From NCBI RefSeq assembly GCF_026151205.1, contig NC_087079.1:248001-312000 (forward strand): 64,000 nt of DNA, given 5' to 3'. Under the pieces are notes generated by a model. The model was not told the origin of the DNA. It saw nothing but the letters and a program-made list of their open reading frames with translations, and did not search any database. The stretch is from Bolinopsis microptera. Lineage: Eukaryota > Ctenophora > Tentaculata > Lobata > Bolinopsidae. Shown here piece by piece: positions 1 to 64,000 of this stretch. Positions within the stretch are counted from its first letter, which is position 1; each line of letters begins with the position of its first letter. The translations under genes and the position numbers were made by a program.

Positions 1-940
1 ATGTATTACTGTCTCTTTTAGAAATACAAATATATCTATTACGGTCTGAAAATATTAAATCAACAACTTCATTAATCATATTCTCTACTTCAATCAAGTC
101 TAATCTGGTATAAAGAGTAGTAAAATCATATACTTGTATATTATAAACATCGCTATTTTTGATAGCTTCAAGGAATTCACTTGAGGAATCTATGCTCCAA
201 AACATGTTTATACCGCTGTTGTTGTAGATTGCCTCGCAGTATTTCTTGAAGTATTTCCTCAAAAGTTTCAGACAACAGTTAACTTGGACGTTAAGTTGTT
301 TCGTAACGCAAAAACGGGCACCTGCAATGAACCTCGCCTTGTAAGGGTTCTTATGAAGCTTAGGGTTCCAGAAGATGCGTGCTAGTCGCAAGTTTTTATC
401 TTCAACTTGTACATTAAATCTCTCCTTTAGACTCTCAGATATTTTATTGACATAATGAGTCTCGTCTTCGCTACAGGGTTTATATGTATCATTACCTATA
501 CATTCTAGAGTATTAGGATCAAAACCCATTTCATTGACAAGAGTTTTTACATAAAACTTTTTACAAATAAATGAAAAATTACCAGAAGCTTTGTCGATAC
601 TACAAATAATGTATTTACTTTTCAGCAATTTAAGACTTCTTTTAACATCATCTTTTTCCAGTGTGTTTTCTTTTATTTCAAATGTTTCAGGAAAGTTTTT
701 CTTGTAATATTCAATACGATTGGAAACTATTGATAACACTTTTTCCTTCCAATCGCTGAACTTTACTTCTTTTTGACAGTACTTTCTACTTTTTGATTTT
801 ATAAATTTATCGACAGCTTCGGTAACTGACATATATATCTCATCTGGAGATTTAAATGTGGGAATTCTGTATTTACAACCGTAGGAAAGTACTTCCCTAA
901 GTTCAACATTATCAACAATATCTAAATTACCAGTAACTAC
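1..940 (-). CDS. Reverse transcriptase part of the same Naiad-type PLE (partial, off left edge)
   Basis: Minus-strand reading frame open from 940 to base 1, continuous in phase with the GIY-YIG ORF once the 2150-bp insert is removed. Recognisable PLE RT pieces occur in order: a VDKFIKSKSRKYC region, IDKASGNFSFICKKFYV (the DK...G...F..K finger motif), WNPKLHKNPYKARFIAGA (the PKLHK..P..R.I.. palm motif) and YDFTTLYTRL (RT motif A with catalytic Asp) near base 90. The catalytic YxDD block would lie beyond the window. The family is retroelement RT; host function is not implied. Confidence 0.78.
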
Positions 941-1183
941 ATGTCCATTAGCCCGGTTCATAAAACAAAAATATTATCCAATAATTACGGCGATAGGCTT
1001 ATCTGTTGTTCCTTAGGCCAAATAACTACCAAAAAAATTTTGAAGCTTCAACTCCAACCGGAAACACCCCCACATGCCACGCCCATTTTTTTCATCAATT
1101 TTTAACAGGTAAAAATCTTCATATCATCAATTTAGGCATGAAGGAGTGCTTTTAGTGCTCCAACAGTTTGGGGTCTAATAGTA

Positions 1184-1346
1184 ATGGTAGAAAAAGGTTA
1201 ACTTTAGTCAAAGTCTCAAGTCTCCACGGCGCTTGGTTTAGGCGCACCGGATCTCGCGTCTCCGCCTCCGCTGCGTGATTGGTGGCGCCAGAACTAAAGG
1301 TCGTAGAGACATGAGACTTCAACTAAAGTTAACCTTTTCCTACCAT
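1184..1346. repeat. Hairpin module nested in left TIR (163 bp)
   Basis: ATGGTAG at the left and CTACCAT at the right border a module whose ends pair over about 35 bases (AAAGGTTAACTTTAGT and its complement). The centre is GC-rich (GGCGC-containing) unlike the AT-rich surroundings. The same module in opposite orientation is at 2701-2863 in the other TIR. It may be a small MITE that entered an ancestor of the larger element, or an arm of its secondary structure. Confidence 0.7.
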
Positions 1347-2129
1347 TTATATTAGAGTAGCACAGATTCAGAGCTCTAAACACATTCCTTCATCCTTAAA
1401 ACGATAATCATATGAATTTTGCCTGTAAAAGTTGATATCTTGATGTCAATTAACATCGTAAGCTTTTAAAACTAAAATTAATTAAATGAGTCATAATACT
1501 TCACACAATATTTACACACAATATGAAAATATAAATACAGGAAGTCTTTTGGATTCCACGTCTCCACACCCTGGAACTGTCAGAGGTAAGAACAATAGAA
1601 CAGTCTTTTATTAATAATCCAACAATCATATTATATGAACCTTTTCAGTTGAAACTTCGTTGGTTGCATTGTGTTGCAAAATTTCTTGCATTACAATACT
1701 AGTGAAAATAAACATTACTGGGGGAATTTGCCCTCTTCCAAGCTCTCTTACAATGAAGTCGCATTCCGGAGACTAATGTTTATGAATGAGCAGTCACTGT
1801 CGAGAACGAGCTGGTCGAGTATTGGGAATATGCCATCTATGGCGTGGAGAATTTCCCCTCTATACCGTGGAGAATTTCCCCTCTTCATGAATCCTACAAG
1901 AATTTAACAAGTATTCCCCCATCTTGGAGAGGGAATCAGTCCTTCAGCTTCAAGAAATTCAGTTTACAGAAGAGATTCATTTAGATGTTAGATCCATTAC
2001 TGATAACTTGGTAAAGGAATTAGAACCAGATGCTACTTTGTTAGCTAATGCTTGGATATTTATAGTTATTTACTTAACTTTGTCTTGACGTATCAGTAAG
2101 AGATTACTGTACCTCGTTATTTACGAAGA

Positions 2130-2310
2130 AATCATCAGACCTTATTAATAGTGATCGGTGACCCTGTCAGTGACGACTGACGAGCTATGAAGGAATCATT
2201 GGATCTCATTGATAATGATCCTGTCAGTGACGAGCTATGAAGGAATTATTGGACCTCATCAATGCTGATCCTATCGGTGACGAGTTATAAAGAAATAAAG
2301 ACCTCATTTA
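2130..2310. repeat. Degenerate ~50-70-bp tandem repeats inside foldback element
   Basis: The phrases CTGTCAGTGACGA, GAGCTATGAAGGAAT and GGACCTCATCAATG recur about three times with drift. The array lies between the TIRs of the 949-3098 element. No coding signal was recognised. Confidence 0.55.
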
Positions 2311-2700
2311 AATCCTAGTTTGACGAAAATATTCCTCTGGCAACAAAATTCCTTTTGGCAACGAAGATTAGACAGCTTGCTGGTGAAGACTTGGCGATCC
2401 GAAAACCAGGGTACCTAAATCAGAACCTGCTGACTTCTTTAAAGGATCAGTTCCACTTTCCAGTGCAGGGACCGAGAAAAGTTCAATGTCGAATCCAAGA
2501 GACTTCCTGTATTTATATTTTCATATTGTGTGTAAATATTGTGTGAAGTATTATGACTCATTTAATTAATTTTAGTTTTAAAAGCTTACGATGTTAATTG
2601 ACATCAAGATATCAACTTTTAAAGGCAAAATTCATATGATTGTCGTTTTAAGGATGAAGGAATGTGTTTAGAGCTCTGAATCTGTGCTACTCTAATATAA

Positions 2701-2863
2701 ATGGTAGGAAAAGGTTAACTTTAGTTGAAGTCTCATGTCTCTACGACCTTTAGTTCTGGCGCCACCAATCACGCAGCGGAGGCGGAGACGCGAGATCCGG
2801 TGCGCCTAAACCAAGCGCTGTGGAGACTTGAGACTTTGACTAAAGTTAACCTTTTTCTACCAT
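2701..2863. repeat. Hairpin module nested in right TIR (163 bp)
   Basis: Inverted counterpart of the module at 1184-1346, with the same ATGGTAG/CTACCAT borders and GC-rich core. A few substitutions separate the two, so the TIRs are not perfectly homogenised. Confidence 0.7.
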
Positions 2864-3098
2864 TACTATTAGACCCCAATCTGTTGGAGCACTAAAAGCA
2901 CTCCTTCATGCCTAAATTGATGATATGAAGATTTTTACCTGTTAAAAATTGATGAAAAAAATGGGCGTGGCATGTGGGGGTGTTTCCGGTTGGAGTTGAA
3001 GCTTCAAAATTTTTTTGGTAGTTATTTGGCCTAAGGAACAACAGATAAGCCTATCGCCGTAATTATTGGATAATATTTTTGTTTTATGAACCGGGCTA

Positions 3099-4223
3099 AT
3101 GTCCATGAGGAGGATAATTGAAAGGGGAGGAGTGACAATCGCATGGACTACCTAAAATAGATTTAATATCAGAAATAGAAAGTTTCTTTAAGAATGAAGC
3201 ATAGTTACAAATAGAAAGACTTATAGGATCATTATACTCATAATAAATCTGTAATGGTGTAAAAGACTGAATCAAAATGGGAAGCAAATCAATGACTGAA
3301 GTGTCAGAGAAAATAGATTTTAGGTTAAGATTATCAATGAATTTGCAATTAAATGGAACAATTATAAATTCTCTATTACTGGATTCAGATTTGTTCTGAT
3401 GGTATTTGGGGGAAAATGTTGAACAGAAAGAGGAACATACGTTGTAAATCAATCCTGAATTATTTTGACTCAAAGAGTAGAGAGTGTCTAAATCTGATAA
3501 GCTATAACATTTTAATGTTTTGTATATGGAATGTTCTGAAGAGATGTTATCTTTCAGCCTGTTAATATCAGACTCTATGGTATCCAGAGACTTCTTAGGC
3601 TGAACTTTCTTCTTTCCATTCCCTCTGCCACGTTTGTATCGAGCAATCTGTCCACTAAAATAATTCATAACCCGATCTTGGGAGATGTTGCCCGTTCCTT
3701 TCTTCTTGTCATTAAGACCAAGAGGGAATGCTGTCCCAAGCTTCTCTATCCAGTAATCCTCCAGGAGAAGTAAATCATTTTTGACATCAGTGGACATGTC
3801 AGAATCAACATAATCTACAATCTGTATGGAAGCATCTGAGAAGACGTGACCAGGAATATTAAGATGTTCATATAAAAATGTGGATGATTTGGCTTTGACA
3901 CAATTTCTGTGGCCATTGACTCTTTTATGAAGTGGTTGAGTTGTTTCTCCAACATATTGTTTTTTACAGGTAGAACAGGTAATAACATAAATAACATTAT
4001 TAGTTTTACAATTAAATATAAAATTTGTATGTCCAAAGATAAAATCATTATTAAAAGTACTGCTCCTAAATGTATTAACAGGATTAAAACTGTTGCAAGT
4101 GAGACAGCCTCTACCATTGCAACATCTAAAAGTGCTAGAAAAGACATTACTAGGGGTTACCCATTTATTCAAGGATTTTGAGAAAAATTTACCATTACGT
4201 TTAAGTCGAGAAGGTAACATCAT
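3099..4223 (-). CDS. N-terminal GIY-YIG endonuclease part of Naiad-type PLE polyprotein (interrupted)
   Basis: ORF from ATG at 4223. Near residues 34-44 lies a Cys cluster (CCNGRGCLTC), followed around residues 76-105 by the GIY-YIG core: VIYVITC, then YVGETT and a KRVNGHR helix, the expected layout of a PLE GIY-YIG endonuclease, which would nick target DNA for priming. A basic stretch (KRGRGNGKKK) follows near residue 200. The apparent stop after FNYPPHGH comes from the inserted transposon: skipping one target duplication copy joins this frame to the RT-side ORF at 940, giving a TGNLDI motif directly downstream. The start is the first ATG after an in-frame TAG. No other obvious frame damage was seen. 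Confidence 0.75.
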
Positions 4224-4450
4224 CCCTTTCGGCGTTTCCGCCTAGACCCAACGACTCGAGATAGGCCAAGGACAACGGGTCGGACATCAACCTATTGTCA
4301 TGGGGCTGCCATGATTGGGCGGGCGTTAGATGTCATGAACCTAAATAGTTCTCCCACCGACGCAGTGTAGCCTGGCGAGATTCTTCGCGACCATAAAAAT
4401 CTCTTAGAACCGGATCTTGCACTGCCGCTGTTTCTCGTACCGTAGCATGG

Positions 4451-4693
4451 CGGACAGCTCACGCCAGAAAATGAAATAAACAGGTAAATACAGGATAAAA
4501 CAGGAGATGTATGTACAACAACAAGACTTCAAGGAGGGCGCCCAAGAAAACAAAGATCAACCAAATCTCGGAACCAATGGCCGGGAGAGATATAAATGTA
4601 ATTATAGAGCAATATCAAGAAAAGCTATCAATTATGTATCCAACGGGGCGGAAGAACCGACCACCAGTACTTGATACCATGATACGGACGTAA
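4451..4693. other. No recognised gene; junction between PLE and minisatellite element
   Basis: AT- and purine-rich sequence with a 60-codon ORF at 4511-4693 that I do not recognise. At 4694 it abuts the first 33-bp minisatellite unit, where the inverted terminal repeat expected from the complete copy at 38-42 kb is missing. It is therefore the flank, or a replaced end, of a truncated element. Confidence 0.4.
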
Positions 4694-5986
4694 TCTAACT
4701 TGAAGAGTACTGCAAGGTATCCTGGAGTTACCTTGAAGAGTACTACAAGATATTCTGAAGTTAACTTGAAGAGTACCACAAGGTATCCTGAAATTAACTT
4801 GAAGAGTTCTACAAGGTATCCTGAAGTTAACTTGAATAGTACTACAAAGTATCCTGAAGTTAACTTGAAGAGTAATACAAGGTATCCTGAAATTAACTTG
4901 AAGAGTTCTACAAGGTATCCTGAAGTTAACTTGAAGAGTAATACAAGATATTCTGAAGTTAACTTGAAGAGTACCACAAGGTATCCTGAAATTAACTTGA
5001 AGAGTTCTACAAGGTATCCTGAAGTTAACTTGAATAGTACTACAAAGTATCCTGAAGTTAACTTGAAGAGTAATACAAGATATTCTGAAGTTAACTTGAA
5101 GAGTACCACAAGGTATCCTGAAATTAACTTGAAGAGTTCTACAAGGTATCCTGAAGTTAACTTGAATAGTACTACAAAGTATCCTGAAGTTAACTTGAAG
5201 AGTACTACAAGGTATCCTGAAGTTAACTTGAATAGTACTGCAAGGTATCCTGGAGTTAACTTTAAGAGTACTGCAAGGTATTCTGAAGTTAACTTGAAGT
5301 GTACTACAAGATATCGTGAAGTTAACTTAAAAAGTACTACAAGGTATCCTGAAGTTAACTTGAAGAGTACTACAAGGTATCTTGAAATTAACTTGAAGAG
5401 TACTACAAGGTATCCTGAAGTTAACTTGAAGAGTACTGCAAGATATCCTGAAGTTAACTTGAAGAGTACTACAAGATATCCTGGAGTTACCTTGAAGAGT
5501 ACTACAAGATATTCTGAAGTTAACTTGAAGAGTTCTACAAGGTATCCTGAAGTTAATTTGAAGAGTACTACAAGATATTCTGAAGTTAACTTGAAGAGTA
5601 CCGCAAGGTATCCTGAAATTAACTTGAAGAGTTCTACAATGTATCCTGAAGTTAACTTGAATAGCACTACAAAGTATCCTGAAGTTAACTTAAAAAGTGA
5701 TGCAAGGTATCCTAAAGTTAAATTAAAAAGTACTACAATTTATCCTGAAGTTAATTTGAAGAGTACTGCAAGGTATCCTGAAGTTAACTTGAAGAGTACT
5801 ACAAGATACCCTGGAGTTAACTTAAAAAGTGATACAAGGTATCCTGGAGTTAACTTAAAAAGTGATACAAGGTATCCTGAAGTTAACTTTAAAAGTATTA
5901 CAATGTATCCTGAAGTTAACTTGAAGAGTACTACAAGGTATCCTGGAATTATCTTGAAGAGTTCTACAAAGTACAAGGTATCCTAA
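4694..5986 (+). repeat. 33-bp minisatellite array, about 39 units (long arm)
   Basis: Unit is close to AAGAGTACTACAAGGTATCC followed by TGAAGTTAACTTG, 33 bp in total. Because 33 is a multiple of three and the unit has few stops, open frames of 428 codons (plus) and 350 codons (minus) span the array, translating to an 11-residue repeat (KSTTRYPEVNL). I treat these as by-products, not proteins: both strands stay open and changes are not biased to third positions. Variants such as AATAGTACT and AAGTGATACA are interspersed, so units are partly diverged. Confidence 0.92.
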
Positions 5987-6240
5987 AATTAACTAAAATG
6001 TATTCTTAAGTTAACTTGCAAGTACTGCAAATCCGAGAGGCGATAAAATATCAAATATATCGGGACCGATATAATTGGAAGACGACAAATATCTAACTTT
6101 AGGTCAACTTCATGCTTTCTGTCAGTTAACTTTAGGACCAGATCAGCTTTATCTTAATTTGATTCAAGTTTGCCTGCAGGCTACCACAACAACAACAACA
6201 TAGAGGTTGTTATAGGTTTAATTAAGTATATAAAGGATAA
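5987..6240. other. Unique centre of the foldback element (copy 1)
   Basis: About 255 bp between the two inverted minisatellite arms, nearly identical to the reverse complement of 39840-40097. It contains a CAA-triplet run (ACAACAACAACAAC) and CCTGCAGG. No ORF is recognised. Confidence 0.75.
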
Positions 6241-6244
6241 TTTG

Positions 6245-6650
6245 AAGCTAACTTGTAGTTCTCTTTAAAGTTAACTTCAGGATACCTTGTAGTACTCTTC
6301 AAGTTAACTTCAGGATACCTTGTAGAACTCTTCAAGTTAACTTCAGAATATCTTGTAGTACTCTTCAAGGTAACTCCAGGATACCTTGTAGTACTCTTCA
6401 AGTTAACTTCAGGATATCTTGCAGTAATCTTCAAGTTAACTTCAGGATACCTTGTAGTACTCTTCAAATTAATTTCAAGATACCTTGCAGTACTCTTAAA
6501 GTTAACTCCAGGATACCTTGCAGTACTATTCAAGTTAACTTCAGGATACCTAATTGTGGTACCTACTCTTCAAGTTAACTTCAGGATATCTTGTAGTACT
6601 CTTCAAGGTAACTCCAGGATACCTTGCAGTACTCTTCAAGTTAACTTAAG
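6245..6650 (-). repeat. 33-bp minisatellite array, about 12 units (short arm, inverted)
   Basis: Same 33-bp unit as 4694-5986 on the opposite strand. With the long arm it forms an imperfect palindrome around the unique centre. The spurious 103-codon ORF at 6222-6533 falls here. Confidence 0.9.
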
Positions 6651-6907
6651 AATACATTCTAGTTAATTTTAAGCAGAATGTTTAAGATAGATCTTAGAAT
6701 GAAACAAAAAAGCCCTTTTCAGACAAAACTTAGTAGCTGTACTATTCTAAGCAATGTTATTCTGACATTTGGAAATATTTCCTTCCGTTTGAACATAGAC
6801 TATATTGCTTAGGATACAATGACATTCTTAATAATCACTGCAATTCTGTAAAAGCCATACAACAATTCTTCTGTTCAGTAAAGCAATTCTTCAAAAATAT
6901 AACAAAA

Positions 6908-7026
6908 GGATACGGCACCCCGGAATTTCCAGGCGGTCACCCATCCAAGTACTAACCCGGCCTGCAGTTGCTTACCTTCCCAGATCGAACGAGATGGGGT
7001 GTATTCAGCCGAGTATGGCCGTGTAC
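6908..7026 (-). rRNA. 5S rRNA-like sequence inside transposon terminal repeat (copy 1)
   Basis: On the minus strand the sequence begins GTACACGGCCATACTCGGC and ends GGGGTGCCGTATCC, with the 5S hallmarks CCCCATCTCGTTCGATCTGG, GTTAGTACTTGGATGGG and TGACCGCCTGG in the right order and spacing over about 119 nt. The ends can pair as helix I. The internal control region differs from the usual 5S box (GGTAAGCAACTGCAGG in place of GCTAAGCAGGG-type sequence), so it may be a 5S-derived module rather than a functional gene. It lies within the terminal repeat shared with 38037-39250 and 41235-42200. Confidence 0.75.
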
Positions 7027-7919
7027 AGTGATGTTGAATTTTGCTTCTCTATATCTTCTCACACAAATTCTTACACTCACACCAACCCTGTATGTGGTTC
7101 ATTGATTAGTTATTATAAGAACAAGTTGTTAGAATACATTAAATTCCTTTGACAGATAACAATACAATATTTTCCTTATCTTCTAATTAAACTTCGTGAT
7201 AAGTAAACTGTTAACTTCATGCCAACTCTATATTATACTTCACACTGCACACGGTACACACTACATAGTTAATGGTTGCCTTGTTGTGGAATGTTATTAA
7301 AGTATTAATCACCATCAAAAATGTGACTGATATTGTTGTGTGTCTGTTCATAGTAGCTAGATCAGCTGGGTGCGCTGATCTGTGATCTCGGCGCGCTCAA
7401 AAAAGCAAATTGGGGACACGTTTTTGTTGTTTTTTTATAGTCGCGAGTTAATTTTACTTTTGAAAACTTTTTACGAGGTGTTAGAAGCCACCTTAAGGTC
7501 TAAAGAGATGAAATCTTGACTAGCACCTACCTGAAAGGCTTTTATCCAACGGGTTTTTCTCAGATTTTTGATATCTCACTTCCTTTTTCCACAGGTGACC
7601 GAAACGTACACGTCATTCTGGACTGCATGCGACTACTCTCGTTACTGAAAGAGATGCTGTGCGACACACGATTATCCTAGGATGATGAGAGTTAGTTTCT
7701 GGGAAAGCCCTAACGATGCTTAAAACGATAGGGGCTGAAAATATTATCAACTATTGAAAACGTGTCCCCAGGACTTCGTTGAAGTCGCGAGATTCGATAC
7801 CCGTAAAATAATGTAGCCAACTACTAGCAAAAACGTGTCCCCACGCGCCAGGGTTGTTATATACGTAGGCTAAATACTAATAGAAGCTAAGTAAAACGAA
7901 CACAAACTGCAAACAAAAG

Positions 7920-8065
7920 GATTCAAGTTGGTTTCAACTGTCGAGGGCCCTTAATTTTATATTAGAAACATCTCAAAGTTCGATCGTGTACATTGCATTG
8001 TACATTGTATATTGTACATTGTACATTGTACAGTGATTTAGCACACTCGCATAAAAACGTCGATT
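7920..8065. repeat. Partial copy of dispersed repeat; TGTACATTG run
   Basis: GTTGGTTTCAACTGTCGAGG and GGGCCCTTA match the segment near 8700 of the 8398-8780 repeat. At 7985-8033 the words TACATTG and GTACATTGTA are tandemly repeated; similar words recur near 18390 and 18540. The surrounding 7857-8397 shows no gene. Confidence 0.5.
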
Positions 8066-8397
8066 GCAATTCAAAACATGGCATGATAACCGAAAAATGT
8101 AATAAAAACGTGTCTGCTCCTTTATAATATTTATAAAACTTCGCAGAAACTTTTATGCTATACAACTATTATGGTTTATGAAACGTAACTACGTAATAAG
8201 TAGCACTACGTTTTATTCCGCAAAAAACATTAAATTAACTTTGGAACAAACCCGGTAGTTTGGAACGGTACCATGTAAAACTGATAGCTACTGAAAATAC
8301 GAATACTCCACATGCAACTGCAAGGCATTGAAAGTAATACCATTGTAAATGTGATCGAATTGTTGCAGCCAGAAATACTTAATATTGTGTAATGTGT

Positions 8398-8780
8398 GGA
8401 TGATAATTAATCACTCTACACTCGACTGTCACGTGACTTTTTCAACCCGTTCTCTAGCTGGTCTTGAACGACTATTCGAAACCCTAACCCTCTTATCTGA
8501 TCCCAACCCTAACCCTAACCCAATCCTTAACAAAAGCATATGCTGAAACCCTAACCCTAACGAGAAATTAGACTAACTTCCTTATACGGTCATATCACGT
8601 GATCGAGACAGTTTTTCGCCTATATCTCGTCAGGGGAGCATTTTAACCCTATGTCATGGGGGGTGATTCGGAATCAGCGTCCGAAAATGCATCGATTGAA
8701 GTTGGTTTCAACAGTCGGGGGCCCTTTTAGAACAATCTCGAAGATCGACTGTAGAGTGATTTAGTACGCTCGGTAATGTG
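8398..8780. repeat. Dispersed repeat with interstitial CCCTAA motifs (uninterrupted copy)
   Basis: It begins GGATGATAATTAATCACTC, contains three groups of CCCTAACCCTAACC-like motifs, then ACGGTCATATCACGTGATCG and ends near TACGCTCGG. A second copy is split by a PLE into 29438-29629 and 34891-35073, so this uninterrupted copy is the empty-site reference. The telomere-like words number only two to four per group and are embedded in unique sequence; this is not a chromosome end. Confidence 0.8.
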
Positions 8781-8937
8781 TGGTATCGTACTTTAAGAAC
8801 CCGTTGGGCGTTGTTGGCAACTTGGTCGTTTACCTCAGTAATTTTGTCCCAAGAGTCTGAACTATTTTAATTCTAGCACTACATATAATATATTGTATAG
8901 AGAACAACGCGGGAAGTTGGTCGTTTACCACCTGACA

Positions 8938-9108
8938 GTCTATGCAACGTCTATGCAACGTCCGTGCAACAACAAAAGAACCGTCTATGCAACGTCTATG
9001 CAACGTCCCTGCACAATGAACACTCTATGCACACTCCCTGCACGGTCAGTCTATGCAACGTCTATGCAACGTCTATGCAACGTCTATGCAACGTCCCTGC
9101 ACAGTACC
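8938..9108 (+). repeat. Array of 11-mer TCTATGCAACG
   Basis: Runs of TCTATGCAACG (two, two and four consecutive units) are separated by variants such as TCCGTGCAAC, TCCCTGCAC and TCTATGCACAC. It directly precedes the CGGCTACTA satellite. The ORF across it is a repeat artefact. Confidence 0.85.
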
Positions 9109-9114
9109 ATATGA

Positions 9115-9958
9115 ACACCGGCTACTAGCCGGCTACTAGCCGGCTAGTAGCCACTTTTGTAATAACAGCTCCTCAACTTCACATTAACAACCGGCTACTA
9201 ACCGGCACTTGAAAAGTGGTCACTAGCCGGCTACTAACCGGCTACTAGCCGGCTAGTGACCACAAAGTGGCTACTAACCGGCTACTAAGCGGTCACTAGC
9301 CGGCTATTAGCCGAGCTCTAAAGCAGACCTACTAGTAGCCGGTTCCAAACCGGCTACTAGCCGGCACTTAGAAAGCGGTCACTAGCCGGCTACTAACCGG
9401 CTACTAACCGGCTAGTAACCACCAAGTGGCTACTAACCGGCTACTAACCGGTCACTAGCCGGCTCTAAAGCAGACCTATTAGTAGCCGGTTCTAAACCGG
9501 CTACTAGCCGGCACTTGAAAAGCGGTCACTCGCCGGCTACTAACCGGCTACTAACCGGCTAGTAACCACCAAGTGGCTACTAACCGGCTACTAACCGGTC
9601 ACTAGCCGGCTATTAGCCGAGCTCTAAAGCAGACCTACTAGTAGCCGGTTCCAAACCGGCTACTAGCCGGCACTTAGAAAGCGGTCACTAGCCGGCTACT
9701 AACCGGCTACTAACCGGCTAGTAACCACCAAGTGGCTACTAACCGGTCACTAGCCGGCTCTTAAGCGGACCTACTAGCCGGCACTCGAAAAGCGGTCGCT
9801 AGCCGGCTACTAACCGGCTACTAACCGGCTAGTAACCACCAAGTGGCTACTAACCGGTCACTAGCCGGCTCTAAAGCGGACCTTCTAGTTCCAAACCGGC
9901 TACTAGCCGACACTTGAAAAGCGGTCACTAGCCGGCTACTAACCGGCTACTATTTGAA
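9115..9958. repeat. CGGCTACTA-type satellite with ~150-bp higher-order units
   Basis: Built of near-palindromic words CCGGCTACTAACCGG, CCGGCTAGTAACC and CGGTCACTAGCCGG. A higher-order unit of about 150 bp, marked by CTCTAAAGCAGACCTA and AGTAGCCGGTT, recurs at about 9315, 9463 and 9621 and then degenerates. GC content is well above the flanks. Confidence 0.88.
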
Positions 9959-10032
9959 ACTTGTTATTTGAAACAAATTGTAAATGTAAAGCACAACGTA
10001 AATGTAAATACCACATAATCAATCAAAATGAT

Positions 10033-10140
10033 GCCGGTTAGTAGCCGGCTAGTGACCGCTTTCTAAGTAGCCGGCTAGTGACCGCTTTCTAAGTGCCGGC
10101 TAGTAGCCGGTTTGGAACCGGCTACTAGTAGGTCCGCTTA
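10033..10140. repeat. Inverted fragment of the CGGCTACTA satellite
   Basis: The same words occur in opposite orientation (GCCGGCTAGTGACCGCTTTC twice, then TAGTAGCCGGTTTGGAACC). A 74-bp AT-rich spacer (9959-10032) separates it from the main array, forming a large stem-loop. Confidence 0.8.
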
Positions 10141-10149
10141 GAGCTACCT

Positions 10150-10809
10150 CGTAGAACCCGTAGTAGTAGTAGTAGCAAAAAGGAAATTAATGGGGCTCGG
10201 GACGCCCTGAGAGGTCACTTTCAGCTTTTAGTTGGCCAAGAACAAGATGGTTTATTGAATCTTTTATTTAACACTGTCAATAATCTAACTGACATGATTA
10301 CGAGGCACACTGAAGACTCAACAAAACGTGTGGAAAGCGCAAGAAAGCAGTTTGAAGAACTCCAGAAAGACATCGCCCAAGGACAAACGCTCGCTTCAAC
10401 TACTACTGGAGCTACGAACACACGCTGCAGTCCTCCGCTGATCCCTTCCACTCCTCCTAGCCAACGTCCACATGGTAACAGTACAGACTCAGAACCAGGT
10501 ACATTACCATTTGAGACACTTGATGGTTCCTGTTTTGAAACATTTTCGACTTCTTTACTGAACGATGACGTTATATATGACCGCACTTTTCCTAATAGAC
10601 GTGTTGCATACTATGGTCAGTTTTCTTATCGCTATTCCGGCGGTCTCCATCCAGCTAGAGACGTGCCTGAATCATCTTATTTGAGTGAAATTATCAAGGT
10701 ACTTAAGACCCGTCACCCAGATTTTAATTTCAACTCTGTCATGGTCACTTCTTATGATGCTCCCCACTCGTGCATCCCACCCCAAATAATGATGCTCGAT
10801 ATTATTTAA
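10150..10809 (+). pseudogene. LINE ORF1 fragment: coiled-coil plus start of AlkB-like dioxygenase domain
   Basis: The open frame starts without an ATG, emerging from an (AGT)n serine run next to the satellite (RSSSSSKKEINGARDALR). A helical region with heptad-like spacing follows (LLNLLFNTVNNLTDMI...), then a Pro/Thr-rich linker, then YYGQFSYRYSGG and FNSVMVTSYDAPHSCIPPQ. These last pieces align with RYHYTG and VNSILINRYDGHLSFLPQ of the ORF1 at 43376-45604, where the next residues form the HxD iron site. Here the frame diverges exactly at that point, so the iron ligands are missing and the protein would be inactive. It is a 5'- and 3'-truncated retroelement remnant, not a host gene. Confidence 0.65.
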
Positions 10810-13425
10810 ACGTGATTTTTTCTGAGTGCTTGATTTATTATACCGTGATTGATTTAATTATACGAAATTAGCAATCCGTTTTATATTGTTATATAAACCA
10901 GATGTTGATTTTATTTGCCGTGGAACATGATACGATCGAGAAATTGATTTATTATACGGAAAATGACGTAGATTTTTGTTATTATTAACATTATAACGGC
11001 GATGGAAATCTAGCGTCCGCTAACCGCGGCGCAATTCTTGTACTATATTGTATAGACATATATTTGTATTGACGAAGGATGGTTGAGGGGGTTTCAAGCA
11101 CCAGTCACTCTCAAATCCTAAAGGATAAGCATTGGCCTTACGGCACATGAAACCACTTCAAACCTCCCTGATTTATTTATTATTGATATTGTTTGATTGT
11201 GCCGTAAAAATAAATATTTGTTTTATTAACTTTTTGTTTATAATAACATTTAAATGTTTTGTATATGGATTTTTTAGCAACGCCGATCTAACGTTATTAT
11301 ACTGTAATATATAGATCTATATTTGTAAACCCTAAACCTTGTAAACCTTAAAGGTTTGTAGTTTGTCCTAAATTTACGTATTATTTTGACAATAACTTTG
11401 CGCAGGAGCGGTGGACCAACTTGTAAACTTCTTTGGTATGCAGCCCTGTGAGAGGAGTGACAGAGTGCCTGAAGACAAGACTGCACACACTTTACTTCTT
11501 GCTGGACAATATAAAGGTGTGTTTTGGTTCCGCGTGCAAAATCTTGCTGTTATATGCGGTCGTTCGCATATTACGTAATCAGCCGAAGGGGTAGGGCTCA
11601 AATGATTACGCTAGTGTAATTTTGATACAATAGCTATGTGTAAAACTGATTACGGAGAGTGGTTTAAAATTGTCCAAAAAGTGATTACTTAATATGTGAA
11701 CGACCCCATATGACGTATTTGTTTCGTGTCTCTCAGAATTGAAAGATAGTTAACATTCTTCAGAACAGATGTTCACTTATACTATTAGTACTAACTGTCA
11801 GTCATGTATTTCTATTGATAAGGTCTAAACTCTAATCGATATTCCTATTTCTACAAAAACTTAATTTCAACTTGCTATTATTGTGGTATTTATATTGATT
11901 GCTGTGCGACTTTTCGACTATCAGTTGTGTTTGTGAGGCGCTACCTTTTCTTATCAACTTTAATACAATACTCCCTCAGATGGTGTGGAATGTTTGATAA
12001 AAACCAGGATTGTATTTGACGGAGTTATCAATATGAAGATATCTGCTCGATCTCTTGATCCCGCACTTAACGAACTTCTGGTGTCTTCTATTTAATTTAG
12101 GGGGTTTCATTATTAGTCAATTGTGAACAAAGATGTAGTGTTTATATTTCTAGCATGGGTTTGATTCACCCTAACAACATTCTATGCAGAACTTTCCTAA
12201 TTTTCATTTTAAAAGACTTTTTTCAACGGGATACGTCAGTATTAGTATGACTATGTATTGTAATTTTGCTTAATTGTATACATTTTAAATCACAGTTACG
12301 AAAAATAATGTGGTCGTTTTTAAGTGTTGTTTCAAAGTCGTTAATTTCTTGTGAGAGGACCTTGCCTGAGGATTTAAAACTAAAAGTAATTCGATGCATT
12401 TAAACGTGGTTCCAGCACGGTATTCCAACAGTTCAAAAACCCTACCCTCTACTTAACTCTGACCCCAACCATCCATGATCTGCTAAAACCAAAGTCAGCG
12501 TAATGATTTTTGGGTGAGCGAAATTTCATGAGCCATCATATCCTGGTTTAGAGTTTGAATCTGGTGTCTACTATGAGCGCAGCTGTGCATGAGTACGTGC
12601 GCGCGGAGTTAAGGGTATTTTGTATAACTTTGAGACGATTGTTTTCGCGCGTTCCATTTGCTTCCGTGGCAGCTTCCAAGATTCTAGAACATCCAATTCC
12701 GATCTAATTACCGTATGACGTATATATAACCAAACACGTTAAAATCCAGACAACTCTGGACATTCTTATTAGATTTGACTTTTTTGGGTCACAAGTAAAA
12801 CTAGGGCTTTTCAGAATACAAAAGCAGAAAGTTTCAACAAAAGTTTTTATGCTCACCGAAAAGTTTTAAATGGATTATTTAGAAACATACGATAATTTCC
12901 ATCTTCACTCAAACCAGCAATCATCGAATATTTTTTGGATATGTTATAAAATCTTGCTATCACCTTGCAAAGAGTACTTACTCCTTTTAAAAACTAAAAT
13001 GGGATCTTAGAAACCGGGTAATGGGTTTCCATAAGGCATAACTTCATAACTTAAAGAAACTTTAGTAAAAGTTACTTTACTTTATACACTAATGAATAAA
13101 AATTAATAAATTGCTCAGGCTATTTAGTATAATATAGAGGGTAACGATAAAATGTACAAGTTAAAGGGCCATGCTTTAATTATATGGGGTCACAAAGCAC
13201 ACCCTGCATTGGGGAAATGGCAATTATAGATATAGGGTCATGAAAAGTAAAATGCGCATTCAAAAGACAAAATGACTCTTGTAAAAATAATAACTTATCA
13301 ATCCAAGACAAATAATGATGAACTACTTGTCTAAATTGTAAATACAAAAGCGTATTTTTAGAAACTCTACATCAATCCCTATTTGCGAAAAGACCTTGAA
13401 TTCTGAAAACGGTCGAGAAGTTTAT
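10810..13425. other. Intergenic sequence, one MITE, no gene recognised
   Basis: AT-rich sequence with scattered short ORFs and no conserved protein recognised. The MITE at 11556-11707 is the only structured element I can define. The rightmost part (13.1-13.4 kb) is the 3' flank of HMBS. Confidence 0.6.
11556..11707. mobile_element. MITE with GGGGTCG-type ends (copy A)
   Basis: The ends GCGGTCGTTCGCATATTACG and CGTAATATGTGAACGACCCC-like are inverted; the interior TAATTTTGATACAATAGCTATGTG is shared with copy B at 28756-28901. ATAT flanks both sides. It is non-coding, about 150 bp. Confidence 0.8.
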
Positions 13426-14660
13426 CTATGATGAACTAGACTGTCTTGATTTTTTACACGGTGGTCCTTCTAATGAATTAAAATTATGGTTCGTTACTTC
13501 AGGAACAATATCCTCTAAACTAACTATACCTTCACTACTAGTCCCTGGTGTTGAATCGACTAAATGTTCATCGGTCCTTGGAGTTGAATCTATTATACTT
13601 TTCTTTTCCACTACAAATTTCTTTGGAGCTTCATTCACATTTTCAGCATTCCCAGCTGCTCTAGCCCGATCTAGGACATCTCTAGCACCTTTACGGATGA
13701 GTGACGCAGCAATTTGCAACCCACACCGCTCCGCGCAATCGTACTTGGAAACATCATTAGTAGAACAGCACATGCCAGTCCTGTGAACTATGATGTTGTT
13801 ATTCAACAGTCCCTTAACTGAGAGCACATCGGATGTTAGTCTGGGTCTTTGTCCGTGTATCATGTCAACCTGGTGGTGTGAGAAGAAATCAGAAGTAGGA
13901 AACAGGGCAGGCGGGTGAGGCAAGAACTCGTTTGATGGCATTCTCTCAGTTCGTTCGCTAAACAACATCTCTTTACCGTCGATACTGAATACTGCACCCG
14001 ACAAATGCAACTCATTCTTATCTAGCACACTCCATGTTCCCAGGGGCACACTGCAGCCGCCATCCAGCTCCTTCATGAACACACGCTCTGCTGTTACGCG
14101 CAGTGCAGTGTGCTGATCGTGGATCTTTGATAACATGGATATTGTCTCAACGTCATCTTCTCTGCACTCGACAGCCATTGCACCCTGACTCACTGCGTAC
14201 ATCATGTCATGTTTCTCCAAATACACATTAACCCTGTCCTTCCATCCCAAGCGCTCGATCCCTGCTGCGGCTAACACTATTCCATCATATTTATTATCAT
14301 CGTCAAGTTTACGCAGCCGGGTGTTCAGGTTACCTCGAATATTCTCGAATTGCAAGTGAGGGTAGTGGCGGGCGAGTTGTGCTATCCTACGTAGTGAGCT
14401 AGTTCCTAGCACTGATCCTGCAGGCAGAGCTGACAGACGCGTCACTGCCCGGTGCTTTGCGTGAAGTACCACGCAGTCCCGGGGATCGTGGCGCTTTATC
14501 ACCGCGCCGATGGTTAGTCCCGGTGGTAGGGTTGTTGGCAGATCTTTCAAACTGTGCACAACAAAATCAACCTGTCCATTGTCCAGCGCTATCTCTAACT
14601 CTTTGGTGAAGAGACTTTTACCGCCAATCTTATTCAGAGCTTTGTCCAGAATTTGATCAC
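13426..14660 (-). CDS. HMBS: Hydroxymethylbilane synthase (porphobilinogen deaminase), exon 3 (terminal)
   Basis: HMBS polymerises four porphobilinogens into hydroxymethylbilane, the third step of haem synthesis, in the cytosol. This exon carries most of the enzyme: IGGKSLFTKELE, VVHSLKDLPT (catalytic Asp at about residue 90 of the spliced product), GTSSLRRIAQL, NIRGNLNTRL and the cofactor loop ELDGGCSVPLG, whose Cys (about residue 253) binds the dipyrromethane cofactor. The acceptor is ATTTCAG at 14661-14667 on the minus strand, with frame verified across both junctions. The spliced protein is 461 codons against about 360 in vertebrates; the excess is a C-terminal tail of roughly 75-80 residues, Ser/Thr/Glu-rich, ending in a KKSR patch and four serines. 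Confidence 0.93.
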
Positions 14661-15987
14661 CTGAAATATGAAACTATTTATAATTACTGTTCAATGTTCA
14701 TTACACGATTTAGAGATTATCATATTATTTAAAGGGTATTACTACCTTATAGTCCCTGTTAATATCCAATATTCGAATTCAGCTGAAAAATAAAGTCTTC
14801 GTATTGACTTAGTATTTTGGGAAAACGAATAAGATCCTTGGAAAAGTGAAATGTAATGTGGTTCCCTATATATCTTCGGACCCTATAGGCTATACAGGAA
14901 ACAATTTCTCAGAATGATTGAGGGAAGTAGATTTATATAATGTTGATAAAGGAGCATCTTGGCATGATGCCACGAACTGTATTTCAAACCCTTCAGTTCG
15001 TGTCGAACTACAGCCCAGGAAAGTGTACGGAAGTTCTTAACTTAAATTCACGTCAAAATTCAGTACGAGTACCAACTAACGTATTTCAATAACACCCCAT
15101 ACAACTAACTGGTAGTGTAAGTTCAAGGTAGGAAAGTAGGTAATCAGTACAAGACTACAAGGTTATCCAGGGTTATCTAGGAATGTTATCTAAACTATTA
15201 GTTTATAAACTAATAGTTTAGATAACATAATCGCATATAAATATGCGATTGTAATTTTTACCTTTTTCTGACAATCTAATAAGCTGGTAACGAGATTAGC
15301 TTTTAATCTTGGATATTCTAAAAGATTACGTGTGGTTGACATTCCTTATTTTAAAGTGAAAGCAGAAAAATTCAAAAGCATTACTTTCGCGAAACTCTAA
15401 AGTTTAGTCATAGTAGTCTTCGCGTGCAATTTGTAATTCAAAAGCAAAAATGTTGCCGTGGGATTAGATAACAAATTCAAATGCATTACAGCATTACACT
15501 TGCATTTTTATTACAATTCACAAACACGTCACATTTGTCACACCTTTTTAATTTATTGATTGATACACAATATGTACATGGACACGCTAATTCTATATTT
15601 GAATCAAAATTAGATAACATTGATTTAGCTGAATTTAAGTAGAGTAAAAGAACAAAATAGAAGGTGATCTCCATGGTACCACGAATTCCTAGCACGTGAC
15701 ACGTGACACAACATTAAAACACAGGTCACGTTAGTCATTCTCAAATTTAACACGCAGTACAATTTGGGAGCAATTACACGACACGGTTATAATTACTCGC
15801 ACTGTTTTTTAGACGTGCTTATCAATCAGTAGTAATATTATGTAATATTATGTAATATCCAATATATATTGGCTGGCTAGAAGTAATTGTATGAGAAAAT
15901 GTGTGCGCTGTGAGAAATCGGGTGACCACTAAAAATCTAAATAAATAAAATAATTTATGTTTCATTTTAAAATAAAACAAGACTAAC
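14661..15987. other. HMBS intron 2
   Basis: GT-AG intron on the minus strand. It contains an AT-rich hairpin near 15196-15250 (AACTATTAGTTTATAAACTAATAGTT, then a TCGCATATAAATATGCGA palindrome). No other gene was recognised. Confidence 0.8.
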
Positions 15988-16088
15988 CTTTGGTAGTCAT
16001 CTTGATAACGTTGAAGTTAAGCTGAGGATCCTGTTCTTTTAGCCTCTGTATGACAAGGTTTGTTTGGCACAGAGCCAACTCACTACAC
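15988..16088 (-). CDS. HMBS: Hydroxymethylbilane synthase, exon 2
   Basis: A 101-nt exon with acceptor GATTGCAG and donor ACCAAAG|gttagt on the minus strand. It encodes CSELALCQTNLVIQRLKE and then FNVIKMTTK, matching the N-terminal substrate-binding strand of HMBS (family pattern S.LA..Q...V and I.....TTGD). Phases fit: the Arg codon is split AG|G with exon 1 and the Gly codon G|GT with exon 3. The first position here is Cys where a Lys or Gln is commoner in the family's R.S.LA motif. Confidence 0.92.
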
Positions 16089-18936
16089 CTGCAATCGTTT
16101 ACTGTTAAAATAACAATTACACAATTTTAGAATTTACCATATGAATTACAGAATTAACTAGGATGACAGTTACAGACTTTTCCATATTATAGAATTACAG
16201 AATTTATATATTCAGAATTTCTATTTCAATTACAGAATTTACCAGAACAATTATTGTTTCTACACGTTAAACACCGTGGCTGTCACGTTTAGATGGTTAG
16301 TGTAAGATGCCGTTAGTATAATAATTTTGGTATAATATATTCGACATTTTGCTGGAATGTTCAAAGAGATCCCACGATCTGATCAATTAAAAGTTATTTC
16401 TATATGAGAGGGGGCTAAATACGACTAATTTTGACTAATTAGACGAGATGTAAACCGAGCGGCGATTATCATAAGTCGTCAAAATCAGTTCTTAGTCATC
16501 TCCAGATGTTTTAAATTACTCTAGATGTTATTTTCGACTAATATTAAGTGACATTTGACGAAATTAAGAAAAATTTGCGATCAATAATGGTTCCAACTTC
16601 TTGATATCCAATTATAATTACGGTAATCATGTTACATTTTAGTATTAAAAGTTTAAAAGCGCAGTTCTAGAGCAACCGGGTTTTTAATAGCCATGACTCA
16701 CAAAAGATGTCACAATTTTAAAATTTATAAGGCGAATACTGAGTATGATTAAGAGAGTGTACTGGAGAATGGAGGGTTGTGTCCCAAGACTAAATATTAA
16801 AACACGGTCTGACAATACTGTCTTAACTTCAGTCCACCCTTCACAGTTCACTTGTCACAGTACTGTAGTCGCAGTACTGAAGTATATCTATTATTAACAC
16901 TACTTATAACTAGCATATTCCCAGCAACTACTGTCAACCATGTACCACTGACCACTGAGCAATATAAGTATTAACATTATACACACTCAGTTAAACGCTC
17001 TGATTGTGTAGTGTTTTAACTATGATGCTTACTAATGGCTATTCAGTTGCGGTCAGTTAGTTTTTCGAGATTTTTCTTTTTCTTTCCGGGAAAATTCTAG
17101 CCAGAACACAAGGTTTATAAAGAGATAATTGTGCGAACTTATTGTGACTGGGAGAAGTGCTGGGAGTGTAAAGCTTGTTGAATGTTGAGGCTCAGAGGCT
17201 GTGAGTGTAGAAGTGAAGTTGTAGAAGGTTCGGGAATTATTCCTTAGAAGGCACACAGGTCTGATTGCTTTACGGTACTAACTAATAGTAGTACTGCAAT
17301 ACAATATACTAGAGTAGTAGTACGGCTCTCTGTAGTACGGCTCTTTGGGGTGAGGGATACACGATTATACTATAAATAAATGCTAGTTATCATCAATAAC
17401 ATGTGACACACTGTTAGTTATATCACTGTATATATATAGAGTTCCGGTGTGGAGGATATTACGTAAGGTTGGGATAGTCTGTGTTATAATAACATGGCTC
17501 TGTATGGTCGCAGTTATTATCACAATCATACGCTATGTAGTATAAACATTAAACACATAGATAATATACTGGACTGTTCAACTGATACGTAGAGTGCGAT
17601 CTTTAGATTAATGAGTTAATTCATTACTAGAAGTGATATTGACTGGGTTTATAAATCGTGTGGTAAGCTTCTATGTGATGTAATCAGTCTCACGTTTAGT
17701 TAGGGATTGTTCATATTACGCCAACTTAGGGTGGGGGAGGCCGGAGGGGGTTTGGGAGAGCTTAAGCAAGTGTCATTTTTACACAATAGCTATACATAAA
17801 GTGCCTCAGGGAGGGGCCTATAATTTAATGCTACGAGCGCGAGGGATAAATGAGATTTATTGCTCATGATTTATGATTGTGCTCTGCCAATTGCATCACT
17901 TGATTTAATTTATTGTTACATATGTAATTTTTTCGAATCAAAATTTTAAAAATAGCATTAACAAAGGCACCGTGTTATGTAGACATGCTAACCGATAAGT
18001 ATTTATAACTTACTTTTAAGAAATTCTCAGACTTAGTTTTCGCTTTCGGAACATAGTTGAGGCAAAAATTTAAATTTATGGGACCATCTGGGAATAAGTT
18101 TGTACCAAAGGTTTCTCTTTGTCTAGGAATGTGTTGTCCATAGTCTCAGGAAACACCCCGAAAAGTTGTCAGAATTTGTAAGAATTTGTTGTCATAACAT
18201 ACCAAACATACCAAACATAATAATCTTAACATATACTTTGTTTTACGAGAGGTATTCAGCAGTATTATTATTAAAAGATCAAAAACCGATAATTTAGCGA
18301 TTTAACCCTAAATATTTATTAAGATTTGCTATTATATAGTAGAAGCTAATTTTGGAGACAATTTCTAAACTAAACTAAACTAGCGTACATTGTACACAAT
18401 GTTTGTACACAATGTTTATTGAGTGTAATAAGTGCTACCTTCCGGTTCCCGATCTTAACTATAGCATGTAGACTACAGTTGACACTACGTCATTGTGTAG
18501 AACCACACGTACCACACGTACAGCTACTATTATACATAGTACATTGTACATTGTACACACCTCCACACAGTGCATTATACAGACAATTAAACCCATCATC
18601 GTGTACTGTTCACATTTACAACGATAAGACCGCCTGCCTATCCACAAATCAAATTATACATGTGGCCAACATCAGTGGTTAAATAAAGGAAATCAAGACA
18701 TTACCCACGGTGTGGATTTGTGAGAACAAGTACAGTGGCTCAAATTTCCTGAATTCTGGCCCATCTAGTCACATTAACAATACAGTAGGAAGGGAAACCT
18801 TTATAAAGAACTGATCTCCGGTACATAAGCTCATAACACATAATTATCGTATAAAAACAGTGTATAAAATATAATAAATCTGCTGATTGATTAATTAATT
18901 AATTAACTAATTAACTAAATAACTAAATGAGCTCAC
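16089..18936. other. HMBS intron 1
   Basis: About 2.85 kb, AT-rich, GT-AG on the minus strand. Near 17700 a GGGATTGTTCATATTACG piece followed by ACAATAGCTATAC recalls the GGGGTCG MITE family but lacks a matching right end. TGTACATTG words recur at 18385-18555. No coding exon was recognised. Confidence 0.7.
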
Positions 18937-18995
18937 CTAGACCCGACATTAATAGTGCTGCTAGTGGATGAACGATCTTCCGTCATCAGTGAGAG
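18937..18995 (-). CDS. HMBS: Hydroxymethylbilane synthase, exon 1 of the coding region (ATG at 18986)
   Basis: The ATG at 18986-18984 begins MTEDRSSTSSTINVGSR, with donor GGGTCTAG|gtgagc. INVGSR is the conserved VGSR/VGTR start of the enzyme, so the reading frame begins only about 12 residues before the fold. An acceptor-like TATTTTAG lies at the 5' side (about 18996-19003), so a further 5' UTR exon upstream is likely but not identified. Intron 1 is about 2.85 kb and intron 2 about 1.33 kb. Confidence 0.88.
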
Positions 18996-20131
18996 CTAAA
19001 ATAGAGATAAATGTTAGAAAAATTCAACCAAAAAACAATCAAATTACAAGAAAATATGTCAGAGAGCTACTGACACTGTACTGTGACGATTTAATGATCA
19101 TCAATAATCAAATCACAACGTCACACGCGAAATAACTCAATTAGACTTCAAATTCAGTGCATCTATACAGTACGAGTATAATATTATGAGAATGATATGA
19201 CAAGTTACCCAACACCACGTATCATTGACTTGTTAGATAGACTAAACAAACAATATTCCCCGGTTTAAAACTTGACAATATAGTGTTAAAGTGTTATAAA
19301 GGATAAAGGTCAGCCCTAACAATAGGACGCTATAAGGTAAAGTACCAGCTTTACTTTTCATTGTCACTGACAAACTTGGAAGATAAAAGATTTAGTACAC
19401 AACTATTTACCCCTCCCAAAGCGCACACCACCCCAGCAAATAGCTGCAATGGGTTACAGAAATAGATTCTGGTAAAATATACAAGATGTAAGCATCATGT
19501 GTTAAAGTTGAGGCATTGCCCACACACACAAGGTTATATAGTTTAGGGAAATACATCGATTAACTTATACTATTTTAGCGTAATACGTAATGTAACACAC
19601 ATAACCCCGGCATATTATAATCTAAAATAGCTGGTCCTACAGCTGATATTATAATCTGGTCGTGGTATTTTGTAGGCACGGAATTAACAGGCTTTATTTT
19701 CATAGTTAAGTTATTATTCATCATTAATTATAGCTGAAGAACGTGTCCAGACTATTATATAGACTATTTTCTCACGTGGTTTTATTTGCAGTTTTTGCAA
19801 CATCGGCCAGTATTCTTATTTCTTTATATCAGATTTGTGTACTTCAACTTGGTATCACTGCGTACAATGATATAAAATCGACATGCTCATAGAATTACTT
19901 TTTTAAATTAGGACAAACATACGTACTAGACAAATATTTCTTCTGAAAATATTGTCAGAAAGTTCTTTATCATTATTATCAGAAAGTTGATAATGCATTG
20001 ACTATTACTACTAACGACATCTGATAACTAAACAAAAGAGTTGCGAATCCTGGCAAATAAATAACTTGTCAAGCTGGATCGCAATCCCTCGACAGATTGA
20101 AATTTAGTCACTTAAGTAACGTTAATCGCTT
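18996..20131. other. HMBS 5' flank, no gene recognised
   Basis: AT-rich sequence upstream of the HMBS start. It presumably holds promoter and 5' UTR exon, but no single element can be defined from sequence. It ends at the left half of a dispersed 0.33-kb repeat. Confidence 0.5.
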
Positions 20132-20168
20132 ATCTTACTATATATAAAGCGAGACGATATATATATAA
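20132..20168. repeat. Left part of 0.33-kb dispersed repeat split by a PLE
   Basis: ATCTTACTATATATAAAGCG and AGACGATATATATA match 42506-42540 base for base. The right part resumes at about 23291 (CCATTTTACTGACACCACGG), so the PLE entered the TATATA tract of this repeat. Confidence 0.75.
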
Positions 20169-20201
20169 CATGGCCCGCCACACAGACCAGCATTCTGGGG
20201 T

Positions 20202-21034
20202 AGGTTGCGTGACGATATATACATGGCCTGGCCTGGTACTGTTGAGGAGCTTCTACAATTTATGGAATGGCTCAATAGTATCCATCCGGACCTTGTGTTT
20301 ACTTACGACTACTCTAAGGATGGTGTTGAGTTTTTAGACACCTATGTCTATGCTGTTGGCGATGTTATTCATACCAAACTTTACTCTAAGCCCAGTGACA
20401 CCCACTGCTATCTCATCCCCACCTCATGTCATAGGAGCCATGTTCTCAAAAACATACCCTATGGTGTGGCGAGGCGAGTGAGGCAGAACAATAGTGAAGA
20501 CACTAATTTCTTAGAGCAAAGGGAGGTATATACTGGTTACCTTGTAGCCCGTGGTTACCATTCTAGTATTGTAGACGATGCTTTCAACAAATTTAGTGAT
20601 ATAACCAATAGGAAAAACTTGTATGCCCCTAAAAATAAGGATGAGACGACTACTTGTCTAATACCCATGGTGATGGATCAGAATCCAGCACTTCCCAACA
20701 TGGGGAGCATTATTCACAAGTATAAGCACCTTCTTAATCTCGATCCAGCCTTGAAAAAGCTAGTACGTGCTGACAGTGTATTTGTAAGTCACCGAAAGAA
20801 TCAAACTATCGGTGGCATGCTTGTACACAATAAGTATCGTGCTAGTGGAACTGTAAGCAGTGATAGAGATGGAGAAGCCACTGCTAGTCAATTTCTTGAA
20901 CCAGACGCTGCAATATTGCCGGCTGTTCGGGAGGCTGACAACGCAGGGTGCCATGCCTGTGGAAAATGCTATGTTTGTAAGCAAAGTTTCCTGTCCCCTT
21001 GTTCCAAATTTAGTAGTCACCATTCTAAGTTTTC
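20202..21034 (+). pseudogene. PLE reverse transcriptase C-terminal half, truncated
   Basis: It starts within RLRDDIYMAWPG (catalytic R-D-D of the PLE palm) and runs through GVEFLDTYVYAVGD, the TKLYSKPSDTHCYL thumb region and the Cys-rich linker CHACGKCYVCKQ...LSPC. No start codon is present; the frame begins at the truncation. It breaks at SSHHS where the LINE is inserted. It is about 85-90 percent similar by eye to the 29.6-kb copy, with intact frame on both sides of the insert. Confidence 0.82.
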
Positions 21035-22431
21035 TTTTTTTCTTCTATGAGAAACGCCCAGTCTGGTGTACCTCAAGGGTCAATTTTGGGACCATTGCTG
21101 TTCATTATGTTCATTGATGATATATCAGTGGGGATTTCACCAGGCACACAACTGTCACTGTATGCCGATGATACTAAAATTTGGCGTAAGATTGTTTCGG
21201 AGTCTGATATCCTGCGACTGCAGAAGGACATTGATTATCTCCATGACTGGTCACTTTCTAATAAAATGAGATTTCATCCCGACAAATGTAAGGTCCTCAC
21301 CGTCGCAGGAAGGATATCCGAAACAGTTTCCCTCCTTAGTGTCCTACCACTCTTTAACTTTGTATACTCCATGGGAAGAATCACACTTGACTATGTTGAT
21401 CATGAAAAGGATCTGGGTGTAATTGTGACATCAAATCTCGATTGGAAAGATCAGTGCTCCAAAGTCCTTTCTAAGGCAAACCAAAAATTAGGCATGGCGA
21501 GAAGAAATTGTTATTTTGTCCAAGACGTAAATCGTCGTAGAGTACTGTATCTCACTTTAGTGAGGAGCCTATTTGAGCATTGCTCGGTTATATGGAGACC
21601 AGTCACAAAATCCCAGATAAGCAAGCTGGAGGGCCTCCAAAAGCGTGCTATTAAGTGGATTCTTCACGAGGAGTATATGAGTTATCCACCATCCACATAC
21701 ATTCAAAAATGCAGACAGCTGAAGATTATGCCGATTGAAGACCGCTTTGACTTCTTGGATCTCATCTTCTTCTTTAAAATTGTGAAGCAACATATACCTG
21801 TCACTTTACCCTCATATTTGCAACCATTTCAAGGCCACTCAAGGCTCAGAAATAGTCACATGGACTCTCTATGTTTTGTAAGCTCTATCTCACCTCGAGC
21901 AAGCTCCAACGCTTTTGCCAAGAATTTCTTCTATAGGACCCACACTAAGTGGAATCACATTCCTCTAGATATCCGTGAGATAGAGAGTATCACTGATTTT
22001 AAAAGTAAACTTTCCACTTACATGTGGGGGAAAATTATCCCGGTGGATTCGGACTCTGAACTTGACTATTCAATAGAAACAAATCCGTAAAATAGTTTAT
22101 TCAAGATTATCTATTCTTGCTGTCTGCATTCACATATTTCTCAATTTCATCTCACAGCACAATATTTTATGAATTGATTGAATGGGTGTGTGATTTTGTT
22201 TAAAGTAACTTATTACAATTTTATAAGGGCCCATGCTTGTGCAGGAGCTGCATTTGCACTCAATATCTGTGTTTTGGTGACCCTCAAGCTCAGGTCCTTT
22301 GGTTACATACATTTTGTCCGAGACAATTTCAACTTTGACAATCCATGCTTAGAGGACAATATTATATTTAACTAATTCATTGTGTAAACTTGTATGTAAT
22401 TGACTGATTTGAAAGATTTCAATAAAAAAAC
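21035..22431 (+). mobile_element. 5'-truncated non-LTR retrotransposon (LINE) inserted in PLE
   Basis: The LINE 3' end comprises RT catalytic region to tail, flanked by AAGTTTTC at 21027-21034 and 22432-22439, a probable 8-bp target duplication. The tail is AATAAAAAAAC. The 3' UTR (22091-22431) has no ORF of note. Confidence 0.78.
21047..22090 (+). pseudogene. LINE reverse transcriptase, C-terminal part
   Basis: It opens inside RT block B (SGVPQGSILGPLLF), followed by the catalytic YADD at 21161-21172, then KCKVLTV, the KDLGVIVTSNLDWKD thumb motif and the SLFEHCSVIWRP / LQKRAIKWI C-terminal domain typical of CR1/Jockey-group ORF2 proteins. Fingers, motif A and the endonuclease are missing through 5' truncation. 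The frame is open to the stop at 22090. Confidence 0.82.
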
Positions 22432-22439
22432 AAGTTTTC

Positions 22440-22859
22440 CCTATTACTAAATATATAACTTGTCAGAGTAATAACCTAATTTATTTAATGGAGTGTAGAA
22501 CTTGTAAACAGTCGTATGTAGGATATACTACTTCTAATCTCCCTAAGAGATTTTCTAATCATAAGAGCCACATTAAGAAAGGTATCAGAAGTTGTAAGTT
22601 AGTAAATCACTTTTTAGATATTGATCATGATTTAGATTTTAGTTCAGTAGCCTTATATAACTCTTCACTTAGTACGCACCTTTCTGTTATTATAGTGGAC
22701 GCTCTTGAATTTAAACCTGAAATAAGTCAAGCAGATAGGGAAAAGGCCATGGAAGCTAGAGAGGGGTTCTACCAGACCCAATTGAAAACCCTTGAGCGTT
22801 ATGGGGGTATGAACACCCTCGATAGTAACCACATCCTTTTTAAATCCGCTGGAGCTTAG
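22440..22859 (+). pseudogene. PLE GIY-YIG endonuclease domain (C-terminal)
   Basis: After the LINE the PLE frame resumes: NLIYLMECRTCKQSYVGYTT, then KRFSNHKSHI and EGFYQTQLKTL near the end. YVG, Arg and the NHKS helix are the expected GIY-YIG elements. Together with 20202-21034 it was one polyprotein with canonical order, RT first and GIY-YIG last. Confidence 0.82.
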
Positions 22860-23290
22860 TGTTTAGTTTATTTATTTTATTTGACATGATCTCAGCCTAT
22901 TAACCCGTGTTTAGTTTACAATATTGCTATCAGAGACGTGTTATATTCATTACTATTTATATATTTTTACTGCTTGATTCAGAGAAATCTAGCTTTTTCC
23001 GAGAAACTAATCTTTAATAGATTAGATAAAATGTACGCAGCCATTCTTTTCGTTTGATTATTACTCAGTATATTTTAGTTTTGTACCGTTTTAAGTCACA
23101 TAGTTTTGTACGTCTTCCTAAGACTTGTTTTCCTTTCCTAGTTTGTAAGTTATTTTAAAGATTTGTGAATATTCCAGTTGCTTTTAGAACAATTTTATCT
23201 CAGATAACGATGTTTAATAAAATGATGCAAAGACTTATTTCGAAGATCTAATCAACACCGACTTTTAATGTGTAGGAGTACAGCTACAAA

Positions 23291-23640
23291 ATATATATAT
23301 ATATTTATTTATCCACACCATTTTACTGACACCACGGCATCAACTTTAACACGGGTTTCCGCAAAAACCGTACAAGATATAAAACTGAAACTTTTTTAAC
23401 TGATTCAAATGCTTTAATGGCCTTCAAATCAGCATGAAAAAATCGAAAATCGGCCAAGGAATAAGAATTTTAGTACCTAAAATTTGGACCCCCAAGTGGT
23501 GTCAAAAACGCGAATTAAATAGGTAATAATTATTTTTACTGGGAGACTTTAGGGTAGGAAACTGATCCGGCCACCAAAGAGCCTTGACACCAGTCTTGAA
23601 GGTTTGACGGGTTCCTGCTAGTCAAATTAAAGCGGTTCTA
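23291..23640. repeat. Right part of 0.33-kb dispersed repeat
   Basis: CCATTTTACTGACACCACGG, AAGTGGTGTCAAAAACGCG and GACGGGTTCCTGCTAGT are shared in order with 42545-42840. The other copy is uninterrupted, giving the empty site for the PLE at 20169-23290. Confidence 0.75.
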
Positions 23641-25600
23641 ATTCTTATACTTATAGTGGTCGGTCGCCACAGCTTTATAATATTAATACTGAATCATTGT
23701 TGCAGCTTATGAGCAATGAGCAGTCGTACTACCCTATAAGTATAACTATATATAATAACCATCGTGTAAAGGTTTTATAACATCGATTTAGGAATGAGAG
23801 ATTGAACTTTAATTGATAATTTGATTCATGGATTTCAGTTGATTGATTTGAAAATGGGCTATAAGTATAGCTAGGGTAAAGTTTAAATAAAAACTTCATG
23901 CATGATATTAATAGATGAAACATCTTCTGGCGCAAAGCTTCAAAATGTAATAGCTTTGTTGCCCCCGGCCCATTGTTTGAGAAGCTTAATTGGTATTTTG
24001 TGAAACTTTAGATTTGCTGGCACCCACTATTGTTTCAACTTGCCTTTGTGCAGATAAAAGGAGAATTTGGGAAATTAGGGAGAACATTCTTACACAAATG
24101 TATGTGCTCAAAACGTACTCCACGCAAGGTAGTGGACAAACAATGATCTTAAAAATTCCTGAAATATTAACAGTTGTCAATTTTTAAAACAATAAACGTT
24201 TATACCATATTGACCGTTTACTCCTGAGGATCAATTCTATATTATAGAATTGAATACTTCAACTATGCCCATCACCAGCCTGTCTCTACATATTGAATTG
24301 TCAGGAAACTCAGCGTAAAAATGACATAAGACACACTGTACATTAATTGTCGTGTTAAACACAACAATCTACATAAAGGCTGAAAATTTGGCGCATTATT
24401 CAGGCTACTTGCAGCGTTTTTTTTTGTCCCAAATTTACCATGAAATAAATTTTTATGGGAAGGTGCAGAATCGCACGCACTATTTACGAAATATTACCGC
24501 ACCTACATGTTGCCTCTGGCCCCAGATGAGCTAAATTCCACGCCATTTGCATTATATGGGCGCTGGCTGAGTGCCCAACAGTTCATCACGTACCAAAACA
24601 AATAACCTCATTATTACCTACATCTATTAATTAAATTAAAAGTAAGGAACGTAACCAAAAATCATACCTATTTTCAGCCTGATGTAGGTACTTCTGTTCT
24701 CCTTTCTTATGTTTTGTTATGTTGTAGACGAACAGTAAACAAACGAATAGCAAATAAATTCAATTGACTTTGAGTCATCCACAGACAACCAGCTATTATG
24801 AGCTTACTCATGCGAATATTTTTCCCGGAAGCTGGCAAATTCTGGAAATATCGTCACGTTTTTAACTATTTCCTGTGCATTGTGGCACAGAGAATTTTTC
24901 CAAGTATTCTGTCGGACACTAATGTATACTCTAAACCCCACCTAACGGATGAAAGTTTGAATATTCAATAACATTAATCTTGGCTTTTATCCAAAATCAA
25001 GTTAATATAATAGTTATAGAATTAGCTTCAGTATACAGACAATTTCTTAGAATCTGGTATCATTTCTGACTTTATGCCAAAGAATAGAATAAAATAAAAT
25101 CAAATTATACATAGCTGAACAATGAACATAACATAATTGAACATAACACAATTGAAACGTATTAAATACATAGTTTATGCTGTGAAGGATTTAACCAGTC
25201 AGGAACCAGTGATCTTACTGCTCAACTTACTCTCAACTAGTAACTAACAAACCAAGCCCTCAGAAGACATGTACAAACCAGCTCGCTATTTTGTTAACAT
25301 GACAGATTGACGCTATCCAAACACCTGGTCACTGGCGGGGAGGTGTTCTGAATCATGAGGTGATGATAAATCTAACATTGACAAGGCGGACAGACGGTAT
25401 TGAATGCATCAAGAGTGGGTGTATTATGATAGAATTGTACATTGTATATCTGACAGTGACATGTTGATCAGCCCAAAGTCATTAGATAGAGTCGTAACAG
25501 TTGGTTCATGACAGAAGGCAGGTAGTGGAGATTGGACATCTGGCTCAGTATTACTATGATTGAAAATATTCTGTTAGAGCACTTAAACACGGACAAAGAC
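23641..25600. other. Intergenic, nothing recognised
   Basis: AT-rich, with short unsupported ORFs on both strands (the pair at 23986-24187 mirror each other). I see no repeats of defined structure and no RNA gene. Confidence 0.5.
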
Positions 25601-25626
25601 ACACTCTCGAGAGTGAGACTGACATG

Positions 25627-25705
25627 ACTGGTAACGACTGATATAATAGTGATGACGTAATAGGAGAGCTCTCCTATTACGTCATCACTAACAGTCGTTG
25701 CCAGT
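25627..25705. repeat. Perfect 44-bp palindrome within ~79-bp hairpin next to ASCC1-like gene 3' end
   Basis: Bases 25647-25690 are a perfect palindrome with no spacer, centred on GAGAG|CTCTC with TGATGACGTAATAGG in each arm. Outside it ACTGGTAACGACTG pairs with CAGTCGTTGCCAGT with one mismatch after a short bulge. It ends about 20 bases from the stop codon at 25725 and lies in the presumed 3' UTR of that minus-strand gene. Each arm has a TGACGTAA (CRE-like) word. Confidence 0.9.
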
Positions 25706-25724
25706 CACTGTCAGTCACTATCAA

Positions 25725-26687
25725 TTATTTAAATGAAACACAAGACACGTTAAGATATCGTTTATCATTTTCTGCAACAAAGCTTTTATCAGCTCTCATT
25801 TCATTCAGATCTATTCTATCAAGAACACAATTACCAAAGATTTGAAGCTCAAACTCGTCAGATAATATCTCTGAAGCATTTATTGTCCTTGGACCGGCGT
25901 TATTCCAACGAGTGTTTATGAGGGTACAGTGTAACTTTACAGCTGTGGTATTGTACTGATACTCCATAAAACCTCTTTCAACAAAGAATTCCAAACACTT
26001 GTCAGCTAGATTTTGTAATCTGTCGGAATCATCTGAGAGTATAAACTCGCTGTACATCACCTTGACAAACTGATTGTCACCACGCATTACCCGGAGGTTT
26101 TTCAGAGTGCCGTGAAGAGGCTGCTCACAAAGGATAGGTGGTATTTTGGCAGAGAATTCTGACAAACAGTTACAAGCCTGTTGTACTTCCTCGTCTGAGA
26201 ATAATTTAAGCACCCCAATAGTTAGATGGAGTTTGGACGGATACTGGACTTTGTGAGGGTGTATCTTTTCACCACAAAGGTCCTGAAACTTTCTCAAGTT
26301 TTCAGTGATTCCAGGAGATGCAACAGGAATTGAGATGAAATGAGTTGGGGACATCCGTTTCTTAGCATTTAAAATAGTGCTTTCTAACTCTTTATTAAAA
26401 GAATGCAATGAACTCTCATTCCTGTATTTGACATTGATAACATCTTTTCTTCTTTGACCTTTAACAGATTTTGGCAGGTATATTTGGGTATCAGTCAAAC
26501 ATTCCAGTCGTTTCTTAACGACCCCACCTTTACCAAAAATATGTCGATTAAAATGATTAAGTAATGGTACTTCTTTACTCGGCCAACCTGTTTCTGAGGG
26601 TCCCATAGTTGAGTCAAAAGTGTTTTCGGACATAGTTCGTTTAAAAAATTCGGCAATTTGTCTACATCCTCTAACACGAAATAGCAT
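25725..26687 (-). CDS. ASCC1-like protein, copy 1: KH domain plus 2H phosphoesterase-like domain
   Basis: A 320-codon ORF. Residues 45-85 hold a KH domain with its GxxG loop as GKGG (52-55). From about 113 the AKAP7/ASCC1-type 2H domain begins (THFISIPV), with the two H-x-T motifs LHLTIGVL (H154) and LHCTLINTR (H253). Human ASCC1 has the same domain order and serves in the ASC-1 alkylation-repair and transcription coactivator complex; 2H folds act on RNA cyclic phosphates or ligate. This copy lacks the N-terminal stretch seen in copy 2 (LCPEIKCINGSSYR), so an upstream exon may be missed or its 5' part lost. A GTAAG donor-like site at about 26722-26726 leaves the exact start open. Confidence 0.8.
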   Translation of the reverse strand: MLFRVRGCRQIAEFFKRTMSENTFDSTMGPSETGWPSKEVPLLNHFNRHIFGKGGVVKKRLECLTDTQIYLPKSVKGQRRKDVINVKYRNESSLHSFNKELESTILNAKKRMSPTHFISIPVASPGITENLRKFQDLCGEKIHPHKVQYPSKLHLTIGVLKLFSDEEVQQACNCLSEFSAKIPPILCEQPLHGTLKNLRVMRGDNQFVKVMYSEFILSDDSDRLQNLADKCLEFFVERGFMEYQYNTTAVKLHCTLINTRWNNAGPRTINASEILSDEFELQIFGNCVLDRIDLNEMRADKSFVAENDKRYLNVSCVSFK

Positions 26688-27009
26688 GCTATGTCCCCAA
26701 TGCTGGTTCAGAACATCTTACTGATGGTTGGAGAAACAGTGACTTCGTAACAATGTGGTTTAACCTTTCCTGATTGAAAATCTATATAAACCAACTTCCA
26801 CACCGTTACAATCAAAATATTTTGATAGTTTTGCCAAATACAATTCATAGTCAGCATGATCCAAGTTAACTAATCGTTTAAGAATAATTAAACTCGAGTA
26901 TTTGTGATAATAAAAAATACCCAATTTGGTAACATTATTTCATAACACAAGAGCCAAACTTCATAAAATCATGCTAAACAATAAAACAGTGTTTTAAGTT
27001 GAATGTGGC
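26688..27009. other. Spacer between tandem ASCC1-like genes
   Basis: AT-rich. Near 26715-26735 the minus strand reads CTCCAACCATCAGTAAG, resembling the codons for the QPTV stretch of copy 2 followed by a donor-like GTAAG. This suggests part of a 5' exon of copy 1, but I cannot confirm a splice. Confidence 0.4.
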
Positions 27010-28080
27010 TTATACAAGAGAAATTGTAGTAACATTAACATATTTCCTGTCACGATCAGTGGTCATTTCATTCAGGTCAAGTCTATCCAGAACACAGTTA
27101 CCAAAGTTTTTAAGCTCAAAATTATCAGATAACAATGGATTTGCATCAATGGTCTTTGGACCATTACTATTCCACCGAGTATTGATCAGCGTACAATGCA
27201 GTTTTACGCTCTTGCTATTTCTGTTTTGCTCATAGTCCATCAGACCTTTTTCAACAAGGAATTCCAAGCACTGGTCAGCTAAATTTTGGAGTCTTTCTGA
27301 CTCATCTAACAACAGAATTTCACCGTATAACACATTAACTGACTGAGGTTCATCATTCATGATCTCAAGGTTTTTCAAAGCACCACGGAGAGGTTTACCA
27401 CACAAAATGTATGGAATGCGAGGAGCAAACTCTTTTAAAACATCACTTGCCTGGTCAACTTCGGATTTGGAAAAAAGTTTTAGTACCCCAACTGTAAGAT
27501 GAAGTTTAGAGGCAAACTGGACTTTATGAGGGTGTATAATATCACCACAGAGGTCTTGAAATTTGTGCAGGCTTGCTGTTATTTCATCAGACGCCACAGG
27601 AATTGAGATAAAGTGAGTAGGTCGCTCCCTCTTTCTGGCACTTGAAACAATACTCTCCACTCTTACTTCAAGAGATGACAAAGAACTCTCGTTTCTATGT
27701 CTTACAGTGATAAAATCTTTGTTTTCACGAGGCCTAGGGACCAACATTTCTGTTCCAGTTTCATTTTCAAGTCTTTTTTTGACAGTCCCACTCTTACCGA
27801 CAATAAACTTGTGAAAATAACTAGGTGTAGACAGTTCAGACGTCTGCCATTCTTCCTTGACAGGTTTACAGTCAGAATTAGGAGCTTTGCAAGTTGAAGG
27901 TTCATCCTCATACACATTGGAAAAGCTTGAGAACTGCTCTTTACCTCTTTTAGAACTGCTTGTCTTAAAAGATGTTACCGGCAGAGAGGTTACCGTTGGT
28001 TGGCAGAGAATTCTATAGGAGCTTCCATTGATACACTTAATTTCGGGACAGAGGATGTCAATTCCTTCGTCAATCTGCAT
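27010..28080 (-). CDS. ASCC1-like protein, copy 2: full-length KH plus 2H domain protein
   Basis: A 356-codon ORF starting ATG at 28080. The N-terminus DILCPEIKCINGSSYRI corresponds to the start of ASCC1 proteins. The KH domain sits around residues 88-130 with loop GKSG (95-98). The 2H domain runs from about 154 (THFISIPV) with H194-L-T and H295-C-T catalytic-type motifs, ending ...GNCVLDRLDLNEM. Length fits the ASCC1 family (about 350-400). It lies upstream of copy 1 on the same strand, separated by about 320 bp, and the pair is clearly a tandem duplication. The sequence before the ATG (AATTTCTAG) could be a splice acceptor from a 5' UTR exon. Confidence 0.85.
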   Translation of the reverse strand: MQIDEGIDILCPEIKCINGSSYRILCQPTVTSLPVTSFKTSSSKRGKEQFSSFSNVYEDEPSTCKAPNSDCKPVKEEWQTSELSTPSYFHKFIVGKSGTVKKRLENETGTEMLVPRPRENKDFITVRHRNESSLSSLEVRVESIVSSARKRERPTHFISIPVASDEITASLHKFQDLCGDIIHPHKVQFASKLHLTVGVLKLFSKSEVDQASDVLKEFAPRIPYILCGKPLRGALKNLEIMNDEPQSVNVLYGEILLLDESERLQNLADQCLEFLVEKGLMDYEQNRNSKSVKLHCTLINTRWNSNGPKTIDANPLLSDNFELKNFGNCVLDRLDLNEMTTDRDRKYVNVTTISLV

Positions 28081-29437
28081 CTAGAAATTTGATTGAAATC
28101 GTAACTTTAAATTATCTGGTAAATAATAAATTATGATTCAAAAAAAATATGGCTTTTTTACCAGAACAATTGGTTTATCAGTAAATTGTACATACATTAT
28201 AATCATGAATGTAAAACTACAGCAAGATAGTGATCTATAGTATAATTTATAACATGCAACAAAAGTAAAGTTAAGTAATGCCACTTACAATGCAACAAGG
28301 CCATGGTAACAGTAACAAATTTTCATCATTTGACCAGAAAATTTCTTACAATTTATACTGCAAAATTTCCTTGAATTCAACAGTTTTTAAGGGCCCAGCA
28401 TCAACAACTTTGAGCAGTGTGTGCAACAACATTCACCTGACATTTTTACCAATGGCGAAAAATCAGAATGGTGAGAATCATTGCCACACATGGATCAGTT
28501 GTCCAATAAGCAGCAGTTAATGTTCAGCTCAGAACAACTGTAAGCATAATCTTACTGGGCATCTGCATTCAGTAAGTAAGATTGGACACATTTACAGAGA
28601 AAATATATAATGGAACATGCTCTTTTAACAGGTTGCTACCCATCATGTCATATAAAATATTGATAAACACAAATTGTAAGAACCATTTGACTAGACTGTA
28701 TATAAATCATTATAACTTATACACATGGTACAAGTTCAGACAACAGCCCACATAAGGGGTCGTTCACATATTACGTAATCACTGAGGGGGGTTTAAGCTA
28801 GTATAATTTTGATACAATAACTATGTGTGAAACTGATTACGGAAGGGAGGGGGGGGGTAAAAATTGTCCAAAGAGTGATTACGTAATATGTGACGACCCC
28901 TAATGTGGTACTATAAATAGAGGAACCCTCAATTAGCATCTTTCAAGACATTTCGTCTCTACTTGAGGAGTATGATTACATATGCCAGTGGTGCTGAGTA
29001 AAGGCTCACTATATTTCTTCTTCTTGTTTCTTTTGAAATTTGGCCTAAGCAGACATTGTATTGATCCAGCTTGTTATGGTGATTTAATAGTGCTAGGAAG
29101 GTCCCCTAACTGCTTTCATTTTTATATAAACTGGGAGAAAAAAGAAACAGTTGGAGTCTGCCTGTTCGGACATAGCCTGAAGCCCATGAACAACCAAAAG
29201 TTGCTGTAGGCTGTTCATCATACCAATCCCCAATTACAGACCTTAACTTTTAGAATATCTTTGAAGTTGAAGTTAGGATAGGGCTATTTTGGGTTATTTA
29301 GCAGATTCTGTTTTGACCTCTAGAAATGTAAACTAACGGCATTTTAAAATCTTTTGTAATACATAAGATATTCACGGCCCCCAAGAAGCACTAAGCTAGT
29401 GTGTTCGTTACTTTACTACTGACTACGTGACATAAAG
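28081..29437. other. Intergenic with one MITE
   Basis: No protein recognised. It contains the GGGGTCG MITE copy B and presumably the promoter and 5' UTR of ASCC1-like copy 2. Confidence 0.5.
28756..28901. mobile_element. MITE with GGGGTCG ends (copy B), TAA target duplication
   Basis: It begins GGGGTCGTTCACATATTACG and ends GTAATATGTGACGACCCC; TAA flanks both sides (28753-28755 and 28902-28904). A 3-bp TWA duplication suggests PIF/Harbinger-type mobilisation. The interior is shared with 11556-11707. Confidence 0.85.
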
Positions 29438-29629
29438 GATGATAATTAATCACTCTACACTCGGCTGTCACGTGACTTTTTAAACACGTCCTATAGGTGG
29501 TTCTGGATGACTATTCGAAACCCTAAACCTCTAATCTGATCTCAACCCGGCCCTAACCCTAACCCAATCCTAACTGAATCATATGCTGAAACCCTAACCC
29601 AAACGATAAATTAGACCAATTACTTCCTT
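29438..29629. repeat. Left half of CCCTAA-bearing dispersed repeat, split by PLE
   Basis: Matches 8398-8585 from GGATGATAATTAATCACTC through two CCCTAACCC groups to TTACTTCCTTG. The right half resumes after the PLE. Confidence 0.8.
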
Positions 29630-29647
29630 GTATATAATATATATTCG

Positions 29648-31626
29648 ATAAAGGAGTAGGATTCTTCCTTCTTAGCGAAGAAGATTATATTCAACGAATA
29701 GGTGTACATTTAAATGATAGATCTGTATATAGTATTGTAAATAATGTAGATGATTTAGTTGTAGAATTGATTGATAAAATTTCGAATTGGACAATTGAGT
29801 TTAAAGATGAATTAGGTATGTCCAAGAAGGTCAAGGAGTGGGTTATTCCATGTACTGAGCTTAACCAGCCTGGAAACATGTACCTGAATCCCAAGGCACA
29901 CAAACCACCTTTGTATCCTGGGAGGATGATTACCACCGGCTGTGGTTCATACATTGAAAACCTTTCTGCCTTGACTGCGTATGAATTGAAGAAGGCTACT
30001 TTGAATTATAGAATTATTGATACCCCTCACTTTCTGAGGAAGATTGATAGCCTGAACGAGTCTAGCATATTGTTGGGAAAGGAGGTTATACATGTTGCCA
30101 TCGATATATCTAACATGTTTACCAACATTCCTAGGGATATGGGGATCCAACAATGCACTAAGCACCTGAATAAAAGGAGTAGTGGTGATCAATTGTTTAG
30201 TACAGAATGCATTATTAGTGCACTAGAAATTACTCTTGATTACAACATTGCTTCATTTAACGGTATAACATACCGCCAGGAGCGTGGAGCAGCGATGGGT
30301 CCTAAGAACTCATGTGAGTATGCTGATTGTGCTATGGATAAGATTGATATTTTAGTTAACGAAGGAGATCTAGAATATGGCCCGCCTCATAGACCTGCAT
30401 TCTGGGGTAGATTACGTGATGACATTTATATGGCTTGGCCCGGTACTGTTGAGGAATTATTACAATTCATGGAATGGCTCAATAGTATCCACCCAAACCT
30501 TTTGTTTACTTACGACTACTCTAGGGACGGCGTTGAGTTTCTAGACACCTATGTCTATGCTGTTGGTGATGTTGTCCACACCAAACTCTACTCTAAACCT
30601 AGTGACACCCACTGCTACCTTATCCCCACGTCATGCCATAGGAACCATGTTGTAAAAAACATACCTTTTGGAGTGGCGAGGCGGGTGAGACAGAACAACA
30701 GTGAAGACACTAACTTCTTGGAGCAGAGAGAGGTCTATACACGTTACCTTCTAGCCCGAGGTTATCATTCCAGTATTATAGAAGATGCCTTTAACAAATT
30801 TAGTGATATAGCTAATAGGAAAAACTTGTATACCCTTAAAGACAAGGATGAGTCGACTGCCTGTTTAATACCCATGGTGATGGATCAAAACCCAGCACTT
30901 CCCAACATGGGGGGCATTATCCATAAGTATAAGCACCTTCTCAACCTTGATCCGGCCCTGAAGAAGCTGGTACGTGCGGACAGTGTATTCGTGAGTCATC
31001 GAAAGAATCAAACTATCGGTGGCATGCTTGTACACAATAAGTACCGTGCCAGTGGAACTTTAAACTGTGATAATGAGAGAGAAACAACTGCAAGCCAGAT
31101 CCAGGAACCAGACTCCGAAAGTCTAAGGGCGGTTCCCGGGGCTGTCGACCCAGGGTGCCATGCTTGTGGTAAATGTTATGTTTGTAAGCAAAATTTCCTG
31201 TCCCCCTGTTCCAATTTTAGTAGTCACCATTCTAAACAAGTTTTCCCTATAACTAAGTATATATCTTGTCAGAGTTATAACCTCATTTATTTAATGGAGT
31301 GTAAGACTTGTAAACAGTCGTATGTCGGTTATACTACCTCAAATCTCCCTAAGAGATTCTCTAACCATAAGAGTCACATAAAGAAAGGTATAAGAAGTTG
31401 TAAATTAGTTAACCATTTTTTAGATATTGATCATGATTTAGATTTTAGTACCATAGCCTCCTATAATTCCTCACTCAGTAAGCACCTTTCTGTCATTATA
31501 GTAGACGCTTTAGTATTTGAGCCTAATATTAGTAAAGCAGACAAAGAAAAGGCTATGGAAGCTAGAGAGGGGTTCTACCAGACCCAATTGAAAACCCTTG
31601 AACGGTTTGGGGGTATAAATAAATAA
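29648..31626 (+). CDS. Penelope-like polyprotein: reverse transcriptase plus C-terminal GIY-YIG (5'-truncated)
   Basis: The open frame enters at FDKGVGFFLLSEEDY (RT finger motif) without a start codon. Palm motifs follow: MYLNPKAHKPP, HVAIDISNMFTNIP (motif A Asp), GAAMGPKNSCEYAD (motif B), RLRDDIYMAW with catalytic RDD at 30415-30423, then EFLDTYVYAVGD. After the Cys-rich linker (CHACGKCYVCKQ...SPC) comes the GIY-YIG domain: NLIYLMECKTCKQSYVGYTT and KRFSNHKSH. The stop at 31624 (GGINK) is created by the LINE tail; the undisturbed copy at 22.8 kb reads GGMNTLDSN. It lacks the N-terminal third seen in the 35.1-kb PLE. Apart from truncation and insert no damage was seen. Confidence 0.87.
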
Positions 31627-34437
31627 ATAAATAAATACAACTTTTATAAACCGCCTTATAGCTAAATCATATAACTCGATATAATTTAATCCTGGAGATA
31701 AACTCCAGTGCTTTCTAAAGCGGCTCTTACATTAACTGAGCTTAGTTTAATTGAAAATTAGACATGACAAGTTCATTTTACCTATGTAAATGCAAAATCA
31801 ATCAAATGCTAGAGAAAAGAAGTATGTTTTAAGTTTGGTCTTGAAAGATGTAACTGACTCAGCTGATCTTATGTCGTATGGCAAGGAATTAAATACTTTA
31901 ACTGCACAGTGACTAAAAGCTTTCTCTGTGTTTACATAGTTAGGAGAGGGCGGAAAACTAAGGTAAAAATAATCATTATCAAGACGTACATTTTTAAAAC
32001 TTTGCTGCCTAGGAGATATCAACTCTTTTAAGTAAGGAGGAGCTATATTATTTAAACACTTGTAGGCAAGTAGGGCAATCTTAAAATCTATTCTAAATCT
32101 AACTGGTAGAAAATGAACTTTCTTAAGTAGTGGAGTAGTGTGTGCCTTTCTTCCTCTCCCGAAAATAAATCTTACAGCAGAATTTTGCACCTTCTGTAAA
32201 CGACTTAAATCATAAGAGCTCAGTCCAAAATATACGCTATTGCAATAATCAATTCTAGAGAGTACTAGAGCATGAACAAGCTGAATCTTAAGGTTAAAAG
32301 ACAGTTTTGATGCAATAAACCACAAATTTCTGATCTGAATATTACATGCTTGAACCACTGACGTAATCTGATCACTCATTGAAAGATAACTGTCCAAATA
32401 CAGCCCAAGACTCTTTACAGTTCCACTAACAACATGTGGCTCTTGATCCTTAACAATCTGTAGAGAGGCTGGAATATTTTTTGAGTCAAATTTAGAGGAT
32501 ATAACGATGACTTCAGTCTTAGAAGAATTCAGTTGAAGGAAATTGTTTGTCATCCATTTCTTGATATCAGACATACAGTGTTCCATATTGTGCTCTAGCT
32601 GTGATGGGTCATCAGAATCAAGAGTGAAATACAGCTGGGTGTCATCAGCATACAAATGAATACAGCACCCATGCATACTTGCAATGTTCTCAAGATCTTT
32701 GGTGTACAATATGAATAGCAGGGGGCCAAGGATTGAACCTTGTGGCACACCTATCTCAAGAACAGTTGATGAGGAAGACGAATCCTTGACTTTGACACAA
32801 AATGAACGGTTAGCCAAGTAGGACCTGATCCATGTAAGAGCAATGCCTGTAATGCCATAAGCAGATCTTAGCTTCTTGATTAATCTTGGGTGATTGACAG
32901 TATCAAAGGCAGCACTCAAATCTAGAAGTAAAAGAACAACTTTAGTTTTCTTGTCAATAGTTATCAAGATGTCGTTATGGATTCTGGTTGTTGCAGTTTC
33001 ACAGCTATGAAACTTCCTATAGCCGGACTGAACTTTAGAAAGCAAGTTGTTATCCTCAAGATAACTGGTGAGCTGTATAGATACACACTTCTCAATGATT
33101 TTTGACAAGAATGAGAGATTGCTAATAGGCCTATAGTTAGATAGTAATTCACCGTCAAGGCCACGTTTCTTCAAACTTGGACGAATGAGAGCCTCCTTAA
33201 GTTTTATAGGAAACTCACCTTTAACTAATGATTCATTGACTATAAATGAGATCAGAGGAAGGAGTTCTGGGAGACACTTGATGAGAATCTTTGTAGGTAT
33301 GGGGTCAAGATCACAGAATTTGTTAGACATATTCTTTATGATGCTTACTAGTTCCTCATCAGACACATGACGGAATTGTACTATCTTTGGGCTATTAGAA
33401 AGAGGAACAGATTCATCTGAGTTAGGAGAATCTTCAAGGGATTGTTGTTCTAAATAAATGTTGTTGTATATGTTGTCGACCTTTGATTTAAAGAACTGTG
33501 CAAAGTTGTTAGCACTCTCAAGATTTGAAGAGCAAGAAGGTGTAGTAGTACTAACTTTTTCTTTATTGAGCAACTTATTAACGATGGAATAAGTCTTTTT
33601 AGCATCACCTGCACTATCTTGTAACCTTGTTTTGTAGAAGTGATCTCTTGTGGATACAATGACTGAGGATGCTCTCTCTGATGCTTTCCTGTACAGTCGT
33701 TTATAATCTGGGCAATCATGATTCTTTTGATACAGTCTCTCAATCTTTCTTCTCATTGCTTTTGCTTGTTGACAGTGTGTAGACCACCATTCAGCGTTAT
33801 GATCTTTTCTTGGGATGAAAGTTTTTTCTTTAGCATGCTTGTCCAAAATACTGCCCAACTCAGACTCATAGATATCAACTGCACTATCGAGGTCATTGAA
33901 GCAATCAGTGTCACATAGTTTTGACTTAAGAATGTCCTCAACAAAAGCATCTAGGTCTATGCAAGCAATGTTTCTGTAAGTAATTGGTTCTAGAGTGCCT
34001 ATGGGTGCTGGAGATACATTGCAATTAAAAGCAACAAAGTAGTGGTCAGACGATGTGCCAGAATCAGTAATGACAGGATCTAGAACTTCAATGCAATCGT
34101 GAGTAAAAGAACCATCCCTGGTAATTACAAGATCTAATATGCCCCCATCTCTGTGTGTTGCAGCTGAAATTTGTTGCAACCACCCACAAGACTTAAGTAG
34201 TGAATTAAACCTTTGTGCAACTGAATCATTTTCGTCTTCAATGTGGATATTAAAATCACCCATGATCAAGGGCTTTCCAGGTTTGTCTACTAAATCAACC
34301 AAGAGTTGCTCAAAGTCAGTTAGAAATTGGGGGATGTTAGCACTCTGAGATGTGGAGGTGCCAGAACGGTAAATTGAAACAATTCGTAGTATATCTCCAG
34401 AAGATGATTTGAAGGTACATTCACAAGACTCAAACGT
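31617..34437 (-). mobile_element. L2-like LINE, 5'-truncated, inserted in PLE
   Basis: Minus-strand LINE whose 3' tail is an (ATTT)n microsatellite (31617-31640 as AAATAAATAAAT on the plus strand). PLE sequence flanks it on both sides, with at most TAT duplicated. The tetranucleotide tail and short or absent TSD fit L2/CR1-type elements. Confidence 0.82.
31798..34437 (-). CDS. L2-like LINE ORF2: partial endonuclease plus reverse transcriptase
   Basis: The frame is open from the 5' truncation point (34437) to the stop at 31798. The endonuclease begins mid-domain: YRSGT, then the GDFNIH catalytic strand and SDHYFV near its end. RT blocks: YRPISNLSFLSKI, FHSCETA, LLLDLSAAFDTVNH (motif A), IGVPQGSILGPLLF (block B) and YADD at 32641-32652. 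The C-terminal domain has RIDYCNSVYFGL and LQKVQNSAVRFIF. No ORF1 remains. The apparent first codons of the computed ORF are PLE flank. The frame is otherwise intact, so the insertion is recent. Confidence 0.85.
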   Translation of the reverse strand, partial: TFESCECTFKSSSGDILRIVSIYRSGTSTSQSANIPQFLTDFEQLLVDLVDKPGKPLIMGDFNIHIEDENDSVAQRFNSLLKSCGWLQQISAATHRDGGILDLVITRDGSFTHDCIEVLDPVITDSGTSSDHYFVAFNCNVSPAPIGTLEPITYRNIACIDLDAFVEDILKSKLCDTDCFNDLDSAVDIYESELGSILDKHAKEKTFIPRKDHNAEWWSTHCQQAKAMRRKIERLYQKNHDCPDYKRLYRKASERASSVIVSTRDHFYKTRLQDSAGDAKKTYSIVNKLLNKEKVSTTTPSCSSNLESANNFAQFFKSKVDNIYNNIYLEQQSLEDSPNSDESVPLSNSPKIVQFRHVSDEELVSIIKNMSNKFCDLDPIPTKILIKCLPELLPLISFIVNESLVKGEFPIKLKEALIRPSLKKRGLDGELLSNYRPISNLSFLSKIIEKCVSIQLTSYLEDNNLLSKVQSGYRKFHSCETATTRIHNDILITIDKKTKVVLLLLDLSAAFDTVNHPRLIKKLRSAYGITGIALTWIRSYLANRSFCVKVKDSSSSSTVLEIGVPQGSILGPLLFILYTKDLENIASMHGCCIHLYADDTQLYFTLDSDDPSQLEHNMEHCMSDIKKWMTNNFLQLNSSKTEVIVISSKFDSKNIPASLQIVKDQEPHVVSGTVKSLGLYLDSYLSMSDQITSVVQACNIQIRNLWFIASKLSFNLKIQLVHALVLSRIDYCNSVYFGLSSYDLSRLQKVQNSAVRFIFGRGRKAHTTPLLKKVHFLPVRFRIDFKIALLAYKCLNNIAPPYLKELISPRQQSFKNVRLDNDYFYLSFPPSPNYVNTEKAFSHCAVKVFNSLPYDIRSAESVTSFKTKLKTYFFSLAFD

Positions 34438-34890
34438 TATGAACACCCTTGATAGTAACCATCTACTTTTTAAATCTGCCGGAGCTTAGTTTTAGTTTTA
34501 GTATATTTTGTAGATTTTATTTAGTTATACCATTATTCCAGAGACGTGCATATTACATTTTTTTACTTAAGTATAAATTTTACAGGTTTTTGTTGTGATT
34601 TTAAGTGATTTTCCGAGAATCAGTTATCAGTATTTAGATAAGAGATAAGATAAGAGTACATTTTTAACGGCTTTCAGTTTCTTTTTTAAATTTCAGTTCA
34701 TCAGATTTTCCCACTGCTTTTAGTTTGTATTTATTCTCAATTGTATATGATTCGTATTTGTTGTAGTTACTTTAATGATATAATTTCTCAGAATTGATGT
34801 AAATAAACGATGCAAAGACTTTCGAAGATCTAATCACAACCGCTTTCTTTTATTGTGTAGAAGTCCAGCCATGAAATATATATATATATA

Positions 34891-35073
34891 ATACGGTCAT
34901 ATCAAGTGATCGAGACAGTTTTTCGCCAATATCTCGCATTTTAACCCTATGTCATGTTGGGTGATTCGAAATCAGCGTTTAAAAATACAACGAACCAGAT
35001 AGATTTCAACATTTTAGAAACATTTCGAAAATCGACTGTAAACCGGTAACGTACAATTTAGCACGCTCGGTGG
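34891..35073. repeat. Right half of CCCTAA-bearing dispersed repeat
   Basis: TACGGTCATATCAAGTGATC through GCACGCTCGG matches 8594-8780. With 29438-29629 it reconstitutes the repeat once the PLE is removed. Confidence 0.8.
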
Positions 35074-35122
35074 ATCACAACTTATATATATATTATATAT
35101 ATATAATGAGACTTACTCACAA

Positions 35123-35305
35123 ATGAGACTTACTCACAAATTTCCCATCTCAGTATTGATCTATTTTTGTCATGTTTTTAATTTACTTCATAGAACAGTT
35201 ATTTTAATAAACTTGCTTTCAGAATGAGACATGTAAAGATTACACAATCGATAGCTTAATGTGAATTTCGTGTTTTACTGTTTCACTGAATGTCTCAAAT
35301 ATATA
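35123..35305 (+). repeat. 5' pseudo-LTR of PLE
   Basis: Direct repeat partner of 50474-50655. An extra ATGAGACTTACTCACAA precedes it, a short tandem duplication at the element start. Confidence 0.7.
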
Positions 35306-35541
35306 TACATCAGTGAATACAGTTACCTGGACTTCCGTGCTGTGAATCTACAATCAGAAAGCAACAGTCAAATCACACTGACTTCTTTAGATTCCGCCAG
35401 ATCTTCTACCAGTAGAGTGATCCAGAAGTTCATCCTGTCCTTGTCATATCAGTGTTTTGTCTACGTTCATGTTTGTGCACCAGTCTGTAAACTTTGTTAA
35501 TACACTCTCCACACTCATCGCAACAAAGTCTCCGCCAAAAT

Positions 35542-38036
35542 ATGTACCACAGACCTACTAACACTTCCGATAGGTTTATTGCTGCTTTGTCTAATGCTGG
35601 AAGGAAAAACATCCGTATACAACAGCAGTACTTCTACCTTATGAAAAGCAAGCAACAATCAACAATACCAAAAGGTATCTTTGAACAGTGTCAATTTCAG
35701 TGTAGTGTCAGAGACCCTGTTTTAGAGAAGTTGACCGCCAGTATGATGATATTCACAGCTAGCAGAATCTTGGATATCTTAATCCTCTACTACCACAACT
35801 GGTCAAACAGACTAAGAGAGAACTACTACAAACTGGAAAATGAGTTTAAAACTGCTGTGCCAACAAACCATTTTGAGAGAGGTATGGCTACTGTCCAACA
35901 CAAGATCCGCCAACAGAAACTGGAATGTGAGAAAACACACGATTCTAAGTTAAATAGAGACAAGGTGAATGGAACAGAGGTATACATCAAAAACAGCTAT
36001 ACTTCATTACCAGAACAACCAGAAGTACCCAGGATATCTCTAACCAAAACGAGAACTCGTAGGCGCAAGGAGAAAAAATCAAAAGTCACTAAACCTAGAA
36101 AAAGGAAATCTGTCCATAAACACAGGAGGGATGGGATAAAATCAAGACCACTTAACAGAAACAATGTCAGCCAAGCTGCATTAGACAAAACTGTCATTAA
36201 TCTCTCGTCCAAAACAGTTACAAATGCTCATAAGTTTGTCTTCCACCTTGGAGAATCATTTGCAGTTACTCCTTCTAAAACGAACAGAGATAAACTAGTA
36301 GAAGATGTAAACTCCTGGGCAAACTCACTTAGAATGAGTTTCGTCCTCAGTAGAGTTGTAATCCCCACCCAAAATGTAGAAGAGAAAACCCTTGACCAGA
36401 AGGTAAAGCAAATGGAGAAAGTTCTAGGAATAAAAACCTCAAAGAAGAAGAATTTCTCTAACAGTGGTAATCATGCATTAGAACTGTTCATCAGCAATGT
36501 CAAGAAACAGATATCTAATCACCCTAGAAAACCAAAGCCAGCTCCTAGGAATGTAGACAAGGAGACTACAAAAGCAATCCAAGAGCTCAAAAGCTGGGAT
36601 GATGCTGTAATTCGATTATTTGATAAAGGGACTGGGTTCTTTGTGTTAGACAAATCAGACTACATCAATAGAGTAGAAGCTGCTCTAAAAGATCAGAGCA
36701 CTTTCAAACAAGTATCGGATCAACAACAACAGATCCACACAACCATCATCACCATTAAAGAGTGGGTTCTGAAATACTCAGCAGATGCTGACTGCCCTGG
36801 CATGACCCCAAACTTTATGGAATGGGTAACACCTAGTGAAGAGGAAAATGAACCTGGAGTAAACTACATGAACCTGAAAGCTCACAAACCGGAGAAAAAC
36901 TACCCTGGGAGACTTATCAGCACTGGATGTAACTCTTACATCAAGAACCTCTCAATATTCACAGCAGAAGAACTAAAGAAGGTAACCCTGCCCCACTGCC
37001 TCATGGATTCTAATGATCTACTTATAAAGATGAAAGAACTCAATGAGTCAGGAAGATTGACTGGGAAGACCATCTACCACGTTACATTTGATATTGTAAA
37101 CATGTTCCCCAGCATTTCAAAGGAGATTGGACTACCAGCCTGTAGAACCTTACTAGACCAAAGAAGTACTAAACTTTTCTCCACAGACTGCGTTATGGAA
37201 GCTTTGGAGATAACTCTGGATAACAACATCACTGTTTTCAATGGCAACATGTATGTACAGACAAGTGGAACTGCGATGGGTCCAAATAATGCTTGCCAGT
37301 ATGCAGACTCAGCTCTCAGCCCCTTGGACAGTAAGATCGTGGAGAGCCAAGAAATCACAACCCCTCAGTTCTATGGCAGATACCGTGACGACATATACAT
37401 CACCTGGACTGAGTCACTGGAGAAGCTAGACCAGTTCCTACTTTGGCTCAATCAATACCATCCAAACCTCAAGTTTACAATGTCGACACCTTCTACAGAG
37501 GGGACTGAATTTCTAGACCTGTTTATTTACTCGAAAAATTGCAAGCTAGAAACTAGGACGTACTGCAAACCTAGTGATGCCCATAGCTATTTACTCCCAC
37601 AATCCTGCCACCCTACACACATAGCAGAGAATATTCCATATGGAGTAGCACATCGAGTGTTCAAAAACTGTTCAGAGGAAGAAGAGTATTTGAAATGTAA
37701 AATTGAATTTAGTGAATATCTAGAAGATAGGAATTACAATAAAGATCTTATCCATAAATCCTTTGAGAAAGTTGAGTTACTTAAACGGGATGATCTGATT
37801 TCAAAAAACCTTACAAGCTCTAATAGTAAGAAGAGTGAAAGATGTTTTCCTTTAGTTTGTGATTTTGACCCTAACTTACCTCCAATTGGTAAAATAGTTA
37901 ACAAGAATAAATTTATCCTTGGCCTAGACCCCCTTTTAAAGTCTTTGATCCAGCCTAGTAAAGTATTTGTTTCATATCGTGGTAATAAAACTATCAAAGA
38001 AACTTTAGTTCCGAGTAAACTTTCAGAAGATCGTAA
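35542..38036 (+). CDS. Penelope-like polyprotein: N-terminal region and reverse transcriptase (interrupted)
   Basis: The first ATG of this open frame is at 35542; upstream in-frame codons are only near-cognate. The N-terminal part includes a strongly basic stretch (TRTRRRKEKKSK...KPRKRK, possible nuclear localisation or RNA binding) and the PLE N-terminal motif FVFHLGESFAVTPS. RT: LFDKGTGFFVLDKSDY, MNLKAHKPEKNYPGR, VTFDIVNMFPSIS (motif A), GTAMGPNNACQYAD (motif B), YRDD at 37381-37392 and GTEFLDLFIY. The frame is cut at 38036 by the foldback element; after removing it and one GTAA, the sequence continues DRKYHED in frame at 42201. It is the only canonical PLE here with an N-terminal region. 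Confidence 0.87.
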
Positions 38037-39250
38037 CAACCCCAGCGCGTGGGGACACGTTTTTGCTAGTAGTTGGCGACGATATTTTATGGGTATCGAA
38101 TCTCGCGACTTCAACGAAGTCCTGGGGACACGTTTTCAATAGTTGATAATATTTCAGCCCCTATCGTTTTTAGCATCGTTAGGGCTTTCCCAGATACTAA
38201 CTCTCATCATCCTAGGATAATCGTGTGTCGCACAGCATCTCTTTCAGTAACGAGAGTAGTCGCATGCAGTCCAGAATGACGTGTACGTTTTGGTCACCTG
38301 TGGAAAAAGGAAGTGAGATATCAAAAATCTGAGAAAAACCCGTTGGATAAAAGCCTTTCAGGTAAGTGCTAGTCAAGATTTCATCTCTTTAGACCTTAAG
38401 ATGGCTTCTAACACCTCGTAAAAAGTTTTCAAAAGTAAAATTAACTCGCGACTATCAAAAAACAACAAAAACGTGTCCCCAATTTGCTTTTTTGAGCGCG
38501 CCGAGATCACAGATCAGCGCACCCAGCTGATCTAGCTACTATGAACAGACACACAACAATATCAGAGCAGTCACATTTTTGATGGTGATTAATACTTTAA
38601 TAACATTCCACAACAAGGCAACCATTAACTATGTAGTGTGTACCGTGTGCAGTGTGAAGTATAATATAGAGTTGGCATGAAGTTAACAGTTTACTTATCA
38701 CGAAGTTTAATTAGAAGATAAGGAAAATATTGTATTGTTATCTGTCAAAGGAATTTAATGTATTCTAACAACTTGTTCTTATAATAACTAATCAATGAAC
38801 CACATACAGGGTTGGTGTGAGTGTAAGGATTTGTGTGAGAAGATATAGAGAAGCAAAATTCAACATCACTGTATACGGCTATACTCGGCTGAATACACCC
38901 CATCTCGTTCGATCTGGGAAGTTAAGCAACTGCAGGCCGGGTTAGTACTTAGATGGGTGACCGCCTGGGAATTCCCGGTGCCGTATCCTTATGTTATATT
39001 TTTGAAGAATTGCTTTACTGAACAGAAGAATTGTTGTATGGCTTTTACAGAATTGCAGTGATTATTAAGAATATCATTGTATCCTAAGCAATATAGTCTA
39101 TGTTCAAACGGAAGGAAATATTTCCAAATGTCAGAATAACATTGCTTAGAATAGTACAGCTACTAAGTTTTGTCTGAAAAGGGCTTTTTTGTTTCATTCT
39201 AAGATCTATCTTGAACATTCTGCTTAAAATTAACTAGAATGTATTCTTAA
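38037..39250 (+). repeat. Left terminal inverted repeat (~1.2 kb) of the foldback element
   Basis: Nearly identical to the reverse complement of 6651-7856 and, apart from a deletion, of 41236-42200. It includes the palindromic AGATCAGCGCACCCAGCTGATC and the 5S-like gene. The terminal GGGGACACGTTTT motif occurs again about 90 bp inside (GGGGACACGTTTTCAATAG) and near 38462 as ACGTGTCCCC, so the end motif is iterated. Confidence 0.85.
38871..38989 (+). rRNA. 5S rRNA-like sequence in left terminal repeat (most complete copy)
   Basis: It starts GTATACGGCTATACTCGGC and ends CCCGGTGCCGTATCC; the nine 5' bases pair with the 3' end as helix I of 5S. Interior matches to eukaryotic 5S are in order: CCCCATCTCGTTCGATCTGG, GAAGTTAAGCAACTGCAGG, GGTTAGTACTTAGATGGG, TGACCGCCTGGGAATTCCCGG. 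It is followed by a T-rich stretch (TTATATTTTTG at about 38993) that could end Pol III transcription. The internal control A-box-like part (GTTAAGCAACTGC) is altered relative to common 5S. The gene may be functional, a pseudogene, or the head of a 5S-derived SINE3. Confidence 0.78.
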
Positions 39251-39648
39251 TCTAGGTAAACTATAGGTAAAAATATAATATTAATCATAAGCTAAAATGT
39301 ACTAATCTTTGTATTCTAAATGGGGAAAAAGAAGAAACATTGTCAGTCAGTCGAGAAAATTGTCAGTCAGGCTATATGGCAGCTTTGTAGATGTTGTGAC
39401 TATGCTAGTAGTGGTCCCAGGCTTGCGACTGGAATTGCGGTGTTAAATCGATTTAATGGTATACCAACGATCCACCTCCCACTTGTTGTTTGGTACTTAG
39501 CATTAATAGTGTTAGCTGTAGCCATTTATAGCAAGAATCTTAAAAATAAAGGGGATGACAAGGAAAAGAGGAAGGAAAAAGAATAACGGAACAAACAATT
39601 AATTAAAGTATTTATAGGAGCATTAGATATTGTTAATGCTCAAGTTAA
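39251..39648 (+). mobile_element. 398-bp insert with TTAA flanks, absent from the other copy
   Basis: In the copy at 4.7-7.9 kb the terminal repeat passes directly from GTATTCTTAA into the minisatellite GTTAACTTG. Here 398 bp intervene, with TTAA at 39247-39250 and again at 39645-39648. That duplication fits a TTAA-specific (piggyBac-like) insertion, though I see no inverted ends. Confidence 0.55.
39320..39586 (+). CDS. Small hypothetical protein with one predicted membrane segment
   Basis: An 88-codon ORF with a genuine ATG, basic N-terminus (MGKKKKH), a hydrophobic stretch PLVVWYLALIVLAVAIYS near residues 54-72 and a charged KGDDKEKRKEKE tail. I do not recognise it. It is confined to the TTAA-flanked insert, so it could be a captured exon or chance. 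Confidence 0.25.
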   Translation: MGKKKKHCQSVEKIVSQAIWQLCRCCDYASSGPRLATGIAVLNRFNGIPTIHLPLVVWYLALIVLAVAIYSKNLKNKGDDKEKRKEKE

Positions 39649-39833
39649 GTTAACTTGAAGAGTACTGCAAGGTATCCTGGAGTTACCTTGAAGAGTACTA
39701 CAAGATATTCTGAAGTTAACTTGAAGAGTACCACAAGGTATCCTGAAATTAACTTGAAGAGTTCTTCAAGGTATCCTGAAGTTAACTTGAAGAGTACTAC
39801 AAGGTATCCTGAAGTTAACTTTAAAAAGAACTA
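39649..39833 (+). repeat. 33-bp minisatellite array, ~5-6 units (short arm)
   Basis: Same unit and phase as 4694-5986. In both element copies the short arm lies on the side whose terminal repeat carries the complete 5S-like sequence. Confidence 0.9.
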
Positions 39834-40097
39834 CAAGTTAGCTTCAAATTATCCTTTATATACTTAATTAAACCTATAACAACCTCTATGTTGTTGTTGT
39901 TGTGGTAGCCTGCAGGCAAACTTGGATCAAATTAAGATAAAGCTGATCTGATCCTAAAGTTAACTGACAGAAAGCATGAAGTTGACCTAAAGTTAGATAT
40001 GTGTCGTCTTCCAATTATATCGGTCCCGATATATTTGATATTTTATCGCCTCTCGGATTTGCAGTACTTGCAAGTTAACTTAAGAATACATTTTAGT
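39834..40097. other. Unique centre of the foldback element (copy 2)
   Basis: Reverse complement of 5987-6240 with few differences (for example TGTTGTTGTTGTTG and CCTGCAGG). Confidence 0.78.
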
Positions 40098-41235
40098 TAA
40101 TTTTAGGATACCTTGTACTTTGTAGAACTCTTCAAGTTATCTCCAGGATACTTTTCAGTACTCTTCAAGGTAACTCTAGGATACCTTGCAGTACTCTCCA
40201 AGGTAACTTCAGGATACATTGTAGTACTTTTTAAGTTAACTTCAGGATACCTTGTATCACTTTTTAAGTTAACTCCAGGATACCTTGTATTACTTTTTAA
40301 GTTAACTCCAGGGTATCTTGTAGTACTCTTCAAGTTAACTTCAGGATACCTTGCAGTACTAATCAAATTAACTTCAGAATAAATTGTAGTACTTTTTAAG
40401 TTAACTTTAGGATACCTTGCATCACTTTTTAAGTTAACTTCAGGATACTTTGTAGTGCTATTCAAGTTAACTTCAGGATACCTTGTAGAACTCTTCAAGT
40501 TAATTTCAGGATACCTTGCGGTACTCTTCAAGTTAACTTCAGAATATCTTGTAGTACTCTTCAAATTAAATTCAGGATACCTTGTAGAACTCTTCAAGTT
40601 AACTTCAGAATATCTTGTAGTACTCTTCAAGGTAACTCCAGGATACCTTGTAGTACTCTTCAAGTTAACTTCAGGATACCTTGCAGTACTATTCAAGTTA
40701 ACTTCAGGATACCTTGTATCACTTTTTAACTTAACTCCAGGATACCTTGTAGTACTCTTCAAGTTAACTTCAGGATATCTTGCAGTACTCTTCAGTCTTC
40801 AAGTTAACTTCAGGATACCTTGTAGTACTCTTCAAGTTAATTTCAAGATACCTTGCAGTACTCTTAAAGTTAACTCCAGGATACCTTGCAGTACTATTCA
40901 AGTTAACTTCAGGATACCTAATTGTGGTACTCTTCAAGTTAACTTCAGGATACCTTGTAGTACTCTTCAAGTTAACTTCAGGATACTTTGTAGTACTATT
41001 CAAGTTAACTTCAGGATACCTTGTAGAACTCTTCAAGTTAATTTCAGGATCTTCAAGTTAACTTCAGAATATCTTGTATTACTCTTCAAGTTAACTTCAG
41101 GATACCTTGAAGAACTCTTCAAGTTAATTTCAGGATACCTTGTGGTACTCTTCAAGTTAACTTCAGAATATCTTGTAGTACTCTTCAAGGTAACTCCAGG
41201 ATACCTTGCAGTACTCTTCAAGTTAACTTAAGAAA
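40098..41235 (-). repeat. 33-bp minisatellite array, ~34 units (long arm, inverted)
   Basis: Inverted relative to 39649-39833. Two units have small deletions (near 40790 and 41050), which is why the spurious open frames break there. ORFs of 219 and 258 codons on opposite strands are by-products of the stop-poor unit. Confidence 0.9.
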
Positions 41236-42200
41236 ATATTCTAGTTAATTTTAAGCAGAATGTTTAAGATAGATCTTAGAATGAAACAAAAAAGCCCTTT
41301 TCAGACAAAACTTAGTAGCTGTACTATTCTAAGCAATGTTATTCTGACATTTGGAAATATTTCCTTCCGTTTGAACATAGACTATATTGCTTAGGATACA
41401 ATGATATTCTTAATAATCACTGCAATTCTGTAAAAGCCATACAACAATTCTTCTGTTCAGTAAAGCAATTCTTCAAAAATATAACATAAGGATACGGCAC
41501 CGGGAATTCCCAGGCGGTCACCCATCCAAGTACTAACCCGGCCTGCAGTTGCTGAACTTCCCAACTCTATATTATACTTCACACTGCACACGGTACACAC
41601 TACATAGTTAATGGTTGCCTTGTTGTGGAATGTTATTAAAGTATTAATCACCATCAAAAATGTGACTGCTCTGATATTGTTGTGTGTCTGTTCATAGTAG
41701 CTAGATCAGCTGGGTGCGCTGATCTGTGATCTCGGCGCGCTCAAAAAAGCAAATTGGGGACACGTTTTTGTTGTTTTTTGATAGTCGCGAGTTAATTTTA
41801 CTTTTGAAAACTTTTTACGAGGTGTTAGAAGCCATCTTAAGGTCTAAAGAGATGAAATCTTGACTAGCACCTACCTGAAAGGCTTTTATCCAACGGGTTT
41901 TTCTCAGATTTTTGATATCTCACTTCCTCTTTCCACAGGTGACCGAAACGTACACGTCATTCTGGACTGCATGCGACTACTCTCGTTACTGAAAGAGATT
42001 CTGTGCGACACACGATTATCCTAGGATGATGAGAGTTAGTTTCTGGGAAAGCCCTAACGATGCTTAAAACGATAGGGGCTGAAAATATTATCAACTATTG
42101 AAAACGTGTCCCCAGGACTTCGTTGAAGTCGCGAGATTCGATACCCATAAAATATCGTCGCCAACTACTAGCAAAAACGTGTCCCCACGCGCTGGGGTTG
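41236..42200 (-). repeat. Right terminal inverted repeat with internal deletion
   Basis: Matches the complement of 38037-39250, but jumps within the 5S-like sequence from CTGAACTTCCC to AACTCTATATTATAC. This removes half of the 5S-like sequence and about 200 bp beyond it. Confidence 0.85.
41490..41561 (-). rRNA. Truncated 5S rRNA-like sequence in right terminal repeat
   Basis: The minus strand reads from GAAGTTCAGCAACTGCAGG to GGTGCCGTATCC, the 3' 72 nt of the 5S-like gene. The 5' half is deleted, so it cannot be functional. Confidence 0.75.
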
Positions 42201-42505
42201 GTAAGTATCATGAAGATAGTAATGTTATAGCTTTAAACTCTAACACTGAAAATGTGGCTCTGCCTACTAGTATAGAAGAGGGGGGATGTTATCATTGTAA
42301 CTCCAGATGTAAAGCCTGTAGAATGTATATTTGTGAATCAAAAACAGCTCAGAGCTACCACTCGGGGTACACTGTTAACATCATTGGACAACTAGACTGC
42401 AACACAGTAGGGGTGTGCTATCTAGTAAGGGATAAAGTCTGCAGACGTGCTTCAGTAGGAAGCACAGTTGACAATTTTAAGACCAGTGGCAGAACCACAA
42501 ATCAC
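42201..42505 (+). CDS. PLE linker and first half of GIY-YIG domain (continuation)
   Basis: In phase with 35542-38036 across the foldback insertion. It contains the Cys-rich linker GCYHCNSRCKACRMYIC, then VCYLVRDKVC, ASVGSTVDNFKTSGRTTNH, the GIY-YIG motif with YVG-type strand degenerate to ASVG. The segment ends where the 0.33-kb repeat is inserted. Confidence 0.78.
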
Positions 42506-42840
42506 ATCTTACTATATATAAAGCGAGACGATATATATAATATATTTATCTGTGCCATTTTACTGACACCACGGCATCAACTTTAACACGACTTTCCGCA
42601 AAAACCGTAAAAGATATACAACTGAAACTTTTTTGACTGGGTCAAATGCTTTAATGGCCTTCAAATCAGCATGAAAAAATAAAAAATTGGCCAAGAAATA
42701 GGAGTTATAGAGCCCAAAATTTGGACCCCCAAGTGGTGTCAAAAACGCGAATTAAATAGGTAATAATTATTTTAGTCTCTTGAGTCTTGACACCACTTTA
42801 GGGTTAGACGGGTTCCTGCTAGTATTAGGAAAGCGGTTAG
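42506..42840. repeat. 0.33-kb dispersed repeat (uninterrupted copy) inside PLE
   Basis: Begins ATCTTACTATATATAAAGCG, contains TTTACTGACACCACGGCATC, AAGTGGTGTCAAAAACGCG and TCTTGACACCACTTTAG, and ends GGGTTCCTGCTAGTATT. GGTGTCAA and TTGACACC are inverted, giving a local stem. It breaks the GIY-YIG domain of the PLE. No coding potential was recognised. Confidence 0.75.
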
Positions 42841-43117
42841 GAGTTGTGACATTTCTTGTCATTTTAACGATAACCAGTTCCATAATCTTACCAAAGAGCC
42901 CTTAAAAACGTTTGACAATGAGTTATCCGATCAGATAGAGGTTATTATTTTTGAAAAGCTAGATTTTATAAAATGTTTAACCTTAGAAGATAGAAGTAGG
43001 GTTGCTAAAGAAAGAGAATCATTTTGGCAAAACCAGCTTATGACCCTCGGTGATTTTGGAGGACTTAATAAACGTAGTGCTCTTAATGAAATAAAAATTG
43101 ACCTTTATATGATATAA
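42841..43117 (+). CDS. PLE GIY-YIG domain, C-terminal part (continuation)
   Basis: The frame resumes as VRSCDISCHFNDN and runs through ERESFWQNQLMTLGDFGGLN, the catalytic-helix region of PLE GIY-YIG enzymes (compare EGFYQTQLKTLERFGG of the neighbour family), to a TAA at 43115. A few codons seem to be missing between this and 42505, so the 0.33-kb insertion may have deleted bases. Confidence 0.75.
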
Positions 43118-43201
43118 TGCTTTAATATTAATCTTTCCACAGACACTTGCATTTTGATGTTTACTTTCACCTCTGCATCTTGTTTTAATCAAGTATTGTT
43201 T

Positions 43202-43239
43202 TAATACTTTCAACACTACTATATAACAAATAATTTGAG
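43202..43239 (+). other. Candidate captured spliced leader at LINE 5' end (38 nt)
   Basis: Exact 38-base match with 55017-55054; the sequences before and after differ. It marks the start of this LINE and is followed by a 136-nt leader to the ORF1 ATG. It ends TTTGAG, resembling the ends of several known spliced leaders. A shared 5' module of LINEs is the alternative. Confidence 0.6.
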
Positions 43240-43375
43240 TTCAGGGATAGCATGTATTAAGGCCCCCCAAGGGGAGACGTAAGTTTTCGTTGTTTTGTTG
43301 GCTGTGAAAGCTCTTACTGCATTACCGCTGCACACTTGTGTTTATTTTAGATCATAGATATAGCTGATTTCTACT

Positions 43376-45604
43376 ATGTCTGGTATTGCTAAGAGGCAAG
43401 GGAGAAACAAAGCCCTCTCCGCCAGTTCCAGTTCCAGTTCTACACCAGCTCAACATAAAACAAAAACTGCTAAGAAGCACACATCATCATCCCTATCAGA
43501 GTTAGATGCTTCTTCAATAGCGCCCCAGCTGGACCTTACACCACACATTGCAATGCCAGCCATCCAGCACTCCCACAGAGATAAGAGGAAATGTCCCTGC
43601 GACCAGTCACTGGAATCGTCGTGGAAACTAGACTGTGCCAAGTGTGGACAGTACTGGCATGCGAACTGCGTAGGCCTTAATGGACTAAATAGTAAGATGC
43701 TCAATGATCTCACACAATGGCCCTGTCCCTTTTGTTTTGTATCACCTATTGCTACTATATCCACCCAAGTTGACGTCTGTCACGTCTGCAGAAACACTTT
43801 ATCACTACAGCAGTCAAACCTGGAAGCAGAAACAGCACTCATTTCATCACAACTAGAACCCTTAGCCAATTGTTGCAAGCTCATTAAGGATATTGACTTT
43901 GTTCAATTCAGTAACAGAATTGACACACTTGGCCAATTTGACCAACGCCTTAAGCACCTCCTCCTAAAAGACCAGCCCTGGAAATCCTTAGACTCAGATA
44001 TAAAGCTCCTTTCAGACCAGTTGGCCACTACCCTGGATAAATCACCCACACCACCACTCAACACCACAATTGAAAACCTCACAACTGCCTTACAAACTCA
44101 TGACAAGACTTTCCACTCACTCACCAACCAACTAAATGAACTCAAACAGCAAGTCACATCCCTATCATCAGACATGACCACCTCACCAACATCAGATCAA
44201 TCTGACAAGCTCCTTGAACGGGTGTCACAAGAGCTCAGAGAGGTATGCAAGCAGGAGCTGAAGCAATCAACAGCAAATCTGCAGCATTCCTCAGAGCATC
44301 CACTGACCATCCCTGGATTACAAGAGCTCAACACCCAGGTTGTAACCCAGCTGCCCCCACACAGTCGCCCGCCTGTCTCTAAACACACTCTCGATTTTAT
44401 TGATGAGGAGACAGAGAAGGATCTCATAGAACTGCTTGATTCTCGCACATCTGAGTTCAAGAATGAGAATGGACGATCTGTTCTGGCTTTTGGAGAAAGA
44501 TATCACTACACTGGCACAAAATCATCACCCTCATCCGACCAACTGCCAGACCAACTCCAATCACTCATAACACAACTGAACAATGATCATCCAAACTCTC
44601 CACCTGTCAACAGCATTCTCATCAATCGGTATGATGGTCACTTAAGCTTCCTTCCACAACACTCAGACAACGAACCCCTCATTCACCCTGACTCATCAGT
44701 ACACACACTTTCACTAGGTCACCATTGCACAGTCACTTTCAGCAAGACTGGCACCACAGAACCCTATCACAACCAGTCTTGTCCACCACGATCACTATAC
44801 ACTATGACCAGGGCAAGTCAGGATTTGTACGAACACAGAATTGAACCAGGATCTGTCGACTCCGGTGTCCGATACTCTGTGACCCTCAGATCTGTTAGTG
44901 CTCTAAACCGTGCTTCTACATGCATCATGGGAGATTCGAACACTGGTGGACTTAAATTTGGACTTGATCCTAAGAGATCCTTTGGAAAGTTCCTTCCTGG
45001 AAAACAAGTCTTCGCACCTACTGTAGACCACATTGACCCATACGAATCCTGCGGCTACAAAAACACTGTCATTCTCTGCGGACTCAATGATATTAGGCAG
45101 GATAATGTCAAAACTCCATCTGACATCAAACAAGTGTTCAATAAATTTACTAGTAAAATTGCTGAAATTCAAGCTGTCAATAAAAAAACTAATGTTTATA
45201 TATGTCCGCTGCTGCCAACTAAATGTATTGATTTAAATAGAAGAGTCAATTTCTTTAACTATCTGATTCAAACCCAGCTTCTCCCTTTCAACTTTGGTGT
45301 GAGACTGGTAGAAGGGTTTCCAAGCTTTGCTGATGAGAACGGGCTATTAAGCCAACACTTGTCAAAAAGGTTGACGAAGTTCCAGAAACCTGATTACTTA
45401 CACCTCAATTGGAGGGGGGTTGCAAAGTTAGCAGCAATCATTAAAAATACTATTCTTCTTAGAGTTAATGGTGGTCGAGACAGACGCAGAGCTGGACGAG
45501 GGGGGAATCAGGTGGACTCCACATCATTTCGTGACATAACTGCACGCTCTCTTCCTGCTGATAAACGAGTATCTGGTGCTCCTGACGGCTACCAACCGTC
45601 ATGA
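43376..45604 (+). CDS. LINE ORF1 protein: PHD finger, coiled coil, AlkB-like 2OG-Fe(II) dioxygenase, SGNH hydrolase
   Basis: 742 residues. PHD-type C4HC3 finger at 73-120 (C73, C75, C87, C90, H95, C98, C117, C120). A helical linker about 150-300 follows. An AlkB-like domain at about 365-510 has the iron triad H429-x-D431 (PQHSDNE) and a distal His (YEHRIEPG, H487), then RYSVTLR with the Arg that would bind 2-oxoglutarate. An SGNH/GDSL hydrolase at about 515-690 has GDSN (S521), GLND (N571) and DYLHLNW (D673, H676). The C-terminus is basic (GGRDRRRAGRGG). PHD plus esterase ORF1 proteins are known in CR1 elements; the AlkB insertion between them is the unusual part. ORF1 proteins bind element RNA. 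ATG is genuine; the stop overlaps the ORF2 start. Confidence 0.85.
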   Translation: MSGIAKRQGRNKALSASSSSSSTPAQHKTKTAKKHTSSSLSELDASSIAPQLDLTPHIAMPAIQHSHRDKRKCPCDQSLESSWKLDCAKCGQYWHANCVGLNGLNSKMLNDLTQWPCPFCFVSPIATISTQVDVCHVCRNTLSLQQSNLEAETALISSQLEPLANCCKLIKDIDFVQFSNRIDTLGQFDQRLKHLLLKDQPWKSLDSDIKLLSDQLATTLDKSPTPPLNTTIENLTTALQTHDKTFHSLTNQLNELKQQVTSLSSDMTTSPTSDQSDKLLERVSQELREVCKQELKQSTANLQHSSEHPLTIPGLQELNTQVVTQLPPHSRPPVSKHTLDFIDEETEKDLIELLDSRTSEFKNENGRSVLAFGERYHYTGTKSSPSSDQLPDQLQSLITQLNNDHPNSPPVNSILINRYDGHLSFLPQHSDNEPLIHPDSSVHTLSLGHHCTVTFSKTGTTEPYHNQSCPPRSLYTMTRASQDLYEHRIEPGSVDSGVRYSVTLRSVSALNRASTCIMGDSNTGGLKFGLDPKRSFGKFLPGKQVFAPTVDHIDPYESCGYKNTVILCGLNDIRQDNVKTPSDIKQVFNKFTSKIAEIQAVNKKTNVYICPLLPTKCIDLNRRVNFFNYLIQTQLLPFNFGVRLVEGFPSFADENGLLSQHLSKRLTKFQKPDYLHLNWRGVAKLAAIIKNTILLRVNGGRDRRRAGRGGNQVDSTSFRDITARSLPADKRVSGAPDGYQPS

Positions 45605-48600
45605 CTACTCTAACTAAAGAGGTATGTAAACACTGCTGCAAGGGTATCTATGTGGGCCAAGCCATAGTCGAGTGTTCCGAATGTAACCATGCAACTCATC
45701 ATAAATGCTACAATATTGTCAATACCGATTTATGCGGTAACTTTCTCTGCAATACATGTGTAAATCTTGCTGTTAAACGATACAACCCGTTCAAATATGA
45801 TATCTCCGACGAAGAAATCGATCTAGACGATACGATAACTAAGCTCTCGCAAATTTTAAACTGCTGTTCTCAGCTTAACAGAAGTCAAATTAATCAAACT
45901 CTAGAAACTTTAACCGAAGGTCAAATGTCAATGATGTTTCAAAACATAGACGGTAACAAAAGTAACTTTGATACTATGTGTATAGATCTTCGCCGATATA
46001 ACAAAAAGTTTTCCATAATTGCACTTGCTGAAACAAATGTAGGACCTGAATTAAGTAGTTTGTATCAATTAACCGAATACAATAGTTTTTACCAAGCAAC
46101 CTTTCGAGAGAAAAAGAAGGGCACCGGAGTTGCAATTTATATCCACCAGTCACTAAATGCAACAATCGATAATACCCTCTCCTATGTAAGTGAAAACCTA
46201 GAAATCCTATTTTTAAGATTCAACAATGGTAACTCAAGCACCTTTGTTGGAGTTTTATACCGCCCTCCGAGTGGCAATTTTGACTTAGCGCTAAGTGAAC
46301 TAGCCGACACTCTGGACAAAGTCCCCAGACACTCGTATATAGCTGGTGACTTTAACATCAATCTTCACGGCGACAGCAACAAGGTTGCTAAATATGAACA
46401 CGTTCTTTACAGTCGAGGCTTCTATCCTCTCATATCTGTAATGACCCATGAAAAACCCGGCTGTATTCCTTCATGCATCGATAACATCATTACCAATGAT
46501 TTAGACAACATTATAACATCTGGCACATTCAAAGACAAAATCACACATCATCACCCCATATTCTTAGCACTCAACACACACCTTGACCAGAACGATTGCA
46601 AGATTAAGTATGAACAGTTTTATGACTACTGTAACTCTAACGTAGATAAGTTCACCGACAAACTATCAAATAGTCTTGATAACACTGTAATAAATTGTTT
46701 TGATACCTTTGCTGACACATTTAACGTTGCTTTTGACGAATGTTTCAAGTTAGAAACCCCGAAATGTACAAAACGCACTATGCAAAACAATCCATGGATT
46801 ACACCAGCAATTATAACATCAATAAATCACTGTCACGAACTATACGAAAACTGGGTCAAAGCTCGCAAAGTCAAGTGCAATCTAGGAGATACTGACACAA
46901 AAGGTGGCTTCTGTCACTGCGCAGTATGTAACAAAAAGCGCAGTGAGTACTTAACTTATAAATATTATAGAAAAGAACTCAAAGTTATACGTGAAAAGGC
47001 TCAAACTTCGTACAATATGGGTAAATTTAATGAAGTTCAAGGTGACAGTAAGAAAACATGGCAACTAATCAATAAGATACGCGGCAAAGGGAAACGAGAA
47101 ATTAAACCCCCGTTTGTTATTAATAATGAGAAAATAATGAATCGTAGAATTATAGCTAACGAATTTAATAATTACTTTGTATCTCTTGCCCCTAAGTTGA
47201 ATGAATCATACAGTACAACCGGTCAAATTAGACTAAGTCCAATTCAATGCTTTACGGACTACTTACCAAGGCCAAATACCTCAAGTATATTTCTCAGCGA
47301 TTGTACACCAGAAGAAATAGAGAAAATCATTAGCGAACTCAAGAATGGAAAAGCTAGTGACATCCCTATTCACGTCATCAAACGAACGTCTAAGATTATA
47401 AGCCCACTCCTGTCAGTATTATTTAATGAACACATGAGAAATGGAACTTTTCCAGACCGACTGAAAATTGGTAAAATTAGCCCTATATACAAAAAAGACG
47501 GTACAGAATATCTCGAAAACTATAGGCCAGTATCTACCCTAGCTGTGTTCGGAAAGTTATTTGAGAAAGTAATCTACTCCCGTTTGTACAGTTTTCTTGT
47601 GTCGCAGAACGTTTTGTTTGAGAACCAGTTTGGTTTTAGGAAGAGTCACTCAACTAACCACGCCCTTAATTACTCAGTTGACTATGTAAACTCCCATATA
47701 AAGGAAAAGCAACATGTATTAGGTATCTTTATCGACTTATCAAAGGCATTTGACACTATCAGTCACGATAAACTTCTCATAAAACTTGACAAATATGGTA
47801 TAAGAGGTAACGCAAACGAGCTTATTGGAAGTTACCTATCGAACAGACAGCAGTACGTTTCAGTTTTAGGTGAGGAATCTGATAAACTCCCTGTTATTTG
47901 TGGAGTACCACAAGGTAGTGTTTTAGGACCGCTACTGTTTATAATTTACATAAACGATATCTATAACTCATCAGACCTAGGAAAATTTATACTTTTCGCT
48001 GATGACACCAATATATTTGTAGTCGACAAATCTGTCCAGAATCTCTACCAAAAAGCTAATACTATAATGAATTCTGTTTACAATTATATGAAATGCAATC
48101 TTCTCCACATTAACATCAAGAAATGCTGTTACATTCACTTTACACCAGGAAAGAAGGATGTAACTAGTAGTAGTAGTAATAGTAATGATCTTATTTTAAC
48201 GTTGAATAACACAGTCATTAAACGTGTTGATGAAACTAAATTCCTCGGCGTTATTATAGATAAAAACCTTAACTGGAAACCTCATACTGCATATCTTAGT
48301 TCTAAATTAAAGTGTGAAGTCGGTAAACTCTGCCGTATGAGAAGATTTATACCTAAAGAGCTGTATAATGACCTCTACCACACCCTCTTCGAATCTCATC
48401 TAGGATATGGGATCTCAGTGTGGGGAGGCATATCGAACAATAGGCTTGAACCAATATTTAAAATTCAAAAAAAGTGCACTCGTATTCTATTTGGTGATCA
48501 AGAGGCATACAGTAATAAGTTCAAAACATGTGCTAGAACCCGCCCAATTGGATCCCAAAAACTTGGAGCCGACTTCTATAAACGAGAATCAAGTAAACCC

Positions 48601-48951
48601 CTTCTCAGCAGAAACAAAATACTCTGCGTGCATAATTTGTATAAGTACCACTGTCTACTTGAAATGTTTAAAATAATCAAACTTCACACTCCAATACCGA
48701 TGTACAATTTATTTCAAAAGTCACCCCGACGTGATAACTACTTTATTAACCCCGCTGCAACCAATTTGTTTGTATATAAAACCTCGAATATGTGGAATAA
48801 ATTCCTTAAACCTTCTAGTAAGATTGACTTCTCGTCCCCAATTGCACTTGTTAAAGGTCGCATTAAATCTATGCTACTCAATGCTCAAAAAGCTGGAAAC
48901 ACTGATGAATGGTCAGAACTCAACTTTGATGGAAATGACATGTGCCTATAA
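45601..48951 (+). CDS. LINE ORF2 protein: PHD-like finger, EEP endonuclease, reverse transcriptase
   Basis: 1116 residues starting ATGACT, whose ATGA overlaps the ORF1 stop by four bases, suggesting termination-reinitiation. Residues 9-53 are a second C4HC3 finger (C9, C12, C25, C28, H33/34, C36, C50, C53). The apurinic-type endonuclease has MFQNIDGNKSN, ALAETNV, LYRPPSG, AGDFNINLHG and HHHPIF. RT: NYRPVSTLAVFGKLFEK, GFRKSHST, GIFIDLSKAFDTISH, GVPQGSVLGPLLF and FADD at 47995-48006, then TKFLGVIIDKNLNW. The C-terminal domain has SHLGYGISVWGG and KIQKKCTRILF. All catalytic blocks look intact and the frame is open, so the copy may be competent. The C-terminal Cys/Arg stretch TCARTRP is shared with the LINE at 60-64 kb. 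Confidence 0.9.
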   Translation: MTTLTKEVCKHCCKGIYVGQAIVECSECNHATHHKCYNIVNTDLCGNFLCNTCVNLAVKRYNPFKYDISDEEIDLDDTITKLSQILNCCSQLNRSQINQTLETLTEGQMSMMFQNIDGNKSNFDTMCIDLRRYNKKFSIIALAETNVGPELSSLYQLTEYNSFYQATFREKKKGTGVAIYIHQSLNATIDNTLSYVSENLEILFLRFNNGNSSTFVGVLYRPPSGNFDLALSELADTLDKVPRHSYIAGDFNINLHGDSNKVAKYEHVLYSRGFYPLISVMTHEKPGCIPSCIDNIITNDLDNIITSGTFKDKITHHHPIFLALNTHLDQNDCKIKYEQFYDYCNSNVDKFTDKLSNSLDNTVINCFDTFADTFNVAFDECFKLETPKCTKRTMQNNPWITPAIITSINHCHELYENWVKARKVKCNLGDTDTKGGFCHCAVCNKKRSEYLTYKYYRKELKVIREKAQTSYNMGKFNEVQGDSKKTWQLINKIRGKGKREIKPPFVINNEKIMNRRIIANEFNNYFVSLAPKLNESYSTTGQIRLSPIQCFTDYLPRPNTSSIFLSDCTPEEIEKIISELKNGKASDIPIHVIKRTSKIISPLLSVLFNEHMRNGTFPDRLKIGKISPIYKKDGTEYLENYRPVSTLAVFGKLFEKVIYSRLYSFLVSQNVLFENQFGFRKSHSTNHALNYSVDYVNSHIKEKQHVLGIFIDLSKAFDTISHDKLLIKLDKYGIRGNANELIGSYLSNRQQYVSVLGEESDKLPVICGVPQGSVLGPLLFIIYINDIYNSSDLGKFILFADDTNIFVVDKSVQNLYQKANTIMNSVYNYMKCNLLHINIKKCCYIHFTPGKKDVTSSSSNSNDLILTLNNTVIKRVDETKFLGVIIDKNLNWKPHTAYLSSKLKCEVGKLCRMRRFIPKELYNDLYHTLFESHLGYGISVWGGISNNRLEPIFKIQKKCTRILFGDQEAYSNKFKTCARTRPIGSQKLGADFYKRESSKPLLSRNKILCVHNLYKYHCLLEMFKIIKLHTPIPMYNLFQKSPRRDNYFINPAATNLFVYKTSNMWNKFLKPSSKIDFSSPIALVKGRIKSMLLNAQKAGNTDEWSELNFDGNDMCL

Positions 48952-50449
48952 TTAAGAACACACAAACTAGTCCATATAGATTTCATACTACACACACAAA
49001 ATAACACACACAATACACACCACAGTCAAACATAGAAACTATATATTCACACATATAACACAGAACACTGATCATCCGCTTTACACTGGTGTCTGGACTT
49101 GTCTGGAGTGTTCGTCTGGAACGTGGGACGGACTCACAAATATATTGTGTAAACGTAGCGCGCGAAACTTAAATATTGTATAACTCTATCATTTCATTAC
49201 CCAGCGTGATTTACCGCGCCAGAATAATGAAATGAAGCCGCGCTATATCCGTGAACCTACAGTGACTTATATTTTATATTTTGTATCTCTTATATTATTA
49301 CTACGTAACGCGAAATTAAGTTGTATCACACTCCCGGTTTTGGACCCCAATGTTAACCTTGCAGCAACTGTGTCAGCCCAATATACTCTAGAAGTATGAT
49401 CACACTTATTTTAATGAACAAAAGACCCATAATTAATATAATCAGATACTCGTCAACAGCAGCAGTTTCCTTACGTGTGATGTGTTGTCCTTCTCCTTTC
49501 TGTGTCCCCGTCGTTTTGTTTTGTGAAATGTATTGTAGTAGTGTTTTAATATTTAAATCGAACGCAACTCAATAGTTAATAATAACAAACACAAATACTA
49601 TTTTAAATAATTGATTAATATCGATTTATATACGAACCAAACATTAATTATTCTTTAATAACCTTTTATATATGTGTTAAACGATCCAGGGCATATCTAA
49701 AATTCGATAATGAACTTCATATACTATTAGTGCCGCGTGCTGATAAATATTCTGGGAATCAATCCACCCAATCGTGGCGATAACATATTTTTGTGCTTGG
49801 CCGGTTTTAGGTTTGAGTTTGTGCTCCAAAAGTGGTAAATCGGGTGCTAGTAAAGCTCTTGCAGGCAACTGGCTCCTTTTGCCAACTGCTTTTGGTTTAA
49901 GCGCTGACTCACATTTGGAACGGGCACTGGTATAATTGTAATATCCTACGAAGTCAGCATGCTATATTATTTTGCAAAACTCGTTTAATATCTTGACAAT
50001 ATTTAAAGTTTATGGTTTTAGGTTTGGGCGCGGCGCACGCACCGCTTATATGTTATAGCTCATTCAGCTTCTGTTTTCAGCGCTGTGTTGCTACACATTG
50101 TATAGCATGTGGGTCAAGCGCGGTGCCGCGCCTAAACAGCAAAAGAGTTATTTATTTTAAAATTTATTTTTGTATCTCAAAAATGATGTAAAGTTTTTAA
50201 TGTGACGTAGAATTAAACCTATTTCCGTAGTACAGCCTAAGTGCTAAGCATGCTTGTTAGAAAAACTATGAACAATGAACATAACATGCTAGCTTTCTTT
50301 ATTTTTGTAAGTCGCGTCGGCTGACATCTTGGGTTGTACTGGATGTAACAAGTTTATTATCGGATGTCTACTTATATTTATTATGATATCATTATTCATT
50401 GTAATGGCAATAAAATTTAAATTTTGTTTTACTTAAAATTTTGTTTTAC
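48952..50449. other. Presumed LINE 3' UTR, no gene recognised
   Basis: AT-rich with CA-rich start (ACACACAA words). Short ORFs are unsupported. It ends in two copies of a 17-bp TTTTGTTTTACTTAAAA-like unit. Confidence 0.45.
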
Positions 50450-50473
50450 TTGTTTATATCTTATGATTGAATG

Positions 50474-50655
50474 AGACTTACTCACAAATTTCCCATCTCA
50501 GTATTGATCTATTTTTGTCATGTTTTTAATTTACTTCATAGAACAGTTATTTTAATAAACTTGCTTTCAGAATGAGACATGTAAAGATTACACAATTGAT
50601 AGCTTAATGTGAATTTCGTGTTTTACTGTTTCACTGAATGTCTCAAATATATATA
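50474..50655 (+). repeat. 3' pseudo-LTR of PLE
   Basis: Direct repeat of 35123-35305 with about one substitution (CAATCGATAG versus CAATTGATAG). It is followed by (TA)n. Confidence 0.7.
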
Positions 50656-50660
50656 TATAT

Positions 50661-51340
50661 ATACAAAATGAAACGACCGGTTGAGTCAGACAAATGTTTC
50701 AATGATCAATGGATCACAACTTATATATATATAATAAATAATAATAATAAATTAATGTTATTTTTATACAGCACCAAAAGGTTAAATAATTTAAATTTAA
50801 CCCTTATGCACAGCTGTAAATGATACTTAAATTAACGAGAGTGTGCATCTTTGCCTTAGACGGAGGTGGAACAAGAAACTGTTCAGAAAACAGGCGATAA
50901 AAACTGTAAAATATAACGTGACTAAATAAGGCAGATGCACCTAACAAGCAGATATCCAAGAAGGGTTAGCAGGTTTTCTAACAGAGGACTAGAAGAAAGG
51001 ATAATGACTACAAGAAATCGCAGTATGAAACTCAACAGCCTAACAAATTTAAAAATCGGGGTTATAAAAATGAAATTCCCTGATATATTAAAAATTCTAT
51101 AAAAACTCAATAAAAATTCCTTAAAAAATCCATAGAAATTCTATAGATTCCAAATATACAAACAATCTGAAGTTTCCAATATACAATGAAAATTGATTGA
51201 AGAAGTTAACTGCAGAACAGTAACTGATGATAAAGATTATAACTGAAAATCCAATACAGTCATACCAAACAATCTGGGCAACATAAAAGTAGAGACAGTA
51301 AAAAAGAGAAGAAAAAGATGCTCTAGTACTTGAGACAAAA
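50661..51340. other. AT-rich spacer with partial hammerhead-flank motif
   Basis: AAAATGAAACGACCGGTTGA and GTCAGACAAATGTTTCAATG at 50665-50704 repeat the motif at 51345-51385. TGGATCACAACTTATATATA (about 50710) also occurs at 35073, just outside the left end of the PLE. The rest shows nothing recognisable. Confidence 0.45.
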
Positions 51341-51365
51341 TACAAAATGAAACGACCGGTTGAGT

Positions 51366-51420
51366 CAGACAAATGTTTCAATCATGATACAAAACCATGA
51401 TATCATCAGTGACAACTGAG
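51366..51420 (-). ncRNA. Candidate hammerhead ribozyme (minus strand)
   Basis: The minus strand reads CTGATGA (51409-51403), a hairpin ATCATGGT...ATCATGAT, GAAAC (51379-51375), a short loop and GTC (51370-51368). Flanks GTTGTCA and TGACTCAAC can pair as stem I with a two-base bulge. This is the type I order with minimal stem III reported in PLEs. A U-U mismatch at the base of stem II weakens it. Confidence 0.5.
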
Positions 51421-51447
51421 GTATAGGAACTAAAATTAAGGAAAAAT

Positions 51448-51771
51448 GAGGAGCACCACTACATCGGAATGACGGAGGGCACATTCAAGGACCGGTACAA
51501 TGGGCACACGTCATCATTTCGCCTGGAGCGGTACCGAAATAGAACCAAACTGTCGGAGAAGATCTGGTCCTTCAAAGACCGTGGGTTAGAATTCAGGATC
51601 GAATGGAAAATAATCAGACGTGGACACGGATACAGAGCCGGCCAGAACAGCTGCGATCTGTGCACGTCTGAGAAATTAGAAATCTTACTTCGATCCTCTG
51701 ACCCACACTTACTTAACTCCAGGACGGAAATCCTTACAAAATGCCGCCATAAACGGAAATTCCTTTTATAA
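51448..51771 (+). pseudogene. GIY-YIG endonuclease fragment
   Basis: The frame enters as HHYIGMTEGTFKDRYNGHTSSF, the YIG strand with the R..GH helix of a GIY-YIG nuclease; the GIY strand upstream is missing. It continues KLSEKIWSFKDRG, C..C (CDLC), EKLEIL, LLNSRTEILTKCRHKRKF and stops. It belongs to a different retroelement family from the PLE copies at 20, 30 and 35 kb. No RT is attached. Confidence 0.7.
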
Positions 51772-51868
51772 TCTAATGACTCATATATCTAACCCCTAGT
51801 ATTGTTTCACGAGTGAATGTTTATGTTAATTTGTAGCTTTGTAATTTTAATTTTAGTTCCTATACCTC

Positions 51869-51928
51869 AGTTGTCACTGATGATATCATGGTTTTGTATG
51901 ATGATTGAAACATTTGTCTGATTCAACC
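51869..51928 (+). ncRNA. Candidate hammerhead ribozyme (plus strand)
   Basis: CTGATGA at 51877-51883, stem II about 51884-51906, GAAAC at 51907-51911, loop ATTT, GTC at 51916-51918. GTTG/TCA upstream pairs with TGA..CAAC downstream. It is the inverted twin of 51366-51420, with two differences in stem II and stem I. Confidence 0.5.
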
Positions 51929-51945
51929 GGTCGTTTCATTTTGTA

Positions 51946-52130
51946 TCTAGCTCTCGGCTTGCCGATTGAGCACTGTAAGCAGACGAAGCCACCCACAATT
52001 TATATATATATATATATATATTATTCGCAATAATAAATTGTGCAGGTATTTGCATCCGTTCATGTTTACATCAATATCATGATTACATCATTTGTCATAT
52101 AAAAAAATTTGATTGACAACGCCAGACGGT
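51946..52130. other. Spacer with (TA)n and short palindrome
   Basis: ACAATTTATATATATA and TAATAAATTGTG pair around a (TA)n run. Nothing else was recognised. Confidence 0.4.
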
Positions 52131-52358
52131 ATAAATCTTTATTCCACTGGGAAGTATGAATAGGGTTATTTTTTGGGGATGCTTTTTGAATTTATTTGAA
52201 ATTTTTTAATAAAGTTGTAGTTAATTATTTATTGATTTTGGTGGTAAGATATTTATATTTTTCCATATATATATTCCATGATAGTGATTTGATACTTTGT
52301 AGATGGTAGACATGTGTGATGATGTTATGTCATAATTTTTACTTACTTACTTACTTAC
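52131..52358 (+). mobile_element. 3' end fragment of the CR1-like LINE found at 55-59 kb
   Basis: ATAAATCTTTATTCCACTGG matches 59073-59092 at the end of that LINE's ORF2. GTGATGATGTTATGTCATAA and the (TTAC)n tail also match. It is a severely 5'-truncated copy; frame irrelevant. Confidence 0.82.
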
Positions 52359-52361
52359 GCG

Positions 52362-52915
52362 CGATGTCAACCCTTTCAGATCGTTGCCTTGCAAATTAAC
52401 AAAGTAACGATCTCGTCGATGCGAAGTAAAATAATGATTTGCGCGGCGTGTTGAAGCGGCGAAGTCCTCCAAAAAATATAACATTTTAAAATTCATTTCT
52501 CTAAATAGTACCAAACAGGGTGCCAACATTTGGCGGAATGACAGGCTGAACGCCACCCAGTAACGTGATACAACGCGATGCACTATTGAGATGCGCCGCG
52601 CATTGGATAATATGCTACAGCATACCTCGACTGCATGCATTTGGCATTATGTTTAAAAAAATCATAAGCAAAGAAAATAGGAGCTGGAACAAATCAGTAA
52701 TGTCAAGTGACTGATTTAATTCGCTTAGCAGTTATAATGAGTGATTCTTATCTTAAATAATATTTTTCAAAAGATAAATCATGTACACTATTTTGGAGGA
52801 CTTTGCCGCTTCGACGCGCCGCGCAAACTAGCATTCTTGCTTGTGCTTCGCATCGACAAGATCGTTGCATGCTCTGCTTCGCAAAGCAACGATCTGGAAG
52901 GATTAACATCATCAA
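52362..52915. mobile_element. ~0.55-kb foldback repeat (GATGT-AACCCTT...GATCGTTGC)
   Basis: GATGTCAACCCTTTCAGATC at the left is inverted at the right as GATCTGGAAGGATTAACATC. GCGCGGCGTG, GAAGCGGCGAAGTCCTCCAAAA and their complements continue the arms for about 120 bp. It lies directly behind the LINE tail. No ORF or clear TSD. Confidence 0.65.
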
Positions 52916-53332
52916 TCAAACACAATTTTAAATAAAAAATAGACAATAGAGACATCATAAAAGAATGTTAATATAATGTTTTATCATGGTTGTCAGTTTT
53001 CGACAAATGATGGTTCTACCTTTCATCCCTGTTCATATGTGTTTCATTGAAATTATTGTTGCTTGTAAGGAATCCTATTTTGAATCACCATGGCGAATCA
53101 CATAATCCGTAATCGAGAATATGTTTAGTATCTGGAATCGAGTGCTATTATCTGAGAGCCCAGAAGGCTATAAGTAAATTGATTTACCTTCATCGATCGA
53201 TAGAATCAAGAATGTTATCGTAGCTTGACCATAAATGTTTTCGGATCGGTTTTGATGCCCATTCATATCCCATATAATCCCATATAATATATTATAGAAA
53301 ATCGATTTCATCGCTTCTATCATTTGCCATTC
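52916..53332. other. Spacer, nothing recognised
   Basis: AT-rich sequence leading to the RLE-type LINE. Its end AAGAAAACAACAAATTTTT is the left target duplication of that element. Confidence 0.5.
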
Positions 53333-53351
53333 AAGAAAACAACAAATTTTT

Positions 53352-55015
53352 CAAGAAAGTGTGATGTGTCCCGAGCTGTATAAATATCTTGTTAATACCT
53401 ACAGAAAAGCAGCAAAACTGTGCATACCAAACTCCAAGGGATTGTTTATTCTATCCCAAGAAGGTACTACTCAGGGGGATAACTGTGCTTCTGCATTTTA
53501 CTCCTGTAGCCTGATGCCCCTTATGGACAAACTCCCCACAGAGCCACCAGATATCTCTCCCGTGGTCTGTGAGAACACGAAACCTCCCCAGAAGCCTCCA
53601 GAGGAGAACAATAAGATTGAGACACCGCCAGATACAACTCCAGATAGGACTCCGGAGGTAAATAAGCCCTCCAACAAAGCTGCTAAACACATATGGTTTG
53701 CAGATGATTCTGGAGCAGCAGGAAGGCTTAAAGCCCTGAAGATTTGGTGGGATACCGTACAGGCATCTGGCCCCGTTTATGGCTATTTTCCCAAACCTTC
53801 CAAGACCTGGCTTATAGTTAAAGAGGAGTATCAAGAGGAAGCCAAGTCTCTCTTCCCCGACCTTAACATCACCACTGAAGGTTGTCGTTACCTGGGTTCT
53901 TTTATTGGTACAGAGTCTGGAAAGAATAAGTTTATCCAAGCCAAATGTGTTGAATGGATAGAAGAGATCGAGGGATTGGCATCAATTGCACAGCATGAGC
54001 CACACCTTGCTTACGCCGCTTTTGTTTACGGCTCCTCCCGCAGATGGTCTTTCCTGATGAGGACCACCCCTGACATTGCAGTGAACTTACAGCCCATCGA
54101 GGACAAGATCAGGAATTTGCTCATTCCCAACATGACAGGACACACAATTAGGTCCAACTTTGAGCGCAGCCTGTTCTCCCTCCCAGCCAAGTTAGGTGGA
54201 CTAGCTATCATCAATCCAGTAGAAATTGCTGATAATGAGTACAAGAACTCACTCATGGCTAACCAGCAGCTTACAGACCAAATCCTGAAGCAACACACCA
54301 CTCTCAATACCAACAGAGAGGCTGGGAAAGCAGTCAAGTCTGCCATTAGCATGTCTAATGCCAAGAGGTATGAGTCACTAAAAAACCAGCTGATGAACGA
54401 TCTTCCACCTTCGATCAGTGAGAAGATCCCACATGCATGTGAAAAAGGTGCATCAAGCTGGCTGACCGGACTTCCCTATGAGAAGTACGGCTTTGTCTTG
54501 AACAAGCGAGGGTTCAAAGACGCGATAGCATTGAGATATGCTCTACCCATTGCCAACATAGCCAAGAAATGCATTTGTGGCAAAGATAACACCTACAACC
54601 ACATACTTATTTGCAAGAAAGGAGGCTTTGTCAACAGCAGACACAACCGACTGAGAGACACTGTTGCAAGCATTCTGGAAAAAATCTGTAATGAGGTTGT
54701 TGTAGAGCCCACACTCCAGCCATGCACTGGAGAAAGCCTTCGCCCTGGTACCATCCTGGATGATGGGGCAAGGCTCGACATAGCAGCTAGAGGTTTGTGG
54801 TCACCAATGGAGATGGCATTTTTTGATATCAGGGTTTTACACCCCGGAGCCAAATCCAACGCTAATCACAACACCCCAGCAAAGATGTACAGCAAGCATG
54901 AGAGAGAGAAAGAAAGGAAATATGGAGACCGCTGTGTACAAATTGAAAAAGGAACCTGCAATGGCCTTGTATTCTCGACCACCGGAGGTATGGGCCCACA
55001 GGCTACCATGTTGTA
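53352..55015 (+). CDS. RLE-type LINE protein: RT C-terminal part, CCHC motif and restriction-like endonuclease (interrupted)
   Basis: The frame opens at the truncation. RT block B is QEGTTQGDNCASAFYS; the catalytic block is WFADD (FADD at 53697-53708) followed by WWDTVQASGPVYGYFPKPSKTWL. Downstream is the cysteine motif C-I-C...NHILIC, placed as in R2/R4/NeSL-type elements just before a restriction-like endonuclease: RHNRLRD, ARLDIAARGLW and FFDIRVLHPG, then LVFSTTGGMGPQA. An acidic/proline insert (PPEEN...PDTTPDRTPE) sits between blocks B and C. The stop comes from the inserted LINE; at 59282 the frame resumes as KRVATLLAAKTSQ. Clade within RLE elements is not decided. Confidence 0.8.
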
Positions 55016-55016
55016 G

Positions 55017-55054
55017 TAATACTTTCAACACTACTATATAACAAATAATTTGAG
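55017..55054 (+). other. Candidate captured spliced leader at LINE 5' end (38 nt)
   Basis: The 38 bases lie exactly between the broken host frame (ends TTGTA) and GTATGACACG, so the ORF1 ATG follows after only two bases. The sharp host junction shows the block belongs to the inserted LINE copy. Identical to 43202-43239. Confidence 0.65.
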
Positions 55055-55056
55055 GT

Positions 55057-56028
55057 ATGACACGAGGAGATACGAAACGAACACGAAATGTCAAGAAAAG
55101 TCCAGAGAAAACTGGTGCTACAGCAGAAAAGGATGTAACTGAAGATGAAGAAAATCGTAGTTGTGAATGCAGAAGGTATATTGAAGAGGAGTTTTCATTA
55201 GCTTGTGCATCCTGTGATATGTACTGGCATTATTGCTGTGTTGGACTGACAGGTCTGACACAAGAAGAAGGCGACCGTCTGTCTAACTGGCGTTGTCAAA
55301 ATTGTTTCATATCACCTTACATTAAAAGCAACAGGACTCAGACCTCAAACCCTGATAATGAAGAAACAAAAACACTACGGAATGTTATTAGGCAGGAACT
55401 TGAGGTCCTTACACCTTGTATCAGAGGGGTGGTTGAAAATGCAGTAAAAGATAACATTCCAACTAACTTCGAGTCTGAAAAACCTAAAGAAATCACAAAA
55501 ATAGTAAACCAGGCTTTCCAATCCTGGGCAGATGTGACTGCAAATAGTCAGAAGAAAGTTATGGAAGAAATGAGCCAACAGCAAGCTTCACAAAGTGTTA
55601 TCAGTAAAGTTCAGACAAAGATGCACACTGATGAATATGAGCGAAATTTAAGAAAGCTCAATCTGTGTGTTTTGAATGTTCCAGAGAGCAAGAAAGCTGA
55701 CACCAAGCTACGCCAGGAAGAGGACTCAAAGTTCTGCAAGGAGACACTAAAGATTGAAAAAAGGGACTTTATCAGTTGCCATCGTGCAGGTAAAGTGGAT
55801 CCAGATAAGCTAGACTCCTGTCGGCCATTGATCATCCAGACAGCTGACATGGAGTCAGTTAATTATTATTCCAACCATGGCAAGGGCTGGAAAGAGTCAT
55901 CATACTGGATAAATATGGATCTCTGCAGAGCAGACCGAGAGATCCGTTTTTTAGCCAGAGAAGAGAGGAAGAAGAGGCGGGAAGAAGCAGAGAAGAAAAA
56001 GACAGAGAAGAAGGTGGAGAAGAAATAA
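55057..56028 (+). CDS. CR1-like LINE ORF1: PHD finger, coiled coil, RRM-like C-terminal domain
   Basis: 323 residues. C4HC3 finger at 36-83 (C36, C38, C50, C53, H58, C61, C80, C83) related to that of the other LINE's ORF1. A helical region about 100-190 follows, then LRKLNLCVLNVPESKK, FISCHRAGKVD, RPLIIQT and YWINMDLCRADRE, typical of LINE ORF1 RNA-binding C-terminal domains. The tail is highly basic (KKRREEAEKKKTEKK). There is no AlkB or SGNH domain, unlike 43376-45604. ORF2 begins 29 bases after its stop. Confidence 0.82.
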   Translation: MTRGDTKRTRNVKKSPEKTGATAEKDVTEDEENRSCECRRYIEEEFSLACASCDMYWHYCCVGLTGLTQEEGDRLSNWRCQNCFISPYIKSNRTQTSNPDNEETKTLRNVIRQELEVLTPCIRGVVENAVKDNIPTNFESEKPKEITKIVNQAFQSWADVTANSQKKVMEEMSQQQASQSVISKVQTKMHTDEYERNLRKLNLCVLNVPESKKADTKLRQEEDSKFCKETLKIEKRDFISCHRAGKVDPDKLDSCRPLIIQTADMESVNYYSNHGKGWKESSYWINMDLCRADREIRFLAREERKKRREEAEKKKTEKKVEKK

Positions 56029-56057
56029 ATAGCATTCACAAAGAATGTAGTCAGCCC

Positions 56058-59000
56058 ATGAATATTTTTTATACTAATGCTAATGGACTATTTAATAAAA
56101 TTGATGAACTAAAATGTATTCTATCAGTTTATAAATCCATTCATGTAATCTGCATTACAGAAACTCATTTTAATAGTGATATTTTAGATGCTGAAATTTT
56201 TATTGAAGGTTTTAGTATGTTTAGAAAGGACAGAGATTTTAAAATCGATAACTCCACTAGCAACATAAGTGGAGGTGGAGGTTCTATTATTTATATCAAA
56301 AACAGTTGTAATGCTTCATTAGTGAGCTCATTTTTAAAAGCACCAGATTCTTTAGCTATCAATGTCAATACCTCTGGTGGATTGATTAGTATTTGTTGTA
56401 TTTATAGGTCTACTTCTTTAAATTTAGAACAGAACAATATGTTATTATCTTGCATCAAGAACATATCTAGTGAAAAGAATGTTTTTGAAACTATTATTAT
56501 AGGAGATTTTAACCTACCTAATGTATCTTGGGAAACTGGTAGTGTAAATAGTGGTATTTCTAGTAAGAATCAGGTTTTAATGATTCAACAAAAGTATATT
56601 GATTTATTTAATGACAGTGGTTTGATGTGGTACTTTACTAACGAAACAACCAGAAGACGGCTTGTGAAAGATACTCTCCAGGAGAGTCTTCTTGATCAGG
56701 TTTTGTATACAAATGATGCTCTTGTCAACGGTTGTAAGATCGTTTCTCCGCTTGGCAAGAGTGATCATGTTGGGATACTTGTCGAACTGGTCGTTTCGCC
56801 CAACACTAACAAAAGTCCCAAACAAAAGATTTTGAAGCCTATTTGGGGTAAGATTTCCTCAGAGGAGTTATTTAACTTTAGTAAGAATAATATTGACTGG
56901 GATTATAGTTGTACAAATAATGTCCAAGATATGTGGGTTGAACTACATGGTAAATTGGAGTCTGTTGCTGCAGCTGTCCCAGCTGCTTCGGTTTATCTCG
57001 ACAACAGACCTGTCAAGTTGCCATGGAGTACAACTTCACTTAAAAGAATGAGGAAGAACAAGGACAAAGCGTGGGCTGAATTTGATATTAATCCTTCGAT
57101 TATTAACTTGAGCTGTGCAAATAGCAAGCAGCATATTTTTGAGGTGGCAGAGGTTAAAGCTAAAGTAAATTATGAAAAGAAGATTACATCTAATTTAAAA
57201 CAGAATTGTAAATCTTTTTACTCGTATTTGCGTAATAAACGACAAGTGAAATCAAGTGTTGTTTCTTTAGATAGAGGAGATGGTACACGCACAGATAGTT
57301 CATCTGAGTCAGCTGAGGTACTTGCTAGTGCCTTTAGTTCTGTGTTTGTGCGTGAACCACCTGGCCCTCTCCCTAAAAATGAGAGTTTAAGTTATAACAA
57401 AGAGGTTATTGATGATATGGAAATTAACAGTTCTGATATCAAGAAGCAGCTTTTAAAGCTTAATGTTTTTAAGAGTTCGGGTCCAGATGGCGTTCATCCA
57501 AAGTTGTTGAAATCCTTAGCATACGATGAAATGTTTGTTGAAGCTGTTACTAAATTATTTGTTAAATGTTCAGAAACAGGAGTTCTGCCTGACATTTGGA
57601 AGACAGCATCTGTTGTAGCATTGTTTAAAAAGGGTGTTAAATCTGATCCCTTAAATTATAGACCTGTCTCATTAACTTGTATTTTGTGCAAAGTGTATGA
57701 AAAGTTAGTGAGGGCACATTTATTAACATTTTTAGAAGAACGAATTTCAAAGCATCAGCATGGATTTTTGAAGGGTAAATCTTGTCTATCTAATCTTTTA
57801 GAGACATTTGATAATATTCTTGATATTTTAGACGAAGGTGCTCCTGTCGATCTTTTGTATTTTGATTTTAGTAAGGCCTTTGACACAGTCCCCCACTTTA
57901 GACTTCTATCTAAATTGGAGGGGTTTGGGGTCAAGGGAAAAGTTCTAGATGTTATAAAAGACTTTCTGACAGACAGAACCATGAGGGTTTGTGTAGAAGG
58001 ACAATGGTCTGAGGTGAAACACGTGTTATCTGGTGTTCCCCAGGGGTCAGTATTGGGTCCTTTGTTATTTATTCTTTATATAAACGATTTACCTGACAAT
58101 GTTAAAAATAAGATTAAATTATTTGCAGATGATCTCAAGTTAGTTTGTAATGCAGCTAACCATGGAAGTGTATCTGATGATATTTTAGAACTCGAAATTT
58201 GGGAGAGTTTTTGGCACTTAAACTTCAATCCTGCCAAGTGTAAAGTAGTTCATATTAATCTGAATAATAATCCTAACTCGAATTATATTGTAAATGGAGT
58301 GGAACTAGAAGTATCTGCACAGGAAAAAGATTTGGGGGTTATTACCCATAGCTCCTTGCTTTGGAATGAACAGATAAAAGCATGTATTTCTAAAGCAAAT
58401 CGTATGATCTGCTGGATTGTAAGGAACTTAGTTATTAGAGAAAAGGTTGTAATGATATCTATTTATAAAGCTTTGATAAGACCTCATCTTGAGTATTGTG
58501 TCCAATTGTGGAATCCAGTTGCGGCTCATGGAAGTTGGGGGACTGTTTTGGAGCTGGAGAGCGTCCAGAGGCGGTTTACCCGTCTTATTGATGAGGTGGG
58601 TACTCTTCCATACAGCCGTAGACTGGATATACTCAATTTGACAACGCTGGCAGAGCGGCGAATACGTGGGGACCTTATTGAAGCTTTTAAAGTAACTAGT
58701 GGTTTGACTGAATATGGATCGGGTTTGTTCAGAATGAGCAGATCTGGTCTTAATTTAGTTTCAACCAATAGATGTAGTAAGAGTGTAACTAAAGTCAGGA
58801 ATATTCAGTCTTCTTTTCTTCCGGAGCGAGTCATTCCTTATTGGAACAAACTCCCTTCAGATGTCAAGAACTGCTCGACAGTTTTAAGCTTTAAAGTTAG
58901 ATTGGAAGGATTTAAGAAAGAAATGATTTCTAAAAACAGTGTAAATGATTCTTATTTTTGGACTGTTTCGAATGAAGTTTTAGGGAAAATTGAAGGACCA

Positions 59001-59102
59001 AGTTATTTAAGCAATAAGGAGAGACATAATGAATATCTTTGGTTTCATCCTTTTGTGGCAAAGAAGCGTTTTATAAATCTTTATTCCACTGGGAAGTATT
59101 AA
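56058..59102 (+). CDS. CR1-like LINE ORF2: EEP endonuclease and reverse transcriptase
   Basis: 1014 residues from ATGAATATT. The endonuclease starts at once: IFYTNANGLFNKIDEL, ITETHF, CCIYRSTS, IGDFNLPNVSWE and SDHVGI. RT: SGPDGVHPKLLK, NYRPVSLTCILCKVYEK, QHGFLKGKSC, YFDFSKAFDTVPH, LSGVPQGSVLGPLLF and FADD at 58122-58133, then KDLGVITHSSLLW. C-terminal domain LIRPHLEYCVQLWNP and LESVQRRFTRLI. All blocks are intact and the ORF is open, so the copy may be active. Confidence 0.9.
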   Translation: MNIFYTNANGLFNKIDELKCILSVYKSIHVICITETHFNSDILDAEIFIEGFSMFRKDRDFKIDNSTSNISGGGGSIIYIKNSCNASLVSSFLKAPDSLAINVNTSGGLISICCIYRSTSLNLEQNNMLLSCIKNISSEKNVFETIIIGDFNLPNVSWETGSVNSGISSKNQVLMIQQKYIDLFNDSGLMWYFTNETTRRRLVKDTLQESLLDQVLYTNDALVNGCKIVSPLGKSDHVGILVELVVSPNTNKSPKQKILKPIWGKISSEELFNFSKNNIDWDYSCTNNVQDMWVELHGKLESVAAAVPAASVYLDNRPVKLPWSTTSLKRMRKNKDKAWAEFDINPSIINLSCANSKQHIFEVAEVKAKVNYEKKITSNLKQNCKSFYSYLRNKRQVKSSVVSLDRGDGTRTDSSSESAEVLASAFSSVFVREPPGPLPKNESLSYNKEVIDDMEINSSDIKKQLLKLNVFKSSGPDGVHPKLLKSLAYDEMFVEAVTKLFVKCSETGVLPDIWKTASVVALFKKGVKSDPLNYRPVSLTCILCKVYEKLVRAHLLTFLEERISKHQHGFLKGKSCLSNLLETFDNILDILDEGAPVDLLYFDFSKAFDTVPHFRLLSKLEGFGVKGKVLDVIKDFLTDRTMRVCVEGQWSEVKHVLSGVPQGSVLGPLLFILYINDLPDNVKNKIKLFADDLKLVCNAANHGSVSDDILELEIWESFWHLNFNPAKCKVVHINLNNNPNSNYIVNGVELEVSAQEKDLGVITHSSLLWNEQIKACISKANRMICWIVRNLVIREKVVMISIYKALIRPHLEYCVQLWNPVAAHGSWGTVLELESVQRRFTRLIDEVGTLPYSRRLDILNLTTLAERRIRGDLIEAFKVTSGLTEYGSGLFRMSRSGLNLVSTNRCSKSVTKVRNIQSSFLPERVIPYWNKLPSDVKNCSTVLSFKVRLEGFKKEMISKNSVNDSYFWTVSNEVLGKIEGPSYLSNKERHNEYLWFHPFVAKKRFINLYSTGKY

Positions 59103-59281
59103 TGAATTGTTTATAGATAATGTATTAGATTTTATTAGTTAAAATTGAATTTATTAAATTATTAATGTTGATGGAAAAGTATATTTATTTAAAGTATTTT
59201 TCTATTTAGTGCAATGTTATTTTGTAGACACTTGTGATGATGTTATGTCATAATCTTTACTTACTTACTTACTTACTTCCT

Positions 59282-59563
59282 TAAACGAGTAGCAACACTT
59301 CTGGCAGCCAAGACCAGCCAGGACAAAAGCCTCATTATGGCAAACCTAAGACGTCGTTTGAGGTTTGAGCTACTTAAGACAGTATTGCTTGCAGTGAGAG
59401 GACACAGAGGACGGTATTATGAGAAAGCAATACCTGTTGACGAACTGGACCTAAATCTTGCACACACCACCAACGATGAAGACAGGGGTGATGATGTTGA
59501 TGATGAAGATAATGAAGTTGATGATGAGGCTGAGAATGTAGAGGAAGAGGTTTCAGAAGAGTG
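59282..59563 (+). CDS. RLE-type LINE protein, C-terminal remainder
   Basis: Continuation after the CR1-like insert: TTGTA at 55011-55015 joined to TAAACGAG gives LYKRVATLLAAKTSQ in frame. Arg-rich MANLRRRLRFELLKT is typical of the end of this protein family, then an acidic tail (DEDRGDDVDDEDNEVDDE). The ATG at 59337 is internal. Confidence 0.75.
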
Positions 59564-59690
59564 AGCTGAAAAGAAGACAAGTTTCTATTCTAATTTATTG
59601 ATTATTATATTTATTGAAATAAACATAAAATATCCATTACTCCAGGAGTGATGACAGGATATATAAAAAAAAAGAAAACAACAAATTTTT

Positions 59691-60012
59691 ATTTAAATCA
59701 ATTATAGCAACAATTTGAAAAACTTTAAAGCTCTTCTATTACCATGGAATATACTACGGGTATGGTGACTTGGGCTATTGAGTTGTTAAGTAGATTAAGA
59801 TTAGTAAACCTGCACTTGCATTGTATATTTTATAAAAACTAGAAATTAGGCTTCACGGTAAAATGGAGAAGCAGGCTGATCTTGGAGAGAGCAGACCGTA
59901 AAGTTTACGCACCCACCAGGGCTACCTACCTACCCCAGTTGTTCTTTTTGGTTCATCAGCTTGTATTGTTATATTTATGGACCCCAAGTCACCACACTAA
60001 GAAGGAGTATGT
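59691..60012. other. Spacer, nothing recognised
   Basis: AT-rich sequence between two LINE loci, with no supported gene or repeat. Confidence 0.5.
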
Positions 60013-60106
60013 AAAAAAAAATATATATAATAATAAGTTAAGTTATTATCATCATATCTGTTTAAAACAGTAAAAGTCAAGTTGAGGATTGACTTTCCTA
60101 GTTAAT

Positions 60107-61642
60107 TTAAAGGTTCAAACGTTTGGGAATATAATAATGTTGGTATTTGTATCTGCTGCAGCAATAATATCGAAATATCATTTGTCTAGAAAATTTCGCC
60201 ACTTCTGTAGATATTGGGTCGGCAATTTGGTGAGTGAGTGATGAAATGGTTTGGTCTGTGACTGAGTGAGGGGCGATGTGAAAGTTGTGGTAAGTCCAGG
60301 TGTTATTATTGTTGATGGATTGGGATCCCAGGATGATACTTTTACAGCGTAATTTAACCAAAGATACAGAGGTAGCGGTAGTGAGGATTTCCCCATTCTC
60401 ATTTAGAATCCGTTTATGTATGCTATTCCACAATTTGGAGGCTATATAAAGAAAAGTGTTGGTTTTTCTTGGGAGGATTATGACATTGCTTGTATCACGT
60501 TTTGATGAGTCTATAGTACAGTACAACGAGTATGGAGTGCGAAATTTCATAATTCGAAATATCTCAGATATACAGTGGTATTTGTACAAGTTTTGAACAG
60601 CAAGCAATTTTAGTCGATTAAAAATGGGCTTGGTGTGCTCTTTTTCGAAAAAAGCAGCTCCTAACCTCTGTTTTGTATAAGGTCTGGCTCGTGCACAAGT
60701 GGCATGTTTGTCGAGGTATGCATTTAGGTCTCCTAAAAGGATTCTTATACAACGTTTCTGAGTTATGAACAGCTTATCGTTTGGTTGGTCTTTGAGGTCT
60801 GAGCCCCAAACACTTATTCCGTAAGCAAGATGTGATTCCAATAATGCAGAGTATATTTTTTGGTAGTGTTCCCCTGGAACTGAATGTTTAATCCTGTTAA
60901 GTGCTCCTGTAGTGGATCTAATTTTTTTTCTTAGATATTCTATATGTGGGCCCCAGCTAAGTTTTTCATCAATTACTACACCAAGAAATTTGGTGTTGCT
61001 AACCTTGACAATTTTGTGTCCATTTATAAATATTCCTTGTGATTTGTCATATTCATTGGCATATGGCCTAACCCTGGCGCAGGTTTCATCAGATTCGTAT
61101 GCAGGTAGAAAATGTATGTAGCAGCATTTAGACATATTTATATGTAAGAGATTACTTCTCATGAATTTGCATACGAAATCAAGAACTTTATTGGCCTTCA
61201 AGTATGTTGCTTCGTTGGACGGTCCAGTGATAAATATATTTGTATCATCAGCATAGAGCACAAATTTGCATTCGTCGCCTTTGTAACAGTTTATTATGTC
61301 GTTCATATATAATAAGAAAAGTAGAGGGCCTAGTATGGAACCTTGGGGAACTCTATATTTTACATTCATAGTCTCTGATGTAGTGTTGAGAAATGAAACA
61401 TACTGTGATCTATCGGATAAATAGCTTTTTAGAAGTCCTAGAGCTAGACCTCTAACCCCATAATTTTCCAGTTTCCTCAGGAGAATGCCATGGTCAAGAG
61501 TATCAAAAGCTTTGCTTAGGTCAATAAAGATTCCTAGAACATGATTACCACTGGATGTTGATGTTGTGATTGAATCAACTGATTTGTGGAGTGCATGTGA
61601 GGTTGAGTGGCCTTTTCGAAAACCAAATTGTTCATTACTGAG
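60107..61642 (-). CDS. CR1-like LINE ORF2, RT palm to C-terminus
   Basis: It continues after the insert: NEQFGFRKGHST, LGIFIDLSKAFDTLDH (motif A), YRVPQGSILGPLLF and YADD at 61244-61255, then TKFLGVVIDEKLSWGP, ESHLAYGISVWG and TQKRCIRILLG. The frame is open to the TAA at 60107. A TCARARPYTKQRLGAAFF stretch mirrors TCARTRPIGSQKLGADFY of the 45.6-kb ORF2, so the two are sister families. Confidence 0.85.
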   Translation of the reverse strand, partial: LSNEQFGFRKGHSTSHALHKSVDSITTSTSSGNHVLGIFIDLSKAFDTLDHGILLRKLENYGVRGLALGLLKSYLSDRSQYVSFLNTTSETMNVKYRVPQGSILGPLLFLLYMNDIINCYKGDECKFVLYADDTNIFITGPSNEATYLKANKVLDFVCKFMRSNLLHINMSKCCYIHFLPAYESDETCARVRPYANEYDKSQGIFINGHKIVKVSNTKFLGVVIDEKLSWGPHIEYLRKKIRSTTGALNRIKHSVPGEHYQKIYSALLESHLAYGISVWGSDLKDQPNDKLFITQKRCIRILLGDLNAYLDKHATCARARPYTKQRLGAAFFEKEHTKPIFNRLKLLAVQNLYKYHCISEIFRIMKFRTPYSLYCTIDSSKRDTSNVIILPRKTNTFLYIASKLWNSIHKRILNENGEILTTATSVSLVKLRCKSIILGSQSINNNNTWTYHNFHIAPHSVTDQTISSLTHQIADPISTEVAKFSRQMIFRYYCCSRYKYQHYYIPKRLNL

Positions 61643-61679
61643 GGGGGGAATGCAACGTCAATTAATGTCAGTATTCCAT

Positions 61680-61806
61680 AAAAACCCCAAACTGACATTG
61701 ACATTAAGACATTAATTGACATTAATTGACATTAATTGACATTAATTGACATTAATTGACATTAATTGACATTAATTGACATTAATTGACATTAATTGAC
61801 ATTAAT
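61680..61806. repeat. Decamer array ACATTAATTG, left
   Basis: About nine to ten uninterrupted ACATTAATTG units from 61711, preceded by imperfect ones. ATTAAT makes the unit nearly self-complementary. Confidence 0.92.
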
Positions 61807-62394
61807 TTGTCTTGAAATTTGAGATTATCATTATTTGATAAATATTCAAGATATTCACGTCTATGTATGTTAGACCGGTTCAAAAAAACAAAATGTCCTT
61901 GAATAATTATGAGTATGTTCTTATCTGTTGATCCTTAGGTTCAAAGACCACCAAAAAAAATTTCAGCTTCCAACTCTTCCATCTTCGGTCCCCACTGGCC
62001 ACGCCCATATTTTATTGGTTTCTTATACAGGTAAAATATCTAGAATCGGCTTTTTTAGTATGAAGGAGTAATGTTAGCTGTTTAAAATTCGTTATTCAAA
62101 TATAAATGTCATCAAGGCATTTCGTTTAATGTGGGTTTTAAGTTCTGATGATGTTGAGAACCACGCCCTTGGATGGCCACGCCCATTTAAGAAAATTAAA
62201 TTTCAGAAATCCGTATTATTTTAGTTTTATTGTTTAATGATCTGAATTTTTTCACATTTCATATTTCCATATGTGATAGTAGTGCATAAATTGATGATAT
62301 AAACGTTCTAAAGTGCTAAAAATATGGTAGAACTACATAATCTCTGGTCGAAAAATATCGTGTCAATTAATGTCAGTATTCCAAAATTTTGCAA

Positions 62395-62466
62395 AACTGA
62401 CATTGACATTAATTGACATTAATTGACATTAATTGACATTAATTGACATTAATTGACATTAATTGA
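62395..62466. repeat. Decamer array ACATTAATTG, right
   Basis: About six ACATTAATTG units next to the right TIR. Between the arrays 62361-62380 repeats GTCAATTAATGTCAGTATTC from the left end. Confidence 0.92.
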
Positions 62467-62481
62467 CGTTGCATCACCCCC

Positions 62482-64000
62482 TTACTGAGAATGTCATTAG
62501 CAGTGAAAAAGGTATAAAGCCGTTTGTATATTATTTTTTCAAATATTTTACCAAAGATTGGCAATATTGACACAGGTCTATAATTTTCTATATTTTCTTT
62601 ATTATCTTTTTTATGGATAGGAGTTACTTTGCCTATTTTGAATATGGATGGGAACGTGCCTTTTTGAATACATGTATTATACAAATTTGCTAATATGTTG
62701 GATAAGAGATGAGCCGGTTTCTTGATAACTGCTATTGGTATATCACTGGCTTTTCCGTTAACGAATTCTTGAATTATTTCAAGAATCTCCTCAGGATGAG
62801 TTTCTTCTAGATGTATTGAACTGTTGACTGATTTCGACATAAACTCAACAAATGATTGCATTGGTTGGATAGACAGTTGGTTCTCGGACAAAACCTTCTC
62901 ATTTAAATTACTAGCTAAAGATGTAAAGTAACTATTGAATTTGTTTGCAATTGACCGCCTACAAATTACTCTAGTTCCATCTATAATGAAGTCATCTTTT
63001 AGCTGATTCTTCTTTTTGCCACAAAGCTCGTTAATTATTTGCCAGGTTTTTTTGGAATTATGGCTACTTTTCTCAAACTTTTCAGCATAATACCTGGTTT
63101 TGGCAGTTTTTATGGCAATTTTAAGATATTTTGAGTAGTCCTTGTAAACATTATGTTTTTCCAGATCCCCATCTGGAATTAACAATGTTTTTGTTTTTTT
63201 CCATTCGAAATAAAGTCTGGCTTTTTTCTCCACTGAGTTGATAAGGCCGTTTGTGATCCATGGATTTGTTATATTATTTCGTTTGGTGGTTTTTGGTGAA
63301 GCCAATTTGCAAGATATATCTATCTTTTCTTGAAACAGATCCATGAAGGATTCAAAAGAGTCACATCTGTGGTAGAATGTATCTATGTCGTTTTCAATTT
63401 CTTCACAGAGCTTATCAAGGTTTGCATTACTATAGTTATAATAAATGGTTGTTTTTTCAGGTGATTTATTCTGTTCCGAACTAGTATCAGAATTCATTAC
63501 TTGAAGGCAGAAAATGGGCTGGTGATGTGAAGCACTATCCTGAATTACTCCAGATATAGTTGATGAGTGAATGTCATTAGTGTGTATGTTATCAATGCAC
63601 GTTTTTGAGCAGTGGGGCATTTGGTGTGTGGGAATGGATATTGTGGGCGTGAACCCGTGACTATAAATAACTTCTTCGAATATATCTTCATCTGGGCCTG
63701 ATAAATTGGTTATGTTAACATTGAAGTCCCCTAATATGTATGCTTTATGTCCTTTCAGTGCAGTAAGAACTTCTTTATACTGTGCATTGAAGTTAGCAAG
63801 TGGATTGCTTGGTGAGCGGTATACAACTCCAACTGTTACTGGTTCTGGAGCATTACTTATTGTTACGAATAGGGACTCAAATTGCTCTGTACAAACAGAT
63901 AACTTTTCAATCACACTAAAGTTAAAGGAGTTGTAAATGTAGAGAGAAACTCCACTTCCTTTACTTTTTACCTGTTGTGTCTTATTAGAAACGAAGCGTT
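62482..64000 (-). CDS. CR1-like LINE ORF2, endonuclease and N-terminal RT part (partial)
   Basis: The frame is open from the window edge (RFVSNKTQQVKSKGSG) to the insertion. Endonuclease: VGVVYRSPSN, LGDFNVNI, CIDNIHTND and SHHQPIF. RT start: FVNGKASDIPIAVIKK and NYRPVSILPIFGKIFEKIIY. Removing the foldback element and one TTACTGAG joins ANDILS to NEQFGFRKGHST in frame. It is related to ORF2 at 45601-48951 (shared NGKASDIP.. and KKTWQ.IN). Confidence 0.83.

Follow-up and report, generated by a model that had tools for sequence, protein, structure and literature searches.

Two LINEs of Bolinopsis microptera begin with what is very likely part of a host spliced leader

Why do two different LINEs in one stretch of a ctenophore genome start with the same 38 nucleotides? 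The window analysed here (64,000 nt of Bolinopsis microptera, contig NC_087079.1, positions 248,001 to 312,000 of the forward strand) contains this 38-mer on its + strand only at 43202 and 55017, and the two copies (43202-43239 and 55017-55054) match exactly over all 38 nt. Assuming independent bases, about 3e-13 repeats of this length are expected in the window. An earlier sequence-only reading of the window had proposed that both LINE mRNAs received the same leader by trans-splicing before reverse transcription, and that trans-splicing caps retrotransposon mRNAs. Our data, read from DNA only, support the first proposal: the 38-mer is very likely the 3′ part of the host spliced leader (SL), trans-spliced onto RNAs and captured by retrotransposition, as inferred from sequence alone. 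Capping is only inferred, without RNA data.

Table 1. Coordinates of the two LINEs, their leader copies and the interrupted reading frame within the window.
Feature	Position	Strand	Basis
SL-A, 42 of 43 nt (GTTT + 38-mer), 5′ end of LINE1	43198..43239	+	sequence; SL RNA gene exon match
LINE1 5′ UTR behind the leader, begins TTCAG|GGATAG	43240..43375	+	sequence, family copies
LINE1 ORF1, 742 aa, 2OG-Fe(II)/AlkB-type domain PF13532 at residues 373-505	43376..45604	+	Pfam
LINE1 ORF2, 1116 aa, APE-type endonuclease PF03372 and reverse transcriptase PF00078	45601..48951	+	Pfam
Reading frame broken by LINE2, a restriction-like-endonuclease LINE by eye and in the sequence-only reading	53361..55016	+	no Pfam match
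SL-A, 38 nt, first 5 nt of the 43-nt exon absent; first bases of LINE2	55017..55054	+	exon match
LINE2 ORF1, 323 aa, PHD-like by eye	55057..56028	+	ORF
LINE2 ORF2, 1014 aa, endonuclease PF14529 and reverse transcriptase PF00078	56058..59102	+	Pfam
LINE2 3′ tail, TTAC repeats	~59256..59280	+	sequence
Interrupted frame resumed, KRVATLLAAK..., 93 aa to stop	59283..59564	+	same frame

Both elements are APE-type non-LTR retrotransposons with two ORFs, the second of which carries an AP-like endonuclease and a reverse transcriptase (PF03372/PF14529, PF00078). Most of what had been claimed for the locus was confirmed. The 38-nt block is identical at both positions, and its left border at 55017, which had been called certain because a reading frame is interrupted there, holds: the ORF of 53361-55016 stops at a TAG on the junction, and the frame continues at 59283. 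The ORF1 start codon of LINE2 does follow two bases past the block (GT, then ATG at 55057), and the ORF1 architectures are indeed distinct, LINE1 encoding 742 aa that include an AlkB-type domain and LINE2 323 aa. The view that the block represents the first 38 nt of the inserted LINE holds at 55017; at 43202 it needs correction, as the captured unit of LINE1 starts 4 nt earlier, at 43198, and the GTTT found there is part of the leader. The copy at 55017 is truncated by 5 nt relative to the 43-nt exon. By eye, LINE1 ORF1 also shows PHD-like and SGNH-like motifs. LINE1, the 3′ end of which could not be fixed, yielded no target-site duplication, and none was clear for the LINE2 copy at 55017; only three of six LINE2 copies with both ends read had a readable one (16, 5 and 4 nt). 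The TTAC tail of LINE2 was reached by 6 of 10 other copies examined.

GTTT precedes most copies of the 38-mer, and we considered whether it consists of target-site bases. This was rejected on two lines of evidence. Firstly, by eye, the repeated target bases are separated from TAATAC by GTTT in four insertions: L085/L086, with a 16-nt repeat; L093/L094 and L081/L082, whose repeats of 5 and 4 nt are weak; and L101, with an A-rich repeat of 11 nt. Secondly, CAGTTTTAATAC is encoded by SL genes.

Genome-wide, 949 exact copies of the 38-mer were counted (434 forward and 515 reverse), while the same letters in reversed order gave no match. It forms the 3′ part of a 43-nt exon, SL-A (AGTTTTAATACTTTCAACACTACTATATAACAAATAATTTGAG), which in SL RNA genes is followed by GTAAGATTAAGTTCC, CATCTTTTGG and a GCCTTCC-ACAA-GGAGGGC hairpin. 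These genes occur in tandem arrays on scaffolds C13 (two arrays), C5 and C3, and also as dispersed copies. The dispersed gene L119 and 15 more distinct units, most of them in tandem arrays, read AGTTT...TTTGAG and then a GTAAG donor; upstream sequences of L119 and the array gene L120 look similar by eye. In the three sequences folded, TTTTGG is located 54-55 nt past the donor and is followed by a hairpin of 7-8 bp, and for one of them a folding z value of −2.48 versus shuffles was obtained. The Sm-like site AUCUUUUGG differs from the textbook AAUUUUUGG, and no Sm binding data are at hand. The sequence-only reading would have been refuted by the absence of any SL RNA gene with a GT after TTTGAG; such genes exist, are arrayed and contain an Sm-like site. 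Our number of 130 sites with leader plus GT is an undercount, because patterns ending in B or H missed true SL RNA genes, in which GTAAGATTA has an A at this position.

A second leader, SL-B, is 45 nt long, and its last 33 nt have 99 exact copies in the genome, 20 of them at C5:1039673-1050571 and mostly 428 bp apart. Three units of this array were read; they share the intron start GTAAGATTAAG with the SL-A genes and end with TTTTGG and a hairpin. From sequence alone, the array encodes a second leader with an intron homologous to that of SL-A. Two further types, SL-A′ and SL-C, were seen on LINE1 copies only (7 and 1), and RNA genes for them were not present among the loci retrieved. SL-A′ is distinguished from SL-A by three A-to-G changes. 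A 98-nt family was considered as another SL RNA (SL2-like) and dropped, because its upstream part resembles a polypyrimidine-AG acceptor and because its "exon" was matched nowhere ahead of other bases. The pattern used for that "exon" ended in B, which excluded GTACTGA itself and a quarter of other continuations.

LINE copies chosen by their body and matched from base 1 carried a leader without exception. For LINE1 this applied to 16/16 copies (SL-A 6, the variant SL-A′ 7, SL-B 2, SL-C 1) and for LINE2 to 25/25 (SL-A 24, SL-B 1). The leader junction in the LINE1 family is either before or after TTCAG, and 3 of the 16 copies use the AG that is 5 nt further on. Five LINE1 copies that share their first 43 nt bear SL-A at two acceptors, or SL-C; in another subfamily SL-A′ is present on five copies and SL-B on the sixth. 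Since bodies that are identical where compared bear different leaders, the leader appears to be replaced in the cycle and not inherited.

The leader is not confined to LINEs. The insertion L101 is an intronless, A-tailed copy of the host gene OPTI/RAB5IF (PDB 7tut_9, 2.2e-32; Pfam EMC6, 3.4e-18) and fulfils the criteria for a processed retrogene: the three introns of the parent are gone, it has an A-rich, poly(A)-like tail, and it was inserted away from the parent. It has an open frame of 119 aa to the stop and an A-rich flanking repeat of 11 nt (by eye). Its 5′ end is the SL, followed by TTAACAG. In the parent gene ...ctcttttcaaaacatctcatcag directly precedes TTAACAG, and the junction coincides exactly with this 3′ splice site; the 1,101 bases read around exon 1 of the parent contain no stretch of the 38-mer as long as 14 nt. 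Within a SINE-like family, 4 of 40 scored matches were read; SL-A was found on one (L095, identical to L074, the query's own place), and the other three have TTAACCCTTATCTTTATTAG ahead of GTACTG instead. By pattern search, the SL form of this family was located twice, at L074 and at L033, which is a diverged relative. Both the OPTI copy and the SINE-like copy are joined to the leader at an AG acceptor that is without a leader in the parent. This is DNA evidence, and only one host retrogene, OPTI, was traced to its parent. Had the 38-mer been restricted to LINEs and absent from host messages, the sequence-only reading would have failed; the OPTI retrocopy, joined at the 3′ splice site of its parent, provides the host message.

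A consecutive series of 54 copies of the 38-mer on C1 (one of the 13 large scaffolds, C1-C13, that make up 97.5% of the 264.65 Mb assembly) fell into 30 distinct downstream clusters. In 53 of them no SL intron follows the exon end, and the remaining one is an SL RNA gene. These copies were picked by the full exon end, so that leaders ending elsewhere would escape. A second leader within 160 nt downstream was seen once in the 54 (L036, rearranged and palindromic), and in L022 and L091 the full leader is preceded by an additional, partial one. Rfam detected no hammerhead in head-to-head leader copies; the microRNA rows that it returned for them are palindromes below gathering scores.

We suggest the following course of events. 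The host would transcribe SL RNAs from the tandem gene arrays, the spliceosome would add the 43-45 nt leader at AG acceptors of host and retrotransposon pre-mRNAs, and the LINE reverse transcriptase would copy the leader-bearing mRNA into DNA. As copying runs from the 3′ tail toward the 5′ end, complete insertions start with the leader. That trans-splicing is active today and caps LINE RNA is an inference. Transcripts of leader-bearing copies may even be re-spliced at the leader's final AG, an idea we would not rate as the more probable one. A bolder reading, held with similar reserve, regards the captured leader as a self-renewing 5′ end that acts as a minimal outron in new transcripts. This role is conceivable because the leader is rich in A and U and, past its first two bases, contains no AG other than the one at its end. 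The old leader would be cut off at its own last AG and a new one joined at the identical place. If this is true, the LINE retains a 5′ end that is constant and capped although it encodes no acceptor outside the leader, and the leader is reset to whichever the host uses (SL-A, SL-A′, SL-B or SL-C). A LINE source copy with an outron did not turn up; unless copies that bear a leader are themselves re-spliced, nothing explains where new LINE transcripts come from.

The alternative that survives best is that LINE copies which bear a leader are inactive from the moment of insertion, all new ones being made by rare source copies with a true outron and promoter. We lean slightly against it, since none of the 16 LINE1 and 25 LINE2 copies that match from base 1 (41 in total) has an outron, but such sources could be absent from the assembly or have been overlooked by the search. 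It is very unlikely that the leader was joined without splicing, by template switching of the reverse transcriptase onto SL RNA. Switching apparently does occur here, as judged from the extra partial leaders of L022 and L091, and chimaeras of small RNAs and LINEs are known in other animals. Against it, the SL intron is absent after the exon end in all of the 54 C1 copies except the SL RNA gene, every parent read (OPTI and three of the SINE-like family) has an AG just ahead of the junction, and the body-chosen LINE1 and LINE2 copies all stop at the exon end. A third rival, also very unlikely, takes the 38-mer as a conserved 5′ UTR or promoter module of several retroelement families, inherited or template-switched; its presence at the 5′ ends of LINEs, SINE-like and other repeat families and the known 77-nt promoter shared by retroposons (PMC8190864) speak for it, but the 38-mer belongs to the exon of SL RNA genes that are multi-copy and have a donor site, it sits on the OPTI retrocopy at the parent's acceptor, identical LINE 5′ bodies bear different leaders, and junctions shift between two AGs 5 nt apart. 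As sole explanation it is refuted by the OPTI copy and by the SL RNA genes; an additional promoter role of the captured leader is possible.

If trans-splicing and capture are the source of these 5′ ends, the leaders in the genome preserve, in fossil form and legibly without RNA, which RNAs of host and transposons underwent germ-line trans-splicing. Captured leaders may account for hundreds of apparent leader sequences in ctenophore genomes, and annotation should not mistake them for SL genes or first exons. LINEs that depend on host trans-splicing, with a leader varying by copy, offer a route to asking how a 5′ end survives its removal by splicing.

SL trans-splicing is already known from ctenophores, among them Hormiphora californensis (PMC8527503, citing Derelle et al. 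2010). The Hormiphora leader and SL-A are homologous: both end with AATTTGAG, and 37 of 42 aligned bases are identical, with none of 5000 shuffles as good. This homology and the 13 large scaffolds agree with a ctenophore host. For Hormiphora and Mnemiopsis, 718 and 491 genomic leader copies were counted, the leader was on 56% of Iso-Seq reads, and shared first exons were ascribed to reads mapped onto the nearest leader locus (PMC8527503). Unlike that account, ours separates SL RNA arrays and a second leader from captured copies, and 53 of the 54 consecutive C1 copies lack the SL intron. Chaetognath leaders (GGAAGC..., PMC2481426 Table 3) do not match SL-A, and a chaetognath host was rejected on this ground. 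A 29-nt piece of the leader was absent from the literature searched, and a 13-nt piece from a subset of 40 papers. Pr77 of trypanosomatid LINEs and SINEs is likewise a short 5′ sequence common to retroposon families, but it is a promoter yielding unspliced transcripts and not a trans-spliced exon (PMC8190864); a Pr77-like block would be inherited with the element and missing from host messages, which the varied leaders and the OPTI copy contradict. In dinoflagellates, processed gene copies tagged with DinoSL likewise start with a leader that has become part of the DNA (PMC6050394, PMC12014239). Many transcripts there carry relict leaders downstream of the new one, compared to the single C1 copy described above, and the tagged units traced here are mostly LINEs and other repeats. 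In Hydra, about 30% of TE Iso-Seq reads bear a leader, so that TE RNA uses host trans-splicing as proposed here (PMC12220107). That evidence is from RNA, and leaders in genomic copies are not reported in the passages considered. Compared to these systems, LINE families with a genomic 5′ end that is the host SL, renewed every cycle, are likely to be new.

The 38-mer TAATACTTTCAACACTACTATATAACAAATAATTTGAG is present in exact form at both 43202-43239 and 55017-55054 of the window, at the start of two LINEs (LINE1 and LINE2, respectively). About 3e-13 such repeats would be expected in the window under independent bases. Across the whole genome (264.65 Mb, 232 contigs) the 38-mer recurs without mismatch 949 times (forward 434, reverse 515), an unestablished share being SL RNA genes, and a reversed-letter control is absent. 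The insertion at 55017 interrupts a reading frame that has its TAG end at 55016 and runs on in the same frame from 59283, after a TTAC-repeat tail. Two claims of the sequence-only reading, that the blocks are identical and that the second interrupts a reading frame, thus held.

That reading would have failed without an SL RNA gene having a GT donor after the leader, and such genes are present. In one of 54 copies on scaffold C1 (L119, also labelled L070) the leader is followed by GTAAGATTAAGTTCC...ATATTTTGG and a hairpin. A search with the 89-nt 3′ part of L119 gave 201 first-look candidates; 40 were scored, all of which matched. Some of the matches form tandem arrays, two of them on C13 and others on C5 and C3, and the rest are dispersed. 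In all 15 distinct units examined (19 rows, overlaps removed; L120-L130) the leader exon lies immediately 5′ of GTAAG. A variant exon was seen in L124 (one of its two units), L126 and L128, degenerate in the last. TTTTGG is found 54-55 nt past the donor, with a 7-8 bp hairpin behind it. The exon of this main leader, SL-A, is AGTTTTAATACTTTCAACACTACTATATAACAAATAATTTGAG. As judged by eye, the 90 bases 5′ of the 38-mer are similar in the array gene L120 and the dispersed gene L119, a likeness that would be expected for a promoter. Counts from leader+GT pattern searches are too low, since the last letter set of the pattern excluded true SL RNA genes.

The leader is also found on a copy of a host gene. 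In L101 (also labelled L062) it directly precedes TTAACAGAAAACATG, and the copy holds a 119-aa open frame that runs to a stop. The first 117 aa match the "Obligate partner of TMCO1 insertase" (PDB 7tut_9, 2.2e-32); the frame also matches Pfam EMC6 (3.4e-18). This copy is intronless and has an A-rich tail at its end. The parent gene (OPTI/RAB5IF) has four matched exons, and its exon 1 starts at the exact base that follows the leader in L101. ctcttttcaaaacatctcatcag, immediately before this exon, is a 3′ splice site, and no 14-nt piece of the 38-mer was found within the 1,101 bases examined around exon 1. The rival view, a retroelement 5′ UTR occurring only upstream of LINEs, would have refuted the sequence-only reading, and the leader on the OPTI retrocopy speaks against it. 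The pair very probably reflects trans-splicing and later retrotransposition, whose prediction it matches, and not such a 5′ UTR. A 98-nt SINE-like family (87 candidates, 40 scored matches, 4 of these examined) provides a second case of a leader at an acceptor position: three of the four carry TTAACCCTTATCTTTATTAG immediately before GTACTG, and at L095 (the query's own place, L074) the leader precedes GTACTG. A pattern search for the latter form found only two places, L074 and L033, a diverged relative.

The 5′ end of LINE1 gave 19 matches, of which 16 start at base 1 and three are 5′-truncated or degenerate. Every one of the 16 carries a leader at its start: SL-A in six (including the window copy), SL-A′ in seven, SL-B in two and SL-C in one. 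Three of them use an AG five bases further on (TTCAG, then GGATAG). The LINE1 body is identical over 43 nt in the window copy, L134, L135, L136 and L138, and these five carry SL-A at the first AG (three), SL-A at the second AG (one) or SL-C (one). Likewise, L146-L151 have identical 43-nt bodies with SL-A′ (five) or SL-B (one). For LINE2, 25 of 29 matches start at base 1, with the leader judged from leader+GT places for 18 and by direct examination for seven; 24 carry SL-A (two mismatches in one copy, 5′ truncation in three or more) and one SL-B. L110 and L111 have common flanks and represent one duplicated insertion. L112 and L113, which do not match from base 1, lack a leader; L114 and L115, again with flanks in common, belong to a related family with SL-A. 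Even where a LINE2 copy shares only 85-86% identity with the window copy over 55-81 nt, the leader is unchanged. As the leader is constant on diverged bodies, yet varies on identical 5′ bodies, it is added anew and not inherited.

It was the differing leader of the LINE2 copy L107 that pointed to SL-B. Its last 33 nt have 99 exact genomic copies (control 0), 20 of them in an array on C5. All three array units examined read AGTTTTAAACTATTTTCACAACTACAATTAAATACATTTATTGAG, directly followed by GTAAGATTAAGTTC...CCTTTTGG and a hairpin. The exon is the most divergent part between SL-A and SL-B RNAs; the intron is alignable throughout. SL-A′ (L142, L143, L146-L149, L151) has G at three positions where SL-A has A (AACACTACT in SL-A, AGCGCTGCT in SL-A′), with two further differences in L151. 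It may stem from a separate SL gene or from A-to-I editing; either is possible.

Downstream of the first 54 consecutive 38-mer copies out of 75 given for C1, blastn defined 30 clusters: LINE-like ORFs, short non-coding repeats, single sequences and a palindromic CCTGAAGATGG family, which we take to be similar to Penelope-like elements. TTT precedes the 38-mer in 48/54 copies, GTTT in 34/54 and AGTTT in 26/54. Wherever a target repeat is readable by eye, GTTT lies inside the insertion and outside the target, so in most copies the captured unit is longer than 38 nt. Of the two window copies, that at 43202 is preceded by GTTT and that at 55017 is a shortened leader.

Locations of features in the window and genome
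Feature	Location	Strand	Details
SL RNA gene L119	C1:19149765-19149891	minus	
SL-B array	C5:1039673-1050571		spacing mostly 428 bp
OPTI retrocopy L101	C1:14433186		
Parent OPTI exon 1	C1:10217801-10217879	minus	exon match
Parent OPTI exon 3	C1:10211546-10211677	minus	exon match; fourth exon further on
Target repeat	L085/L086		16 nt, by eye
Target repeat	L081/L082 and L093/L094		4-5 nt, weak, by eye
Target repeat	L101		11 nt, A-rich, by eye
LINE1 ORF1	window 43376-45604		
619-aa ORF	window 29767-31626		GIY-YIG domain (3.2e-7)
5S rRNA match, dispersed	window 6907-7026	minus	above Rfam gathering score
5S rRNA match, dispersed	window 38871-38989	plus	above Rfam gathering score

Several further arrangements were observed. 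L022 and L091 have an additional partial leader upstream of the full one, resembling template switching. L036, a rearranged palindromic copy, has a second leader of 36 nt without the final AG, 12 nt downstream. In these three loci, reverse transcriptase could have jumped to a second leader-bearing template. In L009, L010 and L011 the leader lies within tandem arrays (spacings including 101 and 181 bp) and is followed by TCAGGG(A/G)AGC; a leader-bearing insertion has therefore turned satellite-like. In L013, L014, L025, L065, L067 (SL-A) and L152 (SL-B), leader-bearing 5′ ends form head-to-head palindromic pairs with a gap of a few bases up to some tens, each with the same leader on both arms, as if from one cDNA. 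A hammerhead-like core was suspected by eye in these pairs and was not confirmed by Rfam. On the minus strand of L003, from position 1501 of that strand, the leader precedes an intact ORF of 103 aa, repetitive and of secreted type, which may represent a further retrogene.

Our data demonstrate that the genome has SL RNA genes, that both host and element copies bear leaders at acceptor positions, and that identical 5′ bodies can differ in their leader. This supports the sequence-only reading that both LINE RNAs received the leader by trans-splicing before reverse transcription; the splicing and copying steps themselves are inferred. The spliceosome would join the SL RNA exon to the pre-mRNA, and LINE enzymes would copy the leader-bearing RNA to its 5′ end by target-primed reverse transcription. 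An outron, the segment 5′ of the trans-splice acceptor, is absent from all 41 copies that match from base 1 (16 LINE1, 25 LINE2), so leader-bearing copies may themselves act as sources. Since the leader has no AG apart from its opening and closing dinucleotides, the last AG could serve as acceptor, and re-splicing there would rebuild the same structure; we consider this conceivable, with the balance slightly against it. Re-splicing at upstream AGs left little trace, as only L036 among the 54 C1 copies has a second leader within 160 nt downstream.

ORF1 of LINE1 contains an AlkB-type 2OG-Fe(II) oxygenase domain (PF13532, 2.9e-13), flanked, as judged by eye, by PHD-like finger and SGNH-like motifs; no AlkB-bearing LINE ORF1 of this kind was found by title in the literature searched. 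The GIY-YIG domain, seen elsewhere in the window, occurs in Penelope-like elements.

No report of genomic leaders on animal LINEs was found in the literature searched (by titles and abstract starts, with subscription literature mostly uncovered). In Hydra, TE transcripts carry leaders (PMC12220107). Dinoflagellates have retrogenes tagged with the leader, for which a promoter role was suggested, and relict leaders are reported downstream of the new one (PMC6050394), whereas only one of the 54 C1 copies has such a downstream leader here. Ctenophores are known to perform SL trans-splicing, and the leader of Hormiphora californensis is GAGTTTCAAACTTTTCAACACTACTTTAAACAAATTAATTTGAG (PMC8527503). SL-A is identical to it at 37 of 42 aligned bases, a score that none of 5000 shuffles equalled.
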